Shown here piece by piece: positions 1 to 64,000 of a DNA stretch of 64,000 bases; within the stretch, counting starts at the first letter, position 1, and each line of letters opens with the position of its first letter. Under the pieces are notes generated by a model. The model ran no database searches. It had not been told where the DNA came from and was given only the letters and a program-made list of their open reading frames with translations. The DNA is taken from NCBI RefSeq assembly GCF_947090775.1, contig NZ_OX352321.1, positions 3,720,001 through 3,784,000 of the forward strand, given 5' to 3'. Source of the DNA: Pseudarthrobacter sp. MM222. GTDB lineage: Bacteria; Actinomycetota; Actinomycetes; Actinomycetales; Micrococcaceae. The translations under genes and the position numbers were made by a program.

Positions 1-283
1 ATAATCGCCATCTGGCTTGAGCCCTGAACACCGCACTGTGCACTATGGAAAGGCACGGCGGGAAGCACTGAATCCCTGCTGGCAGCCCTGAATACCACTC
101 CGAACGCGCAACGCACGAAGTGGTCAGAGGCAAAGTTATACCCATCCTGGTGGACGCAATGAGGCCAAACCGGTGAGCTCGCAGAGCTGCCCAAATGACT
201 CAGGCGTCCCTGGTTTGGCTTACGGCGGCTCCGCATCGGTGCGGCAGCCTGACATCCGGATCGAAGAATGGAAGCACTGAACA
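1..283. other. Window-start region without a recognisable gene
   Basis: No coding frame here has a convincing start, ribosome binding site or recognisable product, and I see no tRNA cloverleaf. The string ggaagcactgaa occurs twice, near 61 and 268; the second copy lies just before the first gene. The region probably carries the promoter and leader of the small gene at 284. Confidence 0.4.
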
Positions 284-487
284 ATGACGTTTGACACTGC
301 CAACTCTGTAACCCACAAGCTGTGGGACCGCTCCAACATGCACAACGAACTGGATGCCCTGGTCCACGACCTCTCGGTCCGGCACAACACCCCCAAGAGC
401 AGCATCGCGGTCCACGCCAGCGGGCCGAACACCTTCACGCTCAGCGTGAACCACGGCGAAGCCAACCTTGAGACCGTCAACCTGTAG
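284..487 (+). CDS. Small hypothetical protein (67 aa)
   Basis: This 67-residue soluble protein has no signal peptide and no membrane segment. I do not recognise the family. Its composition is balanced (acidic and histidine residues, ending in GEANLETVNL) and looks like a real small actinobacterial protein rather than an antisense shadow, because no competing gene lies opposite. A perfect 12-bp terminator-like hairpin follows 15 bases after the stop, which supports it as a separate transcription unit. No function can be assigned. Confidence 0.55.
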   Translation: MTFDTANSVTHKLWDRSNMHNELDALVHDLSVRHNTPKSSIAVHASGPNTFTLSVNHGEANLETVNL

Positions 488-501
488 CAGCACAAGACGA
501 A

Positions 502-532
502 CGACGGCGGGAGTCACCTCCTCCCGCCGTCG
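502..532. terminator. Perfect 12-bp hairpin terminator
   Basis: CGACGGCGGGAG at 502-513 pairs perfectly with CTCCCGCCGTCG at 521-532 across a 7-nt loop. It follows the 67-aa gene directly. There is no strong T tract. The same GACGGCGGG stem core recurs at 4515-4545 and 39109-39139, in each case after a gene. Confidence 0.7.
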
Positions 533-540
533 CCGTTGCG

Positions 541-546
541 TATGAT
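541..546 (+). promoter_or_regulatory. Probable -10 box for a leaderless HAD gene
   Basis: TATGAT lies 8 nt before the ATG at 555. No Shine-Dalgarno sequence fits between them, so the mRNA probably starts at or next to the start codon, a common arrangement in actinobacteria. No good -35 box is visible. Confidence 0.45.
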
Positions 547-554
547 GCGCGAAC

Positions 555-1403
555 ATGAACACAACGCCGAGCACCACTGGAACTATCCGGGCTGTCTTCC
601 TTGACGTGGACGGGACGTACGCAGACTACGGCGTCGTCCCCGACGGCCATGTGCGCGCTGTACGGGCGGCACGGGAAGCGGGCCACCGGGTCCTGCTCTG
701 CACCGGGCGTCCCGTGTCGATGCTGCCCGACAGTATCCTCGCAGCGGGCTTCGACGGCCTTGTAGCCAGTGCCGGCGCCTACGTGGAGGTGGCCGGGACC
801 GTGCTCGTGGACCGACGCTTCCCCGCAGAGCTAGCGGCGAGAACGGTCGCGGCGCTCGACGCGCACGACGCCGTGTATGTCCTGGAAGCACAGGAGGCGC
901 TGCACGTTCCGCCGGCGGCGCTGGAGCGTCTACGCGCCATCCTCGACGCGCATTTCAGGCAGGCGCCAGAATGCCCGGTCGGTTCTTCGGCCATCCTCGA
1001 CGCCGTGCACCCCACCGCGAAGCGCGCGGCCGTGCCCTTCGCCAAGGTCTCCGTGTTCGACTCCCCAGTAGCCATGGAGTGCCTGGTCCGGGACATCGGC
1101 GGGGGCATCGCCGTCGTCGCTAATTCGGTTGCCGACGAGGGCCGGCATGCGGGGGAACTGTACCAGCGCGGGATCAGCAAGGCGGACGGCGTCGCGGCGG
1201 TCATCGCCCACTTGGGCATCGCCCGCGAGAACACCGTTGCCGTGGGCGACGGCGCCAACGACCTTGAGATGATCGCCTACGCAGGCGTCGGCATCGCCAT
1301 CGAGGGCTCCTCCCCCGAGGTCTTGGCGGTAGCGGACCGCACCGCTGCCCGTCCACGCCAGGAGGGGCTCGTTGCCGCCTTCGCCGAACTCGGCCTCTAC
1401 TAA
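555..1403 (+). CDS. Cof-type HAD-superfamily phosphatase (IIB)
   Basis: This 282-aa cytosolic phosphohydrolase has the motifs of the haloacid dehalogenase superfamily. Motif I is FLDVDGTYAD near residues 15-24 (nucleophile and acid/base aspartates), motif II is LLCTGRP near 52, and motif IV is VGDGANDLEMI near 230, which binds Mg2+ with the paired aspartates. The length and the C2-type cap between motifs II and III fit the Cof/IIB group acting on sugar phosphates or similar small phosphate esters. The substrate cannot be read from the sequence. It is probably monocistronic: a terminator precedes it and the next gene converges on its 3' end 17 bases away. Confidence 0.85.
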   Translation: MNTTPSTTGTIRAVFLDVDGTYADYGVVPDGHVRAVRAAREAGHRVLLCTGRPVSMLPDSILAAGFDGLVASAGAYVEVAGTVLVDRRFPAELAARTVAALDAHDAVYVLEAQEALHVPPAALERLRAILDAHFRQAPECPVGSSAILDAVHPTAKRAAVPFAKVSVFDSPVAMECLVRDIGGGIAVVANSVADEGRHAGELYQRGISKADGVAAVIAHLGIARENTVAVGDGANDLEMIAYAGVGIAIEGSSPEVLAVADRTAARPRQEGLVAAFAELGLY

Positions 1404-1419
1404 TCCGGACCCTGACTTT

Positions 1420-2685
1420 TTAGGCTCCAAGCCGTCCTCTAGCGAGCTCGTCGATCTTTCGTTCCAGCGCCGCACGTTCGGCCGCGTTGGTGCACAGCGC
1501 GACAGCCTGCTGCAGGGCGGCCTGCGCCTCCCCGCGCCTGCCGAGCCTGGTCAGCATCTCGCCCCTGACCGCTGGCAGAAGGTGCGAGCCGTTGAGCTCG
1601 CCGCGGGACGCGATCGCGTCTACGATTCCCAGCCCGGCGGCCGGGCCCGATGCCATGGCCACCGCCACGGCGCGGTTCAGCTCGACGATCGACGACGGCG
1701 CCAGCCTCCCCAGGGCCTCGTAGAGGAGCACGATCCGCTGCCAGTCCGTTTCCGCCACGGAGCGGGCAACCGCGTGGCATTCGGCGATGGAGGCCTGCAG
1801 CCCGTAAGCGCCGAGGCCCCGGCCGGCAGCCACTGCCCTCGCCAGCGCAGCGCGACCGCGCCGGATGGCCGACCGGTCCCATAGCCGCCGGTCCTGGTCC
1901 GCGAGGAGGACCGGCCACCCGGTGGAATCGAGCCTCGCCGGGAAGCGCGCCGCGGTCAGCTCCATCAGGGCCAGCAAACTGAACACCTCGGGTTCGGGCG
2001 CCAGCCGCGTGAGCATTCGGGCCAAGCGGCGCGCTTCGCCGGCCAGGTCCGTGCGCATCCAGGAGTTCCCGCCGGACGCGAAGGATCCCTCCGTGAAGAT
2101 CAGGTACACGACTTGAAGCACGGAGCCCAGCCGTTCAGGCACTTCCCGCGTTTCCGGCACGGCGAACGGAACGTGGGCGGCGGCCAAGGTCTTCTTGGCC
2201 CGGGTGATGCGGGCCTGGATGGTAGGCACCGGAACCAGGAACGCCTTTGCGATCTCGTCGGTGCCCATGCCGCCCACCACGCGCAGCGTCAACGCGATCC
2301 GCGATTCCTTGGACAACACCGGATGACAGGAGATGAACATCAGGGCCAGGACGTCATCGTCGATCGCTTCTGGGTCGAACAGGGAATCCGCGCCCGGCTC
2401 CTCCCCCGAGAGGTCCCGGGCCAGCAGGGCGTATTTTCCGTCCCGGGCGGCCCGCCGCCGGAAGGTGTCCACCGCGCGGCGCCGGCCGGTGGTCAGCAGC
2501 CAGCCCACCGGTTCGGCGGGGATGCCATTCACCGACCAGGACACGAGAGCCTCCGCCAGCGCCTCCTGTGCCAGGTCTTCGGCCAGGGGAAAGTCGCCCG
2601 TATAGCGGGCAAGGGCGCCGACGATACGGGCGGCCTCTATGCGCCACACCGCTTCGACGGCGGCCCTTGCGTCCGTGCTGCTCAC
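1420..2685 (-). CDS. ECF42-type RNA polymerase sigma factor
   Basis: This 421-aa extracytoplasmic-function sigma factor has an unusually long C-terminal extension. Region 2 lies near residues 15-80 (DFPLAEDLAQEALAEALVSW, WLLTTGRRRAVDTFRR). Region 4 lies near 125-180, with an HTH around GMGTDEIAKAFLVPVPTIQARI. From about residue 190 to the end there is a helical, TPR-like/DUF6596 domain with RAALARAVAAG and ELNRAVAVAMASGP segments. That domain marks the ECF42 group, in which the extension controls the sigma factor instead of a classical anti-sigma. The DGPF/YCII partner typical of the group is directly upstream on the same strand, 22 bases away. The triggering stress is unknown. Confidence 0.9.
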   Translation of the reverse strand: MSSTDARAAVEAVWRIEAARIVGALARYTGDFPLAEDLAQEALAEALVSWSVNGIPAEPVGWLLTTGRRRAVDTFRRRAARDGKYALLARDLSGEEPGADSLFDPEAIDDDVLALMFISCHPVLSKESRIALTLRVVGGMGTDEIAKAFLVPVPTIQARITRAKKTLAAAHVPFAVPETREVPERLGSVLQVVYLIFTEGSFASGGNSWMRTDLAGEARRLARMLTRLAPEPEVFSLLALMELTAARFPARLDSTGWPVLLADQDRRLWDRSAIRRGRAALARAVAAGRGLGAYGLQASIAECHAVARSVAETDWQRIVLLYEALGRLAPSSIVELNRAVAVAMASGPAAGLGIVDAIASRGELNGSHLLPAVRGEMLTRLGRRGEAQAALQQAVALCTNAAERAALERKIDELARGRLGA

Positions 2686-2707
2686 TGCTGTTTCCGGGCC
2701 GGCCGGT

Positions 2708-3127
2708 TCAGAGCTGCCCGGTCTCCTCGCGCCAGGCTCGTTCCTTCTGGATCCATTCGTTGTCCTGTGGGAACTCGTCGATGGAGGGTACGCGGCGGAT
2801 CTCGGTCTTGGTGCCCGCCGTCATGGGAGCCCGCTTGGCCCACTCGATGGCTTCCTGCTTGGATGCGACATCGAGGATGTAGTAGCCGGCGAATAGTTCC
2901 TTGGTCTCTCCATAGGGACCGTCGGTGACCACCGGGGTTTCGCCGGTAAAGTCCACCACAACGCCCTCCTTCGGATCATCCAGGCCCTCTGCCGCCAGCA
3001 GGACACCGGCGCGGATCAATTCGTCATTGAATTTGCCCATGGTTTCGAGGATTTCGTTGAAGTCGGCCTTCTCAAGGTTGGCGTACGACTCGTCGGTTCC
3101 GCGCATGATCAACATGTACTTTGCCAT
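2708..3127 (-). CDS. DGPF/YCII-domain protein, partner of ECF42 sigma factor
   Basis: This 139-aa cytosolic protein has the ferredoxin-like YCII/DGPF fold. The family signature is visible as TDGPYGETKELFAGYYILDV around residues 67-86. It starts with KYMLIMRGTDE, the usual N-terminal strand. Such proteins are encoded with ECF42 sigma factors, and the sigma gene follows 22 bases downstream in the same transcription unit. The biochemical role is not established: an enzymatic active site has been suggested for YciI relatives, but none is demonstrated here. The divergent gap to the NYN gene at 3271 should hold the promoter. Confidence 0.88.
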   Translation of the reverse strand: MAKYMLIMRGTDESYANLEKADFNEILETMGKFNDELIRAGVLLAAEGLDDPKEGVVVDFTGETPVVTDGPYGETKELFAGYYILDVASKQEAIEWAKRAPMTAGTKTEIRRVPSIDEFPQDNEWIQKERAWREETGQL

Positions 3128-3270
3128 TTCAATCTCCTAGTTTTGGAAGGTCGCCCTTCGACCTTCTCACCCCTAGGTCGAACAGCGCGAGGGTAAATCG
3201 ACACGGCCGGGTAAAAAGTCGATGGCGTCTTTCTTTAGCGAGTAGGCGGCGATGCTGGCACACTGGGCCA

Positions 3271-4503
3271 ATGAATGAGGCGCTCCCACCCTCCCGAAGG
3301 CCCGGCATCCGCGCCGCCATGTTTGTTGACTTCGACAATGTATTCACGGGCCTGCAGGCTCTGGATCCACTGGCGGCGAAGAGGTTTGCCGAAGACCCCA
3401 AGCATTGGGCCGACGCGTTGTCAGCCGGCAGTTCCGGAGAGGACGCCCGCCGCTTCCTGATCCGAAACTGCTACCTGAACCCGGTGGTGTACTCGAAGTA
3501 CCGGACCTATTGGACCCGGGCCGGGTTCCGCGTGATCGATTGCCCGTCGCTGACGCAACGGGGAAAGAGCAGCACGGACATCAACCTGGTGCTGGATGCA
3601 ATGGACGCACTCTCCGGCGGCGGTGGCATCGACGAGTTCTTCATCGCCTCGGCCGACGCCGACTTCACGTCCCTGATACAGCGGTTCCGGGCCGCTGACC
3701 GGATGACCACTGTCATCGCCGCCGGTGCCGTGGCCTTCGCGTACCGGGAGATGGCGGATCATGTGGTGGAGTCCCACGACTTCGTCGCGATCCTCAACGG
3801 CACAACGGTGGAACCCATCCATGCTGTGGCGCCCCGGAAGCAGCAGCTCGTTCCAGCCGCAGCGAAGTCGACCAGCACAGCAGCCTCGCCCGCGGTCCCT
3901 GAAGTCTTGGACTTCGTCCGGAACGCTCCGGGACCGGTTGTGGGCGCGATGGTGGCCCACCGGGCCCTGACGGCCGACCCGTCCCTAAAGACAGACTGGG
4001 GTGGCTGCGGAAAGTTTGGGACCTGGGTGGCCCAGGTTGGCCAGGGCATCGAATATTCCCCAGGACAGGGCGGCTGGGTCTGGGACGCGAGGAGGTTCTC
4101 GAGCGAGGATCTTCCTGCGCCGGCTGACCGGCAGCCCGGCATCGAGGAGCAAGTCACCCGAGTGACGGATGTGCCAGCACTCTCCGCAGCCCAGTTCCGG
4201 CAGATGTTCCTGGCCATGGCGGCCAGGCTTCGTGAGCCGCTCAACCGCACCGAACTGTCCCGGCTGGTAAGGGACGACTGCGTCAGCGCAAACCAGCCGG
4301 TCTCCCGCAACGCCGTGAACTTTGTCCTTCAAGGCCTCGCCTACGTCAATTTTCAGCTCAACGACGAGGCGACCGCAGCCACTCTGGCAGCAGCCTGGAC
4401 CGCGAACGTAGAAGAACTATGCCGCGTGGCACTGCTGGAGTTCGACGCCGCCGAGAAGCTCGCGGTGCGGCGCTGGGCCAGCGGCGGACTGCTGGAGACC
4501 TGA
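3271..4503 (+). CDS. NYN-domain (PIN-like) ribonuclease-family protein
   Basis: This 410-aa protein has an N-terminal NYN/LabA-like domain. AAMFVDFDNVFTGL near residues 13-26 carries the acidic metal-binding start of the fold, STDINLVLDAMDAL carries the second acidic site, and FFIASADADFTSLIQRF carries the third. NYN domains are PIN-like nucleases acting on RNA. The C-terminal half (about 215-300 and 320-410) looks like winged-helix, OST-HTH/LOTUS-like segments (PVVGAMVAHRALTADPSLKT), which in other proteins bind RNA. I chose the ATG at 3271 over the open frame back to 3121, because the upstream part is arginine-rich nonsense without homologous character. A terminator follows 11 bases after the stop. 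Confidence 0.8.
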   Translation: MNEALPPSRRPGIRAAMFVDFDNVFTGLQALDPLAAKRFAEDPKHWADALSAGSSGEDARRFLIRNCYLNPVVYSKYRTYWTRAGFRVIDCPSLTQRGKSSTDINLVLDAMDALSGGGGIDEFFIASADADFTSLIQRFRAADRMTTVIAAGAVAFAYREMADHVVESHDFVAILNGTTVEPIHAVAPRKQQLVPAAAKSTSTAASPAVPEVLDFVRNAPGPVVGAMVAHRALTADPSLKTDWGGCGKFGTWVAQVGQGIEYSPGQGGWVWDARRFSSEDLPAPADRQPGIEEQVTRVTDVPALSAAQFRQMFLAMAARLREPLNRTELSRLVRDDCVSANQPVSRNAVNFVLQGLAYVNFQLNDEATAATLAAAWTANVEELCRVALLEFDAAEKLAVRRWASGGLLET

Positions 4504-4514
4504 CAACAGGGAAA

Positions 4515-4545
4515 CGGACGGCGGCGGGAACTCCGCCGACGTCCG
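4515..4545 (+). terminator. Hairpin terminator after the NYN gene
   Basis: Left arm 4515-4527 and right arm 4533-4545 pair over 13 bp with a single mismatch and a 5-nt loop, followed by cttgcgtttt. The stem core resembles the hairpins at 502-532 and 39109-39139. Confidence 0.65.
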
Positions 4546-4557
4546 CTTGCGTTTTCA

Positions 4558-4698
4558 CTACCCGAAGGGCACCGCCTGAGAGACGGTGACTGTCATCAGA
4601 ATAAAAAACGCGACGGTGACCGCCCATGTTTCCAGGCGCAACCGCAGGTGGGCCTGTTTCCGGTTCAGATCGCGCCTGCGCCTTTGCCCGCTACGCAA
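4558..4698 (-). CDS. Possible small single-helix membrane protein (46 aa)
   Basis: A TTG codon at 4698 overlaps the stop of the preceding small gene (4691-4909) and is preceded by GGAG four bases away. It would give a 46-residue peptide with a basic, arginine-rich N-terminus and one hydrophobic segment (WAVTVAFFILMTVTV). The overlap suggests translational coupling. Against it are the rare start codon, the short length and the lack of any recognisable family. It may be chance. Confidence 0.3.
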   Translation of the reverse strand: MRSGQRRRRDLNRKQAHLRLRLETWAVTVAFFILMTVTVSQAVPFG

Positions 4699-4909
4699 TG
4701 ATCTCCACCTGCACATAGTCCTCCCTGTGGAACATCCGCCGTTCCCGCCACCCGTCCAGGACAACCCAGACGATTGCACCGTCGGGTGTGGTGCCGTCCA
4801 CGACGCCGGAGCCGATGGGACGCCCATCCTGCGAGAGTCGCACCGGCTGCCCGGCGGGCAAGGCGTTCCATGGCACTCGGCGCCAAGGTGATCCCTTTGT
4901 CGATTTCAT
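4691..4909 (-). CDS. Small hypothetical protein downstream of purU
   Basis: This 72-residue soluble protein contains WNALPAGQPVRLSQDGRP and VVLDGWRERRMFHREDYVQVEI, which suggests a small beta-barrel-like fold, but I cannot name the family. It starts 5 bases after the purU stop on the same strand, so it is probably the last or next-to-last cistron of the glycine/one-carbon operon. No function can be inferred beyond that context. Confidence 0.55.
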   Translation of the reverse strand: MKSTKGSPWRRVPWNALPAGQPVRLSQDGRPIGSGVVDGTTPDGAIVWVVLDGWRERRMFHREDYVQVEIIA

Positions 4910-4914
4910 GAGCG

Positions 4915-5820
4915 CTATCGCAGGATGACGGTGCGGTTGCCGAGCAGCAGGATCCTGCCCTCACAATGCCAGCGGACGGCGTTGCGGAGGGCCGCGCATT
5001 CGGCGTCCCGGCCCACGGCCACGAGGTCATCGGCGGTGTACGTGTGGTCCACCTCGATAACCTGTTGCGCAATGATCGGGCCCTCATCGAGTTCGGCGTT
5101 GACGTAGTGCGCCGTGGCGCCCACCGTTTTGACGCCGCGGTCATAGGCCTGGTGGTAGGGCTTCGCACCCTTGAAGCTGGGCAGGAAGGAGTGGTGGATG
5201 TTGATGGTCCGCCCTGCAAGCTTGGCCGACAGTTCGTCACTGAGCACTTGCATATAGCGGGCCAGGACCACGAGTTCCACATCCAGTGCGTCCACAATCT
5301 CCAGGAGCCTGGCCTCGGCCTCCGGCTTGGTGTCCTTCGAGACCGGCAGGTGGAAGAACGGGATGCCGTGCCACTGGACCAGGCCCTCCTGTTCGCGGTG
5401 GTTGGACACCACCGCGACGATCTGCACCGGGATGTCGCCGGTGCGTGCCCGGAACAGCAGGTCGTTGAGGCAGTGGCCCATCTTGGACACCATCACCAGG
5501 ACGCGGCGCTTGCGGCCATGCGGCTCCAACTGCCAGCTCATCTGCCACTTTTCCGCCACAGGCGTGAAGTCCCGGCGCAGGCCTTCGGTGCTGGACTTCT
5601 GCACCGAGGAGAAGTGGACGCGCATAAAGAAGTGCCCGTGCCCCTTGTCCCCGTACTGCTTGATGTCCAGGATGTCGCAGCCGTGGTCGAACAGGAATCC
5701 TGAGATATCCCGGACGATGCCAGGTGACTCGGCACAGTCGACGGTCAGAACATGCTCAACCACGTCTGCAGCGTCCTGCGGCGTGGTGTCAGGGCTCTTC
5801 AGGGTCTGTGCTTCGCTCAT
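4915..5820 (-). CDS. purU: Formyltetrahydrofolate deformylase
   Basis: PurU (301 aa) hydrolyses 10-formyl-tetrahydrofolate to formate and tetrahydrofolate, balancing the one-carbon pool when glycine cleavage overloads it. An N-terminal ACT domain (about residues 20-95, LTVDCAESPGIVRDISGF) is followed by the formyltransferase-fold catalytic domain. INIHHSFLPSF carries the conserved Asn and His, and ELDEGPIIAQQV carries the catalytic Asp. I chose the ATG at 5820 (MSEAQTLKS), which overlaps the permease stop by 4 bases. The open frame runs on to 6144, but only as a shadow of the permease. It belongs with gcv, glyA and metF in one operon. Confidence 0.93.
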   Translation of the reverse strand: MSEAQTLKSPDTTPQDAADVVEHVLTVDCAESPGIVRDISGFLFDHGCDILDIKQYGDKGHGHFFMRVHFSSVQKSSTEGLRRDFTPVAEKWQMSWQLEPHGRKRRVLVMVSKMGHCLNDLLFRARTGDIPVQIVAVVSNHREQEGLVQWHGIPFFHLPVSKDTKPEAEARLLEIVDALDVELVVLARYMQVLSDELSAKLAGRTINIHHSFLPSFKGAKPYHQAYDRGVKTVGATAHYVNAELDEGPIIAQQVIEVDHTYTADDLVAVGRDAECAALRNAVRWHCEGRILLLGNRTVILR

Positions 5821-7283
5821 TTCTGCACCTTTTCGAACTCTTGAGCGGTGGAAGATTCCTCTTCCTGGGCGAGATCGGCCTGGAACGCCGCGTAACGGGC
5901 CAGGTGTGCAGGGCGTCGGCGCAGCACCAGCCAGGCGGCGCCGAGCAGGATGAACCAGGCCGGTGTGACCAGGAGCGCCGCCAGAGTGTCCGGCTGTGTG
6001 GTCAGCGCCCACAGGACGAAGGCGAAGAACGCGAAGACCAGCCAGACCATGGGCTTGCCACCGGGCATCCGGTATTTGGAGGTCTCGTGCAGGTGCGGGC
6101 GGCGCCTGCGGAAGGCCAGGTAGCTGGCAAGGATGATGGACCACACGAACACGAAGCAGACGGCGGACACGGTGGTCACCATGTCGAACGCCTTGCCGAT
6201 GTCCTGGCCCGCGTACATCAGCACCACGCCGGAGAGCAGGAGGACGCAGGACAGGAACAGGGCGTTTTGCGGAACCTTGCGTCGTGACAGGGCGCCGAAG
6301 ACGGTCGGCGCGTCGCCCTCCTGGGCCAGCCCGTACACCATGCGTGACGTGGAGTAGATGCCGGAGTTGGCCGATGACATGGCCGAGCTGAGTACCACCA
6401 GGTTCACCACGGTGGCTGCGGCGCCCAGGCCCGCCAGGGAGAACATTGCGATGAACGGGCTGTGGCCGGCCTGGAACTGGGTCCAGGGGGTGACGGACAT
6501 GAGGATAATGAGGGCGCCCACGTAGAAGAGCAGCACGCGGATGGGGATGGAGTTGATGGCCTTGGGCAGGTTTTTCTCCGGGTCCTTGGCCTCGGCGGCC
6601 GTGGTGCCAACCAGTTCAATGCCCACGAAGGCGAACACGGCGATCTGGAAGCCCGCCACAAATCCCATGAACTCGTTCGGGAAGAAGCCGCCGTGGCTCC
6701 AGAGGTTCGTGAAGGTGGCAGGGCCGGCGTCGGACTGGAACCCGGTGAAGATCATGAACATGCCCACCACGATCAGTGCCGCAATGGCGATGATCTTGAT
6801 CAGCGCGAACCAGAACTCCGTCTCACCGAAGGCCTTCACGGTGGTGAGGTTCAGGAGCAGGAGGATGGCCACGGTGGCCAGCCCTGGGATCCATAGCGGG
6901 AGCCCGGGCCAGAGTTCCTTGGAGTAGCCGGCGATGGCGATGACGTCCGCGATTCCCGTGATCACCCAACAGAACCAGTAGGTCCAGCCGGTGAAGAAGC
7001 CAGCCCAGGGACCCAGGAGATCCGCGGCGAAGTCGCTGAACGATTTGTAGTTCAGGTTGCTCAGCAGCAATTCGCCCATGGCCCGCATCACGAAGAACAG
7101 CATGAAGCCAATGATCATGTAGACGAAGATGACGGAGGGCCCGGCCGCGGAGATGGTTTTGCCCGACCCCATGAACAGGCCCGTTCCGATCGCGCCGCCA
7201 ATGGCGATCAGCTGGATGTGCCGGTTGCTGAGCTGCCGCTCAAGCTGCGGCTCCTGGTGGGAAGTTAGGGATTTAGTTGTCAC
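5817..7283 (-). CDS. AAT-family amino acid permease (CycA-like)
   Basis: This 488-aa APC-superfamily transporter has about 12 hydrophobic segments. The AAT signature is near the N-terminus: LSNRHIQLIAIGGAIGTGLF at 20-39, followed by GSGKTISAAGPS. The family imports neutral amino acids by proton symport. Similarity in the first helices and the location inside a glycine/serine operon suggest glycine, D-alanine or D-serine (CycA-like) as substrate, which is inference. Its start lies inside the end of the metF-like gene (11-base overlap) and its stop overlaps the purU start by 4 bases, so the three are translationally linked. Confidence 0.88.
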   Translation of the reverse strand: MTTKSLTSHQEPQLERQLSNRHIQLIAIGGAIGTGLFMGSGKTISAAGPSVIFVYMIIGFMLFFVMRAMGELLLSNLNYKSFSDFAADLLGPWAGFFTGWTYWFCWVITGIADVIAIAGYSKELWPGLPLWIPGLATVAILLLLNLTTVKAFGETEFWFALIKIIAIAALIVVGMFMIFTGFQSDAGPATFTNLWSHGGFFPNEFMGFVAGFQIAVFAFVGIELVGTTAAEAKDPEKNLPKAINSIPIRVLLFYVGALIILMSVTPWTQFQAGHSPFIAMFSLAGLGAAATVVNLVVLSSAMSSANSGIYSTSRMVYGLAQEGDAPTVFGALSRRKVPQNALFLSCVLLLSGVVLMYAGQDIGKAFDMVTTVSAVCFVFVWSIILASYLAFRRRRPHLHETSKYRMPGGKPMVWLVFAFFAFVLWALTTQPDTLAALLVTPAWFILLGAAWLVLRRRPAHLARYAAFQADLAQEEESSTAQEFEKVQK

Positions 7284-8124
7284 GTGCTGCTCCTCGAATC
7301 AATGCGGGCTGGAGTGCTGCGGAGGTGGACGCCTGTTCTGTCCCGGCGGGAAGGGAATTGCCGGGAACCGAATCGAAGCTGTTGAAGCTGTAGAGATGGA
7401 TGCCCGCGATGTGCCCTGGCTGGCTTTCCAGCCCGGACACCAGGCTCTGGGGCGAGTAGCGGTCCCCGCTGAGGAGTTTGCGGGCCAGCGGCCCCTTCCG
7501 GCTCAGGAATTTCAGGGAACTTCCGACGCCGATCTGCGTGGCCAGTGAGACTAGCCGGTTCCGCGGGACAGGTCCCGCCACCCCGGCCCAGACGGGCAGA
7601 AGGACGCCTTCGCGGTGCAGGAGCGCCGCATAATCGAGGATTTTCGATGCGGAGAAGCACATCTGCGTGACCACCTGCGTAGCCAGGTGCTGCTTGGCCA
7701 GCAGGGCGTCCAGCATTTCCACGGGGTTCACGGAGGGGTGCCCCTCCGGGTAGCCCGCGACGCCTGCCCGCATGGCGCCACCGGAGTATTGTGCGATGTC
7801 TTCCAGGAGCGGAAGGGCGTATTCGTAGGGACCGGCTGGCTGCTTCCGGTCTCCGCCGATCACGAACACTTCACCGATGCCCGCAACATCGCAGTCGCGG
7901 AGGATCCCGGTGAGATCGGCACGGCTGTGCAGGCTCCGCGCCGCGAGATGCGGGGCCACCGTGTATCCGAGCAAGCTCAGTTGCACGGCGGTGCGCATGG
8001 TCCGCTCGATGCCGTGTTGCGGCAGGCACGTCACGCTGAGCGTTGTGGTCTTCGGCACCAGCGCCACCACCTGCTCAACGATTCCCTCGGAAGGGATGAT
8101 TTCAATTCTGATGGGGAACATCAT
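7273..8124 (-). CDS. Methylenetetrahydrofolate reductase family protein
   Basis: This 283-aa TIM-barrel flavoprotein is of the MTHFR family, which reduces 5,10-methylene-THF to 5-methyl-THF. The family segments FVIGGDR, AGVAGYPEGHPS and TQMCFSASKI are present in order. The N-terminal catalytic-glutamate strand reads IRIEIIPSEG instead of the usual FEFFPP, so this is a diverged member and perhaps a paralogue dedicated to glycine or betaine-derived one-carbon units rather than methionine synthesis. It sits between lipA and the permease in the riboswitch-headed block. Confidence 0.85.
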   Translation of the reverse strand: MMFPIRIEIIPSEGIVEQVVALVPKTTTLSVTCLPQHGIERTMRTAVQLSLLGYTVAPHLAARSLHSRADLTGILRDCDVAGIGEVFVIGGDRKQPAGPYEYALPLLEDIAQYSGGAMRAGVAGYPEGHPSVNPVEMLDALLAKQHLATQVVTQMCFSASKILDYAALLHREGVLLPVWAGVAGPVPRNRLVSLATQIGVGSSLKFLSRKGPLARKLLSGDRYSPQSLVSGLESQPGHIAGIHLYSFNSFDSVPGNSLPAGTEQASTSAALQPALIRGAARDN

Positions 8125-8156
8125 TGGTCCTCTCTAGCATCAGGGTTTGGGTCTGG

Positions 8157-9164
8157 TCAGGCAGTGGCGGCGAGCAGTGAGCTGGCTTCCTGGCGGGTGC
8201 TGCCGGAGCTTTCGATGTGCGCGAGCTCGGCGGGGATTTCCCAGCCCTTCTTGCGCATCGCGGTGGCCCACAGCCGGCCGGCGCGGTAGGAAGACCGCAC
8301 CAGCGGACCGCTCATGACGCCGAGGAAGCCGATCTCGTCGGCTTCGTGCTGCAGGTCAACGAACTCCTGCGGCTTGACCCAGCGGTCCACCGGCAGGTGC
8401 CGCTCGCTCGGGCGCAGGTACTGCGTAATCGTGATCAGGTCGCAGCCGGCCTCATGCAGGTCCCGCAGCGCCTCGGAGATTTCCTCCCGCGTTTCGCCCA
8501 TGCCCAGGATCAGGTTGGACTTGGTCACCATGCCCAGCTTGCGGCCCTGCGTGATCACGTCCAGGGAGCGGTCGTAGCGGAACGCCGGCCGGATGCGCTT
8601 GAAGATCCGCGGGACGGTCTCGACGTTGTGGGCGAACACCTCGGGCTTGGAGTCGCAGATCGCCGCGATGTGCTCCGGCTTGCCGGAGAAGTCCGGGATC
8701 AGGAGTTCGACGCCGGTGCCCGGGTTGAGCTCATGGATCTTGCGGACCGTTTCGGCGTAGAGCCAGACGCCCTCGTCGGCGAGGTCGTCGCGGGCCACTC
8801 CGGTGACCGTGGCGTAGCGCAGCTGCATCGCCTGGACGGAGCGGGCCACCTTGGTGGGTTCGAACATGTCCACCGGGGAGGGCTTGCCCGTATCGATCTG
8901 GCAGAAGTCGCAGCGGCGGGTGCATTCGGACCCGCCGATCAGGAAGGTCGCTTCCTTGTCTTCCCAGCACTCGAAGATGTTGGGGCAGCCGGCCTCTTCA
9001 CAGACAGTGTGGAGGCCCTCCTTCTTGACCAGGTTCTTGAGCTGCACGAACTCCGGGCCCATCTGGACCTTGGCCTTGATCCATTCCGGCTTACGTTCCA
9101 CCGGTGTGGCCGCATTTCGCTGCTCGATACGCAGCATCTTCCGGCCTTCTGGTGCCAGTGTCAT
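8157..9164 (-). CDS. lipA: Lipoyl synthase
   Basis: LipA inserts two sulfur atoms into the octanoyl chain on lipoyl proteins such as GcvH, using radical SAM chemistry. Both clusters are visible: [12 protein letters not shown] (C-x4-C-x5-C, auxiliary 4Fe-4S) and CTRRCDFC (CxxxCxxC, radical SAM 4Fe-4S), then [11 protein letters not shown] and RPSERHLPV. It is about 335 aa, the normal length. I prefer the ATG at 9164 (MTLAPEG), which has AAGGAAAGAG upstream, over the ATG at 9185 that overlaps the sdaA stop. There is no lipB beside it. The position in the gcv operon implies dedicated maturation of GcvH. Confidence 0.95.
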
Positions 9165-9178
9165 TTGTTCTCTTTCCT

Positions 9179-10576
9179 TCAGCATTCGACGACGTTGACG
9201 GCGAGGCCGCCCATGGCCGTTTCCTTGTATTTGGAGCTCATGTCCTTGCCGGTCTCGCGCATGGTCACGATGACCTCGTCCAGGGACACCCGGTGGGTTC
9301 CGTCGCCCCAGAGCGCCATCTTGGCGGCGTTGATCGCCTTCGCTGCGGCGATCGCGTTGCGTTCGATGCAGGGGATCTGCACGAGCCCGCCGATCGGGTC
9401 GCAGGTCAGTCCCAGGTTGTGCTCCATCGCAATTTCCGCGGCGTTCTCCACCTGCTGCGGGGTGCCGCCCAGAACTTCGGCCAGGCCGGCGGCGGCCATC
9501 GACGACGCCGAGCCCACCTCGCCCTGGCAGCCGACCTCGGCTCCGGAGATCGAGGCCTGTTCCTTGTAGAGCACCCCGACGGCGGCCGCGGTCAGCAGGA
9601 ACTTAACCACGACGTCGTCGCGGTCCGCCTGGGTGGCCTTGTCCATCCCGGGGGCGAAGTGCAGGGCGTAATACAGCACGGCGGGAATGATGCCGGCGGC
9701 GCCGTTGGTGGGCGCGGTGACCACCCGGCCGCCGGAGGCGTTCTCCTCGTTCACGGCCAGGGCAATCAGGTTCACCCATTCCTGCCAGTACTTCGGGTCC
9801 CGGTCCTTGTCCTCCTTCATCAGGCGCTCGTGCCAGTCGGGGGCCCGGCGCCGGACCTTCAGCCCGCCCGGGAGCAGGCCTTCGCGCTTGAGGCTGACCT
9901 GGACGCAGCCCTCCATGACGGAGTAGATGTGCAGCAGGCCTTCCCGGATCTCCTCCTCGGTGTAGCTGTCTTCTTCATTGATCCGCATCACCTCGCTAAC
10001 GCTCAGCGAGGTTTTCTGACAGTGTTCCAGCAGCTCGGCGGCGGTGCGGAAGGGGAACGGAAGCTCCTGCTTGGACTCGTCGAGTTCCTTGAGCGCGGCG
10101 TCCTCCTCGCCCTCGCGGACGATGAAGCCACCGCCTACGGAGAAGAACGTGGCACTGCGCAGGACTTCGCCGTCGGCGGCGAAGACGGTGAATGTCATGC
10201 CGTTGGTGTGCCGGGGCAGGATGGTGAGCGGGCGCAGCACCATGTCCTTCACGCCGTACGGCAGGGGGACGGCGCCGGCCAGCTGCAGCGTTCCGGTTTC
10301 GGCGATCGCGGCGAGCCGTGCCTCCACTTCCTCGGGCAGGATCAGCTCAGGGTGGAAGCCCTCCAGGCCAAGCAGGATCGCGGTCATGGTGCCGTGGCCG
10401 TGCCCGGTGGCGGCGAGGGAGCCGTAGAGGTCCACGCGCAGCGACGCCACCCGGTCAAGGATTCCGGAGGCCTTGAGCTCTTCGGCGAAGACTGCGGCGG
10501 CCCGCATGGGGCCCACGGTGTGCGAACTGGATGGTCCTATTCCGATGGAAAAAAGGTCAAAGACTCCAACAGCCAT
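9179..10576 (-). CDS. sdaA: L-serine ammonia-lyase (iron-sulfur, single chain)
   Basis: This is a 465-aa fused L-serine dehydratase converting L-serine to pyruvate and ammonia. The beta-type N-terminal domain has [20 protein letters not shown] at 6-25 (SSSHT motif). The C-terminal alpha domain carries the cysteines of the catalytic 4Fe-4S cluster, in [22 protein letters not shown] and IPCIERNA. With SHMT and the glycine cleavage system it completes a route from glycine to pyruvate. The gene ends 14 bases before lipA. Upstream of it lies a strong inverted repeat that may separate it partly from glyA. Confidence 0.95.
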
Positions 10577-10633
10577 GGTGGGTGCCTTCCGCTGAAAAAG
10601 TGAGAATGATGGTCAATGGCTAAAGGCGGGGCC

Positions 10634-10678
10634 TACCGCACCGGTCCCGGCCCCCAATAAACCGGGACCGGTGCGGTA
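10634..10678. terminator. 17-bp perfect inverted repeat between glyA and sdaA
   Basis: 10634-10650 pairs perfectly with 10662-10678 over an 11-nt loop. On the minus strand it follows the glyA stop. It lacks a clear T run, so it may be a partial terminator or an mRNA-stability hairpin that lowers expression of sdaA and downstream genes relative to gcv-glyA. Confidence 0.6.
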
Positions 10679-10691
10679 AGCCCAAACAGCG

Positions 10692-12029
10692 TCAGGCGAG
10701 GTTCGCGACTGAGGGGTAGAGCGGGTGGGCGGCCGCGAGGGCCTCCACCCGGGAGCGCAGGCCGGAGAGGTCCGCGCCGGCGTCGGCGGTCAGGGCCTCC
10801 GCGATGATCTCCGCGACTTCGGCAAACGCTGCCTCGCCGAAACCTCGGGTCGCCAGTGCCGGGGTGCCGATCCGCAGCCCCGAGGTGACCATCGGCGGGC
10901 GCGGATCGAACGGCACGGCGTTGCGGTTGACGGTGATGTCGATTTCCGCGAGCCGGTCCTCGGCCTGCTGGCCGTTGAGTTCGCACTCACGCAGGTCCAC
11001 CAGGACCAGGTGCACGTCGGTGCCGCCGGAGATCACGTTGATCCCCTTCGCGGTCACGTCCGGCTGGATGAGCCGCTCGGCGAGGATCCGGGCCCCGGCG
11101 AGGACGCGTTCCTGCCGTTCCCTGAACTCCGGGGACGCGGCGATTTTGAACGCCACGGCCTTGCCCGCGATGACGTGCTCCAGCGGGCCGCCCTGCTGGC
11201 CGGGGAACACGGCCGAGTTGATCTTCTTGGCGATGTCCGCGTCGTTGCTCAGGATGATCCCGCCGCGCGGACCGGCGAGGGTCTTGTGCGTCGTGGACGT
11301 GGTCACGTGCGCGTGCGGCACCGGGGAGGGGTGCAGCCCGGCCGCGACCAGGCCGGCGAAGTGGGCCATGTCCACCATCAGGTAGGCGCCCACGGAGTCG
11401 GCGATCCGGCGGAACTCGGCGAAGTCCAGCTGCCGGGCGTACGCGGACCAGCCGGCCACGATCAGCCGGGGCTGGTGTTCCCGGGCCAGGCGCTCCACCT
11501 CGGCCATGTCGATCCGGTGGTCATCCTCCCGGACCTGGTACGGGATCACGTTGTAGAGCCGGCCGGAGAAGTTAATCTTCATGCCGTGGGTGAGGTGCCC
11601 GCCGTGGGCCAGGTTCAGGCCCATGATCGTGTCCCCGGGCTTGATCAGGGCGTGCATCACCGAGGCGTTGGCCTGCGCGCCGGAGTGCGGCTGCACGTTC
11701 GCGTACCCGGCGCCGAACAGGGCCTTGACCCGGTCGATCGCGAGCTGCTCGACGACGTCGACGTGCTCGCAGCCGCCGTAGTAGCGCTTGCCCGGGTAGC
11801 CCTCGGCGTACTTGTTCGTCAGCACGGAACCCTGCGCCTGCATCACGGCCCTGGCCGTGTGGTTCTCCGAGGCGATCATCTCCAGGCCCTCGCGCTGGCG
11901 GGTCAGCTCATCATCGATCTTCGCCGCGATCTCCGGATCCAGCGCCGACAGGTCCGCATCCAGGCTCGGCGAAATGACCTGCTCGAACGTTGCCGTTGCG
12001 ACTGTTGTGCTGCCTGCGGCGGCGTTCAC
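10692..12029 (-). CDS. glyA: Serine hydroxymethyltransferase
   Basis: GlyA (445 aa) is a PLP enzyme interconverting glycine plus methylene-THF with serine plus THF. The cofactor lysine lies in [14 protein letters not shown] near residue 249. [24 protein letters not shown] and the C-terminal [12 protein letters not shown] are typical. The start is GTG at 12029 and overlaps the gcvH stop by 4 bases, so translation is coupled. The first 20 or so residues are an extra alanine-rich extension compared with many SHMTs. It is probably a second, catabolic copy devoted to this operon, but whether another glyA exists cannot be seen here. Confidence 0.95.
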
Positions 12030-12409
12030 AGTTCGCCACCGTTGGCTGCTGCGTACTCTTCAGCGGACATCAGCGGGCCTTCTTCGGTCACAGCGACCTT
12101 GAACAGCCAGCCGGCACCATAGGGGTCGCTGTTGATCAGGGCGGGATCCGAAACAACTTCATCATTGATCTCCACGACCTCGCCGGTGACCGGGGCATAC
12201 AGGTCCGAGACCGACTTGGTCGACTCCACCTCCCCGCACGTCTCCCCCGCGGTCACCACCGAGCCCACCTCGGGCAGGTCCACGTACACAATGTCGCCCA
12301 GGGCGTCGGCAGCCACAGCGGAGATCCCGACGCCGGTAGGCCCCGATCCGTCAACAGCAACCCACTCGTGCTCGGCGGAGTACTTCAGTTCAGCAACAAC
12401 TTTTGCCAT
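12026..12409 (-). CDS. gcvH: Glycine cleavage system H protein
   Basis: This is the 127-aa lipoyl carrier that shuttles the aminomethyl group between P, T and L proteins. The lipoylated lysine is Lys65 in [18 protein letters not shown]. The N-terminus ([16 protein letters not shown]) is typical. The chosen ATG at 12409 has AAGGA 7-8 bases upstream. The open frame that continues to 12643 runs through tandem repeats and is not part of the protein. It is followed by glyA with a 4-base overlap. The T gene is separated from it by an unusual 237-bp spacer holding the repeats. Confidence 0.96.
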
Positions 12410-12438
12410 GTGTATTTCCTTCAATCTGGTGTGTGAAA

Positions 12439-12610
12439 AGTGATAGAGCGTCGGCTCAAACCCTGCGGAAGGTGAGAGAGCGTCGGCCCAAACCCTGCGG
12501 AAGGTGAGAGAACGACGGCCCAAACGCGCGGAAGGTGAGAGAACGACGGCCCAAACGCGCGGAAGGTGAGAGAGCGTCGGCTCAAACCCTGCGGAAGGTG
12601 AGAGAGCGTC
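12439..12610. repeat. Tandem 31-32 nt repeats between gcvT and gcvH
   Basis: Five complete units lie head to tail at 12439-12470, 12471-12502, 12503-12533, 12534-12564 and 12565-12596, with a partial sixth at 12597-12610. Each begins with ggtgagagag or a close variant and ends with gcggaa. Units 1, 2 and 5 are 32 nt and share a ccctgcgg centre. Units 3 and 4 are 31 nt, identical to each other, with acgcgcgg. There are no spacers, so this is not a CRISPR array. The block lies inside the gcv operon on the transcribed strand. Confidence 0.9.
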
Positions 12611-12646
12611 CAGAGGGGCCGGCCCCGACGGGGCCGTTAGCAACGG

Positions 12647-13783
12647 CTACTTTTCGCGCTTGTAGAACGGCAGTGCGACGACTTCGAACGGCTCTGCCTT
12701 GCCGCGCAGGTCGATGTCCAGGGCGGTGCCGGGAGTTGCGTGCTCGACGTCGACGTAGGCCATCGCGATGGGGTAACCCAGGGTGGGGCTCGGCTGGCCG
12801 GATGTGACCTCGCCAACCGCGTTGCCGTCCTTGAGCACCGGGTAGTGGCCGCGGCCGGCCCGGCGCCCGAGGCCCTTGAGGCCAACGAGCTTGCGCCCGG
12901 TGGTGGCGCCGGCGCCCGCTGCCTTAAGTTCGCTCAGGGCTGCCTTGCCGATGAAGTCTGACTCCTTAGCGAGCGAGACAACCGGGCCCAAGCCTGCTGC
13001 GTAGGGGTTCCCTTCGCGGGAGAGCTCATTGCCATAAAGCGGCATACCGGCTTCGAGGCGCAGCGAGTCGCGGCAGGCCAAACCGGCGGGGATGAGGCCG
13101 TGGCCGGCACCGGTTTCCAGCAATGCCTCCCACAGGCCGGCTGCGTCCTCGTTGGGAAGGTAGATCTCGAAGCCGTCCTCGCCGGTGTAGCCGGTGCGGG
13201 CCAGCAGCAGGTCTTGTCCGTTGATCTGAACCTCAACCGCGGCGTAGTACTTGAGCTCGGTGACCAGCTCGTGCTGCTCGGCCGGGACCAGCGTCAGCAG
13301 GATGACCGCTGCGTTCGGCCCCTGGACGGCGATCAGCGAAGTCGCGTCGGAAACGTCCTCCACCGTGACATCGAATCCTCCCTCTTTGCCGGACCCGGCC
13401 CGTTCCGCCAGTGCTGCGGCGACCACCGCGGCGTTGCCGGCGTTGGGGACCACCAGGTACTTCTGCTCCTCGCGGCGGTAGGAGATCAGGTCATCGATGA
13501 TGCCGCCGTCTTCCTGGCAGAATAGCGAGTACTTGGCCTTGCCCACGGCCACGGCCGACAGCTTGCCGGCGAGGGCGTAGTCCAGGAACGCGGCGGCGTC
13601 CGGGCCGGTGACCCAGACTTCGCCCATGTGGGAGAGGTCGAACAGGCCTGCGGCGTTGCGCACGGCGTGGTGTTCGGACAGCTCGGAGTTGTACTTCAGG
13701 GGCATCTGCCAGCCGCCGAAGTCGGTGAAGGAGGCGCCGGCCTTCTTGTGCTCTTCGTAGAGGGCCGTGTAGTTCTCAGTCAT
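12647..13783 (-). CDS. gcvT: Glycine cleavage system T protein (aminomethyltransferase)
   Basis: GcvT (378 aa) transfers the methylene group from aminomethyl-H protein to tetrahydrofolate and releases ammonia. Typical segments are FTDFGGWQMPLKY near 18-30, AAGLFDLSHMGEVWVTG, LLARTGYTGEDGFEIYLP near 195 and the C-terminal GEVTSGQPSPTLGYPIAMAYV. The start ATG at 13783 follows the gcvP stop by 10 bases and has AAGGA overlapping that stop. An open frame continues upstream inside gcvP and was rejected. Confidence 0.97.
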   Translation of the reverse strand: MTENYTALYEEHKKAGASFTDFGGWQMPLKYNSELSEHHAVRNAAGLFDLSHMGEVWVTGPDAAAFLDYALAGKLSAVAVGKAKYSLFCQEDGGIIDDLISYRREEQKYLVVPNAGNAAVVAAALAERAGSGKEGGFDVTVEDVSDATSLIAVQGPNAAVILLTLVPAEQHELVTELKYYAAVEVQINGQDLLLARTGYTGEDGFEIYLPNEDAAGLWEALLETGAGHGLIPAGLACRDSLRLEAGMPLYGNELSREGNPYAAGLGPVVSLAKESDFIGKAALSELKAAGAGATTGRKLVGLKGLGRRAGRGHYPVLKDGNAVGEVTSGQPSPTLGYPIAMAYVDVEHATPGTALDIDLRGKAEPFEVVALPFYKREK

Positions 13784-13793
13784 CAGGGGATCC

Positions 13794-16661
<2,868 letters not shown>

Positions 16662-16681
16662 TGAGGAACTCCATAATTCAG

Positions 16682-16699
16682 GTGGCGCCAAAGTGCCAC
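16682..16699 (-). promoter_or_regulatory. Short hairpin between glycine riboswitch and gcvP
   Basis: GTGGC at 16682-16686 pairs with GCCAC at 16695-16699 over an 8-nt loop, about 20 bases before the gcvP start. It may belong to the riboswitch expression platform. There is no T run, so translational control is more likely than termination. Confidence 0.35.
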
Positions 16700-16720
16700 G
16701 ATGATTCGGGTTCCTCCCCG

Positions 16721-16912
16721 CTCTGTATTGGACCTGAGAGTTTCCGTTTTGCCTGCTGTTAGCAGCGCGCCACTTGCACCGTCGGTGAGCCCGGTTTCCC
16801 GGACTGCTTTCCAGAGTTGCCTTGCCGCGGCGGTACGTGGGCCTGAGAGATTCCTGGGGAGGATTTGCTCCTACGGCGCCTGCTGAACGTACCGGCAGGA
16901 CTCTCCCGCCGC
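16721..16912 (-). ncRNA. Tandem glycine riboswitch
   Basis: On the minus strand, two consecutive gcvT-type aptamers are visible. The first (about 16820-16912) opens with gggagagtcctgccgg and holds GGCGCCGTAGGAGCAA and AATCTCTCAGGCCC. The second (about 16721-16815) has CTCTGGAAAGCAG, CACCGACGGTGCAAGTGG and AACTCTCAGGTCC. These are the conserved strings of the glycine riboswitch, which in most bacteria turns on the glycine cleavage genes when glycine binds. It lies 60 bases upstream of gcvP. Confidence 0.95.
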
Positions 16913-17019
16913 AGATCATAAGCCGTGCCACTGGTGGGTGACACGGCTCACACGCTACCTCTTGGGCGGACGGGATGCAAGGAGCCGGTTCACATGTGTC
17001 GTTGTTTACCCCCAGACGA

Positions 17020-17025
17020 TAGCTT
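17020..17025 (+). promoter_or_regulatory. Possible -10 box for leaderless MOSC gene
   Basis: TAGCTT lies 6 bases before the ATG at 17032, the spacing of leaderless actinobacterial promoters. No Shine-Dalgarno sequence is present. No convincing -35 box is seen. Confidence 0.35.
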
Positions 17026-17031
17026 TGAAGT

Positions 17032-17604
17032 ATGACGGCTAGCTACAGGTACGACGTTGAGGTCCTGCATCTGCTCGTGTCGCCGGCGCACGCTTACTTC
17101 GGCCGCGCGCGCGAGGGTGCAGCCGATGTCCCCACCACCGACGCCGGGCAGGCAGAGCTGGTGGCCGGCAAGGGCGTCGTCGGTGACCGGTTCTTCGGCA
17201 AGGCCGCGCACATGGATGCAGCAGTCACCTTGATCGCGGCCGAGGCCCTCGAAGCGATGGCCTTAGAGCTGGGCGTCGAGCCGTTCGACCCGCTCCTGAC
17301 CCGGCGCAACGTGGTCCTCCGGGGAGCCCAGCTGGCTCCGCTGCTCGGACACGCTTTCGCGCTGGAATCCCGCGGCGACCTGGTGCGGCTCAAGGCCGGG
17401 CGGCCTGCTCACCCTTGTGCCTGGATGGACGAGATGCTCGCCCCGGGTGCCCACAAGGCCATGCGGGGGCGGGGCGGAATGCGCTGCCAGGTGTTGTCCG
17501 ACGGCGTCCTGCACCGCGGACCCGCCGTCCTGATCAGTCCCGTGCAGCTGGACCCAGAGCGCGCAGGCGACGCGACCTTGCTGCGCCCGTCCCGGTTGCC
17601 CTAG
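17032..17604 (+). CDS. MOSC-domain protein
   Basis: This 190-aa protein has the MOSC fold used to carry molybdenum-cofactor-bound sulfur. The conserved cysteine is Cys129 in [22 protein letters not shown] near 46-56 and [10 protein letters not shown] near 89-98 are the other family segments. Stand-alone MOSC proteins of this type (YiiM-like) act in sulfur transfer or detoxification of N-hydroxylated compounds. The specific partner is not visible here. It is transcribed divergently from the riboswitch-headed operon and converges on the VOC gene. Confidence 0.85.
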
Positions 17605-17622
17605 CCCGGTCCGGTCCGCAGA

Positions 17623-17994
17623 TCAGACGTGCTGATCGACGAGCACCGGGTTGCCGTCCGGATCCAGGACGATGAAGCTCGCCGGCCCCGTCGTTCCCTC
17701 GTCAGCCTCGGACAGGAACTCCATGCCCTTGGCTTTGAGTTCCCGCTGGAGTTCGCGTATATCGGTGAACGCGTCCACCGCCTCCGCGTTCTGGTTCCAG
17801 CCCGGGTTGAACGTGAGCATGTTCTTCTCAAACATTCCCTGGAAGAGGCCGATGACGGTCTCGCCGTTCTTCAGGATCAACCAGTTCTGGTTCGGGTCGC
17901 CCCCGAAACTGCTGAAGCCAAGGTTCTCGTAGAACGCGGCAGAAGCCGCGATGTCCTTCACCGCGAGGCTGATCGAAAAAGCGCCGAGCTGCAT
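17623..17994 (-). CDS. VOC-family (glyoxalase/dioxygenase superfamily) protein
   Basis: This 123-aa single-module vicinal-oxygen-chelate protein has a beta-alpha-beta-beta-beta pattern. [25 protein letters not shown] at the start and [19 protein letters not shown] at the end are the paired modules. The substrate is unknown. Such small proteins include antibiotic-binding and glyoxalase-like enzymes. It converges with the MOSC gene with 18 bases between the stops. Confidence 0.85.
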
Positions 17995-18043
17995 GGGTTA
18001 CTCCACTCTCTTGAGGGACGGATGTTACCGATGATACGCGCGG

Positions 18044-18481
18044 CTACGTCGAGGGAAGGCGCTGCTGGTTGACCCTCAGCCGCGCCACGAGCGTGGCGGC
18101 GAGCAGCGCCGTCGTTATTTCCAGAGCTACTACGGCCAGCAGATCGGTGGTGGCCGAGGGGTCGCCGGTGCCTGCGACGCCGGCCTGGTGGCCGTGGCCG
18201 GACGCGCCGCTCCCCAGCAGCAGGAAGCCATGGACCGCCACCATCAACAGCGCAGAAGCCATGACCTGTCGAAGGGCCGTGATCCTGCTGTGCCGCCAGA
18301 TGTGCACGGTGCAGGGAACACACACGGCGGCCAGCGCCAACATCACCGCGTTCAGCCAGGCGCCGTGGTGATTTTCGACTGCGAGCCACAGGTGTGTGAG
18401 GCACGATGCGGCCGTAAGAACGGCACAGAGGCGGGGGTGCAGGACGGGCCCCTGACGGACCCGTCCCGCGGCCAGTGTCAT
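18044..18481 (-). CDS. Small hypothetical membrane protein
   Basis: This 145-aa protein has about four hydrophobic segments (for example LCAVLTAASCLTHLWLAV, AVMLALAAVCVPCTVHIW, VMASALLMVAVHGFLLLG, LLAVVALEITTALLAATLVA) and several histidines in the loops. I do not recognise the family. It begins 10 bases after the stop of the amine oxidase on the same strand and is probably cotranscribed with it. A role linked to the copper enzyme is only a guess from position and histidines. Confidence 0.6.
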   Translation of the reverse strand: MTLAAGRVRQGPVLHPRLCAVLTAASCLTHLWLAVENHHGAWLNAVMLALAAVCVPCTVHIWRHSRITALRQVMASALLMVAVHGFLLLGSGASGHGHQAGVAGTGDPSATTDLLAVVALEITTALLAATLVARLRVNQQRLPST

Positions 18482-18490
18482 GCCAAGTGC

Positions 18491-20464
18491 CTAGCCGTGG
18501 CAGTGGCCGGCGGCCTGATGCGACGAGCCGCCCTGCCCGCAGCTGGCATCCCGACCCGGCGGAACATCCAGGACCGGGCTCCGGTCGAAGAAGCCTTCAG
18601 GCCGCAGTTTGAAGCCCACGGAGTCCACGGGCATTATGGGCCAGTCCTCCATACGCGGGAAGTGCGTCAGCCCGAAGGTGTGCCACACCACGATGTCCTG
18701 CCCGTCGATGTCGCGGTCCTGGGCTACGTAGGCCGGCAGGCCGGCTCCGCCTGGATGCTGGTTTACGAAGTCGCCCGTCGGGTAGCGCTCGTCGTCGGCG
18801 TAGCGGGTGACCCAGAGGTCCTTGGTGGCGAAGGCGGCGCGTGCGGCGATGGAGGATCCCGGGTCCGCGAGCAGCGTGGGCTGGTTTTCCGCGTGGAGCT
18901 TGTAGCCCACGGGTTCACCCAGACGGTTCAGGGATTCGGGGTTGGAGATGATCCAGACCCTGCCTGAGCGGGCATCAGCTTCCCGGACGCCTTCGGACTC
19001 ACGGGCGAGCACGGTGCGCTTGCGGGAGAATGCGTTGCCGCGTTCATTGCCCTTGCCCATGGCCTGACGGACGACGTCCACTTCTTCCACCCGGTTGGTG
19101 AATCCGTCAACCGCCATGTCCAGCCGTGCGCTGAAGAGGTGCTGGTGGAAGGGAGCGCCGAGGCCGGGGGCGAGCTGAGAGATGTTGTCCGAGCCGCCGT
19201 CGGGGAAGGCGCTGGTGAAGACTACGCCGGTCGCCTTGGCCTCGAATTCGATGGTGCCGTCGAGGTAGAGGTACCAGTAGAAGCCGTAGTCGTAGTTGCC
19301 GATGGTGGTGAAGAACGAGATGACGAGGCGGCGGTTCCGGCGGGTGTAGCCGATGCCGGACCAGAGGTCGCTGTGCTTCGCCAGGATGCCCGAGTCCTCC
19401 TCGTGCATGCAGATGCCGTTGCGGATTTCGCGCGGATTGCCGAGCGCGTCACTGATGACGGGGCTGAGGTAGGTGATGTCGCCGAGGCAGTCGCATCCCA
19501 GCTCGAGGGAGTTGGCGTACTGGCCGACCAGGTATTCGCCGGTGTCGAAGTAGTTCTGCCAGGACCGGATGGGCGACGGGTCGCCGTAGGGAACCACCAT
19601 TTCGGCGATGGATGCCCGGTTGATGATGGGGCGGAGCCTGTCGCCGTCGCGGAATGCGAGGTTGTGCAGCACAACTCCTTCGCGGACGTCGAACCCGACG
19701 TCGACGCTCCACTTCTCCCATTCCACGTGGTTGCCGCCGGTGACGGTGAAGCTGGGGCCCTCGGGCTGGGTGATGCTGATAGGCTTCTGCGTTGTCCGCA
19801 ACGGCCCGGTGAGTTCCGGATCGGTGTAATTGCCGTGCTCGGCCGGGACAGCCACGGCTCCGAGGTCCAGGACCTGCGTCACTTTCTTGCCGACCACATC
19901 CACGTAGGCAACGAGGCCGTCCACCGGGTGCGCCCAGGCGCTGTCCTCCGGAAATTCCTGCACGAACGCCAGGCCGCGAAGGATGCGGCGGCCTTTTTCT
20001 TCCGGGTACTCGAAGACGCCGGCTGAGAGGGGTGCCACTCGTACTTTGCTGACGTCGAGGTCCCGTACCGCCAGGGCGGCCAGCCAGCGCTCATCAGTGG
20101 CCAGCAAGGTTTCCACAACTTCGAACTCCTCCTCGAGGACAGGGAGCTCACCGCTCACGGCGGTATCGAGCTCGACGACGGATTCCACCTCCCGCCGCGT
20201 GGTTGAGACGATCACGTCCCGGGGAGCGCCGCCGGCGACGTCATGGATGAACACCCGGAAGCGCCTGTCGGCCGCTGCCCCGCCGGCTTTCCCGGCTGCC
20301 CGCGCTTCCCCGTCTGCCCGCGCCGGGTCGAGGAGGCCCAGGTAGGCGATGCGGTGCTGGGGCCCGAAGTGCCCGCGGGCGTCCAGGATGGCGCGGACCT
20401 CGGCGATCTCGGAGCCTGTTGCCAGGGCGAATGCCGTTGCTGTGTCTGCTGGTGCAAGCGTCAT
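18491..20464 (-). CDS. Copper-containing primary amine oxidase
   Basis: This 657-aa quinoprotein oxidises primary amines such as phenylethylamine, tyramine or histamine to aldehydes, ammonia and H2O2. The topaquinone precursor is Tyr391 in GNYDYGF. The copper ligands are expected in [11 protein letters not shown] (the HxH pair) and in [13 protein letters not shown]. The catalytic Asp lies in the [13 protein letters not shown] strand upstream. There is no signal peptide, so it is cytosolic. The C-terminal tail is unusually rich in Cys, His and Gly. The aldehyde products would feed the aldehyde dehydrogenase and homoprotocatechuate genes downstream. It is divergent from a TetR regulator. Confidence 0.95.
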
Positions 20465-20481
20465 GAAGAAACCTTTGATCG

Positions 20482-20524
20482 GACCATTTTTCGGTCACCG
20501 GGTTTTATTTTCTATAGTTGTAGA
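20482..20524. promoter_or_regulatory. Palindromic elements between amine oxidase and tetR-type gene
   Basis: Two small palindromes lie in the 123-bp divergent gap: GACC-atttttc-GGTC at 20482-20496 and TCTA-tagttg-TAGA at 20511-20524. Either could be the operator of the TetR-family repressor encoded at 20588. This is inferred from position and symmetry only. Confidence 0.35.
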
Positions 20525-20587
20525 TAATAAGTGTCCGTAAGATGGCTCACAAGAGTCTGAGCGAAATATTTCCTGGGAGTAGCCGCG

Positions 20588-21178
20588 GTGCCGAAGATAG
20601 TTGACCATGACGAGCGGCGCCTGGAACTGGTCGATGCCGCCTGGCGCATCATCGCCCGTCACGGCCTCGAAGGCGCCACCATGCGGGAGATCGCCACCGA
20701 GGCGGGCTTTGCCAACGGGGCCCTCAAACCATATTTCCCCACCAAAGACACACTTTTGGAATTCGCTTTTGGACACGTGTTCAACCGGACCAACAAGCGG
20801 ATAGCGGAGGTGACGGCGAACAAGTACGGGCTTGCCGCACTGCGGGCCTTCTGCCTGGAGGTGCTTCCCCTGGATGAGGAGCGGGTTAACGAAGCGCGGA
20901 TCGTCATCCCGTTCTGGCAGAAGGCGGTCAACGATCCGCAGAAAGCGCAGATCCACCAGCAGTCCATGGAGGAGTGGCTTGCCACCATCCGGCGTTACCT
21001 CGCCGAGGCGCGGAACGCCGGTGACATCGGTACCGCCGTCGCCGACGCAGTCCTTGCCAGCCAGCTGCTGAACATGCTGCTGGGCGCCCAAATAGCGGCA
21101 GCCCTGGCACGGGACGGCAAGACCGATCCCGCCTTGGCCGACCAGCTCGAGGGATTCCTGGCCCTACTGGCCGGGTAG
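20588..21178 (+). CDS. TetR-family transcriptional regulator
   Basis: This 196-aa protein has an N-terminal HTH (DAAWRIIARHGLEGATMREIATEAGFANGALKPYFPTKDTLLEFAF spans roughly residues 15-60) and a helical ligand-binding C-terminal domain of the TetR_C_6/BetI-like type. The start is GTG at 20588. It is divergent from the amine oxidase and upstream of a PLP enzyme gene, so it probably represses one or both. The inducer is unknown but likely an amine or its aldehyde. Confidence 0.9.
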   Translation: MPKIVDHDERRLELVDAAWRIIARHGLEGATMREIATEAGFANGALKPYFPTKDTLLEFAFGHVFNRTNKRIAEVTANKYGLAALRAFCLEVLPLDEERVNEARIVIPFWQKAVNDPQKAQIHQQSMEEWLATIRRYLAEARNAGDIGTAVADAVLASQLLNMLLGAQIAAALARDGKTDPALADQLEGFLALLAG

Positions 21179-21244
21179 CCGCGTTTGCAAATGCCCAGCC
21201 AACCCGGACAGCAAGGCCGGGACGCCACCCAGGAGACCGCTGCA

Positions 21245-22342
21245 ATGACCATTCCCCGCGAAGTCGACACCCCGGACATTCTGATCGACCTCGACATCCT
21301 CGAGCGGAACATCACGCGGATGGCGGCTGCCGTCCGGGAGAAGGGCCTCGCGCTGCGGCCCCATGCCAAGACGCACAAGATCGCGGAGATTGCCGCCCGC
21401 CAGATGGCAGCCGGCGCAGCAGGACTGACCGTGGCAACCATCGGCGAAGCCGAGGTGTTCGCGGCCGCGGGAGTGGATGACCTCTTCATCGCTTACCCAC
21501 TGTGGAGTTCGCCGCAGAAAGCAGAGCGGCTCCGGCGCCTGGCGGCAACCGTGAAAATCGCAGTGGGAGTGGACTCCGCAGCGGGAGCATCGATGCTTGG
21601 AAACGGCCTGGGGAGTGCGGCTGCGAACGTCAGCGTCCTGGTCGAGATTGACAGCGGCCACCATCGAAGCGGGGTCAGCCCGGAGGCCGCGTCCGTGGTG
21701 GCCGCGGCGGCCTCCCGGGCGGGGCTGCACGTGGCGGGGGTCTTCACTTTTCCGGGCCACAGCTATGCCCCCGGCATGCCGGCGTCGGCCGCAGCGCAGG
21801 AGCAGCAGGCGCTGCGACAGGCCGCGGAATCCCTGGCGGCCGCCGGGTTCGAAGCCGTGCGCCGCAGCGGAGGGTCCACACCGACGGCGCTCCTGACCGA
21901 CGGGTCAGCAGCCACTGAAGTCCGCCCGGGCGTTTATGTCTTCGGCGACGCCCAGCAGCTCGAGCTGGGCCGTTGCGCCGTGGAGGACATTGCGCTCACG
22001 GTCGCGGCCACCGTGGTCAGCCACCATGTCACTGCGCCCGGTACCCCGGCACGCTTTATCATCGACGCCGGCAGTAAGATCCTGGGCAGTGACCGGCCCG
22101 CGTGGGCAAGTGGGTTCGGGCGGCTGATGGACCACCCGACCGCCCGGATCACCGCCCTGTCGGAACACCATGCCACAGTCGAGTGGCAGGACAGCGGCGC
22201 CCTGCCCGGCCTCGGAGACCGCCTTCGCGTCATCCCGAACCACGTGTGCCTGGCCATCAACCTGGTCGACGATGTCGCCGTGATCCGCCGCGGCGCACTC
22301 GTGGACCGCTGGGCCGTGGCCGCCCGCGGCAAGAACAAGTAG
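21245..22342 (+). CDS. D-serine deaminase/D-threonine aldolase-like PLP enzyme
   Basis: This 365-aa protein is of the fold-III alanine-racemase-N family with a DSD1/D-threonine aldolase C-terminal domain. The PLP lysine lies in LRPHAKTHKIAEIA near 40-53. The zinc-binding His and Cys are in IPNHVCLAINLVDD near 335. The family acts on D-3-hydroxy amino acids (D-serine dehydration or D-threonine retro-aldol cleavage). I chose the ATG at 21245, which has AGGAG nine bases upstream, rather than the TTG at 21185. It follows the TetR gene on the same strand. Confidence 0.88.
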   Translation: MTIPREVDTPDILIDLDILERNITRMAAAVREKGLALRPHAKTHKIAEIAARQMAAGAAGLTVATIGEAEVFAAAGVDDLFIAYPLWSSPQKAERLRRLAATVKIAVGVDSAAGASMLGNGLGSAAANVSVLVEIDSGHHRSGVSPEAASVVAAAASRAGLHVAGVFTFPGHSYAPGMPASAAAQEQQALRQAAESLAAAGFEAVRRSGGSTPTALLTDGSAATEVRPGVYVFGDAQQLELGRCAVEDIALTVAATVVSHHVTAPGTPARFIIDAGSKILGSDRPAWASGFGRLMDHPTARITALSEHHATVEWQDSGALPGLGDRLRVIPNHVCLAINLVDDVAVIRRGALVDRWAVAARGKNK

Positions 22343-22403
22343 GGCTCCGGACGTCTTTTTTCGCCACCTGTTGAAAAAAGCTGGCCTCGGCGATATCCTG
22401 ATG

Positions 22404-22427
22404 GGACTGTGTTCCAGGACACAGTCC
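22404..22427. repeat. 24-bp near-perfect palindrome upstream of araC-type gene
   Basis: GGACTGTGT at 22404-22412 pairs with ACACAGTCC at 22419-22427, and the centre (tccagg) nearly continues the symmetry. It lies 47 bases before the AraC-family gene and 62 bases after the previous stop. It could be an operator or a hairpin ending the upstream transcript. No T run follows. Confidence 0.5.
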
Positions 22428-22473
22428 ACCCGGGGAACCAACGTCACGTGGCCATCCGTCGTCAGGAACATCC

Positions 22474-23433
22474 ATGCCAGCAGCTCCAGCCCAGCCCGCC
22501 AGCCAGAACCTCACCTCCAGCGTTGCGCCGACGTTCGACCACTGGAAGCACCTGGTGGCGGAGTCGTTCGTGCCGCTTGCGGCCCGGACAGCAGACGTGG
22601 ACGGCTTCCGGGGGCAGATGCGGCGGCGCGTGCTCGACCGCATGTCCATCGTGGAAGTCACTGCCACGTCCCACGAGGTCCACCGCACGCCGGACCTGAT
22701 TGCCAACTCCGGCGAACGCTACTTCAAGCTCAATCTCCAGCTGGAGGGCACGGGGATCCTGATCCAGGACAACCGCGAGGCCCTTCTGCGGCCTGGTGAC
22801 CTGGCGATTTATGACACCAACCGGCCGTACACCCTGGCTTTCGAGGAACAGGCCCGGATGATGGTGCTGATGTTCCCCTGCGACACCCTCACACTGCCCA
22901 CTGATTACGTGGGCCAGCTTGCCGCGGTGACCCTGGCCGGCAGCACCGGCCTCAGCGGTATTGTGGGACAGTTCATCCGCCAGCTGTCTGAGAACCTTGA
23001 GGTCCTGAGCGGTCCCAGCGGTTCGCGGCTGGCCGCAAACGCCCTGGACCTGGTGTCCACGATGCTGCACGCTGAAATGGACATCGCTCCGGACCAGATG
23101 AAGCCCCAGGCGCTCCTGGCCGTCGCAGTACGCGAATATATCGAGGCCAACCTGTCTGATCCCCTGTTGTCACCGGCGAGCATTGCAGCGGCGCACTTCA
23201 TCTCCACAAGGCATCTGCACAACGTCTTCCATGAGTCAGGGGCCACCGTGGCCAACTGGATCAGGGGCCAGCGGCTTGACGGCGCCCGCCGCGACCTTCG
23301 GGATCCGCTGCATGCCGGAAAATCCGTGGGCGCCGTAGCTGCCCGCTGGGGATTCCTGGACGCGGCGCACTTCAGCCGGACCTTCCGCGAAGCCTTCGGC
23401 CTGTCCCCCAGCACCTGGCGCCGGGGCGCCTGA
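22474..23433 (+). CDS. AraC-family regulator (AraC_binding_2 / FeaR-like)
   Basis: This 319-aa regulator has an N-terminal AraC_binding_2 cupin-like domain (about 15-190, with GDLAIYDTNRPYTLAFEEQ) and a C-terminal double HTH (LLSPASIAAAHFISTRHLHNVF and SVGAVAARWGFLDAAHFSRTF). The layout matches FeaR of Escherichia coli, the activator of tyramine/phenylethylamine oxidation. Because a copper amine oxidase lies 2 kb away, this is a good candidate activator of the amine-degradation genes or of the APC permease that follows in opposite orientation. The ligand is inferred, not shown. Confidence 0.9.
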   Translation: MPAAPAQPASQNLTSSVAPTFDHWKHLVAESFVPLAARTADVDGFRGQMRRRVLDRMSIVEVTATSHEVHRTPDLIANSGERYFKLNLQLEGTGILIQDNREALLRPGDLAIYDTNRPYTLAFEEQARMMVLMFPCDTLTLPTDYVGQLAAVTLAGSTGLSGIVGQFIRQLSENLEVLSGPSGSRLAANALDLVSTMLHAEMDIAPDQMKPQALLAVAVREYIEANLSDPLLSPASIAAAHFISTRHLHNVFHESGATVANWIRGQRLDGARRDLRDPLHAGKSVGAVAARWGFLDAAHFSRTFREAFGLSPSTWRRGA

Positions 23434-23446
23434 GCGCCGGCCGGCG

Positions 23447-23482
23447 TCCGCAGCGCCCTCTTTCATCCGCAGCGCCCTCTTT
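23447..23482. repeat. 17-bp direct repeat
   Basis: tccgcagcgccctcttt occurs at 23447-23463 and again at 23466-23482, a 19-bp period, just after the AraC-type stop. It is probably a small slippage duplication. No function is apparent. Confidence 0.7.
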
Positions 23483-23497
23483 TAAACAGCGACGGCA

Positions 23498-23537
23498 GAT
23501 GGCCCGGCGCGGAAGCCCTGCTCCGCGCCGGGCCATC
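23498..23537. terminator. Bidirectional 16-bp hairpin terminator
   Basis: 23498-23513 pairs perfectly with 23522-23537 over an 8-nt loop, between the convergent AraC-type gene and APC permease gene. It probably ends both transcripts. Confidence 0.7.
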
Positions 23538-23572
23538 CCGGTCTCTTCTACCGCCCACCCGAAGGCTGCGGG

Positions 23573-25051
23573 CTAGACGATGTGCCCCAGATTGTTGGCC
23601 CTTTGACGGCGTTCGATCCGCGATTCCACCAGCACGCCCGCGGCGAACATCACCGGGACTGCCGAAAGCAGCGCGATGGCCGTCTCGATGCTGCCTCCGA
23701 TCAGGGCGGTGAAGTTGCTGGTGACCAGAGACAGGACCCACGCCAGCAGCAGGGCGGCAAGCGCCGGCGCAAGAAGGGTCTGCCAGAGCTGGCCCGCCAC
23801 GCGGTCCCTGCGGAAGAAGCCGACGACGGCCGCCGAGCAGAGGATGTACAGCACTAGCAGTGCTGCAACGGCAAGCCCGCTGAACCAGGAGAACAGAGTC
23901 AGGACGGGATCGAGCGCCAGCAGCGCGAAGGGGGCCACCAGTACGACGGCGGTGAGCGTCTGGATCCAGGCCGCAACAGCGGGCGCGCGGTGCCGGTTGG
24001 TCCGGGCCACGATGGCGGGCAGGGAGCCGCGGAGCGCCAGCGAGTGCAGGTACCGGTTGATGCCGTTATGGAATGCGATGATGCCGGCCAGCAGGGAGGT
24101 CACCAGCAGGATGCCGGTGGTGATCCCCGCCCACGGGCCGAAGAGCTCCACCATGGGTGCCAGCACGAAGGTAGTTGCGTCCCCTGACTCGAGGGCCGCG
24201 CCGGCCGCGCCCATCACCTGGGCGGGTCCGTAGTAGCTGACCAGCATCCAGGAGATGAAGGAGAAGAAGACGGCGATGACGCCCACGGACAAGTACGTTG
24301 CCCGCGCCACCGTGCGATGGGCGTCCTTGGCCTCGGCCGAATAGATTGCGGTGGATTCGAAGCCGAACATGGAGGCCACGGCGAACATGATGGCCACGCC
24401 CGGGGCGCCGCTGGCAATAGCCTCCGGCGAGAAGGAAGCTGCGATGCTGAGGCCTTCAGGCCCGCCGCCGCGAAACAGGACCGTGAAGCCGAACAGGAGC
24501 AGGACCGCTACTTCGAGGCCCACCAGGAGGGCCAGGACCCGGGCGCCGAGCTCAATGTTGAGCGAACCCAGCACCTGCACTCCGGCCATAGTGACCAGGG
24601 CCAGCAGCCACCACGGGATACTTAGGCCAATGGAGGCCAGCAGGCCGGAGAACGCGGCGCCGTACAGTCCATACATGGCAGCCTGCACCGTGCTGTAGGC
24701 GAGCAGGGCCAGCCAGGCCGCACCGGCGCCGGCTTTCCTGCCAAAGGCTGCGGTCACGTAGGCGTAGAAGGCACCATTGGCCTGGATCTTCCGGCTCATC
24801 GCGACGAAGCCGACGGCAAAAATGACAATGACGACGCCGACAATCAGATAGGCGCCCGGGGCGCCGGCGCCGTTGCCGAGCGCCGCAGCCAACGGGGAAG
24901 CGCCGGCGATTCCGGTCAGCGGCGCCTGGGCGGAAAGGACAAAGAACAGGATGCCCATGACGCCGATGCTGCCGGTGCGAAGGGCGGTGGAGTGCTCCTT
25001 GGCGGGCGGCGCTGCCTCAGTCGTCCGGAACTCAGAATTCGAAATACTCAT
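23573..25051 (-). CDS. APC-family amino acid/amine permease
   Basis: This 492-aa protein has about 12-14 hydrophobic segments. Near the start TGSIGVMGILFFVLSAQAPL and GASPLAAALGNGAGAPGAYL form the APC helix 1 region, and FGFESTAIYSAEAKDAHR near 230 is the helix 6 signature of the APA/YjeH-like group. It imports an amino acid or a primary amine. Given the neighbouring amine oxidase and FeaR-like regulator, an aromatic amine or aromatic amino acid is likely, by inference. It is divergent from the prephenate dehydratase gene. Confidence 0.87.
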   Translation of the reverse strand: MSISNSEFRTTEAAPPAKEHSTALRTGSIGVMGILFFVLSAQAPLTGIAGASPLAAALGNGAGAPGAYLIVGVVIVIFAVGFVAMSRKIQANGAFYAYVTAAFGRKAGAGAAWLALLAYSTVQAAMYGLYGAAFSGLLASIGLSIPWWLLALVTMAGVQVLGSLNIELGARVLALLVGLEVAVLLLFGFTVLFRGGGPEGLSIAASFSPEAIASGAPGVAIMFAVASMFGFESTAIYSAEAKDAHRTVARATYLSVGVIAVFFSFISWMLVSYYGPAQVMGAAGAALESGDATTFVLAPMVELFGPWAGITTGILLVTSLLAGIIAFHNGINRYLHSLALRGSLPAIVARTNRHRAPAVAAWIQTLTAVVLVAPFALLALDPVLTLFSWFSGLAVAALLVLYILCSAAVVGFFRRDRVAGQLWQTLLAPALAALLLAWVLSLVTSNFTALIGGSIETAIALLSAVPVMFAAGVLVESRIERRQRANNLGHIV

Positions 25052-25272
25052 TGGATCCTTCTAACGGTCATGAGTTTGGGGGAAGGTGCGGTCTTCAAGT
25101 CGCGCACTGTGAAATCCAGCATGTCAGGGGGCGCCCGAAGCGCTTTGTCCTGCAGCGATCAGTTGTTGTGCCTAAGCGCATGGCAGATCAATTGCCGGCT
25201 CGGGATCAGCGTCCCGGCGCCATCAGCGACCCAGTTGGGTGGCTGGGCACGCGGCGTGAAACCATACGGAAC

Positions 25273-26130
25273 ATGGCCCAGAAAATTGCGTACCAGGGTG
25301 AGCCCGGCGCCAACTCCAATATTGCGTGCATGCAGATGTTCCCCCAGCTGGAGAGCGTTCCGTGTGCCAGCTTCGAGGACGCCTTCGAACTGGTAGCCAG
25401 CGGCGAGGCCGACCTGGCCATGATTCCGATCGAGAACTCGATCGCCGGCCGGGTGGCGGACATCCACATTCTGCTCCCCCAGTCCCGCCTGCAGATCGTG
25501 GGAGAGTTCTTCCTGCCCATCCACTTCGACCTACTGGGCATCCCCGGCAGCACTATTGAGGACGCCGCTGAGGTCCACAGCCACATCCATGCCCTCGGCC
25601 AGTGCCGGCGCCTGATCCGGGAGGCGGGGCTGCGCCCCGTCATCGCGGGGGACACCGCCGGATCTGCCCGTGAGGTGAGCGAATGGAACGATCCCCGCAA
25701 GCTGTCCCTCGCTCCCCCGCTGGCCGCCCAGATCTACGGCCTGGAAGTGCTGGCGTCGAGGGTTGAGGACGACCCCTCCAACACCACCCGGTTTGTGGTT
25801 CTGGCGCGCGAAAAGGAACTGCCGGCCCGGGATGAGTTGCCCGGACCGGCAGTGACCAGCTTTGTGTTCCGCGTCCGGAACGTCCCCTCCGCGCTCTACA
25901 AGGCATTGGGCGGGTTCGCCACCAACGGTGTGAACATGACCCGTCTGGAGAGCTACATGGTAGGCAACGAGTTCGCCGCCACCATGTTCATGGCCGATGT
26001 GGAAGGGCACCCGGAAGACCTGCCGCTACGCCTCGCCCTGGAGGAGTTGGCGTTCTTCACCACCGAGGTGCGCGTCCTGGGCGTTTATGCAGCCGCTGAC
26101 TACAGGACGGCCCAGTCAGTCATCGGCTGA
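25273..26130 (+). CDS. pheA: Prephenate dehydratase
   Basis: This 285-aa enzyme converts prephenate to phenylpyruvate in phenylalanine synthesis. The catalytic domain starts with KIAYQGEPGANSNIA and ends with the TRF motif (NTTRFVVLAREKELP, about residues 174-188). An ACT domain follows (TSFVFRVRNVPSALYKALGG, residues about 197-216, through ESYMVGNEFA), as expected for phenylalanine feedback control. I chose the ATG at 25273. The longer frame from 25051 has no start support. It is a single-function enzyme isolated from other shikimate genes. Its 3' end overlaps the convergent monooxygenase by 11 bases. Confidence 0.93.
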   Translation: MAQKIAYQGEPGANSNIACMQMFPQLESVPCASFEDAFELVASGEADLAMIPIENSIAGRVADIHILLPQSRLQIVGEFFLPIHFDLLGIPGSTIEDAAEVHSHIHALGQCRRLIREAGLRPVIAGDTAGSAREVSEWNDPRKLSLAPPLAAQIYGLEVLASRVEDDPSNTTRFVVLAREKELPARDELPGPAVTSFVFRVRNVPSALYKALGGFATNGVNMTRLESYMVGNEFAATMFMADVEGHPEDLPLRLALEELAFFTTEVRVLGVYAAADYRTAQSVIG

Positions 26131-28087
26131 CCGCCGCATCCCTCCTCGCAGGCAGGATATGCGCGAAGAACGCCCCGAGCTCCGCCGTGGCAGTCAGCGG
26201 CAGGACGTTGGCGACGTACTGGTCCGGGCGCACCACCACCACGACGCCGTCGCGGCTGAGCCCGCGCAGCTCGAAGATGTCGGCGGCCGGATCGGCGGCG
26301 TAGACGTTCTCCAGGTAGGTGAGGCGGAACGGGCCCACCTGCGGCTTGAACACAGCGGGCACGGCGCCGATGTCGATGCTCGTGTGATCCTGCTGGTAGA
26401 TCACCTTCACGTCGAACCAGGCGTCGCGGTCGGCGCCCGGCGGCGTTGCGGCGAGAGGAGAGTCCGGCGAGTTCGCGATCCACTCGGCGAAGTCCGCGAC
26501 GGGTGACGCCGCTCCGGGCACCGCTGCTCCCTTCTGTCCGGTGTTCTGCTGTCCCATGCTCTGCTGTCCCTTTCGGGGCGTTGCCGCGTCGGCAAAGACG
26601 TAGATCCGCCACCGGCCGTCCGCCTTGGCTTGGTGCCCGAGGTGCAGCGGGTTTGTATCGCAAACCCGCACGACTGGCGCGGACTTGAATCGCTTGCCAA
26701 TGGTGAACCCGGTGGCCAAGTCCTGATGCACCGGCTCACCCACGAGCATGGATGGTGCGTACTGGGTCATGAAGCCTGCCGGAAATTCCGCGGTGCTTAC
26801 ATAAAAGTCTTCCAGCTCGGAAGGGTTCTCAAATTCCTCCGGCTTCTTCGCCATGAGGGAGGACCACTCCTTGTCGAAGTCAATGAGGTTCTTCGCGATG
26901 ACCTGGCGCTCGGCTGAGTAGGTGGACAGCAGGCTCTCCGGGCTTCGGCCTTCAAGCACGTGCCCGAGCTTCCACCCCAGGTTGAAGCCATCCTGCATAG
27001 AGACGTTCATGCCCTGGCCGGCCTTGGCGCTGTGCGTGTGGCAGGCGTCGCCGGTGATGAAGACGCGCGGCGTCCGGGTGCCGAGCTCCTGCGGGAGGAC
27101 GTCGTCGAACCGGTCCGTGAGCCGGTGGCCCACCTCGTACACGCTGTGCCACGCGACGTTCCGGACGTCGAGTGTGTAGGGATGCAGAATGTCGTTCGCC
27201 CTGGCGATGATCTGCTCGATGGTGGTGCCTCGCACGGCGCCTTTATCGTTCGGATTCACCTCACCCAAGTCAACGTACATGCGGAAGAGGTGGCCGCCTT
27301 CACGCGGGATCAGCAGAATACTTCCGCCCTCACCGGACTGGATGGCGCACTTCGTTCGGATGTCGGGGAAGTCCGTGACGGCGAGGACGTCCATCACGCC
27401 CCAGGCATGGTTGGCCTGATCTCCGGCCAGCGTGCAGCCGATCGACTCGCGCACCTTGCTGCGCGCTCCGTCGGCGCCGACGACGTACTTTGCCCGGACA
27501 ATGCGTTCCTGGCCCACGTTGGGGCCGGCCGTGGAAAGAAGCCGCACGTCGACGGGGAACTCTCCCTCGCCGGTGACATCGAGGCTGACGAACTCAAAGC
27601 CGTAATCGGGCACCATCCGCGTGGGTGAGTTGGCCATGAACTCGGCGAAGTAGTCCAGCACGCGCGCCTGGTTGACGATGAGGTGCGGGAATTCGCTGAT
27701 GCCGGCCGGATCGTCGGCTGCGCGGGCGGTGCGGATGATCCGCGAGGGGTCTGTGGGGTCCGGCTTCCAGAATGCCATCTCGGTGATCCTGTAAGCCTCG
27801 GCGATGATCCGCTCGGCGAACCCGAAGGCCTGGAAGGTTTCGACGCTCCTGGCCTGGATGCCGTCGGCCTGTCCGATCGCGAGCCTTCCGGGCCGGCGCT
27901 CCACGATCCGGGTGGTGATTCCCGGGAACTGGGAGAGCTGCGCGGCGGTGAGCATGCCGGCCGGCCCCGTCCCGACGATGAGGACGTCGACTTCCTCTGG
28001 TAGTTCTGCGGGCCGATCGATACCGACGCCGGCAACCGACTGGACCCGCGGGTCTCCGGATACGTAGCCGTGGTGGTGGAACTGCAC
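26120..28087 (-). CDS. FAD-dependent aromatic hydroxylase (phenol 2-monooxygenase/MobA family)
   Basis: This 655-aa single-component flavoprotein monooxygenase has a dinucleotide-binding GxGxxG in DVLIVGTGPAGMLTAAQL (about 34-51), the DG motif in KYVVGADGARSKVRESIG (about 200-217), and the GD motif in RVFITGDACHTHSAKAGQGM. A C-terminal thioredoxin-like domain (phenol-hydroxylase type) starts near residue 450. Relatives hydroxylate phenol or 3-hydroxybenzoate next to an existing OH. Divergence from a homoprotocatechuate operon suggests it makes 3,4-dihydroxyphenylacetate from a monohydroxyphenylacetate. The true substrate is not readable. There is a proline- and glutamine-rich linker (GQQSMGQQNTGQKG) near 530. 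Confidence 0.9.
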   Translation of the reverse strand: MQFHHHGYVSGDPRVQSVAGVGIDRPAELPEEVDVLIVGTGPAGMLTAAQLSQFPGITTRIVERRPGRLAIGQADGIQARSVETFQAFGFAERIIAEAYRITEMAFWKPDPTDPSRIIRTARAADDPAGISEFPHLIVNQARVLDYFAEFMANSPTRMVPDYGFEFVSLDVTGEGEFPVDVRLLSTAGPNVGQERIVRAKYVVGADGARSKVRESIGCTLAGDQANHAWGVMDVLAVTDFPDIRTKCAIQSGEGGSILLIPREGGHLFRMYVDLGEVNPNDKGAVRGTTIEQIIARANDILHPYTLDVRNVAWHSVYEVGHRLTDRFDDVLPQELGTRTPRVFITGDACHTHSAKAGQGMNVSMQDGFNLGWKLGHVLEGRSPESLLSTYSAERQVIAKNLIDFDKEWSSLMAKKPEEFENPSELEDFYVSTAEFPAGFMTQYAPSMLVGEPVHQDLATGFTIGKRFKSAPVVRVCDTNPLHLGHQAKADGRWRIYVFADAATPRKGQQSMGQQNTGQKGAAVPGAASPVADFAEWIANSPDSPLAATPPGADRDAWFDVKVIYQQDHTSIDIGAVPAVFKPQVGPFRLTYLENVYAADPAADIFELRGLSRDGVVVVVRPDQYVANVLPLTATAELGAFFAHILPARRDAAVSR

Positions 28088-28130
28088 GGGCTTCCCTCAC
28101 TTCGTTGTGTGGCTGCTATCGAGGCGGGGT

Positions 28131-28145
28131 GTTCTATATAAGAAC
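28131..28145. promoter_or_regulatory. Palindrome in the hydroxylase/hpaG divergent region
   Basis: GTTCT-atata-AGAAC is a perfect 5-bp half-site palindrome, 44-58 bases upstream of the hydroxylase start and 133 bases upstream of the hpaG-like start. Its AT-rich centre overlaps possible -10 boxes. It is a candidate operator for the GntR/FCD regulator encoded in the operon. Confidence 0.4.
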
Positions 28146-28277
28146 TCAACGTTCGATAATTGAATTTGAATCGCGGCTTCAACTGTAGGGCAGATGTGAC
28201 GCGGACGACAAGTGGCAAGTTGGCGACTTCTCCGGCGGGCAAAAAAAGGGTTGACGGATGGCGGCAGGTAGTGGAGG

Positions 28278-29783
28278 GTGATCGTATACGATTTCGTACC
28301 TGATGAGGAGACGGCTTTGGAGCAGGTCAACGAGGACACCCTGGCGGCAGCACGCAAGGTGATTGCGGTGCACATCAACTACCCGAGCCGGGCCGCCCAG
28401 CGCGGCCGGACACCGGCGCAGCCCTCCTACTTCCTCAAACCCTCGAGCTCACTGGCGCTGACCGGCAACGCCGTGGAACGCCCGGCAGGCTGCGAACTGC
28501 TCGGCTACGAAGGCGAGATCGCCCTCATCATCGGAAAGGCCGCCCGGAGCGTAGGGATCGATGACGCCTGGAGCCACGTCGCCGCGGTGACCGCCAGCAA
28601 CGACCTCGGCGTCTATGACCTCCGCTACGCGGACAAGGGCTCCAACCTCCGCTCCAAGGGCGGCGACGGCTTCACCCCGGTAGGGCCCGGCCTTCTCCCG
28701 GCGGACGCCGTCGACCCCGCCAACCTGCGCATCCGCACCTGGCACAACGGCGAACTGGTCCAGGACGACACCACCGGGGACCTGCTCTTCCCGTTCGCCC
28801 GGCTCGTTGCCGACCTGTCCCAGCTGCTCACCCTCGAAGAAGGCGACATAATCCTCACCGGCACCCCGGCCGGCGCCTCGGTGGCCAAGCCGGGCGACGT
28901 CGTCGAGGTCGAAGTCAGCACCGCTGATGCCGGCCTCTCCTCGGGCCGCCTGCTCACCCGGGTGGAGGAAGGCTCGACGCCGTTCGCCGACTTTGGCGCC
29001 CAGCCCAGGACCGATGACCTCCAGCGGGAGGAAGCCTACGGTTCTCGGAAAGCGGCCGGGATCGCCCCCGCCGAATCGGCCCTTTCCCCCGCGCTGAAGG
29101 CGAAGCTTGAAAGCGTCTGCACCGCCACCCTCTCATCCCAACTGCGCAAGCGCGGGCTGAACAACGTGAGCATCGACGGACTCACCTCCACCCGCCCGGA
29201 AAAGCGGGTGGTGGGCCTCGCCCGGACGCTCCGCTACGTGCCCAACCGGGAGGACCTCTTCAAGACCCACGGCGGCGGGTACAACGCCCAGAAGCGGGCC
29301 ATCGACTCCGTCAATGCAGGCGAAATCCTGGTGATGGAGGCGCGCGGCGAGAAGGGCACCGGCACCATCGGCGACATTCTGGCCCTGCGCGCCCAGGTCC
29401 GCGGCGCGGCAGCCATCATCACAGACGGCGGCGTCCGCGATTTCTCCGCCGTGGCCGCACTGGAACTGCCCACCTACTACGCCAACCCGCACCCCGCAGT
29501 CCTGGGCCGCCGCCACATCCCTTGGGACACCGACATCACCATCGCCTGCGGCGGCACCACCGTGCAGCCCGGTGACATCATCGTGGCCGACTCGGACGGC
29601 ATCCTGGTGATCCCGCCGGCGCTGGCCGAAGAGGTGGCTGACGACTCCATCATGCAGGAGCGTGAGGAAACGTTCATCGCCGAAATGGTGGAGCAGGGCC
29701 ACAGTGTGGACGGCCTCTACCCTTTGAACGCAACCTGGCGCGCCAAGTATGAGGAATGGGAAGCAGGGCGGTCCCATGACTGA
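28278..29783 (+). CDS. Fusion protein: FAH-family (HpaG-like) domain plus RraA-like domain
   Basis: This 501-aa bifunctional-looking protein opens the homoprotocatechuate operon. Residues 1-245 form a fumarylacetoacetate-hydrolase-fold domain (GYEGEIALIIGKAARSV, YDLRYADKGSNLRSKGGDGF, GDIILTGTPAGASV), as in HpaG, the 5-oxo-pent-3-ene-1,2,5-tricarboxylate decarboxylase/isomerase. Residues about 265-495 form an RraA-like domain (GTGTIGDILALRAQVRGAA, TDGGVRD, PGDIIVADSDGILVIP). Classical HpaG has two FAH units instead. The RraA family includes aldolases with decarboxylase side activity, so it may supply one of the two activities. The start is GTG at 28278, and a stop codon lies three codons upstream. 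The end overlaps the GntR gene by 8 bases. Confidence 0.85.
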   Translation: MIVYDFVPDEETALEQVNEDTLAAARKVIAVHINYPSRAAQRGRTPAQPSYFLKPSSSLALTGNAVERPAGCELLGYEGEIALIIGKAARSVGIDDAWSHVAAVTASNDLGVYDLRYADKGSNLRSKGGDGFTPVGPGLLPADAVDPANLRIRTWHNGELVQDDTTGDLLFPFARLVADLSQLLTLEEGDIILTGTPAGASVAKPGDVVEVEVSTADAGLSSGRLLTRVEEGSTPFADFGAQPRTDDLQREEAYGSRKAAGIAPAESALSPALKAKLESVCTATLSSQLRKRGLNNVSIDGLTSTRPEKRVVGLARTLRYVPNREDLFKTHGGGYNAQKRAIDSVNAGEILVMEARGEKGTGTIGDILALRAQVRGAAAIITDGGVRDFSAVAALELPTYYANPHPAVLGRRHIPWDTDITIACGGTTVQPGDIIVADSDGILVIPPALAEEVADDSIMQEREETFIAEMVEQGHSVDGLYPLNATWRAKYEEWEAGRSHD

Positions 29784-30438
29784 GAATGTGATGACCGGCA
29801 GCAAGTCGGAGCAGGCCTACGCGGCCGTGAAGGCCAAGATAGTGGAAGGCACCTTCACCCCCGGCTACCGGCTGGTGCTGGGTACCATCGCCAAGGACCT
29901 TGGATTCAGCGTGGTCCCGGTACGGGAAGCCATCCGCAGGCTGGAAGCCGAAGGCCTGGTGACGTTCGAACGGAACGTCGGCGCCACCGTCTCCGGGATC
30001 GACCCCACCGAGTACCTGTACACCATGCAGACCCTAAGCATCGTTGAGGGCGCGGCCACAGCCTTGTCCGCTCCGCTGATCTCCGGGGCGGATATCGCCC
30101 GGGCACGTGCCGTGAACGAGGAGATGCGTGAGTGCCTGAAGCACTTCAATCCCGTCCGGTTCACGCAACTGAATCAGGACTTCCACAGCGTGCTCTTCGA
30201 ACACTGCCCCAACCCGCACATTCTTGACCTCGTCCACCGCGGCTGGAATCGGCTGGCTGCCCTGCGGTCGTCCACGTTCCGCTTTGTCCCGGGGCGTGCC
30301 CACGAATCGGTGGACGAGCACGAGGCCCTCCTGAAGCTCATCGAAGCGGGAGCGGACCCGGACCAGATCGAAAAGGCCGCCCGGCTGCACCGCTCCGCCA
30401 CCCTTGACGCCTACCTCAGCCAGGCCAAGAACATCTGA
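29776..30438 (+). CDS. GntR-family regulator (FadR/FCD subfamily)
   Basis: This 220-aa regulator has an N-terminal winged HTH (EQAYAAVKAKIVEGTFTPGYRL, IAKDLGFSVVPVREAIRRLEAEGLV) and an all-helical FCD ligand domain with the metal-binding His pattern (LNQDFHSVLFEHCPN, VDEHEALLKLIEAGA). I chose the ATG at 29776, overlapping the fusion gene stop by 8 bases. It is embedded in the operon, so it likely senses homoprotocatechuate or a ring-cleavage intermediate and controls the divergent promoter region at 28088-28277. Confidence 0.92.
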   Translation: MTENVMTGSKSEQAYAAVKAKIVEGTFTPGYRLVLGTIAKDLGFSVVPVREAIRRLEAEGLVTFERNVGATVSGIDPTEYLYTMQTLSIVEGAATALSAPLISGADIARARAVNEEMRECLKHFNPVRFTQLNQDFHSVLFEHCPNPHILDLVHRGWNRLAALRSSTFRFVPGRAHESVDEHEALLKLIEAGADPDQIEKAARLHRSATLDAYLSQAKNI

Positions 30439-30484
30439 ATCACTCCCACAGCAAGCCGACAGATCCAGCAGTAAGGAAACAACA

Positions 30485-31999
30485 ATGACGTTCACTTCCG
30501 CAGAAACCAGCACCCACTACGTGCCACAGGACCTGCCCACCCACATCCAGCACTACATCAACGGCCAGTTCGTTGATTCGGTGGGCGGCAAGACTTTCGA
30601 TGTCCTGGACCCGGTCTCGAACCAGAACTACGCCACCGCCGCGGCAGGACAGAAAGAGGACATCGACCTCGCCGTCGCAGCCGCCCGCGAAGCGTTCGTC
30701 AATGGCCCGTGGCCGAAGATGAAGCCCCGCGAACGGGCCCGCATCCTGAACAGGATCGCCGACGCAGTCGAAGCGCAGGAAAGCCGCCTCGCCGAGCTGG
30801 AAACCTTCGACACCGGACTGCCGATCACCCAGGCCAAGGGCCAGGCGCTGCGCGCGGCGGAGAACTTCCGCTTCTTCGCGGATCTCATCGTGGCCCAGTT
30901 TGACGACGCCATGAAGGTCCCCGGAGCCCAGATCAACTATGTGAACCGCAAGCCGATCGGCGTTGCCGGCCTCATCACGCCGTGGAACACCCCGTTCATG
31001 CTGGAATCTTGGAAGCTGGCCCCGGCCCTGGCCACCGGCAACACCGTGGTCCTCAAACCGGCCGAGTTCACCCCGCTCTCCGCCTCTCTGTGGGCGCAGA
31101 TCTTCAAGGACGCCGGCCTGCCCGACGGCGTGTTCAACCTGGTCAACGGCCTCGGCGAGGAGGCCGGTGACGCCCTGGTAAAGCACCCGGACGTCCCGCT
31201 GATCTCCTTCACCGGCGAAACCACCACAGGTCAGACCATCTTCCGCAACGCCGCCGCCAATCTTAAAGGCCTCTCCATGGAGCTCGGAGGCAAGTCCCCC
31301 TGCGTCGTCTTCGCCGACGCCGACCTGGACGCCGCGATCGATTCTGCCCTCTTCGGCGTCTTTTCCCTCAACGGCGAGCGCTGCACTGCAGGCTCCCGGA
31401 TCCTGGTGGAACGCGCCATCTACGAGGAGTTCTGCGAGAAATACGCCGCCCGCGCGAAGAACATTGTCGTCGGCGACCCGCATGACCCGAAGACCGAGGT
31501 CGGCGCCCTGGTGCATCCGGAGCACTACGAAAAGGTCGCGAAGTACGTGGAGATCGGCAAAACCGAAGGAAAGCTGCTGGCCGGCGGCGGCCGGCCGGAG
31601 GGCCTCCCGGACGGAAACTACATCGCCCCCACCGTTTTTGCCGACGTCGCCCCTGACGCGCGCATCTTCCAGGAGGAGATCTTCGGTCCGGTCGTCGCCA
31701 TCACCCCGTTCGAAAACGACGACGAGGCCCTCGCCCTGGCGAACAACACCCGCTACGGGCTCGCGGCCTACATCTGGACTCAGAACCTGACCCGGGCGCA
31801 CAACTTCTCCCAGAATGTGGAGGCAGGCATGGTGTGGCTCAACAGCCACAACGTCCGCGACCTCCGCACTCCGTTCGGTGGCGTCAAGGCCTCCGGCCTG
31901 GGCCATGAGGGCGGCTACCGCTCCATCGATTTCTACACCGACCAGCAGGCCGTGCACATCACGCTTGGTTCCGTCCACACACCCAAATTCGGTGCCTGA
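30485..31999 (+). CDS. hpaE: 5-carboxymethyl-2-hydroxymuconate semialdehyde dehydrogenase
   Basis: This 504-aa NAD-dependent aldehyde dehydrogenase oxidises the ring-cleavage semialdehyde of homoprotocatechuate. The general-base glutamate lies in LSMELGGKSPC and the catalytic cysteine in NGERCTAGSRI. GLITPWNTPFMLESWKLAPAL and the C-terminal FGGVKASGLGHEGGYRSIDFYT are typical of HpaE/BetB-like enzymes. I chose the ATG at 30485 (MTFTSAET), 47 bases after the GntR stop. Assignment to HpaE rather than another ALDH rests on order with hpaD, hpaH and hpaI. Confidence 0.9.
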   Translation: MTFTSAETSTHYVPQDLPTHIQHYINGQFVDSVGGKTFDVLDPVSNQNYATAAAGQKEDIDLAVAAAREAFVNGPWPKMKPRERARILNRIADAVEAQESRLAELETFDTGLPITQAKGQALRAAENFRFFADLIVAQFDDAMKVPGAQINYVNRKPIGVAGLITPWNTPFMLESWKLAPALATGNTVVLKPAEFTPLSASLWAQIFKDAGLPDGVFNLVNGLGEEAGDALVKHPDVPLISFTGETTTGQTIFRNAAANLKGLSMELGGKSPCVVFADADLDAAIDSALFGVFSLNGERCTAGSRILVERAIYEEFCEKYAARAKNIVVGDPHDPKTEVGALVHPEHYEKVAKYVEIGKTEGKLLAGGGRPEGLPDGNYIAPTVFADVAPDARIFQEEIFGPVVAITPFENDDEALALANNTRYGLAAYIWTQNLTRAHNFSQNVEAGMVWLNSHNVRDLRTPFGGVKASGLGHEGGYRSIDFYTDQQAVHITLGSVHTPKFGA

Positions 32000-32048
32000 G
32001 CCTTTCCGCAACGCCCGCCGAACCCCCTTTCAAAGAAGAGAGAACACC

Positions 32049-33143
32049 ATGACGAACTTCGTTCCCACCCCCACCGTCCCGGCTCCGGACATTGTCCGCT
32101 GCGCATACATGGAGATTGTGGTCACCGACCTCGCCAAGTCCCGCGAGTTCTACGTCGACGTCCTCGGCCTGCACGTCACCGAGGAAGATGAAAACAACAT
32201 CTACCTGCGCCCCCTGGAGGAGTTCATCCACCACAACCTGGTGCTGCGCAAGGGACCCATCGCCGCCGTCGCCGCCTTCGCCTACCGGGTCAAGTCCCCC
32301 GCAGAGGTGGACGCCGCCGAGGCCTACTACAAGGAACTGGGCTGCCGCACCGAGCGCCGCAAGGACGGCTTCACCCAGGGCATCGGCGACTCCGTCCGGG
32401 TGGAGGACCCGCTGGGCTTCCCCTACGAGTTCTTCTACGAGGTGGAGCACGTGGAGCGCCTCACCCAGCGCTATGACCTCTACTCCGCCGGCGAACTGGT
32501 ACGCCTGGACCACTTCAACCAGGTCACCCCGGACGTACCGCGTGGCCGCAAGTACCTTGAGGACCTCGGCTTCCGCGTCTCCGAGGACATCAAGGACTCC
32601 GACGGAGTGACCTACGCCGCGTGGATGCACCGCAAGCAAACGGTCCACGACACCGCCCTGACCGGCGGCAACGGCCCGCGCATGCACCACGTCGCGTTCG
32701 CTACCCACGAGAAGCACAACATCATCCAGATCTGCGACAAGATGGGCGCCCTGCGCATCAGCGACCGGATCGAACGCGGGCCCGGCCGCCACGGCGTCTC
32801 CAACGCCTTCTACCTCTACATCCTGGATCCGGACGGCCACCGGATCGAGATCTACACCCAGGACTACTACACCGGCGACCCGGACAACCCCACCATCACC
32901 TGGGACGTCCACGACAACCAGCGCCGCGACTGGTGGGGCAACCCCGTGGTCCCGTCCTGGTACACCGAGGCCTCCCTGGTCCTTGACCTGGACGGCAACC
33001 CGCAGCCCGTCATTGTCCGCGAGGAGAAGAGCGAAATGGCCGTCACCGTGGGCGCAGACGGGTTCTCCTACACCCGCAAGCCCGACGGCGACGGCGCGGA
33101 CGCCGGCGAAAAGACCGGCTTCAAGCTGGGAGCGCAGCTGTAG
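32049..33143 (+). CDS. hpaD: 3,4-dihydroxyphenylacetate 2,3-dioxygenase (MndD-type, extradiol)
   Basis: This 364-aa type-I extradiol dioxygenase opens the ring of homoprotocatechuate. The metal ligands are His155 (VRLDHFNQVT), His214 (PRMHHVAF) and Glu267 (DGHRIEIYTQD), and the acid-base His200 is conserved. Numbering and sequence match, as I recall it, the Mn(II)-dependent MndD of Arthrobacter globiformis almost residue for residue except in the C-terminal tail (from about residue 346). Four VOC modules make up the fold. It ends 2 bases before hpaH. Confidence 0.96.
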   Translation: MTNFVPTPTVPAPDIVRCAYMEIVVTDLAKSREFYVDVLGLHVTEEDENNIYLRPLEEFIHHNLVLRKGPIAAVAAFAYRVKSPAEVDAAEAYYKELGCRTERRKDGFTQGIGDSVRVEDPLGFPYEFFYEVEHVERLTQRYDLYSAGELVRLDHFNQVTPDVPRGRKYLEDLGFRVSEDIKDSDGVTYAAWMHRKQTVHDTALTGGNGPRMHHVAFATHEKHNIIQICDKMGALRISDRIERGPGRHGVSNAFYLYILDPDGHRIEIYTQDYYTGDPDNPTITWDVHDNQRRDWWGNPVVPSWYTEASLVLDLDGNPQPVIVREEKSEMAVTVGADGFSYTRKPDGDGADAGEKTGFKLGAQL

Positions 33144-33145
33144 CC

Positions 33146-33931
33146 ATGATGGATGCCACGACGATTGAGGCCATCGCGGACGAACTGCTGGAAGCCGGCC
33201 GAAGCCGCACCCCCATCCCCCGCCTGACGGCCCGCTACCCGGACATGACGGTAGAGGACTCCTACGCGGTGCAGCAGCTCTGGCGGCGCCGCAACGAGGA
33301 CGCCGGCCGGACCTTGGTGGGGCGAAAGATCGGCCTCACGTCCAAGGCCATGCAGGCCGCCACCGGCATCACGGAACCGGACTACGGCGCCATCTTCGAT
33401 GACATGGTGCTGGAAACGGGCTGCTCGGTGGAGTGGGACAAGTACACCCACCCGCGGGTGGAGGTGGAGCTGGCGTTTGTCCTCAAGGACGGGCTCAAGG
33501 GCCCCGGCTGCACCATCTTCGATGTCCTCAACGCCACCGATTACGTGGTTCCGGCCCTGGAAATCCTCGATTCCCGGATCGAGATGGAGGGCCGGACCAT
33601 CGTGGACACCATCGCGGACAATGCCGCCATGGGTGCCATGGTGGTGGGCGGCAGGCCGGTGAAGCCGGACGCCGTCGACCTCCGCTGGGTCGCCGCCATC
33701 CTGTACAAGAACCAGACCGTGGAGGAGACCGGGGTAGCAGCGGGGGTCCTGGACCACCCGGCCGCCGGGGTGCACTGGCTGGCCAACAAGATCGCCGCCC
33801 ACGGGGACAGCCTGAAGGCCGGCGACATCATCCTGGCCGGCTCCTTCACCCGCCCGCTCTGGGTCTTCAAAGGCGACACCGTCCACGCCGACTACGGACC
33901 GCTGGGGAGTGTCACATGCCGCTTCGAATAG
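33146..33931 (+). CDS. hpaH: 2-oxo-hept-4-ene-1,7-dioate hydratase
   Basis: This 261-aa member of the FAH-fold/2-keto-4-pentenoate hydratase family adds water to 2-oxohept-4-ene-1,7-dioate. LVGRKIGLTSKAMQ near 53-66, YTHPRVEVELAFVLK near 96-110 and EILDSRIEM are typical, with acidic Mg2+ ligands in the VEVELAF strand. It lies directly after hpaD (2-base gap), and its end overlaps hpaI by 16 bases. The order hpaD-hpaH-hpaI follows the pathway order. Confidence 0.94.
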   Translation: MMDATTIEAIADELLEAGRSRTPIPRLTARYPDMTVEDSYAVQQLWRRRNEDAGRTLVGRKIGLTSKAMQAATGITEPDYGAIFDDMVLETGCSVEWDKYTHPRVEVELAFVLKDGLKGPGCTIFDVLNATDYVVPALEILDSRIEMEGRTIVDTIADNAAMGAMVVGGRPVKPDAVDLRWVAAILYKNQTVEETGVAAGVLDHPAAGVHWLANKIAAHGDSLKAGDIILAGSFTRPLWVFKGDTVHADYGPLGSVTCRFE

Positions 33932-34719
33932 GAGACACCTTCCGCGACGCCCTGGCCGCCGGGAGCCGGCCCCTCGCCGGAATGTGGCTGTGCTCCGGCA
34001 GCCCGCTGGTGGCGGAAGTTTGCGCCGGGTCCGGACTGGACTGGCTCCTGGTGGATGCCGAACACAGCCCCAACGGGCTCGAATCCATCCTCGCGCAGCT
34101 CCAGGCAATCCACGGCTACCCGGTTCACACCCTGGTGCGGCCGCCCGTAAACGACACCGTGGTCATCAAGCAGTACCTGGACCTGGGCGTGCAGAACCTG
34201 CTGGTTCCCATGGTCCACTCCGTGGCGGAGGCCGAAGCCGCGGTGGCCGCCACCCGCTACCCGCCCCAGGGCGTTCGAGGCGTGGGCTCGGCATTGGCGC
34301 GGGCCGCCCGCTGGAACCGCATCCCGGATTACCTGGCCCGGGCCGGGGACACGATCAGTGTCACCGTGCAGATTGAATCCACGGCGGCCGTGGAGGCCGT
34401 GGAAGACATCCTGAAGGTGGACGGCGTGGACGCCATTTTCCTGGGTCCCTCCGACCTCGCCGCCTCGATGGGGCTGCTGGGGCAGCAGGAGCACCCCGAG
34501 GTGCGGGCCGCCGTCGTGCACTGCCTGGCGGCAGCCAAGGCCGCCGGAAAACCGGCCGGGGTGAACGCCTTCAACCCCGACACCGCCCGCCACTATCTGG
34601 GCAACGGCGCCGATTTCATCCTGGTGGGCGCCGACGTCGCCCTGCTGGCCCGCGGCTCCGAGGCACTCGCCGCCCGGTACATCCAGCCAGCCGACGGCGA
34701 CGCGCCCGCCAGCTACTGA
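33916..34719 (+). CDS. hpaI: 4-hydroxy-2-oxoheptane-1,7-dioate aldolase
   Basis: This 267-aa class II HpcH/HpaI aldolase cleaves 4-hydroxy-2-oxoheptanedioate into pyruvate and succinate semialdehyde. LLVDAEHSPNG near 42-52 holds the catalytic His, QIESTAAVEAVEDIL holds the metal-binding Glu, and IFLGPSDLAASMG holds the metal-binding Asp. The ATG at 33916 overlaps hpaH by 16 bases. The succinate semialdehyde formed could be oxidised by the aldehyde dehydrogenase encoded at 34918. Confidence 0.94.
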   Translation: MPLRIGDTFRDALAAGSRPLAGMWLCSGSPLVAEVCAGSGLDWLLVDAEHSPNGLESILAQLQAIHGYPVHTLVRPPVNDTVVIKQYLDLGVQNLLVPMVHSVAEAEAAVAATRYPPQGVRGVGSALARAARWNRIPDYLARAGDTISVTVQIESTAAVEAVEDILKVDGVDAIFLGPSDLAASMGLLGQQEHPEVRAAVVHCLAAAKAAGKPAGVNAFNPDTARHYLGNGADFILVGADVALLARGSEALAARYIQPADGDAPASY

Positions 34720-34917
34720 CTCTTCCTAAGGACGGCATCGCATACCCCTACGCTGGCTGACACCGCCCACTCCCGAGCGTCCGGCCCTCCGGTCGTTCTC
34801 CCCACGACAAGGGTCCTGCGCGAATAGACAAGATACCCGGCCGGGCGTCAACCAGACTGGGAGAAACCCGTTAGGCCACCCGGCCATGGGCACTGCCTAC
34901 TCGATGTGGAGTAAACC

Positions 34918-36327
34918 ATGGAAACTTACGATGCGCTTCTGGCGTCCATTTCTCCGGTCTCCGGCCCGACCCGGACCATCCTTGACCCCGCCACCGGAGC
35001 GGCGGTGGGCGAAGCCCCCGTTCACACTCTCGGTTACCTCGAGGAAGTTGTCGCTGCCGCCCAGGCTGCCCAGCCGGCCTGGGCGGCCCTGGGCCACGAG
35101 GCCCGGTCCGCCGCGCTCCTCAAGGCAGCCGACGCCGTCGAACGCTCCGCTGAAGAACTCGCCCGGCTGCTCTCCCGCGAACAGGGCAAACCCCTCAACG
35201 GCCCCAACGCACGCTTCGAGGTGGGCGCCTGCGTCGCGTGGCTCCGCGCCACCGCCACCCTGGCCCTGGAACCTGAAACCATCGTCGACGATGGCGCAAC
35301 GTACGCCGAACTGCACTACAAGCCCATCGGCGTCGTCGGCGCGATCGGGCCCTGGAACTGGCCCATGATGATCGCCATCTGGCAGCTGGCCCCGGCGCTG
35401 CGGATGGGCAACGCCGTGGTGGTCAAGCCCTCCGGGAACACCCCGCTGAGCGTCCTCGCCCTGGTCAAGGTACTGAACGAAGAGCTGCCCGAAGGCATCC
35501 TCGCCGCGGTGTCCTGCGGCCGGGAGGTCGGCTCCCGGCTGACCGAGCACCCCGCCATCGGCAAGATCATGTTCACCGGCTCCACTGCCGCTGGCAGGGC
35601 CATCATCAAATCCTCGGCGGACACCGTCAAACGGCTGACCCTGGAATTGGGCGGCAACGACGCAGGTATCGTCCTGCCCGACGCCGACCCCAAAGCCATC
35701 GCCGAAGACCTCTTCTGGGGTGCCTTCCTGAACACCGGCCAGACCTGCGCAGCCCTGAAACGCCTCTACGTCCACGAGGATATCTACGACGCCGTCTGCA
35801 CCGAGCTCACCGCCGTCGCCGCCGCCATGCCGATGGGCAATGGACTCGACGAAAATAACGTCCTGGGCCCGCTGCAGAACAAGCAGCAATACGACGTCGT
35901 GGCCAACCTCGTGGACGCCGCCCGCCGCAGCGGCGCCCGGATCCTGCTCGGCGGAAACCCGGACACTGACCAGCCCGGCTACTTCTACCCCACCACGCTC
36001 GTTGCGGACATCGACAACGACAACCCCCTCGTCGCCGAGGAGCAGTTCGGCCCGGCCCTGCCGATCATCCGCTACAGCAGCGTGGACGACGCCATCGCCA
36101 AGGCCAACGCCCTCGAGGTCGGGCTCGGCGCCTCCGTCTGGTCCTCGGATCTTCCGGCAGCCCGCGCAGTCGCGGCCAGGATCGAGGCCGGCACCGTCTG
36201 GATCAACAAGCACGGCGCAGTGGATCCCCGCATCCCCTTCGGCGGCGCCAAGCAGTCCGGCTACGGCCTCGAATTCGGCGTCGAAGGCCTCAAAGCCCTC
36301 GGCGTGCCCCAGGTGATCAACGGGTAA
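34918..36327 (+). CDS. NAD(P)-dependent aldehyde dehydrogenase
   Basis: This 469-aa ALDH has its catalytic Cys in NTGQTCAALKRL and its Glu in LELGGNDAGI, with GAIGPWNWPMM near 140. It is shorter than HpaE and belongs to a different ALDH subgroup. Likely substrates by context are (hydroxy)phenylacetaldehyde from the amine oxidase or succinate semialdehyde from HpaI. The sequence alone does not decide. It starts 198 bases after hpaI with its own GGAG ribosome binding site, so it may have its own promoter. Confidence 0.88.
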   Translation: METYDALLASISPVSGPTRTILDPATGAAVGEAPVHTLGYLEEVVAAAQAAQPAWAALGHEARSAALLKAADAVERSAEELARLLSREQGKPLNGPNARFEVGACVAWLRATATLALEPETIVDDGATYAELHYKPIGVVGAIGPWNWPMMIAIWQLAPALRMGNAVVVKPSGNTPLSVLALVKVLNEELPEGILAAVSCGREVGSRLTEHPAIGKIMFTGSTAAGRAIIKSSADTVKRLTLELGGNDAGIVLPDADPKAIAEDLFWGAFLNTGQTCAALKRLYVHEDIYDAVCTELTAVAAAMPMGNGLDENNVLGPLQNKQQYDVVANLVDAARRSGARILLGGNPDTDQPGYFYPTTLVADIDNDNPLVAEEQFGPALPIIRYSSVDDAIAKANALEVGLGASVWSSDLPAARAVAARIEAGTVWINKHGAVDPRIPFGGAKQSGYGLEFGVEGLKALGVPQVING

Positions 36328-36356
36328 GGAACGGCTAACGCCCTGCGCCGGGTCGG

Positions 36357-37250
36357 CTACCCGTCGAGGAACCGCAGCAGGAACGGGAGGGTGACATGCA
36401 GCGTCCGCAGGTCCCCGCCGCTGGCCGCCTGCTCGCCGAGGTAGTCGCCGTGGCCGCCGGGAACGACCAGCAACCGGGCGCCCGGGATGGCGCGGGCCAG
36501 CCGCGCAGCATATTCGGCGCTGACAACGTCACGGTCGGCGCTCACCACCAGCGTGGGGGCCGTGATGGTGCCCAGCTCCTCGTCGGGCCATCCGGCGAAA
36601 TCCAGGATGCGCCGGCGGTCCAGCTCGAAGAGCCGCTCCAGGTGGCCCGGTTCCGGGTTGAGCCGTCGGTCGGCGTCCTTGTAGATGTCAGGCATGTCAT
36701 CGAGGGTGGCCTTTGCCATGCCGTCCCAGAACTCGTCCGGTACCGCATCGCGGCTCGCAAAGGTGGACGCGACGATGAGGCGCCGGACCCTGGCGGGATG
36801 CCCGAGTGCCAGCGCGATCGCGGTGTGACCGCCGGCGCTGAAGCCCAGCACGTCCACGGTCTCGGCGTGGATCTGGTCCAGGACAGCGAGGATGTCGCCG
36901 GCGGAGTTCTCGGCGGTCAGGGGGCGGCTGGTCGGCCGGGTGCGGCCGTGGCCCTCCTCCTCAACAGCAATCACCTGGCGCTGTTCAGCCAGCAGCGGGC
37001 TGAGCTCCCCGAAGTTGGTGCCGATGGTGGAACCGCCGCCAGGGATGAGAAGCAGCGGCGGCTTCCCTGGCACCGCATCGCCGTGGACCTCGAAATACAT
37101 GCGAAGGCCGTGGTTGTCCGCGTAGCCGTGGGCGAAGGTCACACGGCAGTTTAGCCCCGGGCCCAGGCGACGGACAGGCACTTCTGAAAGTCTCCGGAGA
37201 CCGGGTATGGCTCGAGCGCGATGGCGCCAAGTACTTTCAAGCATTTTCAT
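36357..37250 (-). CDS. Alpha/beta-hydrolase fold protein
   Basis: This 297-aa serine hydrolase has its nucleophile in the elbow LGFSAGGHTAIAL. The oxyanion region is LLLIPGGGSTIGTNFG, with EEEGHGRTRP in the HGxxG-type position. The acid lies in LVVSADRDVVS and the His in VPGGHGDYLGEQ. I chose the ATG at 37250, which has GGAGG six bases upstream. The longer frame to 37394 starts with a glycine/arginine-rich stretch unlike the family. Substrate unknown: possibly an ester or enol-lactone. It converges on the aldehyde dehydrogenase gene. Confidence 0.85.
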   Translation of the reverse strand: MKMLESTWRHRARAIPGLRRLSEVPVRRLGPGLNCRVTFAHGYADNHGLRMYFEVHGDAVPGKPPLLLIPGGGSTIGTNFGELSPLLAEQRQVIAVEEEGHGRTRPTSRPLTAENSAGDILAVLDQIHAETVDVLGFSAGGHTAIALALGHPARVRRLIVASTFASRDAVPDEFWDGMAKATLDDMPDIYKDADRRLNPEPGHLERLFELDRRRILDFAGWPDEELGTITAPTLVVSADRDVVSAEYAARLARAIPGARLLVVPGGHGDYLGEQAASGGDLRTLHVTLPFLLRFLDG

Positions 37251-37478
37251 AAGGTCCTCCGGCGACACTGGGCAGGGCCGGCGGCGGCGAGAGCCCTCTG
37301 AGACCGGGGTTCCTCCCCCCCAACCGCCGTCGGCCCCGCGGGCTTCATCGCGGCCACAGGGGACGGCTGGGCCATCGGGGCGTCCGTGGGTCAAACCCGG
37401 AATCGCGTCTGCCCTGCCGTTGGTAGTGTCTAAACGACCATCGCCATTCCCCCCAGATCACTCTTTGAGGTGTGAACC

Positions 37479-38399
37479 ATGACCGCTACGACCCCCACCC
37501 CGGGCACCGTCCTTCTTGCTGGTGCCACCGGCGATCTCGGCGGGCGGATTCTGCGGAACCTGGTCGCCCTGGGTGCCACCGTCCGGGTCTTGACACGCCA
37601 AAAGACCGGCATAACTCAGATTGCGCAGCTACGCGCCCAGGGTGCCGAGGTGATCCAGGCTGATTACGACGACGCGGACGGTCTTCGAAGGGCGTGCACC
37701 GGTGTTGATTGCGTGGTCTCCGCGATCAACGGCGTCGGCAGCGCAATCATCGGTGCTCAGTCGCGCTTGTTGGCGGCGGCAGCCGCGGTGGGCGTTCCCC
37801 GTTTCATCCCGTCCGATTTTTCCGTCGATTACCGAGGTATCCGGCCTCGGAGCAACCGGAACTTGCAGCTCCGGAGAGACTTCGCACAGGAACTGGACGC
37901 AACCGAAATCCGGGCCACGTCGATCCTTAACGGCGCCTTCACCGACATGCTCTCCGGGCAGGCGCCAATGATCCTGTTCTCCCGGCGCCGTGTGCTCTAC
38001 TGGTCCGACCCCGACCAGGTGCTCGACTTCACCACCAAAGACGACACGGCCACCTACACCGCCGCCGCCGCCCTCGACGAGCGGGCGCCACGTGTCCTCC
38101 AGATCGCCGGGGACCAGGTCACGGCAAGGACCCTGGCAGCCACCATGACCGAACTGACCGGCACACAATTCCGGCTCCTCTATGCGGGCAGCGTTGGTTC
38201 CCTGACTACTATGAGTCGGGCCGTCAGGGCCCTCGCGCCGGCCTCTAACGAGCCGTTCCCGCCGTGGCAGGGCATGCAGTACTTCGCGAGCATGTTCAGC
38301 GGAGACGCGAATCTGCGTTACACAAACAACGACCGGTACGGCAGCCGGGAATGGATGACCGCCCGGGACGTCCTGGCGGAGCACCGCCAGCTAAGCTGA
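37479..38399 (+). CDS. NmrA-like/atypical short-chain dehydrogenase
   Basis: This 306-aa Rossmann-fold protein starts with VLLAGATGDLGGRILRNL (GxxGxxG, NAD(P) binding). DCVVSAINGVGSAIIGAQSRLLAAAAAVG and VPRFIPSDFSVDY are typical of the NmrA/isoflavone-reductase-like group, some of which are redox sensors rather than enzymes. No Tyr-x3-Lys pair is evident. It has a GAGG ribosome binding site. The next small gene follows 68 bases later on the same strand. Confidence 0.85.
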   Translation: MTATTPTPGTVLLAGATGDLGGRILRNLVALGATVRVLTRQKTGITQIAQLRAQGAEVIQADYDDADGLRRACTGVDCVVSAINGVGSAIIGAQSRLLAAAAAVGVPRFIPSDFSVDYRGIRPRSNRNLQLRRDFAQELDATEIRATSILNGAFTDMLSGQAPMILFSRRRVLYWSDPDQVLDFTTKDDTATYTAAAALDERAPRVLQIAGDQVTARTLAATMTELTGTQFRLLYAGSVGSLTTMSRAVRALAPASNEPFPPWQGMQYFASMFSGDANLRYTNNDRYGSREWMTARDVLAEHRQLS

Positions 38400-38467
38400 C
38401 CGTGCAAACCGTCCGCGGCCGCCGGATCGGTAGGCGCAGCCACACGCGCACGTGGAAGTATTGACGA

Positions 38468-38956
38468 ATGACTACCGATAACGATGCTGCCAACAACCTT
38501 CCGGCGAACGCACCCGGCACGGAGCCCGCCGCCGAGCTCAGCCGCGAGTGGGGCCATATCGGGGCCATCATTGTCGACGCGACGTTGCAGCGCCGGCAAA
38601 ATTACCACGCAACCGTCCGGCCGCGCATTGTCGCCCTGCTAGAGGCATGGCCGGATGCCGACATCACCAGCGGATTCCGGCGGCGCCTCGATACCGGGGA
38701 ACTCTCTGAAGTTATCAGCTGGCCGTCGCCTGGCCGCCTTGCCCAGGTAGAGGACATCACGCGTGTTTTCGAAAGCCAGGGCATCGAAACAGTGGGTGAC
38801 CTCCGCGACCAACTTGGCGATCAGGCCCAGCGGGCCGTTCTCCGGGAGGCCCTGGCGGCCGTGCGCCACGTCAGTCCCAAGACGCTGGATTACTTTGACA
38901 CCCTGAGCGGAATCACAACGGGCGCGGCCGTCAAGGAACGGGAAATCGGAGAGTAA
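38468..38956 (+). CDS. Hypothetical protein with possible helix-hairpin-helix segment
   Basis: This 162-aa soluble protein has no signal peptide. The middle is helical. The segment QGIETVGDLRDQLGDQAQRAVLREALAAVRHVSPKTLDYF (split over about residues 100-140) has the leucine and glycine spacing and the VSPKTLDYF ending seen in helix-hairpin-helix DNA-glycosylase-like folds, but no catalytic residues are recognisable. I cannot assign a function. It is followed by a strong bidirectional terminator at 39109-39139. Confidence 0.6.
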   Translation: MTTDNDAANNLPANAPGTEPAAELSREWGHIGAIIVDATLQRRQNYHATVRPRIVALLEAWPDADITSGFRRRLDTGELSEVISWPSPGRLAQVEDITRVFESQGIETVGDLRDQLGDQAQRAVLREALAAVRHVSPKTLDYFDTLSGITTGAAVKEREIGE

Positions 38957-39108
38957 CCCAGGACGCTGGCGACGTGGACTTGTCCTATGGGCTATCGGAG
39001 ACAACGGTCGTTGCGACTCCCACAACTTGGGGAGAGCCGCCACGCGGACTCGGCTGCACCCCAGCTCGCCGCGGCCACGGCCTAAGCGCTACAGCACACG
39101 GTTTTTGC

Positions 39109-39139
39109 GGACGACGGCGGGAAGTCCCCGCCGTCGTCC
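39109..39139. terminator. Perfect 13-bp bidirectional terminator hairpin
   Basis: GGACGACGGCGGG at 39109-39121 pairs perfectly with CCCGCCGTCGTCC at 39127-39139 over a 5-nt loop. A T run (gttttt) lies on its left side and a T/G-rich stretch on its right, so it can stop both the plus-strand gene at 38468 and the minus-strand cluster ending at 39203. Confidence 0.75.
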
Positions 39140-39202
39140 TGTTGTTGGCACCGGTGATGTCGGTACCGTAGTTCCTTCGCGAGGCAGCTGGAGCCGCGGG
39201 CA

Positions 39203-40192
39203 TCAAACCACCGCCGTGGCATTGGCCGGTGACCCGGTTCCTCCGGTGATGTTGAGCGGCTTGATGCTGAGGAATGCGTCCCAATTGCCGGTGGTTTGCA
39301 TGTGCCGGCTGAGGGGTCCAAGCCGCCACAGTTCGCCCAGGGGCATGCCGAGTTTCGCGAGGAGTTGCTGGTGCATCATGCCGCGGTCGTTCGGGGCAGA
39401 GTGAAGGAACGGACTGTCGGGCACAGGGGGCAGGCATTCGAAGGCGAAATTGTCGGCTGCGACGAGTGCGAGTTGGTGGTCCCAGGCCCAGGCGACGAAT
39501 TCCTGTGACTGGGCAACGCCAGAGGCCCGCCGGCCATCTCTGGCCCGCTGTTTTTTCTCCAACGATAGGGCCAGGAACCACTCGCACCAGCCGGTGTGGA
39601 GCATGAGGACATCCCCCGGGCGGATGCTGAGGGACTGTGCCTCCATGGCTTCCTGGATCAGGGCGAGGCTGAGCGGTTCCCCGTTTGCGTGGTCTACGGG
39701 ATTGCCCTGGCCGGCGCGGTACCCGTGGAGGTCCACCAGCACTCCCCTGCTGACGATGGGCTTTTCTGCCCATTCCTGGATGCCCAGGTCCGGTGTGCCT
39801 TCCGTGATCCGGGCATCGGGGGTGCCGTTGTAGAAGCCGACGTCGTCCGCCCGGCGGTGCCTGAGCCCGTCGATCTGGGTGGAGCCCTGGAGGTAGTATC
39901 CGTCCACGTAATCATCCCGGTGGGCCGGGTGTGAGGAGTAGATGGTGTGGCGTGGGGCCGTGCGTCTGATCGACATTCCGGGATCGAAGGCATCGGCCGG
40001 GTAGTCCAAACCAAAGACGGCGCCGCTCCTGATGCAGTTTTTGGCCCTCAGGATGGCGTCCTGGGCGATGAAGGAAGGTGTTCCGCGGTCGGGTTCCGGA
40101 AACAGGCCCCAGGAGGTCCCGGCGAGCCCGCCCTCCCGTTCCAGAAGCCGCTCGAAGGTGGGGTAGGTCGCTGTGTCCGTGCTTTCTGTCAT
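39203..40192 (-). CDS. Cyclase-family (kynurenine-formamidase-like) metal hydrolase
   Basis: This 329-aa PF04199 cyclase/hydrolase has its metal site motif as LQGSTQIDGLRH near residues 100-112. Compared with the HxGTHxDxPxH form of classical formamidases, the first His and the second His of the motif are replaced, as in a known longer subfamily with QGSTQxD. VLVDLHGYRAG and DVLMLHTGWCEWFL are further family blocks. The family hydrolyses amide or lactone bonds of small acids. The ATG at 40192 overlaps the stop of the upstream two-helix gene by 4 bases. It is the last gene of the IclR-linked cluster. Confidence 0.85.
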   Translation of the reverse strand: MTESTDTATYPTFERLLEREGGLAGTSWGLFPEPDRGTPSFIAQDAILRAKNCIRSGAVFGLDYPADAFDPGMSIRRTAPRHTIYSSHPAHRDDYVDGYYLQGSTQIDGLRHRRADDVGFYNGTPDARITEGTPDLGIQEWAEKPIVSRGVLVDLHGYRAGQGNPVDHANGEPLSLALIQEAMEAQSLSIRPGDVLMLHTGWCEWFLALSLEKKQRARDGRRASGVAQSQEFVAWAWDHQLALVAADNFAFECLPPVPDSPFLHSAPNDRGMMHQQLLAKLGMPLGELWRLGPLSRHMQTTGNWDAFLSIKPLNITGGTGSPANATAVV

Positions 40193-40446
40193 CGCGTGGT
40201 CGCTTCCTGGGCGGCCTGGCCCTGTTTCTGGGGATGCTTGTAGCTCAGGAGGAATCCGGCGATCGCGCACACCGACGCGGCAAAGCACATCGGGGTCTTG
40301 ACCGATTGGTCAAAGAAATTCAGCCATTCGCCTTGGCCTGCGATCAGGGCGATGGCCTGGCCGGTCACGAACATCACCCCGCCCAGGAGGAGGGCTGCGA
40401 GGGTCAGGACGAAAATGACCTCGATGGCTCGTTTGATCTGCTGCAT
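40189..40446 (-). CDS. Two-helix membrane protein, possible minimal DctQ-like partner
   Basis: This 85-aa protein has two hydrophobic segments (IEVIFVLTLAALLLGGVMFVTG near 8-29 and PMCFAASVCAIAGFLLSY near 51-68). It lies directly downstream of a TRAP-type large permease gene (12-base gap) and overlaps the cyclase gene. TRAP small subunits (DctQ) normally have four helices and about 160 residues. This is half that size, so it is either a reduced small subunit or an unrelated partner. Confidence 0.7.
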   Translation of the reverse strand: MQQIKRAIEVIFVLTLAALLLGGVMFVTGQAIALIAGQGEWLNFFDQSVKTPMCFAASVCAIAGFLLSYKHPQKQGQAAQEATTR

Positions 40447-40458
40447 GGGTTGGTTCCT

Positions 40459-41796
40459 TTAGATGGGCAGGACGCCGACGATGATCAGCACGCCGATGCC
40501 CAGCAGCGGCAGGGCGTAATGGGTGAGCAGGCGGGCGAAGGTTTTGATGGGGTCCACGTCCGCGATGCCGCAGGCGACATAGAGCGGTGCGCCTCCGGGC
40601 GGGACGGCGGCTTCGCAGGAGGAGAAGACCAGCACGGCGACGGCGGCGGTGGTCGCTGGGACGCCGGCGGCAACGAGCGTGGCGACGCCGACGGTTCCGA
40701 CGGCGGCCATCGTGGCCGTCGCTGAGAGCGGCGCAGCGACGGCGATGACGATCAGCCCGATCAGGATGGCCAACAGCCAGAGGGGAAGGTTCATCTGGTT
40801 GAGCAACTCTGTCATCTGTTTCGGGAGGCCGGTGGCGGCGAGTGAGTTGGCCCCCGCGAAGGCAAATACCACGGTGACGCCGACGACGCCGAACCTCGGA
40901 GCGGATTCCTGCAGCAGCCCCCACCAGGCACGCCCGCTGTCCGGGAGCCGTTTCCTGCCCAGGAGGGCCCCCGTGATGATGAGGACCACCGGGATCCAGA
41001 CGATGACGCTGACGGACTTGGTGATGTCCCCGCCGGTCCAGTCCGACAGTGCCGTGGCTACGGCACCGGAAGTGATGATCAGCGGGATGGCCACCACGAC
41101 GAACAGCAGCAATGTCGCCCAGCCGCGGCCGAACGCCGCCCGGACGGGCAGCCGGTGCGCGGCATCCAGGGGCGCCATCCCGCTCTTGCGGATCAGCAGC
41201 CAGGTGACGATCAGCCGGTGCAAAAAGCACCACAGTCCCCCGATGAGCAGCGGCAGGAAGAGCTCGTTGACCTCTAACAGCGGCCCCACCGTGGCGGAAC
41301 CGACGAGGACGAACATCGAGGCGCTGAACGGAAACGTGATGCCCATTCCAGCGTTTCCCGCCACGAGCGTCGCCGCCGAGGGCTTGTCGAGCCGGGATTT
41401 CTCCATCCACGGGATGGTTACGGAGCCCACGGTCGCGGCGATGGCGGCCTGGTTGTGGACAACCCCGCCGAGGCCGGCGGACGCCAGGGTCGAGACCCAG
41501 GCGGGTCCGCCCCTGACGCCACCGATCAGGGAATTCAGCAGGTCGATGAGCCTGTCCAGCACCCCGGTTTTGTCCAGCAGGTATCCCATGAAGACGAAGG
41601 CCATGGTGGCGTACACGATTTCGTCCGTTACTGCGGAATACAGCGCGGCCCATCCGGTCTGTACAGCGGCGGCACCGGTGAACGGAAGCACCATAAGGAA
41701 GCCAAGGATCATGGCCTCCCCGACGCTGCGCTTGATCAGTGTTGTCCAGAGCAGAATGGTGGCGAGGTAGGCTCCAAGGGCCCAGATGCCGATCAT
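40459..41796 (-). CDS. TRAP-type transporter large permease (DctM-like)
   Basis: This 445-aa ion-transporter-superfamily membrane protein has about 11-12 hydrophobic segments. The C-terminal block SSCEAAVPPGGAPLYVACGIADVDPIK matches the conserved PP-x-G region of TRAP large subunits, and NAGMGITFPFSAS resembles the N-terminal half repeat. No DctP substrate-binding gene accompanies it. The nearby periplasmic protein is of the unrelated TctC family. It probably moves the carboxylic acid handled by this cluster or a product of it. Confidence 0.8.
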   Translation of the reverse strand: MIGIWALGAYLATILLWTTLIKRSVGEAMILGFLMVLPFTGAAAVQTGWAALYSAVTDEIVYATMAFVFMGYLLDKTGVLDRLIDLLNSLIGGVRGGPAWVSTLASAGLGGVVHNQAAIAATVGSVTIPWMEKSRLDKPSAATLVAGNAGMGITFPFSASMFVLVGSATVGPLLEVNELFLPLLIGGLWCFLHRLIVTWLLIRKSGMAPLDAAHRLPVRAAFGRGWATLLLFVVVAIPLIITSGAVATALSDWTGGDITKSVSVIVWIPVVLIITGALLGRKRLPDSGRAWWGLLQESAPRFGVVGVTVVFAFAGANSLAATGLPKQMTELLNQMNLPLWLLAILIGLIVIAVAAPLSATATMAAVGTVGVATLVAAGVPATTAAVAVLVFSSCEAAVPPGGAPLYVACGIADVDPIKTFARLLTHYALPLLGIGVLIIVGVLPI

Positions 41797-41877
41797 GCTG
41801 CCGCTCCTGACGGGGATTTCGTTGCCGGTGGAAGGTTCACCGTTATTACCTGTTCCTGATTCTGCCTGATGCCGGGA

Positions 41878-42669
41878 TCAGCGCAAGGCCGGTGCCGTCT
41901 GGTCGGCTTCCGCGGCGATGCGCGTAAGGGCTGCGGCTGAGGCAGTGGTCATTTCCGCGGGGACTCCCAGGTCCGCCGACAGGTAGCTGGCGGTATCCTG
42001 CATCTCCTTGGAGCGGCGCAGGGCGTGCTTGGCCGTCCCGGTGAGGAACCTGTCGATGACGGCCTGGCCGTCGCCGGCGAGCTGACGGGCTATCTGGGCC
42101 CGGATCCAGTCCTCCAGTCCGGCGGCGCGTCCGGCCGTGACGGCTTCGACTACCACGGAGGCCATGCCTTTCATCAGGACGCTGCGGAGGAGTTTGTGGG
42201 CCATGGCTGCCCCGGGTTCCCCGTCGGCGATTTCTACCTCGGCGCCCAGCGGGGACAGCAGGCAGGCGATGGCCTGGGCGCCCGGGCCGCTGACCATCAG
42301 CGGGGTCTTCGCTCCCTGGGTGGGGACGGGTCCAAGAATTGCGACGTCGGCGAAGAGCGCTGAGCCGGACAGCCGTCCCAGTTCCTGCATGACGTGCGGT
42401 GAGGAGGAGGTGAAGTCGGCGTAGCAGCTGCCTGGCGGCAGTACCGGCAGGCATTCCCGGGCGACGCCCCGCGCGGCGGCCGCTCCGGTGAGGACCAGAA
42501 CCACATCCGCGCCGAGGCAGGCTTCGGCCGCGGTTGCCGCCCGGTTGACGCCTGCCGGGGTGGAGGGGGCGACGGGATCAAATCCTGTGACGCTGTGGCC
42601 TGCGGCGACGAGGGCCGCCGCGTAGGTGGCCCCTGCTTCGCCGAGGCCGATGACGGTGCACGCTGTCAT
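41878..42669 (-). CDS. NAD(P)-binding dehydrogenase with DUF1932 domain
   Basis: This 263-aa protein of the 6-phosphogluconate/3-hydroxyisobutyrate dehydrogenase superfamily begins TACTVIGLGEAGATYAAALVAAG (GxGxxG). A helical C-terminal DUF1932-type domain starts near residue 180 (AGLEDWIRAQIARQ). PGAAMAHKLLRSVLMKGMAS holds the superfamily lysine. It is likely to oxidise or reduce a beta-hydroxy acid. It starts 18 bases after the RraA-family gene in the same operon, so its substrate may be the aldolase product or precursor. Confidence 0.85.
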   Translation of the reverse strand: MTACTVIGLGEAGATYAAALVAAGHSVTGFDPVAPSTPAGVNRAATAAEACLGADVVLVLTGAAAARGVARECLPVLPPGSCYADFTSSSPHVMQELGRLSGSALFADVAILGPVPTQGAKTPLMVSGPGAQAIACLLSPLGAEVEIADGEPGAAMAHKLLRSVLMKGMASVVVEAVTAGRAAGLEDWIRAQIARQLAGDGQAVIDRFLTGTAKHALRRSKEMQDTASYLSADLGVPAEMTTASAAALTRIAAEADQTAPALR

Positions 42670-42686
42670 GGTTTGTGTCTTTCTGA

Positions 42687-43316
42687 TTAGGGACGGTCAG
42701 CGATGATGGCTGCACGGCGGTCGGTTTCGTCGGCATAGACCGCTTCGGCGGCTTCGGCCACGTTCGCGGCCTGCTCCCGGGGGATGACGACGACGCCGTC
42801 AGAGTCACCGATGATGACGTCACCGGGCAGGACTGGGACGCCGCCGAAGGAGATGGGCGTTCCCAGACGGGAGGGCCCGTTCTTGTAGGGTCCCGCGGGG
42901 GTGATGGCGCGGGCGAAGACGGGCATGCCAATCTCGCCGAGGGCTTCGGCGTCGCGGGCTGCCCCGTCCAGTGCGAACCCGGCCAGGCCCAGATTGATGG
43001 CCCGCTCCCCGATGAGTTCACCCAGCAGTGCACGGGATTCGTCCCCGCCGCCGCAGACCACAATGATGTCTCCCGGGCGCGCGAGCTGCAGTGCGCGGTG
43101 GATGCCCTGGTTGTCTCCGGGACGGGTCCAGACGGTGAAGGCGGGCCCGGCGAGCCGGGCGCCGGGCCAGATCGCCTGGATGGCTGAGTCGGCGACTCCG
43201 AGCCGGTCCATGGCGTCGCCGATGTTGGCGGCGGGCAGTTTGGCGAGGCGTTCGATCACATCCCGGTCAGGGCGGGGGAAGTCTGCGTCAATGTCCTCAA
43301 GGACGGGAGTTGTCAT
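42687..43316 (-). CDS. RraA-family aldolase (HMG/CHA aldolase-like)
   Basis: This 209-aa RraA-fold protein contains LPAANIGDAMDRLGVADSAI, VVCGGGDESRALLGELI and VIIGDSDGVVVIPREQA. The GxGGxESRALLGE version of the signature and lack of the RraA-specific contacts fit 4-hydroxy-4-methyl-2-oxoglutarate/4-carboxy-4-hydroxy-2-oxoadipate aldolases, which make pyruvate. Regulators of RNase E share the fold, but the catabolic context argues against that role. It lies between tctC and the DUF1932 dehydrogenase. Confidence 0.85.
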   Translation of the reverse strand: MTTPVLEDIDADFPRPDRDVIERLAKLPAANIGDAMDRLGVADSAIQAIWPGARLAGPAFTVWTRPGDNQGIHRALQLARPGDIIVVCGGGDESRALLGELIGERAINLGLAGFALDGAARDAEALGEIGMPVFARAITPAGPYKNGPSRLGTPISFGGVPVLPGDVIIGDSDGVVVIPREQAANVAEAAEAVYADETDRRAAIIADRP

Positions 43317-43351
43317 GGTGGATTCTTCCGTAGTGTCTGGCGGGAGGAGGG

Positions 43352-44353
43352 TCAGTCTTTTTTCTGGACCAGTGGGAGGACCTTTTTGAAGTCCTCTTCC
43401 TGCCCGGCCCAGAACTGTTCGTAGTCTTTGCCGGAGAGGTAGCTGGTCTGCAGGCCGAGGTCCTTCATTTTTTGGACGACGGCCGGGTCCTCGACGGCCT
43501 TCTGGAGGGCCGCTTCGAGCTTCTTGGCGACGGCTTCGGGGAGACCGGCCGGTGCGGAGTAGCCGCGGGCGGTTCCGGCTTCCACCTCGTAGCCTGATTC
43601 CTTAAAGGTGGGAACGTCCGGAAGTGCCGGCGAACGTTCCGCAGTCATGATTCCTAGGACGCGGGCCTTGCCCTGTTTCGTCAGGTCGTTCACGTCGCTG
43701 ACGTTGGCGACGAGGATGTCGACGTGCTTTCCGAGAAATGCTGTGGTGGCTTGGGAAGCGCCCTCGGAGAAGTGCACCGGCGCGAACTCGGCGCCGGTAG
43801 TTTCCTGGATCTGGGCCAATGCGAAGTGTTCTCCGGTCTGCAGCCCGGTGGTGCTGGCGGTCATGGACTTCGGAGCGGCCTTGGCGGCGTCGAGGAGGTC
43901 TTTGAGTGTCTTGTACGGGCTGTCGGGCTGCACGGCGATCACGGCAGGGTCGATGACCTGCCGGCCGAGGGGCTGGAAGCTGCTGCGGGTGTATTTGGCG
44001 CCGCGGCTGGGATCCAGCGGCGAAACGACCACTGACGGCGAGCCGGTGGCGCCGATGGTGTAGCCGTCGGGCTTGGCGCTGGTCAGCTGCGTGTAGCCGA
44101 TCTGTCCGCCGGCGCCGGGCTTGTTGATGACCTCGACGTTGGTGCCGAGTTCTTTCTCCAGGATCGGCTGGACCAGCCGCGCTGCGGTGTCCACGGCCCC
44201 GCCGGAGGAGAAAGCTACGACAATGTCGATGGACTTGCCTTTTTTCGGGAAGTCGTCCCCGGCTGTGTTGGCGGTGCCGGCGTTGGCGCCGCAACCGGTG
44301 AGGGCGATGAGGGTTGCTGCGGCGAAGGCTGCGGCGATGCGTGTGCGGGTCAA
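43352..44353 (-). CDS. tctC: Tripartite tricarboxylate transporter substrate-binding lipoprotein
   Basis: This 333-aa extracytoplasmic binding protein of the Bug/TctC family has a lipoprotein signal, AAATLIALTGCGANAG, with Cys21 as lipidation site. KSIDIVVAFSSGGAVDTAARLVQP and NKPGAGGQIGYTQLTSAKPDGYTIG are the ligand-loop signatures. The start is TTG at 44353 with AAGGAG seven bases upstream. It is the binding partner for TctA and TctB encoded just upstream. The ligand is probably a carboxylic acid metabolised by the RraA and dehydrogenase genes. Confidence 0.93.
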   Translation of the reverse strand: MTRTRIAAAFAAATLIALTGCGANAGTANTAGDDFPKKGKSIDIVVAFSSGGAVDTAARLVQPILEKELGTNVEVINKPGAGGQIGYTQLTSAKPDGYTIGATGSPSVVVSPLDPSRGAKYTRSSFQPLGRQVIDPAVIAVQPDSPYKTLKDLLDAAKAAPKSMTASTTGLQTGEHFALAQIQETTGAEFAPVHFSEGASQATTAFLGKHVDILVANVSDVNDLTKQGKARVLGIMTAERSPALPDVPTFKESGYEVEAGTARGYSAPAGLPEAVAKKLEAALQKAVEDPAVVQKMKDLGLQTSYLSGKDYEQFWAGQEEDFKKVLPLVQKKD

Positions 44354-44408
44354 GGTTCTTCTCCTTTGAAGGGTGAAACTGTTGGTCGGTCGGGGATAGG
44401 TGGTTGGT

Positions 44409-45911
44409 TTAGGTTTCGGGGTCTTCCATGAGTGCTCTGGGCTTGCGGAGCTTGAGCAGTGGACTGCAGATGATCAGGACACCCAGACCGATCAGAACCA
44501 TGGAAATGGGGCGGTTGACGAAGATGCCGAAGTCGCCTTGGGAGATTTCCAGGGATTCACGCAGCGAGCGTTCCATCAACGGTCCGAGCACGAGAGTGAG
44601 CACCATCGGGGCGAGCGGGATATCCAGGTGCCGCAGGGCGAGGCCTAGGAGCCCGAAGCCGATCATCACGAAAACGTCGAAGACGCTGAAATTGATCGTG
44701 TAGGCGCCGATAACCATAAAGAGCAGGATCAGTGCGGTCAGAATCGATGACGGTACGCGGAGGATGGACGTCCAGAGACCGACCAGCGGAACGTTCAGGA
44801 GCAGCAACAACAGGTTGCCGATGAACAGGCTTGCGATGATTGCCCAGGCGATGTCGGAGTGGTCGGTAAAGAGGGCCGGTCCGGGGGTCAGCCCCTGCTG
44901 GAGGAAGGCTCCCATCAGCACGGCGATGGTCGGGGAGGCGGGGATGCCCAAGGTGAACAACGGGATCAGTGCGGCGTTGGCGTGAGCGTTGTTGGCTGTT
45001 TCGGGGCCGGCGACACCTTCAACGGCACCCTTGCCGAGTTCGTGGCGGTGGCGGGAGAACTTCTTTTCCGCACCGTAGGAGAGCAGGGAGGCGACGGAGC
45101 CGGTCATTCCCGGGATCAGGCCCAGGCCGAAGCCGATGCCGGTGCCGCGGGCCATGGCGGGGGCGCTGCGGCGCAAGTCCATCCGCGACGGAAGGAGGGA
45201 CCGGAGACCCGGTGCGTGCACAACGGGGGTGTGCGAGTCTTTGCGGTAGGAAAGGATTTCCGAAAGCCCGAAGACGCCGACGATGACGGCCACGAAACTG
45301 ACGCCGTCCAGGAGTCGGTCCATTCCGAAGGTGAAGCGCGGGGCTCCGGCGACCGGGTCGATGCCAACCATGGAGATCAGCAGCCCGAGGGCCCCGGAGA
45401 TCAGGGCTTTGACCATTGACTTGCCGGCGAGGGCCACAAGCAGGGAGATGCCGACGACCATCAGGGCGAAGAATTCTGGAGGTCCGATAAGCAGGCCCAG
45501 TTCGCCAAGTGGTTTGGCGGCCGCAACCAGTCCGAGGGTCGCAATGGTTCCGCCAACGAAGGATCCGACGGCGGCAATGGTCAGCGCGGCCCCGGCCTTG
45601 CCCATCTTGGTCATGGCGTAGCCGTCGATGGTGGTGATGGCCGAGGCCGCTTCCCCCGGCGTGTTGAGCAGGACGCTCGTGATCGTGCCGCCGTATTGGG
45701 TGCCGTAAAAGATGGCACAGAGCATGATGATGGAGCCCGTGGCATCGAGGTTGAGCGTAAGTGGGATGAGCAGAGCCACGCCTGCGACAGGTCCAATGCC
45801 TGGCAGTACGCCGATGATTGTTCCCAGCAGGCAGCCGCAAAAGGCAAAGATCAGGTTTTGCCACGTCATGGCGGCGGCAAAGCCGCCCAGCAGTTCGTTG
45901 AGTGTGTCCAC
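44409..45911 (-). CDS. tctA: Tripartite tricarboxylate transporter large permease
   Basis: This 500-aa membrane protein has about 12 segments. The family signature GTIIGVLPGIGPVAGVALLIPL near the N-terminus and GLIPGMTGSVASLLSYGAEK in the second half are the two pseudo-repeats, and YGTQYGGTITSVLLNTPGEA is highly conserved. I chose the GTG at 45911, 2 bases after the tctB stop. The open frame to 46289 is a shadow of tctB. With TctB and TctC it forms a secondary, proton- or sodium-driven importer. Confidence 0.93.
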   Translation of the reverse strand: MDTLNELLGGFAAAMTWQNLIFAFCGCLLGTIIGVLPGIGPVAGVALLIPLTLNLDATGSIIMLCAIFYGTQYGGTITSVLLNTPGEAASAITTIDGYAMTKMGKAGAALTIAAVGSFVGGTIATLGLVAAAKPLGELGLLIGPPEFFALMVVGISLLVALAGKSMVKALISGALGLLISMVGIDPVAGAPRFTFGMDRLLDGVSFVAVIVGVFGLSEILSYRKDSHTPVVHAPGLRSLLPSRMDLRRSAPAMARGTGIGFGLGLIPGMTGSVASLLSYGAEKKFSRHRHELGKGAVEGVAGPETANNAHANAALIPLFTLGIPASPTIAVLMGAFLQQGLTPGPALFTDHSDIAWAIIASLFIGNLLLLLLNVPLVGLWTSILRVPSSILTALILLFMVIGAYTINFSVFDVFVMIGFGLLGLALRHLDIPLAPMVLTLVLGPLMERSLRESLEISQGDFGIFVNRPISMVLIGLGVLIICSPLLKLRKPRALMEDPET

Positions 45912-45913
45912 GT

Positions 45914-46417
45914 CTAGAGTCCGATCAGGTTCAGCGGAGGGAGAGCCGAGACGGGCAGCGCCACGTTCAGGCCGTAGTTGAAGGCGTAGAAGGCGCCGAT
46001 GCTTCCGGCGAGCGCGGTGATCAGCGAGGAAATCCAGGTCCTTCGGCCGCGCACTTTCAGGTGGTACATGAGGAACAGGAACATGCTCAGCTGAAAGCCG
46101 AGGAGGTCCATGACCGCGGCGAGAATGGCGAGGCTGACGACCACGGCGAGGACCAGACCGCGGTCGGCGCCTTCGGTGGTCTCGCTGGGGTGCCGCATTT
46201 CCTGGAGCAGCCAGACGATGGACATCGAGGCGAGCACGCAGCCCATGGCGAAGGGAAAAAGTCCGGGCCCGGGGCCCAGCGACGTCCATAGTCCAAGTCC
46301 GGTCGAACTCACAAGGACGTAAACGCCCACCGCAACGAACGCGCCAATGCCCACCAGTACAGACGGAGCGACGCGGGCAGCGCGCTCGGGTTTAGTCAGT
46401 AGTGACTCCGTTGTCAT
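45914..46417 (-). CDS. tctB: Tripartite tricarboxylate transporter small membrane subunit
   Basis: This 167-aa protein has four hydrophobic segments and the TctB pattern GPGPGLFPFAMGCVLASMSIVWL in the middle. It is the first gene of the operon, with AGGA six bases before the ATG, and is divergent from the IclR regulator. The gap between them holds two similar palindromes. Confidence 0.9.
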   Translation of the reverse strand: MTTESLLTKPERAARVAPSVLVGIGAFVAVGVYVLVSSTGLGLWTSLGPGPGLFPFAMGCVLASMSIVWLLQEMRHPSETTEGADRGLVLAVVVSLAILAAVMDLLGFQLSMFLFLMYHLKVRGRRTWISSLITALAGSIGAFYAFNYGLNVALPVSALPPLNLIGL

Positions 46418-46440
46418 CGTTTCCTTCTTACGTTCCGTGG

Positions 46441-46468
46441 ATGTTCATTTCATAGAATGAAAGAACAT
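46441..46468. promoter_or_regulatory. Palindromic operator candidate 1 (IclR type)
   Basis: ATGTTCATTTCAT at 46441-46453 mirrors ATGAAAGAACAT at 46457-46468 around an AGA centre, with one extra base in the left arm. It lies 24-51 bases upstream of tctB. The core TTCATAGAATGAA recurs in a variant at 46522-46536. Confidence 0.6.
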
Positions 46469-46521
46469 TGCGTCTGAAGAAATAGTGACAGGAGACACAA
46501 AGCCTGTCAAGCGCAAGGAAC

Positions 46522-46536
46522 TTACATAGAATGGAA
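46522..46536. promoter_or_regulatory. Palindromic operator candidate 2, overlapping the iclR-type -10 box
   Basis: ttaCATAGAATGgaa repeats the CATAGAATG core of the first site. Its TAGAAT (46527-46532) lies 6 bases before the ATG of the regulator, as in a leaderless promoter with a weak -35 (ctgtca, 46504-46509). Binding here would give autoregulation. Confidence 0.55.
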
Positions 46537-46538
46537 AA

Positions 46539-47339
46539 ATGACGGTGACTTCCACGCACTCAGCCAGCTCTGCCGAGGATGGCCCAAAGACCGGGAACAT
46601 GCGCTCGTTGTCCAGGGCAATGGAGGTCTTTGCCGAACTGCAGCGCGCGGACCGGCCTCAGCGCCTCAGTGATCTGGCCAGGACGTGTGGCATGAGCCTG
46701 CCGACCACACTCCGGATCTTGCGGGTCCTTCAGGATTTCGGCATGGTCAGCCAGACGGACAAGTCCTACCGGATCGGGCCCGCGGTCCTGCCGGCAGCGC
46801 GGAGCTACTTGGAGAACGATCCCCTCGTCGTTGCCGCGCGCCCCATCCTGCAACAGGTGGCTTCCCAGACGGGACTCACCGCGTCCCTGTACACACGGCT
46901 TGGCTTTGAAAGAATCCTGGTGGCGCGCGTCGACGGCGAATCGCCCCTCCGCTACGACCTGCCTCTGGGAAAGCGCCTTCCCCTCACAGTCGGGGCGGCC
47001 GGGAAAATCCTGCTGGCAACGGTTTCGGAGGCAGAACTCCAGCAGGTAGCGGCGGCAGCGGTTGCGGCCGGGCACGAAGAAGGTACGTTTACGGCCGACG
47101 GGCTGCGCGCGCGCCTGCCCGAGCCGGGAGTCGACTACGCCTATTCAGCAGATGAGCGGGCCACTGGGGTCCTCTCGGTCGCCGTCGCCGTGCCGAACAG
47201 GGTCGGCCGTCCCAGCGAATCCCTTGCCCTGACCAGTCCCGTCGAGACGGCCACCGAGGCCGGCCTGAAAGCCGGAGTTCCCGAACTCCGGCGGGCCGCC
47301 GCCCGGCTCTCGGAACTGCTGGAGGGGTCTGTTTACTAG
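46539..47339 (+). CDS. IclR-family transcriptional regulator
   Basis: This 266-aa regulator has an N-terminal winged HTH (SLSRAMEVFAELQRADRPQR, LSDLARTCGMSLPTTLRILRVLQDFGMV, about residues 23-71) and a C-terminal effector domain (LPLGKRLPLTVGAAGKILLA, about 144-163, and VDYAYSADERATGVLSVAVAV). It is divergent from the tctB-tctA-tctC-rraA-dehydrogenase-permease-cyclase operon and is its obvious local regulator. The effector is probably the transported acid or an intermediate. Confidence 0.93.
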   Translation: MTVTSTHSASSAEDGPKTGNMRSLSRAMEVFAELQRADRPQRLSDLARTCGMSLPTTLRILRVLQDFGMVSQTDKSYRIGPAVLPAARSYLENDPLVVAARPILQQVASQTGLTASLYTRLGFERILVARVDGESPLRYDLPLGKRLPLTVGAAGKILLATVSEAELQQVAAAAVAAGHEEGTFTADGLRARLPEPGVDYAYSADERATGVLSVAVAVPNRVGRPSESLALTSPVETATEAGLKAGVPELRRAAARLSELLEGSVY

Positions 47340-47341
47340 AA

Positions 47342-47379
47342 GGGCCCGCGCCCCGCCGCCTGGCGGTGTTGGTGGGCCC
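47342..47379. terminator. GC-rich hairpin between convergent genes
   Basis: GGGCCC at 47342-47347 pairs with GGGCCC at 47374-47379, and an inner CCGCC/GGCGG pair strengthens the stem. It sits between the convergent IclR and GYD genes and probably terminates both. Confidence 0.5.
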
Positions 47380-47381
47380 CG

Positions 47382-47702
47382 TTACTGGCCGGGCGCCCGG
47401 TAGGAAGGTGCCTTGCCCACCGCGGCGTCGATATCTTCCGGCGTCATGAGCGGTGTGAGGCGCAGATCTACGGCGCCGCTGGAATTGATCATCAGGGAAA
47501 GGGCGACAGCGCTGGGCTGATCGGGGATGTCAAAGACTCCCAGGACGTCCGTCTCGCCGAACGCGTAGTAGATGCATTCCAGTGATCCCCCGACGGACTC
47601 CAAGGCCTTGACGACTGCGTCCCGGCGCTTGGACCCACCCTCCTGCAGGAGGCCCTTCATCCCCTCGCCCACATAGTTCGCCTGGAAAAAATACTTGGTC
47701 AT
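47382..47702 (-). CDS. GYD-domain protein
   Basis: This 106-aa ferredoxin-like dimeric alpha-beta protein starts TKYFFQANYVGEGMKGLLQEGG. ECIYYAFGETDVLGVFDIPD is the GYD family core, and MTPEDIDAAVGKAPSYRAPGQ forms the tail. No biochemical role is established for the family. I chose the ATG at 47702. The frame extending to 47930 adds an unconvincing segment. It is convergent with the IclR gene and lies beside a stretch with gene remnants. Confidence 0.85.
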   Translation of the reverse strand: MTKYFFQANYVGEGMKGLLQEGGSKRRDAVVKALESVGGSLECIYYAFGETDVLGVFDIPDQPSAVALSLMINSSGAVDLRLTPLMTPEDIDAAVGKAPSYRAPGQ

Positions 47703-47939
47703 GGCTGGCTCCTGCTCTGCTCTGGCCCAGAACGCGAACCTATCCGCACGCCCAGTACATCGGATGAGTGAAGGGTTCCGGAGATTTCCCCGAGAGGGGT
47801 TGTGGGCTGAGTGTAGGCCTCTCCCCGGAAACTGACAACGGTCGGCGAAACTGACAATGGTCGGCGGTCCCGGTTTCGGGTCGCCCTCCGGCAGAGTTGG
47901 CGGGGAGTGGCTCATGAGGCGTGCAAACAATCGAGCGTC

Positions 47940-48128
47940 CTAGATGTTCTCCAGTGTCAGCGCCGGCGGCGAGCTTCCGTCTATGTCCAGTACACCGAAT
48001 TCCTTCGCGACCGCGGCTGCGACAAGCACCTGTCCGGTCCGCGCCATCAGGTCCAGATCGTGGAACAGCGCGTTGATCACGCGGCCGATGAACTCGGGGC
48101 TTTCGCTGGTCGAGAGAGTGCCGCGGGG
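47940..48128 (-). pseudogene. C-terminal remnant of a short-chain dehydrogenase/reductase
   Basis: The minus frame from 48128 to the TAG at 47940-47942 reads ESPEFIGRVINALF, MARTGQVLVAAAVAKEFG and VLDIDGSSPP in order, 62 codons in all. This is the usual C-terminus of a family of short-chain dehydrogenases (SPEFxGRxI-type start, RTGQVL core, DIDG end). The in-frame TGA at 48129-48131 precedes it. There is no start codon with a ribosome binding site, and the Rossmann fold and the Tyr-x3-Lys site are missing. It is therefore a decayed fragment, with the rest of the gene deleted on the side of the GGDEF-EAL gene. Confidence 0.7.
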
Positions 48129-48151
48129 TCATCATCCGCGAGTCTCTCGGG

Positions 48152-50192
48152 TCAGGGAGTCCCGTGGATGGCACTCTCGGCGTCCAGGTCGTCTGCCCCG
48201 CTTCGGGACGGGTGCTCATCCAGGACGGGGAGGTGGGTGTTGAGTCCGACCGGCTGCGGCGCCGGCCGGCCCAGCAGATAGCCCTGTCCGGCCAGTACGG
48301 GCTGCCGTGCGGTGCCGCTGTGTCCGGGCTGCAGCAGGGTTGAGAGCATCTGGTGTTCCTCGATGCCTTCGGCGACAACCCACCCCCCGCTCTGCCCGAC
48401 AAAGGTCATGGCCGCAGCCACGGTGGCCGCCGATGAGGGGGTCTTTGCCGAGCCGGGCGATGACCTCCCCGTCGATCTTGATGATGTCGAACCGGACAAG
48501 GGTCAGCGCGCGCAGCCCGGCGTTGCTCCTGCCCATGTCGTCAAGGGCCAGCCGGAAGCCCCGCTCGTGTGCCCGGGTGAGAGTGCGGATCGGTTCGGCG
48601 TGGTCCAGGCCAGCCTGTTCGGTCACCTCCAGAACGACGTCTTCGGGTTCCAGACCGGCGGCGGCCAGCTCGGCGGTGAGAGCGTCGATGTCAAGGTGGG
48701 TCAGAGCGTCCGGATGGATGTTCATGAATAGCAGACCGTCCCACCGCCGGGCCTTCACTGCTGTGAGGACCTCCCGCCGTGCCCGGGCGTCCAGCGCTGC
48801 TGCCAGACCGAGGCGTTCGGCGAGCTCGAAAGCCTCTTGGGGTCCCGAGATTGGGGAATCTGTCGGCAACCGCAGCAGCGCCTCGTGGGCCAGCACGACA
48901 CCGCGGCGCAGGTCCCAGATCGGCTGGAACGCCACCGTGATGGGGCTGTTGTCGGCAACAAGCGCCGTCAGGGCCTCGATCTTCTCGGCACTGACGGTGT
49001 GTCCCGCCGCCATGGACCCGAAGGTGACGCTTTGGCGGCGTCCCCGCCGCTTGGCCTCATAGAGGGCAGCGTCGGCGCGCTCCCAGAGTTCCTGCAGCGC
49101 CGCAGGATCCGCCACGGTGCTCGAAGCGATGCCAGCGCTGAAGGTCACGCCGGTGAACCTGCCGAGCAAGGCGGTCCGGACCCGCTCCAGGGCCTCGGCT
49201 GCCCCGTACTCATCGAGACCGGGCAGTATGACGGCGAACTCATCCCCGCCCAGCCGGAACGCAGTGTCCGAGGCGCGCAGTTCCGCAAAGGAGTCCGCGA
49301 AACCAGTGAGGACGCGGTCGCCGTAACTGTGGCCGAGACGGTCGTTGATCCGCTTGAAGTTGTCCAGATCGAGCAGAGCCAGCGTCACGGGCGTGGCTGC
49401 CCCGCGCGTCAGGGCCGATTCCAAAGCCGGCCGGAAAGGGCGCCGGCTGGCCAGCCCGGTCAGCGCGTCCTCGTCAGCCTCCCGCTGCGCCCGCAGCTGA
49501 CGGAGATGCAGCGTCCGGCCACCCAGCATGTAGGACAGCGGGATGGCACAGAGTACCGCAACGAGCAGTCCCAGCAGGCCACGCTGCCGCTGGTCGGCGA
49601 CCAGCTCCGAGATGATGTCAGGGTGCTGGTCGATGTTCAGGATCAGCGTCGCGCCCGGTGCCGACACCGGAATGAAGAACTCGTATGCATCGACGGATGC
49701 GTCGTGGTCCGCGAGTTCTTCGGTCTCGACAGCCGCCGTGCCGGTGGACGCCACCTCGGCGAGCCGCTCCGGATCGGCCCTGGTCCGGCCGGGTTCCTTC
49801 CCCGCCTCCGCAAACAGTCGACCGTCCGCGGCGAACAAACCCGCATACACAGTGCCGTAACCGTGTTTGATGTGGTCCAGTTCGGCAGCAATCGCCGCAT
49901 CCCGAATCGCCGGGTCAGAATTCGCCGCCAGGGCTTCTTCGAGTTGCTCCGACAGGGCCCCATAGTTCCGCAAGGAGTCCTGGAGCCCGCGATCAACGAT
50001 CTGCTGCTGCGCCACGCCGAACTCCACGAGGCCGGCGAGCAGTACCGCCGAGGACACCGCGAGTACCCACCGGACCAGGAACGGCAAACCCACCGACCGG
50101 AAACTCCGCCTCCTCGCTGCACGTGCCCCGCCCGTGGCCAGCCCACCTGCATCACCCGTATGCGTGCCCGCAAAAATCCGGTGATAATCCAT
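48152..50192 (-). pseudogene. Diguanylate cyclase/phosphodiesterase (GGDEF-EAL) with a frameshift
   Basis: This membrane-anchored c-di-GMP enzyme has TM1 at about 37-58, an extracytoplasmic sensor region, TM2 at about 204-223, GGDEF at 315-319 with an intact inhibitory site RASD at 306-309, and an EAL domain from about residue 400 (HEALLR at 436-441, FMNIHPD, DIIKIDG). After ARLGKDPLIGG near 48430 this frame loses homology. The next frame continues the EAL domain with ATVAAAMTFVGQ, WVVAEGIEEHQ and QGYLLGRPAP to a stop at 48152. Removing one G in the GGCGGCC run restores a 679-aa protein. As read, the phosphodiesterase lacks its last Glu and Gln and should be inactive, while the cyclase domain is whole. 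A sequencing error is possible. I chose the ATG at 50192. Confidence 0.85.
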
Positions 50193-50333
50193 AGCGCCCC
50201 CAATAGCCCCCAGCCAGCCCGCCAGCTCCGGCGACGGATACCCCCAAACATAGCCGCACAGGGCCCGGCCGGGGCTTTCATGCGGAAAACATGCCGAAAC
50301 CTTGCGTCCCTGCGACCCTCGGAAGAGCAAAAA

Positions 50334-50367
50334 TGAGTCCGCACCCTGTGTTGATGGTGCGGACTCA
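50334..50367. terminator. Rho-independent terminator (12-bp stem)
   Basis: TGAGTCCGCACC at 50334-50345 pairs perfectly with GGTGCGGACTCA at 50356-50367 over a 10-nt loop. On the minus strand it is followed by TTTTT, ending the transcript of the secreted-protein gene at 50393. Confidence 0.85.
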
Positions 50368-50392
50368 CTTTTATTGCGTAACGGCCGAGCTG

Positions 50393-50770
50393 CTAGGAAA
50401 CGCGGAAGCTCTGGCCCGGGGTGCAGGAGTGAAGGTAGGGATGGGAGGCCACCCAGGATTTCGATGTCCCGCTGTCATGCCAAATGATCTGGCCGGGGCG
50501 GGCGCAGTACGCAACCCCTCCTGCGACGCCGTGATATTCAGTCACGATAAAGCGGTTTGACCCCCAGGAGTTCCGCAACCCCGCAAACTGACGGTTCGAC
50601 GGGAAGCTCGGCATGCTGTTCTGATACACAGGCGTCGACTGACCGGCAAAGGTGGTGTAGTACACGTACGAGGGGCCGCTACCCCTTCCCACGCTGTAGT
50701 AGGGGTCAGCGACCACAGCCGACGCCGGCGCCGCGGACACTGCAATGACGGTGTCCGCGCCCGTTGGTTG
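50393..50770 (-). pseudogene. Secreted hypothetical protein lacking a complete signal peptide
   Basis: The open minus frame (to the TGA ending at 50771) encodes a mature-looking exported protein of about 100 aa (ADPYYSVGRGSGPSYVYYTTF, with two Cys near the end) preceded by VIAVSAAPASA, the end of a signal peptide with a normal A-x-A cleavage site. The basic and hydrophobic start of the signal is missing. The only starts are a GTG at 50740 without a ribosome binding site, or none. Directly upstream lies the divergent MFS gene. The 5' end was therefore probably lost by a rearrangement. The family is unknown. Confidence 0.55.
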
Positions 50771-50774
50771 TCAG

Positions 50775-50780
50775 TACACT
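50775..50780 (+). promoter_or_regulatory. Possible -10 box for leaderless MFS gene
   Basis: TACACT lies 7 bases before the ATG at 50788, and no Shine-Dalgarno sequence is visible, consistent with a leaderless transcript. Confidence 0.4.
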
Positions 50781-50787
50781 GGGACGC

Positions 50788-52290
50788 ATGACCGAGCAGG
50801 AACCGGCCCCACCCGGAGCCGCTTTGGCTCCCGACGGCGGTGCGGGCCTCCCCGAGGACGTGTCCGTTGCTTTCGCGCCGGTCAAGGACAGCGACGCCCC
50901 GCACCTGGCCGATCCCGGCGCCGTCGACACGTCCTTGCGCAGTCCGGCACAGCGGTCCCGCACCTTCGCCGGAATCCTGGTGAACACCGCCCTCGCCAAC
51001 ATCACCACCAGCTACCTGTGGTTCGCCCTGACGTTCTGGGTGTACCTGGGGACGCGCAACGTGATCGCCACCGGGGTAGTCGGCGGCGCCTACATGCTGT
51101 TGATCGCCCTTTCCAGCATCAGCTTCGGCACTTTCGTGGACCGCTACCGCAAGCTGGCGGTGATGCGCTTCGCCGCCGGCTTCACCCTGGTGATGTTCGT
51201 GCTGTCCGGGGTCATGTTCCTGCTGACACCCGCCGCCTCGCTGCTGGACCTGACACAGCCGTGGTTCTGGGTCTTCACCTTGATCATCCTGATCGGCGCC
51301 GTAGTGGAGAACATGCGCAACATCGCCCTCTCCACCACAGTCACCATCCTCATTGAGCCGGATCGGCGGGCCAACGCCAACGGGCTGGTGGGCATGGTGC
51401 AGGGTCTGATGTTCATCGTCACCTCGGTGCTCTCCGGGCTGTCAGTCGGGCTGCTGGGCATGGGCTGGACGATCGTCGTCGCATTGGTGCTCACGGCACT
51501 GGCATTCGCGCACCTGCTCACGCTGCGCATGCCCGAGGAGGTGCGCGCAGCCGCCACCGACGCGCACGGCGGATTCGACCTGCGCGGCTCCCTAGCCGCC
51601 GTACTGGCCATTTCCGGACTCTTCGCGCTGATCCTGTTCTCTACATTCAACAACTTCATCGGTGGCGTCTACATGGCGCTGATGGATCCCTACGGCCTGG
51701 AGATGTTCCCCGTGGAGCTGTGGGGGACCTACTTCGCACTCGGCGCCACCGGGTTCGTCGTGGGCGGTGCGCTGATTGGCAAGTTCGGACTCGGGTCCAA
51801 CCCGCTGCGCACAATGCTCCTTGCGGTGATCGTGATGGGGGTCCTCGGGGCAGTGTTCACGCTGCGGGAATGGGCCTGGCTGTACATCGCCGGCATCTGG
51901 CTCTACCTGGTCCTAGTGCCTTTCGTGGAGGCCGCCGAGCAGACGGTCATCCAACAGGTGGTGCCGCTGCATCGGCAGGGCCGGGTGTTCGGCTTCGCCA
52001 TGGCGTTCGAGTCCGCGGCAGCGCCGATTACCGCGTTCCTCATCTCGCCTGTTGCCCAGTTCTGGATCATCCCCTACGCGCGGTCCCCCGAGGGCTCCGC
52101 GCAACTGGCGCCGCTGCTGGGCGAGGGGACCTCCCGCGGCATCGCCCTGGTGTTCCTGATCGCGGGGGTCATCATGATCGCGGCCGCACTGCTGGCCTTC
52201 CTGACCCCGGTCTATCGGCGGGTCTCGGCGTCGTACGCGCAGACGGCTGCACAGGAGGCGGGCTCGGCGAACACCGCCTCCTCGTCCTGA
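50788..52290 (+). CDS. MFS transporter (macrolide-efflux MefA-like)
   Basis: This 500-aa major facilitator protein has an unusual acidic, proline-rich 55-residue N-terminal tail before about 12 hydrophobic segments. GGAYMLLIALSSISFGTFVDRYRKLAVM carries the loop 2-3 signature (FGTFVDRYRK), and VVENMRNIALSTTVTILIEPDRRANANG and EAAEQTVIQQVVPLHRQGRVFG are typical of the MFS_3/MefA-type exporters. The substrate is probably a drug-like or toxic compound. I chose the ATG at 50788. The upstream TTG at 50764 is less likely. The gene ends 4 bases before the convergent MmgE/PrpD gene. Confidence 0.88.
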   Translation: MTEQEPAPPGAALAPDGGAGLPEDVSVAFAPVKDSDAPHLADPGAVDTSLRSPAQRSRTFAGILVNTALANITTSYLWFALTFWVYLGTRNVIATGVVGGAYMLLIALSSISFGTFVDRYRKLAVMRFAAGFTLVMFVLSGVMFLLTPAASLLDLTQPWFWVFTLIILIGAVVENMRNIALSTTVTILIEPDRRANANGLVGMVQGLMFIVTSVLSGLSVGLLGMGWTIVVALVLTALAFAHLLTLRMPEEVRAAATDAHGGFDLRGSLAAVLAISGLFALILFSTFNNFIGGVYMALMDPYGLEMFPVELWGTYFALGATGFVVGGALIGKFGLGSNPLRTMLLAVIVMGVLGAVFTLREWAWLYIAGIWLYLVLVPFVEAAEQTVIQQVVPLHRQGRVFGFAMAFESAAAPITAFLISPVAQFWIIPYARSPEGSAQLAPLLGEGTSRGIALVFLIAGVIMIAAALLAFLTPVYRRVSASYAQTAAQEAGSANTASSS

Positions 52291-52294
52291 CGGC

Positions 52295-53701
52295 TCAACG
52301 TATCGGCAGTGGCTCCTCGCTGGTCAGGACGAGGCTGTGGATTTGCCGGATGTCGGGGCAGGCTTCCAGCGTCATGATCTTGTGAGCAAGGAGTTCGGCC
52401 CTGTCTGTGCCCAGCCGGGTACCTGCGAGTTCGGAGAACTTGGCCAGGGTTTCGCCGTCGGAGAGCCGGTTGGTCACCGCACCCCGCGCCGCCACTGCTT
52501 GGCGGCGGTAAATCTTGCCGTTGGCGAGGATTTCCAGGTGCGGCTCTGCAGAGCCTCCGTGCTGCGAAGCGTCAACCTCTATATGGATGCGCTCCATCAG
52601 CGACAATATGGCCGGTTCCGTCCTGCCCTGGAGCGCGACGTCCTTGAGGCCTACGCCGTTCCGCAGCATGGCCGTGGCCAGGGCAAAAGGCATGCTTAGC
52701 TGTGCGGCCACCAGCGATGAGGTGTCGCGGCCGCCACACATGTCCAGAATGAGGGAGCTCGTGTGGACCGTGATGCGCTCTGTGCTCCCGGGGTCGAGCC
52801 CCTGCTCCTGCTTGAGGTGAAGCACTGCGTCGATGGCCGAATGTGTGCTCCGGCAGGATGCGTAGGGCTTGATGGAAGCGCGCTCCACCAGCCAGGTGTC
52901 ACCCAGTCCTGCAAACAGCGCTGCCTCGTCGGCCACATTTCCGCCATAGAGGGACAGGAAACTGCCCCAGGGTGCGGAAAAGATGTCGCTTGGACCGGTA
53001 AAGCCCGCGCGGGCCAGCACGGCCGAGTTAAGTCCGGCCTCGGCTGCACGGCCGACGTGCAGGCGCTTGGACATCGACCCGTCGCTCATGAAGGCCCAGG
53101 TTCCGCCCGTGAACGATCCGGCCAGGCCGATCGCGGAGGTAAGTTGCTGCTGGTCCAGTTCCAGGATGGTTCCTGCGGCCATCGCCGCAGCAAAAGTTCC
53201 GCAGACGCCGGTGGAGTGCCAGCCGGCGTTGTTGACGCGGTCATACCCGCCGAGGGCGGTCTGCACCCGGCGTCCCAGCTCGTAGCCTGCGATGACCGCG
53301 AGCATGAGGCGTTCGCCGGACACGGGCGCCGTTGCAAGGGCGCAGGCGGCCAGAGCGGCTGGCAGGGCTACCGCACCGGAGTGATCGCAACCGCCTGAAT
53401 CGTCGAGCTCGAAGGCGTGGGCCGCGACGCCGTTGACGAAGGCGGCCTGCAAGGGCGGGACGGATTTCGGCGTCCCCCACAGCGGTGCACCACCGCCCGC
53501 GGGTGCTTCACCATGGGCGGGGCCGAGCGCTGCCCTGCTGACGTCCGCCTCGATTGAGGCTGATCCGGCGATGCCCGCTCCCAGGGTGTCGAGGATGTGG
53601 AGCTTGACGCGGTGTTGGGCGGCCGCGGAGACATCGGTCAGGGTGAGCTTGGCGAAGAAGCTGGCGAACGATTGCGAGGCTGTCGCCTGGATGGTTTCCA
53701 T
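52295..53701 (-). CDS. MmgE/PrpD-family protein
   Basis: This 468-aa protein has the MmgE/PrpD fold: an N-terminal helical domain with FVNGVAAHAFELDDSGGCDHSGAVALPAALA near 100 and IAGYELGRRVQTALGGYD near 148, then an inserted alpha-beta domain. The family includes 2-methylcitrate dehydratase and, as I recall, iminodisuccinate epimerase of Agrobacterium. Both act on succinate-like acids next to a carboxylate. It is the last gene of the lyase/ABC/deacetylase operon, 27 bases after the second deacetylase gene. Function as epimerase or dehydratase is inferred. Confidence 0.88.
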   Translation of the reverse strand: METIQATASQSFASFFAKLTLTDVSAAAQHRVKLHILDTLGAGIAGSASIEADVSRAALGPAHGEAPAGGGAPLWGTPKSVPPLQAAFVNGVAAHAFELDDSGGCDHSGAVALPAALAACALATAPVSGERLMLAVIAGYELGRRVQTALGGYDRVNNAGWHSTGVCGTFAAAMAAGTILELDQQQLTSAIGLAGSFTGGTWAFMSDGSMSKRLHVGRAAEAGLNSAVLARAGFTGPSDIFSAPWGSFLSLYGGNVADEAALFAGLGDTWLVERASIKPYASCRSTHSAIDAVLHLKQEQGLDPGSTERITVHTSSLILDMCGGRDTSSLVAAQLSMPFALATAMLRNGVGLKDVALQGRTEPAILSLMERIHIEVDASQHGGSAEPHLEILANGKIYRRQAVAARGAVTNRLSDGETLAKFSELAGTRLGTDRAELLAHKIMTLEACPDIRQIHSLVLTSEEPLPIR

Positions 53702-53728
53702 AGGTGCCTATCTTGCTTTCGGTGTTTT

Positions 53729-54622
53729 TCAGGACGGGGCGGTCAGCCGGTGGAAAACTTCGGCGGGGTGATCCGGGTGGTTCGGCGTGTTCCGCCTGCT
53801 CCACCATTCCGCCACTTCCCCACCGGTGGCCTGCCAAACGTCCTCTTGGCCAGAGACATGGTCCATGAATGCCCGCAGGAGACCTATGCGGCCAGGCGTG
53901 GCGATGATTTCCGGGTGGACGGTGAGGACGAAACAGAGGCCCTCTTCCCGGTACGCCTCGAACTCCAGGATCCAGTTCCGCAGCACCTCCCGGGTGGAGG
54001 CGATCCGCGGGCTGCCCTTGGGGATGGGGGGATCCAGATTGAAGACGAAGTATGGGTAGTCGTCCAGTTCGTGATGGCGGCTCAGCTCTACGAGCCGGCA
54101 TCCTTGTCCTGCGTGGAAGTGCGGGAGGTCGTCTCCGTGCCATGAGGATGACCAGGTGAACCCGGCGTCCGCCAGGCCGGCGGGCAGTCCACGGGCGTAC
54201 GAACCCCGGCCTGCCCGGAACCCGGTGGGCGTCACGCCCAGCATGGCTTCGAACGCGTCCTGCGATTTCCCGACTGTTTCCAGCTGTTGATCCAGGCTCA
54301 GGACGGACAGGTTTTCCAGGGCCCACCCCATGTTGGCGAGCTCATGGCCCTGCGCGGCAACCGCTTCCATCTGCCTCGGGTACCGGGCAAGGTTGCTGGC
54401 CGGAACGAACCAGCTGGCACGGGTACCCGTGCGGCCCAGTTCGGCGAGCAGCCTGTCCACTCCCCTCGTGCCGCCGTACTGACCCACCGAAAGACTCTTG
54501 GCGCGGTCGCCGGCGTCGGGTGCTTCGGCCAGGATGGCCAGTTCCGCCTCAAATCCGACGGTCAGCACGAAGGCGCATTGCTTTCCGTGGGGCCAGCGGG
54601 GGGCTCCATTGTCGCGGCTCAC
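53729..54622 (-). CDS. Polysaccharide-deacetylase-family pseudoenzyme
   Basis: This 297-aa paralogue of the upstream deacetylase shares WPHGKQ, DRLLAEL, GFRAG, CRLVELSRHHELDDYPYF and HPEIIATPGRIGLL. The metal and catalytic residues are gone. The motif 1 Asp pair of its partner (FDLDG, Asp22 and Asp24) reads GFEAE here, and the partner motif HEVGHHGYKHE reads HELANMGWALE, so the ligand histidines became Asn, Met and Leu. It may be a structural or regulatory subunit of the active paralogue. The start is GTG at 54622, overlapping the partner's stop by 4 bases, which favours a complex of both chains. Confidence 0.85.
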   Translation of the reverse strand: MSRDNGAPRWPHGKQCAFVLTVGFEAELAILAEAPDAGDRAKSLSVGQYGGTRGVDRLLAELGRTGTRASWFVPASNLARYPRQMEAVAAQGHELANMGWALENLSVLSLDQQLETVGKSQDAFEAMLGVTPTGFRAGRGSYARGLPAGLADAGFTWSSSWHGDDLPHFHAGQGCRLVELSRHHELDDYPYFVFNLDPPIPKGSPRIASTREVLRNWILEFEAYREEGLCFVLTVHPEIIATPGRIGLLRAFMDHVSGQEDVWQATGGEVAEWWSRRNTPNHPDHPAEVFHRLTAPS

Positions 54623-55461
54623 TGCTCTTCTTTCCTGTTGTTGGTCCGCCACCACGTGCTGACCTCCTGGCACGTTGCGAACCAGACGGCGCCATCTTCC
54701 TGCATGTGGTCGATCCAACGGTCCAGAAGGACCGCACGGCCCGGTTTTCCTATCACCTTGGGATGGAAGATGGTGGTCAGGCACAGCCCTTCGCGGTGGT
54801 AGCCGTCAAATTCGCGCACCCAGTTGTCCAGCGTCAGCTCGTAGCTGGCGATCCGGTCACCGCCGGAGGGCCAGTCCGGATTGGTGGTGTAGGCCAGCGA
54901 GGCGTAGTCGTCCATGTCGGAGCGCGCAGGGATTTCCACGAGCCTTCCGCCGGGGTGGAAGTAGGGGCGGTCATCCCCGCGCATGGAGCTGGAGTATTCG
55001 AAGCCCCGTTCGGCCAGCAACGCCGGGGTTTCCGGCCGCCAGTCCCCGGACGGTGTACGGAAGCCCACGGCGGCGGCCCCCAGCGTGTTGCGGAAAATAC
55101 GTTGGCTCGTGTCGATGACGTCCCCTTGCTGGTCTGCGGAGAGATCCCAGTACTTCTCGTGCTTGTAGCCGTGGTGGCCCACCTCGTGGCCGCGGTCGAC
55201 GATGGTCCGGCACTTGTCGGGCCAGGTCTCCACCACCCAGGCGGGCGTGAAGAAGGTGGCGCGGACCTGGCGGCGGTCCAGCAGCGCCAGGATCCGGTCC
55301 AAGGCCCGCCATGGTCCGTACGCGCCTTGGGCAAAGTACTCAGGACGGTCCCAGATGGATCCTGTGAGCATCGCATCGCCGGTGGGACCGTCAAGGTCAA
55401 AAGCCAGGGCGACGGCGCTTTGCTTACCTTCCGGCCACGCCGTCGCCCTGGCTTCCGTCAT
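54619..55461 (-). CDS. Polysaccharide-deacetylase-family hydrolase (PuuE-like)
   Basis: This 280-aa NodB-fold metal hydrolase has motif 1 AFDLDGPTGD (Asp22, Asp24), motif 2 GHEVGHHGYKHEKY (His96/97, His101), motif 3 GFRTPSGDW (Arg135) and a late HPKV histidine. The HEVGHHGYxHE version resembles cofactor-independent allantoinase PuuE and related amide hydrolases rather than chitin deacetylases. A cytosolic C-N bond substrate is therefore likely. There is no signal peptide. I prefer the ATG at 55461, which aligns with the paralogue's start, to the TTG at 55476 that overlaps the SBP stop. Confidence 0.87.
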   Translation of the reverse strand: MTEARATAWPEGKQSAVALAFDLDGPTGDAMLTGSIWDRPEYFAQGAYGPWRALDRILALLDRRQVRATFFTPAWVVETWPDKCRTIVDRGHEVGHHGYKHEKYWDLSADQQGDVIDTSQRIFRNTLGAAAVGFRTPSGDWRPETPALLAERGFEYSSSMRGDDRPYFHPGGRLVEIPARSDMDDYASLAYTTNPDWPSGGDRIASYELTLDNWVREFDGYHREGLCLTTIFHPKVIGKPGRAVLLDRWIDHMQEDGAVWFATCQEVSTWWRTNNRKEEQ

Positions 55462-55472
55462 TGATTCAGTGG

Positions 55473-56348
55473 TCAAGACTTGACGCCGTTGATCTCCGGC
55501 TTGGTGCTGCCGTAGCCCAGTCCGTGGCCGTCGAGGATTTTCTGGTAGTCACCGCTGGCAATGATTTTGTCGAAGGCGTCCTTGACGGCGTTCGCGAGCT
55601 GGGTGTCGCCCTTCTTCATCAGGACACCAAAAGGCTTGGCCGGAAGGGCGTCAAGGACGGGCTGGTACTTTCCGGGTTCCGTTTTCGCGAAGTAGGCGAG
55701 GTTTTCCGCGCCCTGGGCCGCCAGGTCTGCCCGGCCCTGGTCGATCTGCAGGCGCGCGGCGGCTCCCGAGTCGGTGGCCAGGATGCTGATCTCGGGCAGG
55801 CCTTGATCGGTGCAGACCGTCTTGCTGAGCGCCTTGACCTGCTCGAAGTAGTCTGTCTTGCCGCTCACTGCCAGGCTCTTTCCGCAGGCATCAGACTGCT
55901 TGGTGAACTCGCCGGCCCTGGCCCCGGATGTGTAAAGCCGGCCCTGGGACTTGAAGTAGTCCACAAAATCAACCGTCTTCTGCCGCTCCAGGGTGTCCGA
56001 GATGCCGGACATGACCAGGTCTACGCGGCCGGTCTGCACTGAGTTGATCAGCTGGTCGAAGGGCGATTCGACCACTTCGATTTTCACCCCCAGCACCTCG
56101 CCCAGCTTCTGCTGCAGTTCAATGTCCAGGCCGGCGAGTTTGTCGCCGTCGCGGTATTCCATGGGCGGAAAGTCGGGAGACAGCCCGATCCGGATGGATC
56201 CGGCGTCCTTGATGGCCTGGGGCAGGCCCGCGGTGTCCGTACTTGAGGAGGGCGTCGCGGTGCCGGTTCCGCCGACGCAGCCGGTGAGGCCAAGCGTGAC
56301 GACGGCGGCGATTGCGCCGATGCGCGCGGTGGTGTTGAGGTGCTTCAT
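55473..56348 (-). CDS. Amino-acid ABC transporter substrate-binding lipoprotein
   Basis: This 291-aa family-3 solute-binding protein has a lipoprotein signal, VVTLGLTGCVGGTG, with the lipidated Cys near residue 24. The family core is SIRIGLSPDFPPMEY, GLDIELQQKLGEVLG, NSVQTGRVDLVMSGISDT and GRADLAAQGAEN. It probably binds an amino acid or an N-substituted amino acid and passes it to the permease and ATPase encoded just upstream. It is followed by the two deacetylase-family genes. Confidence 0.93.
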   Translation of the reverse strand: MKHLNTTARIGAIAAVVTLGLTGCVGGTGTATPSSSTDTAGLPQAIKDAGSIRIGLSPDFPPMEYRDGDKLAGLDIELQQKLGEVLGVKIEVVESPFDQLINSVQTGRVDLVMSGISDTLERQKTVDFVDYFKSQGRLYTSGARAGEFTKQSDACGKSLAVSGKTDYFEQVKALSKTVCTDQGLPEISILATDSGAAARLQIDQGRADLAAQGAENLAYFAKTEPGKYQPVLDALPAKPFGVLMKKGDTQLANAVKDAFDKIIASGDYQKILDGHGLGYGSTKPEINGVKS

Positions 56349-56410
56349 GGGATGCTCCAGGATTCGTTGAGAGGGGTGAGGGGAGGGATGGCCGGGCTTG
56401 GGGACTAGAA

Positions 56411-57178
56411 CTAGAAGACGCGGGAGAGGAAGGCCTGGGTCCGCTCGTGGCGGGGATTCCCAAGGACGTCCTGGGGCGTGCCGATTTCGACGATCTCGCC
56501 GTCGTGCATGAACGCCACACGGTCCGCGACTTCCTTGGCGAACCCGATTTCATGGGTGACAACGATCATGGTGAGGCCAGACCGGGCCAAGTCCTTCATG
56601 ACATCGAGGACTTCGCCGACGAGCTCGGGGTCAAGGGCGGAGGTGGGCTCGTCGAAGAGGATGAGTTCCGGCTGCATGGCGAGAGCCCTGGCAATGGCCA
56701 CGCGCTGTTGCTGGCCGCCGGAGAGCTGGCGGGGATAGGAGTCCTCGCGTCCTTCCAGACCCACGCGGGCAAGCATTTCGGAGGCTAGCCGCTTGGCTTC
56801 GGCGGGTTTCTCCTTTTTCACGAGCACGGGACCTTCAATGATGTTCTCAAGGACGGTCATGTGGGGAAACAGATTGAACCGCTGGAACACCATGCCGATG
56901 GAACGCCGCTGCCGGGCCGCTTCCTTGTCGGACAGCTCAAACAGACGGTTGCCGTCCTGCCGGTACCCTACGACTTTGTCACCGACCCAGATTCGTCCGT
57001 TGGACAGGGTTTCCAGGTGGTTGATGCAGCGCAGGAAGGTGCTTTTCCCGGAGCCGGACGCGCCGAGCAGGCAAACGACCTCGCCCCTGTTGACCTCAAG
57101 GTTGATCCCCTTCAGGACCTCATTCAGCCCAAAGCTTTTGTGGACATTCTCGGCACGGACCAATGCTGTAGCGTTCAC
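56411..57178 (-). CDS. Amino-acid ABC transporter ATP-binding protein
   Basis: This 255-aa ATPase of the GlnQ/HisP (PAAT) family has Walker [12 protein letters not shown] near 34-44, the Q-loop in [10 protein letters not shown], signature LSGGQQQR near 148-155, Walker [14 protein letters not shown] and the H-loop VTHEIGF. Its start overlaps the permease stop by 4 bases (57175-57178). It powers uptake of the ligand of the lipoprotein encoded 62 bases downstream. Confidence 0.96.
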
Positions 57179-58095
57179 GGGGTTGCCTTTCTGTAAGTGC
57201 CGAAAATCCGCGAGATGCGCTGGATCGGCGTCAGCGGGAGCTGCCGGCTCGAGGAGCCCTTGGCGAAGGACCGTTCCAGGTAGTACTGGCCGATGCTAAG
57301 GATCGACACCGCCCCGAGATACCAGATCGCACAGACGATGAGCAGCTCCATGATGCGGTTGTTGACGTAGTAGATGTGCTGGGCTTCGGAGAGGATCTCG
57401 CTGACTCCGATGGCCGAAGCGAGGGACGTTGTTTTCAGCATGCCAATTACTTCGTTCCCCACCGGAGGGATGATCACCCGCATCGCTTGCGGCAGCACGA
57501 TCCGCCGCATGGCCTGCAGCCGGGTCATCCCCACCGCCTGCGCCGCCTCCGTCTGCCCTTCGTCCACGGACAGGATTCCGCCGCGGACCACCTCAGAGGT
57601 GTAGGCGCCCTGGTTCAGGCCAAGGCCGATGGAGGCCGCGACGAACGGCGAGAGGATGTCGATCATGCGGCCTTGGAAGACACCGGGAATCCCTACGACC
57701 GGAAAGATCAGCGCCAGGTTGAACCACATCAGCAGCTGCAGGTACACCGGGGTTCCGCGGAACACCCATATGTAGAGCCACGCCACCCCGGAGGTCACCG
57801 GATTCTTGGATAGCCGCATGACCGCTGTAACCACACCAAGGACCAGCCCGATCACCATGGCCACGACCGTCAGGACAATGGCGACGCCGATGCCTTGGAT
57901 GAGGACGGGTACAGTCAGGTACTCGGTGACGGTAGGCCAATCGAGCTGGGCGCGGGAGAAGGACACTCCCAGCCAGACCAGGAAGACCACCACAAGTCCG
58001 GCGCTGATCCAGCGCGCAACGTGCCGGCGCGGCACGATCTTGAGGTCCAGCGTTGACGCGTCCTGCATTTTGCCTGACTCAGTTTGAGTATTCAT
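57175..58095 (-). CDS. Amino-acid ABC transporter permease
   Basis: This 306-aa permease of the HisMQ family has about five or six hydrophobic segments. The EAA loop is [24 protein letters not shown] near 190-213, and [19 protein letters not shown] is the usual RGTP block. An N-terminal cytosolic extension of about 30 residues precedes TM1. Only one permease gene is present, so it presumably homodimerises. It starts 65 bases after the lyase gene. Confidence 0.94.
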
Positions 58096-58160
58096 TGGGT
58101 TTCCTGATCTGGGAGATATTGGTGCGGCCGGACCCAGCCGCTCAATGTCACGGCCGGCTC

Positions 58161-59603
58161 CTAGGAGGCCGCGGCGGCTTGCACCCGCAGGCCCTGGTAG
58201 TGCCCGGACCAGCTCAGCACCTGGTCCAGCCGGACGCGGAGACGCGTCAACTGCTCTTCGACGCGCGCCGGCGCCGTCCCGCCAAACCCGCTGTGGGCCT
58301 CCAGCGCCGCCTCGATAGTCAGGACTTCGCGGACAGCGGGAGTCAGGCGCGAATCCACTGAGGCCAGCTGGTCGTCCGTGAGGTCTCCGTAGTCCAGACC
58401 ATGCGATTCGCAGTACTGCACCAGCGCGCCGGAAATGTCGTGCGCCTCACTGAAGGGAATGCCCTGCCGGGCAAGCCAGTCAGCCACTTCGGTGGCCAGG
58501 GTGAAACCTGCGGTGGACTGCCGGGTGACTTCCGCGACGTTGACTGTGAACGTGCGCACCAGCCCGCTGAGCGCGGGTAGTGCTACCTCCAGCGTTTCGA
58601 CGGCGTCGATGACAGCGTTCTTGTCTTCGGCCAGGTCCCGGTTGTAGGCGAGCGGCAGGGACTTTACCGCTGCCATGAGACCCACGAGGTCCCCCAGGAC
58701 GCGGCCTGCCTTGCCACGGGCTAGCTCCGCGATGTCCGGATTTTTCTTCTGCGGCATGATGGAGCTTCCGGTGCAGTATGCATCATCCATTCGGATCCAC
58801 CGGAACTGCTGGGACGCCCAGGAGATGATCTCTTCACACAGGCGTGAAATGTCGATCAGGGTCAGGGAGCAGACAAATAGAAACTCAATGGCGGCGTCGC
58901 GGCTGCCAACGGCGTCGATAGAATTTTCGGCGCTGGTTTCGTAGCCTTGGTCCCGCGCTGCCACCTCCGGGTTCAGAGCAAACGTTGAGCCCGCAAGCGC
59001 CGCAGCGCCGAGCGGTGAAACGGCGGCCCTCTTATCCCAGTCCTGGAACCGGTGGAGGTCCCGCAACAGGGGCTGGGCGTGAGCCAGGAGCTGGTGGCCG
59101 AAAACCACTGGCTGGGCGGACTGCAGATGGGTGAAACCCGGCACCGGCGTGTGCAGGTGTTGCTCCGCCTGTCCCGCGAGGGCCTGGGCCAGTTCCACCA
59201 CCAAGGCACTGAGAGTGCGGACCTTGTCCCTCATGTAGAGGCGGAGATCGTTGGCGGCCTGGTCGTTCCGGGACCGTCCTGCGCGGATTTTGCCACCGTC
59301 CGGGCCCATGCGTTCAATGAGAACGCGCTCCAGGAACGTGTGGACATCCTCGTCCTGCTCCTTGGGTTCAATCCCCCCTGCCGCGAAGTCGCGGCTGAGG
59401 TCGTCCAGGACGTTGATGAACTCCGTGAGTTCCGCGTCCGAGATCAGACCGGACCTGTTCAGCTCCCGGACGTGGGCGCGGGAACCGTGAAGGTCGTAGG
59501 GTGCCATCGCAAAGTACCGGGGGTCCGACCGGGAGAATCGGGAAAGCTCCGGGCTGGATGCGCCGGCAAACCGGCCGCCCCACAGTTTGGTTTGCGCTGT
59601 CAT
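58161..59603 (-). CDS. Argininosuccinate-lyase-like C-N lyase
   Basis: This 480-aa protein of the aspartase/fumarase superfamily is closest to argininosuccinate lyase: KLWGGRFAG at 6-14, RAGRSRNDQ near 107-115, GFTHLQSAQP at 156-165 and signature GSSIMPQKKNPD at 279-290 with the catalytic Ser. Such enzymes release fumarate from an N-succinyl group by anti-elimination. No argG or other arginine gene is nearby. Instead the gene heads an ABC-importer, deacetylase and MmgE/PrpD operon under a LacI regulator, so the substrate may be another N-(1,2-dicarboxyethyl) amino acid. A role as ordinary ArgH cannot be excluded. Confidence 0.88.
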   Translation of the reverse strand: MTAQTKLWGGRFAGASSPELSRFSRSDPRYFAMAPYDLHGSRAHVRELNRSGLISDAELTEFINVLDDLSRDFAAGGIEPKEQDEDVHTFLERVLIERMGPDGGKIRAGRSRNDQAANDLRLYMRDKVRTLSALVVELAQALAGQAEQHLHTPVPGFTHLQSAQPVVFGHQLLAHAQPLLRDLHRFQDWDKRAAVSPLGAAALAGSTFALNPEVAARDQGYETSAENSIDAVGSRDAAIEFLFVCSLTLIDISRLCEEIISWASQQFRWIRMDDAYCTGSSIMPQKKNPDIAELARGKAGRVLGDLVGLMAAVKSLPLAYNRDLAEDKNAVIDAVETLEVALPALSGLVRTFTVNVAEVTRQSTAGFTLATEVADWLARQGIPFSEAHDISGALVQYCESHGLDYGDLTDDQLASVDSRLTPAVREVLTIEAALEAHSGFGGTAPARVEEQLTRLRVRLDQVLSWSGHYQGLRVQAAAAS

Positions 59604-59746
59604 GGTTTGCTCCTCAAGGTGTGAAAGAAGTGACCGGAGTCACCTGCATGTAACCAAAGTATTCCCTGAGTAAACGTGAGTCAATGATTACGATGTAAAT
59701 TGTTTGTTTCCGGGAGACTGGTATCAGTTCATTTATAAAGCGAAAG

Positions 59747-59760
59747 AGATACCGGTATCT
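59747..59760. promoter_or_regulatory. LacI-type operator candidate (14-bp perfect palindrome)
   Basis: AGATACCGGTATCT is perfectly symmetric with the central CG typical of LacI-family operators. A related partial site, agactggtatcag, lies near 59714-59726. Both sit in the 290-bp gap between the lacI-type gene and the lyase gene, about 110-160 bases upstream of the lyase start. The rest of the gap is AT-rich and holds no gene. Confidence 0.6.
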
Positions 59761-59893
59761 GACTGGCGACGACGTTACGTCAGAGTGGGATGTGCGTCAA
59801 CGACTTGCCCGCGCCTCACCTGAAAATGACGCGTCGACGGGCGCCATGTGGGCCAGCGCGTTGGAGGCCACCAATCGGCGGGACCGTGGGCTA

Positions 59894-60970
59894 TTAGGCC
59901 GAATCTGCCAGCGGTTGGGCCGGTCGGAGGTCCGCCACTGAGGATCGTTCGATGAACTCGGTCGGCAGCAGGTGGTCCGTGCCTTCGGGCCCGGTGCCGG
60001 CGATGCGGTCCAACAGGACACCCGCCGCCCTCGCTCCCAAGTCGTAAGCGGGGATGGCGACTACCGACACACCCGGCGTGCTGACAGTCATCCAGTCGGC
60101 GTCGTCAAGGCAAACCAGCGATACATCTTCAGGGATCCTCAGTCCGGCCTCCCGGATGGCCTGGAACGCAGGCAGGGCCAGCCTGCTGTAGGACATGATG
60201 AGGACACTGGGCCGGTCTGGACGCTTCACCAGCTCCGACACCACGTCCCGCGTCTGCTGCGGGGACATGGCCCCGGTTATGAACTCGTACTCGACCCCAG
60301 TTTCGGCGGAGGCATCGCGGATGGCCCGAACCCGGTCTGCAATAGTGGAAATTGGCAGCGGATAGCCACGTTCCAGCTCCAGTGGCGTCTTTGTGGTGGC
60401 CGAGATGAAGGCGAGCTTCCGATGTCCACGGCTGGCAACGTATTCCACTACGCTCTTTGCGTCCGCGTAGCAGTCCGTGCCCACCCAGTCCGTCTGGATG
60501 TTGTCAGGTCTCCGGTCAAAAAGCACCAAAGGCCTCTTCATCTTCACAACATCCAGCAGATGGGAAGAATCGCTTCGGGACGTCGAGGCTACAACCAGCC
60601 CGTCAACGCGCTTGGCCAGGAAGACCTCCACTGCATCTCGCTCGGCCTCCAGATTCTCGTCGGTGTTAGCCAGGATCACGTCAAAGCCAGACTTCTTGGC
60701 CGCATCCGTAATCCCCCGGACGGCACGCGCGAAGTGTGGATTCTCAATGTCGCTAATGACCACACCAATGGTGTGGGACCGCCCGGAACTCACACTGCGG
60801 GCCAACGCATTGCCACGGTAACCCAACGTCTCCGCTGCCGCCTCCACCATCGCCGCAAGGTCCTGGCGGACGGAGCCATATCCCCCCAGGGCGCGGGCAG
60901 CTGTGGCCCGCGAGACACCCGCGAGCCTCGCCACATCGGCCAGGCGGGGATTTGTATAATTTGGCTCCAT
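59894..60970 (-). CDS. LacI-family transcriptional regulator
   Basis: This 358-aa repressor has an N-terminal HTH (LADVARLAGVSRATAARALGG) and hinge helix (GNALARSVSSGRS), followed by a periplasmic-binding-like effector domain (TIGVVISDIENPHFARAVRG, VDGLVVASTS, LVLFDRRPDNIQTDWVGTD). I chose the ATG at 60970. The TTG two codons earlier is unlikely. It is on the same strand and just upstream of the lyase/ABC operon and most likely controls it through the palindrome at 59747. The effector is probably the imported substrate or its product. Confidence 0.93.
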   Translation of the reverse strand: MEPNYTNPRLADVARLAGVSRATAARALGGYGSVRQDLAAMVEAAAETLGYRGNALARSVSSGRSHTIGVVISDIENPHFARAVRGITDAAKKSGFDVILANTDENLEAERDAVEVFLAKRVDGLVVASTSRSDSSHLLDVVKMKRPLVLFDRRPDNIQTDWVGTDCYADAKSVVEYVASRGHRKLAFISATTKTPLELERGYPLPISTIADRVRAIRDASAETGVEYEFITGAMSPQQTRDVVSELVKRPDRPSVLIMSYSRLALPAFQAIREAGLRIPEDVSLVCLDDADWMTVSTPGVSVVAIPAYDLGARAAGVLLDRIAGTGPEGTDHLLPTEFIERSSVADLRPAQPLADSA

Positions 60971-61054
60971 AAGCAAAACCTACAACATTTGGCAATACTC
61001 CATAACCAATGAGTCCACCCGAGACACCGGTTTCCCGAATTCCGCGCGGCCGGC

Positions 61055-62167
61055 TTAGGGCGCGGAGTCCACCACCGACGTCCGCACGGACGTCCACGAC
61101 ACCACAGTTCCGGCAGGGGCATCCGGGTAATCCCGCTGCAGGACCGCCCGTTCCCCAATCACCAGCCCCGACGTGGGATCAATGATGATCTCCTGCCGGG
61201 ATCCTCCATCCGGCGACGGGATGCCGATGGCGATGCCCGTCCGTTCGTCGACTGTTGCCTGCTTGTCCACAACTGTGACGCCGGTGATGAGAGCGGCGGC
61301 CTTGTACAGGGCAGCACGCATATCGGCCGTGATGACACCGCTCCGCAGGCCATCCGCGATCGTCACGAATGCTTCAATTTCGGGGGACTTCCCGGAATCC
61401 TTCGTCCGCTCGTAGATGATGTCCAGCAGAGCCCGCGGATCTCCTGGCAGACTGCTGGCTTCCTTGAGGGGCGTGCCCCTAATGACTGTTTGCTCGTTCC
61501 CGTAGAAAGCGCCCCTTGGGGCGCGCAGAATGCCCACCAGCGGGGGCTGGCCTTCCGGCGGTCGTGATGCTGCCTGCAGTTTCCGTATCTGGGCGGCGGC
61601 GGCCTTGGCGGCTTCACTGGAGGACTCAAGGGGGACGCGGTCTTCGCGGTTCCAGACCCACTCCCCTTCCCTGTCCGCGGGCACGTAGACCTGGCCACCG
61701 GTTTTCTCCAGCCAGGACAACTGGCTTCCATCGGCGCCTACTGCGCTTGAGCCGTAGACGGACGCCGTGTCGATCTTCAGATACTGGTCGGGCCCCACCA
61801 CCGGGTCGGAGGTCCGGATGGCTGCCCCGGCTGCTTTGTTCAGGACCTCTGCGGCTTCGGCAGTTGCTCCCGGACGGTCGGGCAGGATGACATCGGCCGC
61901 CACGATGACGCCCACGAGGAACGCTGCAGCCGCCGAGGCCATCACGATCCTGCGCCGTATGCGGATGGGGCTGGTCCTGAATGAGGTGCCCGGCCGGGTG
62001 ATTGCGCTGAGATGGGAAACGGAACCGATCCCGGACTCAGCGTCTGAATTAAGGAATGAAAGCGATCTGGCCCGGCTCCTGGCCAATTCAGATTCACTGA
62101 CGGAGTGCCCGGGATCGGCAGATGCAAGCTGGTATTCGATGCTACCTGGCACGTTACTTTTGGTCAT
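61055..62167 (-). CDS. CU044_5270-family membrane protein, ECF sigma partner
   Basis: This 370-aa protein has one membrane segment near residues 72-92 (RRIVMASAAAAFLVGVIVAADVI) and a long extracytoplasmic domain with ALLDIIYERTKDSGKSPE and GIAIGIPSPDGGSRQEIIIDPTSGLVIGE. The family is found next to ECF sigma factors in actinobacteria, and its start overlaps the sigma gene stop by 4 bases here. It could act as an anti-sigma or sensor. No zinc-finger anti-sigma motif is visible in the cytosolic part. Confidence 0.82.
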   Translation of the reverse strand: MTKSNVPGSIEYQLASADPGHSVSESELARSRARSLSFLNSDAESGIGSVSHLSAITRPGTSFRTSPIRIRRRIVMASAAAAFLVGVIVAADVILPDRPGATAEAAEVLNKAAGAAIRTSDPVVGPDQYLKIDTASVYGSSAVGADGSQLSWLEKTGGQVYVPADREGEWVWNREDRVPLESSSEAAKAAAAQIRKLQAASRPPEGQPPLVGILRAPRGAFYGNEQTVIRGTPLKEASSLPGDPRALLDIIYERTKDSGKSPEIEAFVTIADGLRSGVITADMRAALYKAAALITGVTVVDKQATVDERTGIAIGIPSPDGGSRQEIIIDPTSGLVIGERAVLQRDYPDAPAGTVVSWTSVRTSVVDSAP

Positions 62168-62691
62168 CGTTCTGCTCCCTCTGGCTGTGCATCTGTACGT
62201 AGGAGACGGCTAAGTGCTTTGCGTGCCCGGTGCAGCCGCATCCTGACTGCCGTGGCGCTCGTGTTGAGCAGGTCCGAAACCTCATTGGAGCTAAAGCCGT
62301 CCCAGTAGGTCAGGAGCAGTACTTCGCGGTCCTCGGGGCCGAGTTGACTCAATGCATCTCGGATCGGGGATTCATCGTCGGAGCTATCGTGGTTACGCTC
62401 GAGGCGAAGAGCACCCAGGAGACTGGCGGACCGGACAGCTGACCGGTCATGGTTCCGGAGCACGTTCTTCGCTATCCCGAAGAGAACCATGACCGAAAGG
62501 CTCTCGTTGTGCGCTGTCTTCTCCCACGTGATCCTGAAGACTTCGGCACACAGATCTTCAGCGGTAGCGGCGTTTTCCGTTCGACGGCGGAAATAGCGGT
62601 AGATGCGGTCGTGGCCGGCGGCATGGGTGGCCAAGAAGCGTTTCTCCCTGTCCAAGTCCCCTCGTTCCGTCCCGACGGTTTGTAAGCTCAT
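62164..62691 (-). CDS. ECF-family RNA polymerase sigma factor
   Basis: This 175-aa sigma factor has region 2 (residues about 23-90, with AATAEDLCAEVFRITWEKT) and region 4 (about 115-165, LGPEDREVLLLTYWDGFSSNEVSDLL, then an HTH ending RMRLHRARKALSRLL). It is translationally coupled to the membrane protein downstream. Regulon and signal unknown. A terminator lies upstream of it, so it has its own promoter in 62692-62782. Confidence 0.93.
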   Translation of the reverse strand: MSLQTVGTERGDLDREKRFLATHAAGHDRIYRYFRRRTENAATAEDLCAEVFRITWEKTAHNESLSVMVLFGIAKNVLRNHDRSAVRSASLLGALRLERNHDSSDDESPIRDALSQLGPEDREVLLLTYWDGFSSNEVSDLLNTSATAVRMRLHRARKALSRLLRTDAQPEGAER

Positions 62692-62782
62692 GCCCTGTTA
62701 ATGTCCGGCAGCCCACAAAGTGTAACCAAGCGCCTCAAATTGGATCTGGTGCCAACTGATCGTTCGCTTCCAACACGCCGAC

Positions 62783-62812
62783 AAAAAATCCCCCGGGGCT
62801 TTCCCGGGGAAT
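62783..62812 (-). terminator. Rho-independent terminator
   Basis: On the minus strand CCCCGGG-aaag-CCCCGGGGG forms a GC-rich hairpin followed by ATTTTTT. It ends the transcript of the secreted-protein gene at 62850. Confidence 0.9.
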
Positions 62813-62849
62813 TCTTCGGACCACATTTGACGATGACGTCGCAGCGGGG

Positions 62850-63389
62850 CTAACGGCCGCCGCCGATCACCCCCTGTTCGACGGCCTTCGTGACGCCGTC
62901 GGCCTCGGCCTGAGTCAGAGTTGCATCTGCCACAGCCGGGTCCAGCTTGGTCTTCAGGGTGGCCGCGCGCTCCGCCTGTCCTTCGGCGCGGATCTCTGTG
63001 AGAGCGGCAGTGACCTTGGATTCCTCCACACCCAGGGCGGCAGCCAGGGAGGTGGCCAGAGCAGCGTCCCTGGCGGCGCGGTCCGACTCGCCATCAGCGG
63101 CTTCCGTGGTGGGCTTGTTGGCATCCCGGAAGGTCTGGAGTGGTGCGGTCACCTTTGCTTCGTCAACGCCGAGCTTCGCTGCCAAATCGGCAGCGAGCTG
63201 GCCACGATCCCCGCCGCGCCCGTGCTTGCCGGTGGCGTCAACAGATGTGTCGCTGGCAGCAGAGGAACTGGCGCTGGGCGTGGGGGTTGGCGTGGTGGTC
63301 GCCGAAGCCATCCCCGTGACTCCCAGGCCAAGTCCGAGTGCCAGTGCCGCAGCCGAGACGCCGAGCGTGATTTTCTTCTTGCGTGACAA
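62850..63389 (-). CDS. Secreted alanine-rich helical protein with internal repeats
   Basis: This 179-aa protein has a clear signal peptide (KKKITLGVSAAALALGLGLG, cleavage after ASA near residue 30) and a Thr/Pro/Ser linker. Two similar helical units follow: LAAKLGVDEAKVTAPLQTFRDA and LAAALGVEESKVTAALTEIRAE, each about 22 residues and separated by an acidic linker, then a third weaker one. Proteins with these LGVxExKVTAAL units are common in actinobacteria, but their role is unknown. Export to the cell surface is likely. Confidence 0.75.
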   Translation of the reverse strand: MSRKKKITLGVSAAALALGLGLGVTGMASATTTPTPTPSASSSAASDTSVDATGKHGRGGDRGQLAADLAAKLGVDEAKVTAPLQTFRDANKPTTEAADGESDRAARDAALATSLAAALGVEESKVTAALTEIRAEGQAERAATLKTKLDPAVADATLTQAEADGVTKAVEQGVIGGGR

Positions 63390-63578
63390 TGTATGGTCTC
63401 CCTAATCCGGCCGTAGCAAACGGCCCCGTGTAGTGCCGGCTACCTTTCCCCGGCTTCACTCACCACGATGCCCGGGAAATATTAGGAATGGCCTTTCGGA
63501 AACTGTCGGGAGGCTGTGAGATCCCGCGGCGGGTGGGGCTACGGCTCAGACCCGTTCCTCTGCCGCCCACCGGTCTGT

Positions 63579-64000
63579 TCACCGCGAGGCTTTTTGCTTA
63601 TCGCTTTCGGGAAGGTACTCGAGGGTGCTCGCATCGGTGTTGGCCCCGCAAACGATCACTGCTATGCGTTCCCCTTCGCGGGGCACGTACGCGCCGGAGG
63701 TGAGCGCGGATAGGGCAGCGGCCGCACCGTATTCGGCGGGGATGCGATATTCGCTCCACAGCTGTGACCGGGCGGAGGCGATTGCGGAGTCATCTACCAG
63801 CACGGAAGTGGGCGGAACCCGCGACGCCATGTTGAACGCGATTTCGCCGACGCGTCGGGCGCCCAGGGAATCGGCTGCGATTCCGGAAACGGGCACATCG
63901 ACAGGGTGTCCGGCGGCCAGGGCTGCGTTCAGGGTGGGGATGTTGAAGGGTTCGACCGCGACGACGCGGGCCCGGTCCTCCGCCGCCGCGACGACGCGGG
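63579..64000 (-). CDS. PLP-dependent serine/threonine dehydratase-like protein (C-terminal part, cut by window end)
   Basis: The minus frame is open from the window edge to the stop at 63579, giving about 140 residues of a C-terminus. VVAVEPFNIPTLNAALAAG, VSGIAADSLGARRVGE, VLVDDSAIASA, LWSEYRIPAEYGAAAALSAL and ERIAVIVCGANTD match the end of the small domain of threonine/serine dehydratases, including the glycine/asparagine loop that holds the cofactor ring. The N-terminal part with the PLP lysine is outside the window. Substrate specificity cannot be judged. Confidence 0.7.
   Translation of the reverse strand, partial: RVVAAAEDRARVVAVEPFNIPTLNAALAAGHPVDVPVSGIAADSLGARRVGEIAFNMASRVPPTSVLVDDSAIASARSQLWSEYRIPAEYGAAAALSALTSGAYVPREGERIAVIVCGANTDASTLEYLPESDKQKASR

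Follow-up and report, generated by a model that had tools for sequence, protein, structure and literature searches.

The window, a 64,000-nucleotide stretch of Pseudarthrobacter sp. MM222, a soil-type bacterium, raises the question of which compound is handled by an operon that combines an argininosuccinate-lyase (ArgH) homologue with an MmgE/PrpD protein, a pair of NodB-fold proteins and an importer of the amino-acid type. The eight minus-strand reading frames of the preliminary description (52295-60970) were all recovered at those positions and in the families assigned to them, including the two NodB-fold proteins. The tight spacing with overlaps it had noted holds for the seven catabolic genes, which are closely packed and follow LacI after a gap; in transcription order the measured distances are 290 (LacI to lyase), 65, -4, 62, -4, -4 and 27 bp. 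The LacI-family regulator (59894-60970, minus strand, ATG start at 60970; PF00356/PF13377) exceeds the cut-off of no NCBIfam equivalog in the profile search. At just short of even confidence, we read the locus from its sequences as an operon under LacI control that imports an N-(1,2-dicarboxyethyl) compound, in part a cyclised amide, and breaks it down with release of fumarate and an amine.

The lyase gene (58161-59603, minus strand) is the second ArgH-like gene of the genome. Its TIGR00838 score of 507.4 bits lies far over the cut-off of 279.5, as would be expected if a spare argH of arginine biosynthesis had been caught up in an operon for amino-acid transport. This origin is very improbable, given that the gene belongs to a clade of its own, has lost a conserved Gln, is part of a module co-conserved across phyla and coexists with a separate argG-argH elsewhere in the genome. 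The complete argGH also disposes of the lyase as the only ArgH, and a second, higher-scoring ArgH was found in 4/4 other module genomes searched. In the tree, the module lyases form one clade (support 100/100) that branches from within ArgH diversity, adjoining actinobacterial ArgH. Compared with ArgH, its parent family, the module lyase keeps the catalytic residues Thr158, His159, Ser280, Ser281, Lys286 and Asn288 (28/28) but sits in a catabolic gene setting and lacks the Gln of the ArgH motif YNRDLQEDK. This Gln is present in 82 of 83 comparators and is replaced by Ala, Ser, Val or Gly in all 28 module lyases (Ala325 in the window, YNRDLAEDK). We take it to contact the arginine end of the argininosuccinate site; no description of its role was found in the literature searched. 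Four other loci carry a separately recruited ArgH-type lyase in the module, which retains the Gln, and two separate recruitments argue that the elimination step is needed. Taken together, the separate argG-argH and the co-conservation described below support, at the sequence level, the earlier proposal of an operon for uptake and degradation, built around an additional lyase derived from ArgH; neither refuting outcome named there (a sole ArgH grouping inside biosynthetic ArgH, or lack of co-conservation) was obtained.

The importer is of the one-permease amino-acid type. Its permease (57175-58095, minus strand; PF00528) has a cystine permease as best NCBIfam equivalog, with a score below the cut-off, and overlaps by 4 bp the gene of the ATPase (56411-57178, minus strand), which was identified by profile matches. 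The substrate-binding lipoprotein (55473-56348, minus strand; SBP_bac_3, PF00497) is nearest in fold to Arg/Gln-binding proteins; in 36/36 rows the Arg is conserved, and QG-x-E occupies the site where relatives have an Asp, presumably their contact to the alpha-amino group. These features bear on salvage of argininosuccinate or its cyclic anhydrides, in which NodB would open the ring, MmgE would correct the stereocentre and the lyase would give arginine and fumarate. Argininosuccinate has a free alpha-amino acid head, which agrees poorly with the missing Asp, and the Gln, which we take to belong to the argininosuccinate site, is missing from 28/28 module lyases. The branching of the module lyases beside actinobacterial ArgH is in favour, as is a Paracoccus module (L119) without a lyase in its 21 kb: the genes upstream of it include those for arginase and ornithine cyclodeaminase, which may indicate a product of the arginine type. 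On balance, we regard this salvage as quite unlikely.

The preliminary description had also linked the lyase to EDDS lyase, for which no specific support was obtained: among PDB entries it scores 177 bits with EDDS lyase and 498 bits with the best ArgH. The EDDS lyase active site has Gln159 according to PMC12363623, whereas the window lyase has His159, the register being inferred by number from five other matching residues (Arg112, Asn113, Asn288, Asp290 and Tyr320). Specific EDDS-lyase identity was rejected on this residue, and what is shared with the Chelativorans BNC1 enzyme is the superfamily and those five residues. The last gene encodes an MmgE/PrpD-fold protein (52295-53701, minus strand; PF03972/PF19305), a putative epimerase or isomerase. 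Agrobacterium BY6 reportedly combines an iminodisuccinate (IDS) epimerase with a C-N lyase, the same pairing of an MmgE/PrpD protein with such a lyase as in our module, except that the module adds the NodB pair and its lyase is near ArgH. IDS epimerase uses a His/Tyr catalytic pair, as given in PMC7347537. In the module MmgE proteins the His is kept and the Tyr position is Asn in 28/28, so that the IDS-epimerase role suggested earlier was not borne out and this identity was rejected. A pathway that degrades iminodisuccinate, EDDS or an aminopolycarboxylate of natural origin, with MmgE as the epimerase and the lyase as the C-N lyase, is unlikely in view of these two residue changes and the nearness of the lyase to ArgH; also, neither iminodisuccinate nor EDDS offers the NodB pair an amide to act on. 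It draws some strength from the folds that the module enzymes share with EDDS lyase and IDS epimerase. In addition, iminodisuccinate would yield central metabolites, in keeping with flanks in which no further enzyme genes are shared.

The NodB proteins had been described as a deacetylase pair, a description that did not find support. NodB2 (53729-54622, minus strand) is a degenerate paralogue of NodB1 whose start is most likely the GTG at 54622, giving a 4-bp overlap with the NodB1 stop. The metal triad Asp-His-His of CE4 sugar deacetylases is kept in 32/32 NodB1 proteins (D27, D29, H102 and H106 in the window) and lost in 31/32 NodB2 proteins (present in 1/32). For NodB1 (54619-55476, minus strand; PF01522), the 3rxz/HpPgdA/1z7a/PuuE/3s6o group supplies the top ten fold matches, with E at most 1e-17 and TM by query of 0.74-0.83; the next NodB-fold matches have E of at least 4e-11 and TM by query of 0.45-0.60. 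Sugar deacetylases also match the NodB1 fold (TM by target up to 0.81). A sugar deacetylase is the less likely assignment because the PuuE/HpPgdA group leads by both E-value and TM by query, and NodB1 is closest to PuuE/HpPgdA-type small-molecule proteins. It scores 85 bits with the PuuE profile TIGR03212, below the cut-off of 424.6. HpPgdA, which is similarly close to NodB1, showed no activity on allantoin or any other compound tested (PMC3084791). PuuE is metal-independent (PMC10967932, PMC3084791); therefore, the reaction of NodB1 cannot be read from its metal site. Although alike in fold, the PuuE allantoinase lacks the metal ligands kept by NodB1, and the module has two tandem paralogues, one of them degenerate.

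Among solved structures, the window MmgE is best matched by a Bacillus subtilis protein of 445 residues, a length that we take to be that of YxeQ, itself of the MmgE/PrpD fold; its partner YxeP is an amidohydrolase. This likeness favours salvage of succinated thiols in the manner of yxe/2SL, in which S-(2-succino) or N-acyl-S-(2-succino) cysteine would be imported, the lyase would release fumarate and (N-acyl)cysteine, and a NodB protein would deacylate the latter. According to PMC9706529, yxe loci comprise an amino-acid ABC importer, a deacetylase and the uncharacterised YxeQ, and in 27/102 a lyase that is a class I enzyme releasing fumarate. The yxe (scm) locus with 2SL thus resembles the module in its importer type, its amide hydrolase and a fumarate-releasing lyase of the same superfamily. 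Further points in favour are a GNAT acetyltransferase gene (4386-4916) two genes upstream of the lyase in Burkholderia (L124), and M20-peptidase-like ORFs, named by reading, 6-9 kb from the module in two loci (L120, L192). But among flank clusters of at least three lineages there is no acetyltransferase gene of the YxeL type or other, although a GNAT gene does lie near the module in L124; the NodB-fold pair is not of the YxeP type, and the window lyase is an offshoot close to ArgH. Thiol salvage is, on this evidence, improbable.

The gene combination, unfamiliar in the preliminary description, is widespread, and no account of it was found in the literature searched, as far as the accessible texts go. 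In 20/20 NodB1-selected loci (20 fetched out of 50 distinct genomes matched) the importer, NodB1 and NodB2 adjoin in a conserved order, which rejects chance clustering; the ArgH-type lyase is there in 20/20 and MmgE in 17/20. A separate MmgE search at E 1e-100 was too stringent for distant module MmgE proteins to be counted. Module order is kept in 8/8 plasmid records (8 taken from the 11 whose identity is 53% or more), with the lyase in 7/8 and MmgE in 8/8. The order recurs in other phyla, and the module occurs in a same-family genome (L126) and one Streptomyces (L205), so the co-conservation in relatives on which the earlier proposal depended is found. Among genomes sampled within the genus to which Pseudomonas batumici belongs, 45/249 have NodB1; Burkholderia, rhizobia, Arthrobacter relatives and Streptomyces have NodB1-type genes as well. 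Three own-family loci picked for weaker NodB matches (33-37% identity) show no module, and a scan of genome contigs gave mostly ordinary ArgH among the matches listed. Alsobacter (L011) has lyase and importer with neither NodB pair nor MmgE within its 21 kb, and no genome-wide NodB1 match at E 1e-60; MmgE is absent from four Pseudomonas loci (L009, L183, L184, L187). These partial loci fit NodB and MmgE as feeders into importer and lyase. However, 3/4 Streptomyces genomes with NodB1 matches are without the module (L206 and L207 have the NodB pair only, L208 one copy), and therefore the pair need not act on the substrate of the lyase. In the same-family genome G615 the operon is extended by two genes, one isoaspartyl-dipeptidase-like and one for an ATZ/TRZ-type amidohydrolase, which fits aspartyl/amide chemistry. 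In at least three lineages, the genes brought up by flank clustering were limited to regulators and further ABC-transporter genes, with no additional enzyme gene; a few genes recur in two, e.g. aldehyde-dehydrogenase-like and M20-peptidase-like ORFs (names by reading).

For the preferred reading, the candidate substrate would carry an N-(1,2-dicarboxyethyl) unit ('N-succinyl', a secondary-amine aspartate), with some or all of the compound cyclised as a lactam, imide or hydantoin-like ring; the ring is suggested by the PuuE likeness only. The ABC importer, judging by its family, would take the compound in. NodB1 with its degenerate partner NodB2 would then hydrolyse the ring amide, a step proposed because of the PuuE/HpPgdA likeness and the intact metal site. 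The MmgE/PrpD protein may alter stereochemistry or position for the lyase, which is the weakest step. The ArgH-type lyase would eliminate fumarate and free the amine, since its catalytic residues are kept, and both products would enter central metabolism because the flanks show no further enzyme gene in at least three lineages. Candidate compounds are 2SC, argininosuccinate anhydrides, opine lactams, hydantoin-type rings and aminopolycarboxylates, for which no degradation by such genes was found in the literature searched. Tentatively, at clearly less than even confidence, we propose that the pathway crosses phyla, with active NodB1 and a catalytically dead, structurally retained NodB2 as a two-subunit hydrolase, MmgE as isomerase, and a re-specialised lyase, its place filled twice independently, yielding fumarate and amine. 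Module genes named 'argininosuccinate lyase' and 'polysaccharide deacetylase' in databases are probably mis-named parts of one catabolic pathway. Identifying the substrate would give names to seven gene families together and extend soil and plant-associated carbon and nitrogen use by a route that releases fumarate; it would also be a test of active/inactive pairing among NodB-fold enzymes.

As for regulation, the promoter scan was at chance level. The 290-bp lacI-lyase gap holds an operator-like perfect palindrome, AGATACCGGTATCT, at 59747-59760 (written 59760-59747). In the 4.29-Mb genome, the 12-bp core of this palindrome is found at 2 places and the reversed pattern nowhere. The other copy lies near an unrelated set of LacI, sugar-kinase-like and isomerase-like genes, named by reading; therefore, the site is not unique to the lyase operon. 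A mismatch scan of the window gave 4 sites with at most two mismatches against 0.96 expected, a number reached in 1/100 shuffles, and 3/4 of these operator-like sites sit at the lyase or LacI promoters. One, with two mismatches, is at 59714-59725; another, also with two, is at 61023-61034, roughly 50 bp upstream of the start of LacI, where it is a candidate site for possible autoregulation.

Eight genes run along the minus strand at 52295-60970, with the families given to them in the preliminary description: a LacI regulator, an ArgH-type lyase (58161..59603), a permease, an ATPase, a binding lipoprotein, two NodB-fold proteins (NodB1 and NodB2) and an MmgE/PrpD protein. LacI is set apart, 290 bp upstream of the other seven genes, which are spaced by 65, -4, 62, -4, -4 and 27 bp, the most likely start of NodB2 being the GTG at 54622. 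The 290-bp gap holds a perfect palindrome, AGATACCGGTATCT, with a weaker copy (2 mismatches) 34 bp closer to the lyase gene and a further weaker copy about 50 bp ahead of LacI. The palindrome core occurs at two places in the whole genome, and the second 12-bp copy (7802-7813 of L197, a locus of the same genome) lies upstream of an unrelated operon with a LacI gene of its own. Upstream of the module's LacI, the stretch 61055-62691 reads as a sigma-factor-like gene (62164-62691) and then another gene, and a minus-strand ORF at 48216-50330 resembles, again by reading, a GGDEF/EAL-type signalling protein.

A scan of the genome collection with the lyase alignment found, among the matches listed, the importer beside the lyase in Pseudomonas (L009), Burkholderia (L010) and Alsobacter (L011), the NodB pair being present also in the first two. 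When plasmid records were searched with NodB1, 111 matches were obtained; 11 of the 40 listed have an identity of at least 53%, and the next one has 38.5%. Eight of these 11 loci were fetched and all carry permease, ATPase, NodB1, NodB2 and MmgE, with an ArgH-type lyase in seven, the exception being Paracoccus in the stretch seen. Among genomes from the genus of P. batumici, NodB1 is present in 45 of 249, and among sampled Pseudomonadota in 6 of 398 (both at E up to 1e-60); it also occurs in 4 of 246 Streptomyces (1e-55) and, in the window's class, in 1 of 394, namely the window's own (1e-65). The taxonomic family of the window's genome gave matches in 27 of 295 genomes (1e-40), of which the window's genome and G615 alone have module-like scores; the other 25 show 32-37% identity, and three of their loci fetched as contrast have no module. 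Co-conservation, a question raised in the preliminary description, was seen in 20 NodB1-selected loci, fetched from the 50 distinct genomes matched in the P. batumici genus and the sampled Pseudomonadota: permease, ATPase, binding protein, NodB1 and NodB2 occur in all 20, the lyase is of the window type in 19 and of a second, separately recruited ArgH type in one, and MmgE is found in 17. One of the four Streptomyces with NodB1 has the entire module (L205) and three do not.

The module lyase is not the sole ArgH of its genome, as a separate argG-argH was found at 1565915-1568592, and an additional higher-scoring ArgH was present in all four other module genomes searched. In a tree of 47 rows (15 of 28 module lyases, all four second-type lyases and 28 of 83 comparators) the separation from ArgH holds in part: the module lyases form a single group (support 100/100), but this group arises inside ArgH diversity, at a poorly resolved fork among actinobacterial ArgH. 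Second-type lyases form a distinct group elsewhere (98/96), and long branches are seen for L126 (the G615 locus), L132 and L138. The module lyases retain the catalytic residues. However, all 28 of them, and L205 too, have another residue in place of the Gln of YNRDLQEDK, which is present in 82 of 83 comparators and in all four second-type lyases; this Gln presumably binds argininosuccinate at its arginine end. Salvage of argininosuccinate or its cyclic anhydrides by the module, for which the origin within ArgH would speak and against which the loss of this Gln would, seems to us improbable. The earlier suggestion of a specific link to EDDS lyase is not borne out, that enzyme being far more distant from the window lyase than ArgH and having Gln at residue 159 (PMC12363623).

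By both sequence and fold, the nearest solved relatives of NodB1 are 3rxz, HpPgdA, 1z7a, PuuE and 3s6o. With its predicted structure (pLDDT 83, pTM 0.85) these gave E values of at most 1e-17, as against at least 4e-11 for other NodB-fold proteins, and TM by query of 0.74-0.83 as against 0.45-0.60. By target, however, a sugar deacetylase of shorter length gives a TM of up to 0.81, and the fold by itself is thus compatible with a sugar deacetylase function. The substrate of PuuE is a small cyclic imide, and the enzyme, like HpPgdA, is tetrameric (PMC3084791). D27, D29, H102 and H106 of NodB1 are retained in the window and all 31 other loci, and the three metal ligands of NodB2 are complete in one of these 32 (L126), likewise in L205 and in 13 of the 120 homologues listed (265 found), those named being from Streptomyces and Saccharopolyspora. 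The ligand losses vary by lineage, as would be predicted for a partner no longer constrained by catalysis. Judged from these residues NodB2 is likely, and only likely, to be catalytically dead, because PuuE is active although metal-free (PMC10967932). In Streptomyces L206 (8434-10666) and L207 (9513-11395) a ligand-intact NodB1 adjoins a degenerate NodB2, and lyase, module ABC genes and MmgE are absent there; L208 (9347-10333) has one NodB copy only. By reading, RpiR-like genes surround all three, and peptide-importer-like and acyltransferase/amidase-like genes lie around L207 and L208.

The binding protein (predicted structure, pLDDT 88) resembles Arg/Gln-binding proteins, with the Arg retained. 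Its QG-x-E motif, found in 36 of 36 rows, stands at the site of an Asp, presumably the alpha-amino ligand, in the five PDB relatives shown; this Asp aligns to Gly213 in four (one of these being a two-domain chain that aligns through its second domain) and, with a gap, to Gln212 in the remaining one. Module MmgE retains two His, and an Asn in 28 of 28 occupies the Tyr position of IDS epimerase and B. subtilis bsIRG1 (PMC7347537), which argues against the IDS-epimerase-type role proposed earlier. Its scores against bsIRG1 (117 bits), IDS epimerase (103) and cis-aconitate decarboxylase (93) place it at a similar distance from all three.

Our best reading, held tentatively, is that the ABC importer would bring in a cyclised N-(1,2-dicarboxyethyl) compound, whose ring would be opened by NodB, the opened compound adjusted by MmgE and then split by elimination into fumarate and an amine, the latter requiring no additional widely shared enzyme. 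Somewhat more doubtful is a phylum-crossing pathway in which an active NodB1 and a dead NodB2 open the ring, followed by an MmgE-type isomerase and a twice-recruited ArgH-type lyase. The caution over both readings, and the weight left to the argininosuccinate rival, reflect two limits: the fold speaks only in part against a sugar deacetylase, and the lyase is not sharply set off from ArgH. Among described systems the yxe/2SL route (PMC9706529) comes nearest in kind, and literature searches on the gene names together, covering titles and abstract openings of mostly non-subscription literature, gave no paper describing the combination. A GNAT acetyltransferase gene near the Burkholderia pyrrocinia module (L124, 4386-4916) bears on the rival of yxe/2SL-like salvage of succinated thiols.

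The loci also vary in content. Alsobacter L011 has just lyase and importer, with no NodB1 match in its genome at E 1e-60, and MmgE is missing at the Pseudomonas loci L009, L183, L184 and L187. Paracoccus L119 has divergent arginase and ornithine cyclodeaminase genes (4715-6694) upstream of the module and no adjacent lyase. In G615 two more genes follow on from the module (L126, 12066-14748), one for an ATZ/TRZ-type amidohydrolase and one resembling isoaspartyl dipeptidase (254 bits against a cut-off of 331); neither was found in the other loci searched. From these variants, importer and lyase look like the usual core, fed by NodB and MmgE. Beside the Burkholderia module L010 (3187-7449), FMN monooxygenase-like, dicarboxylate-transporter-like and second PurB/CMLE-like lyase genes were read, possibly an adjacent related pathway.
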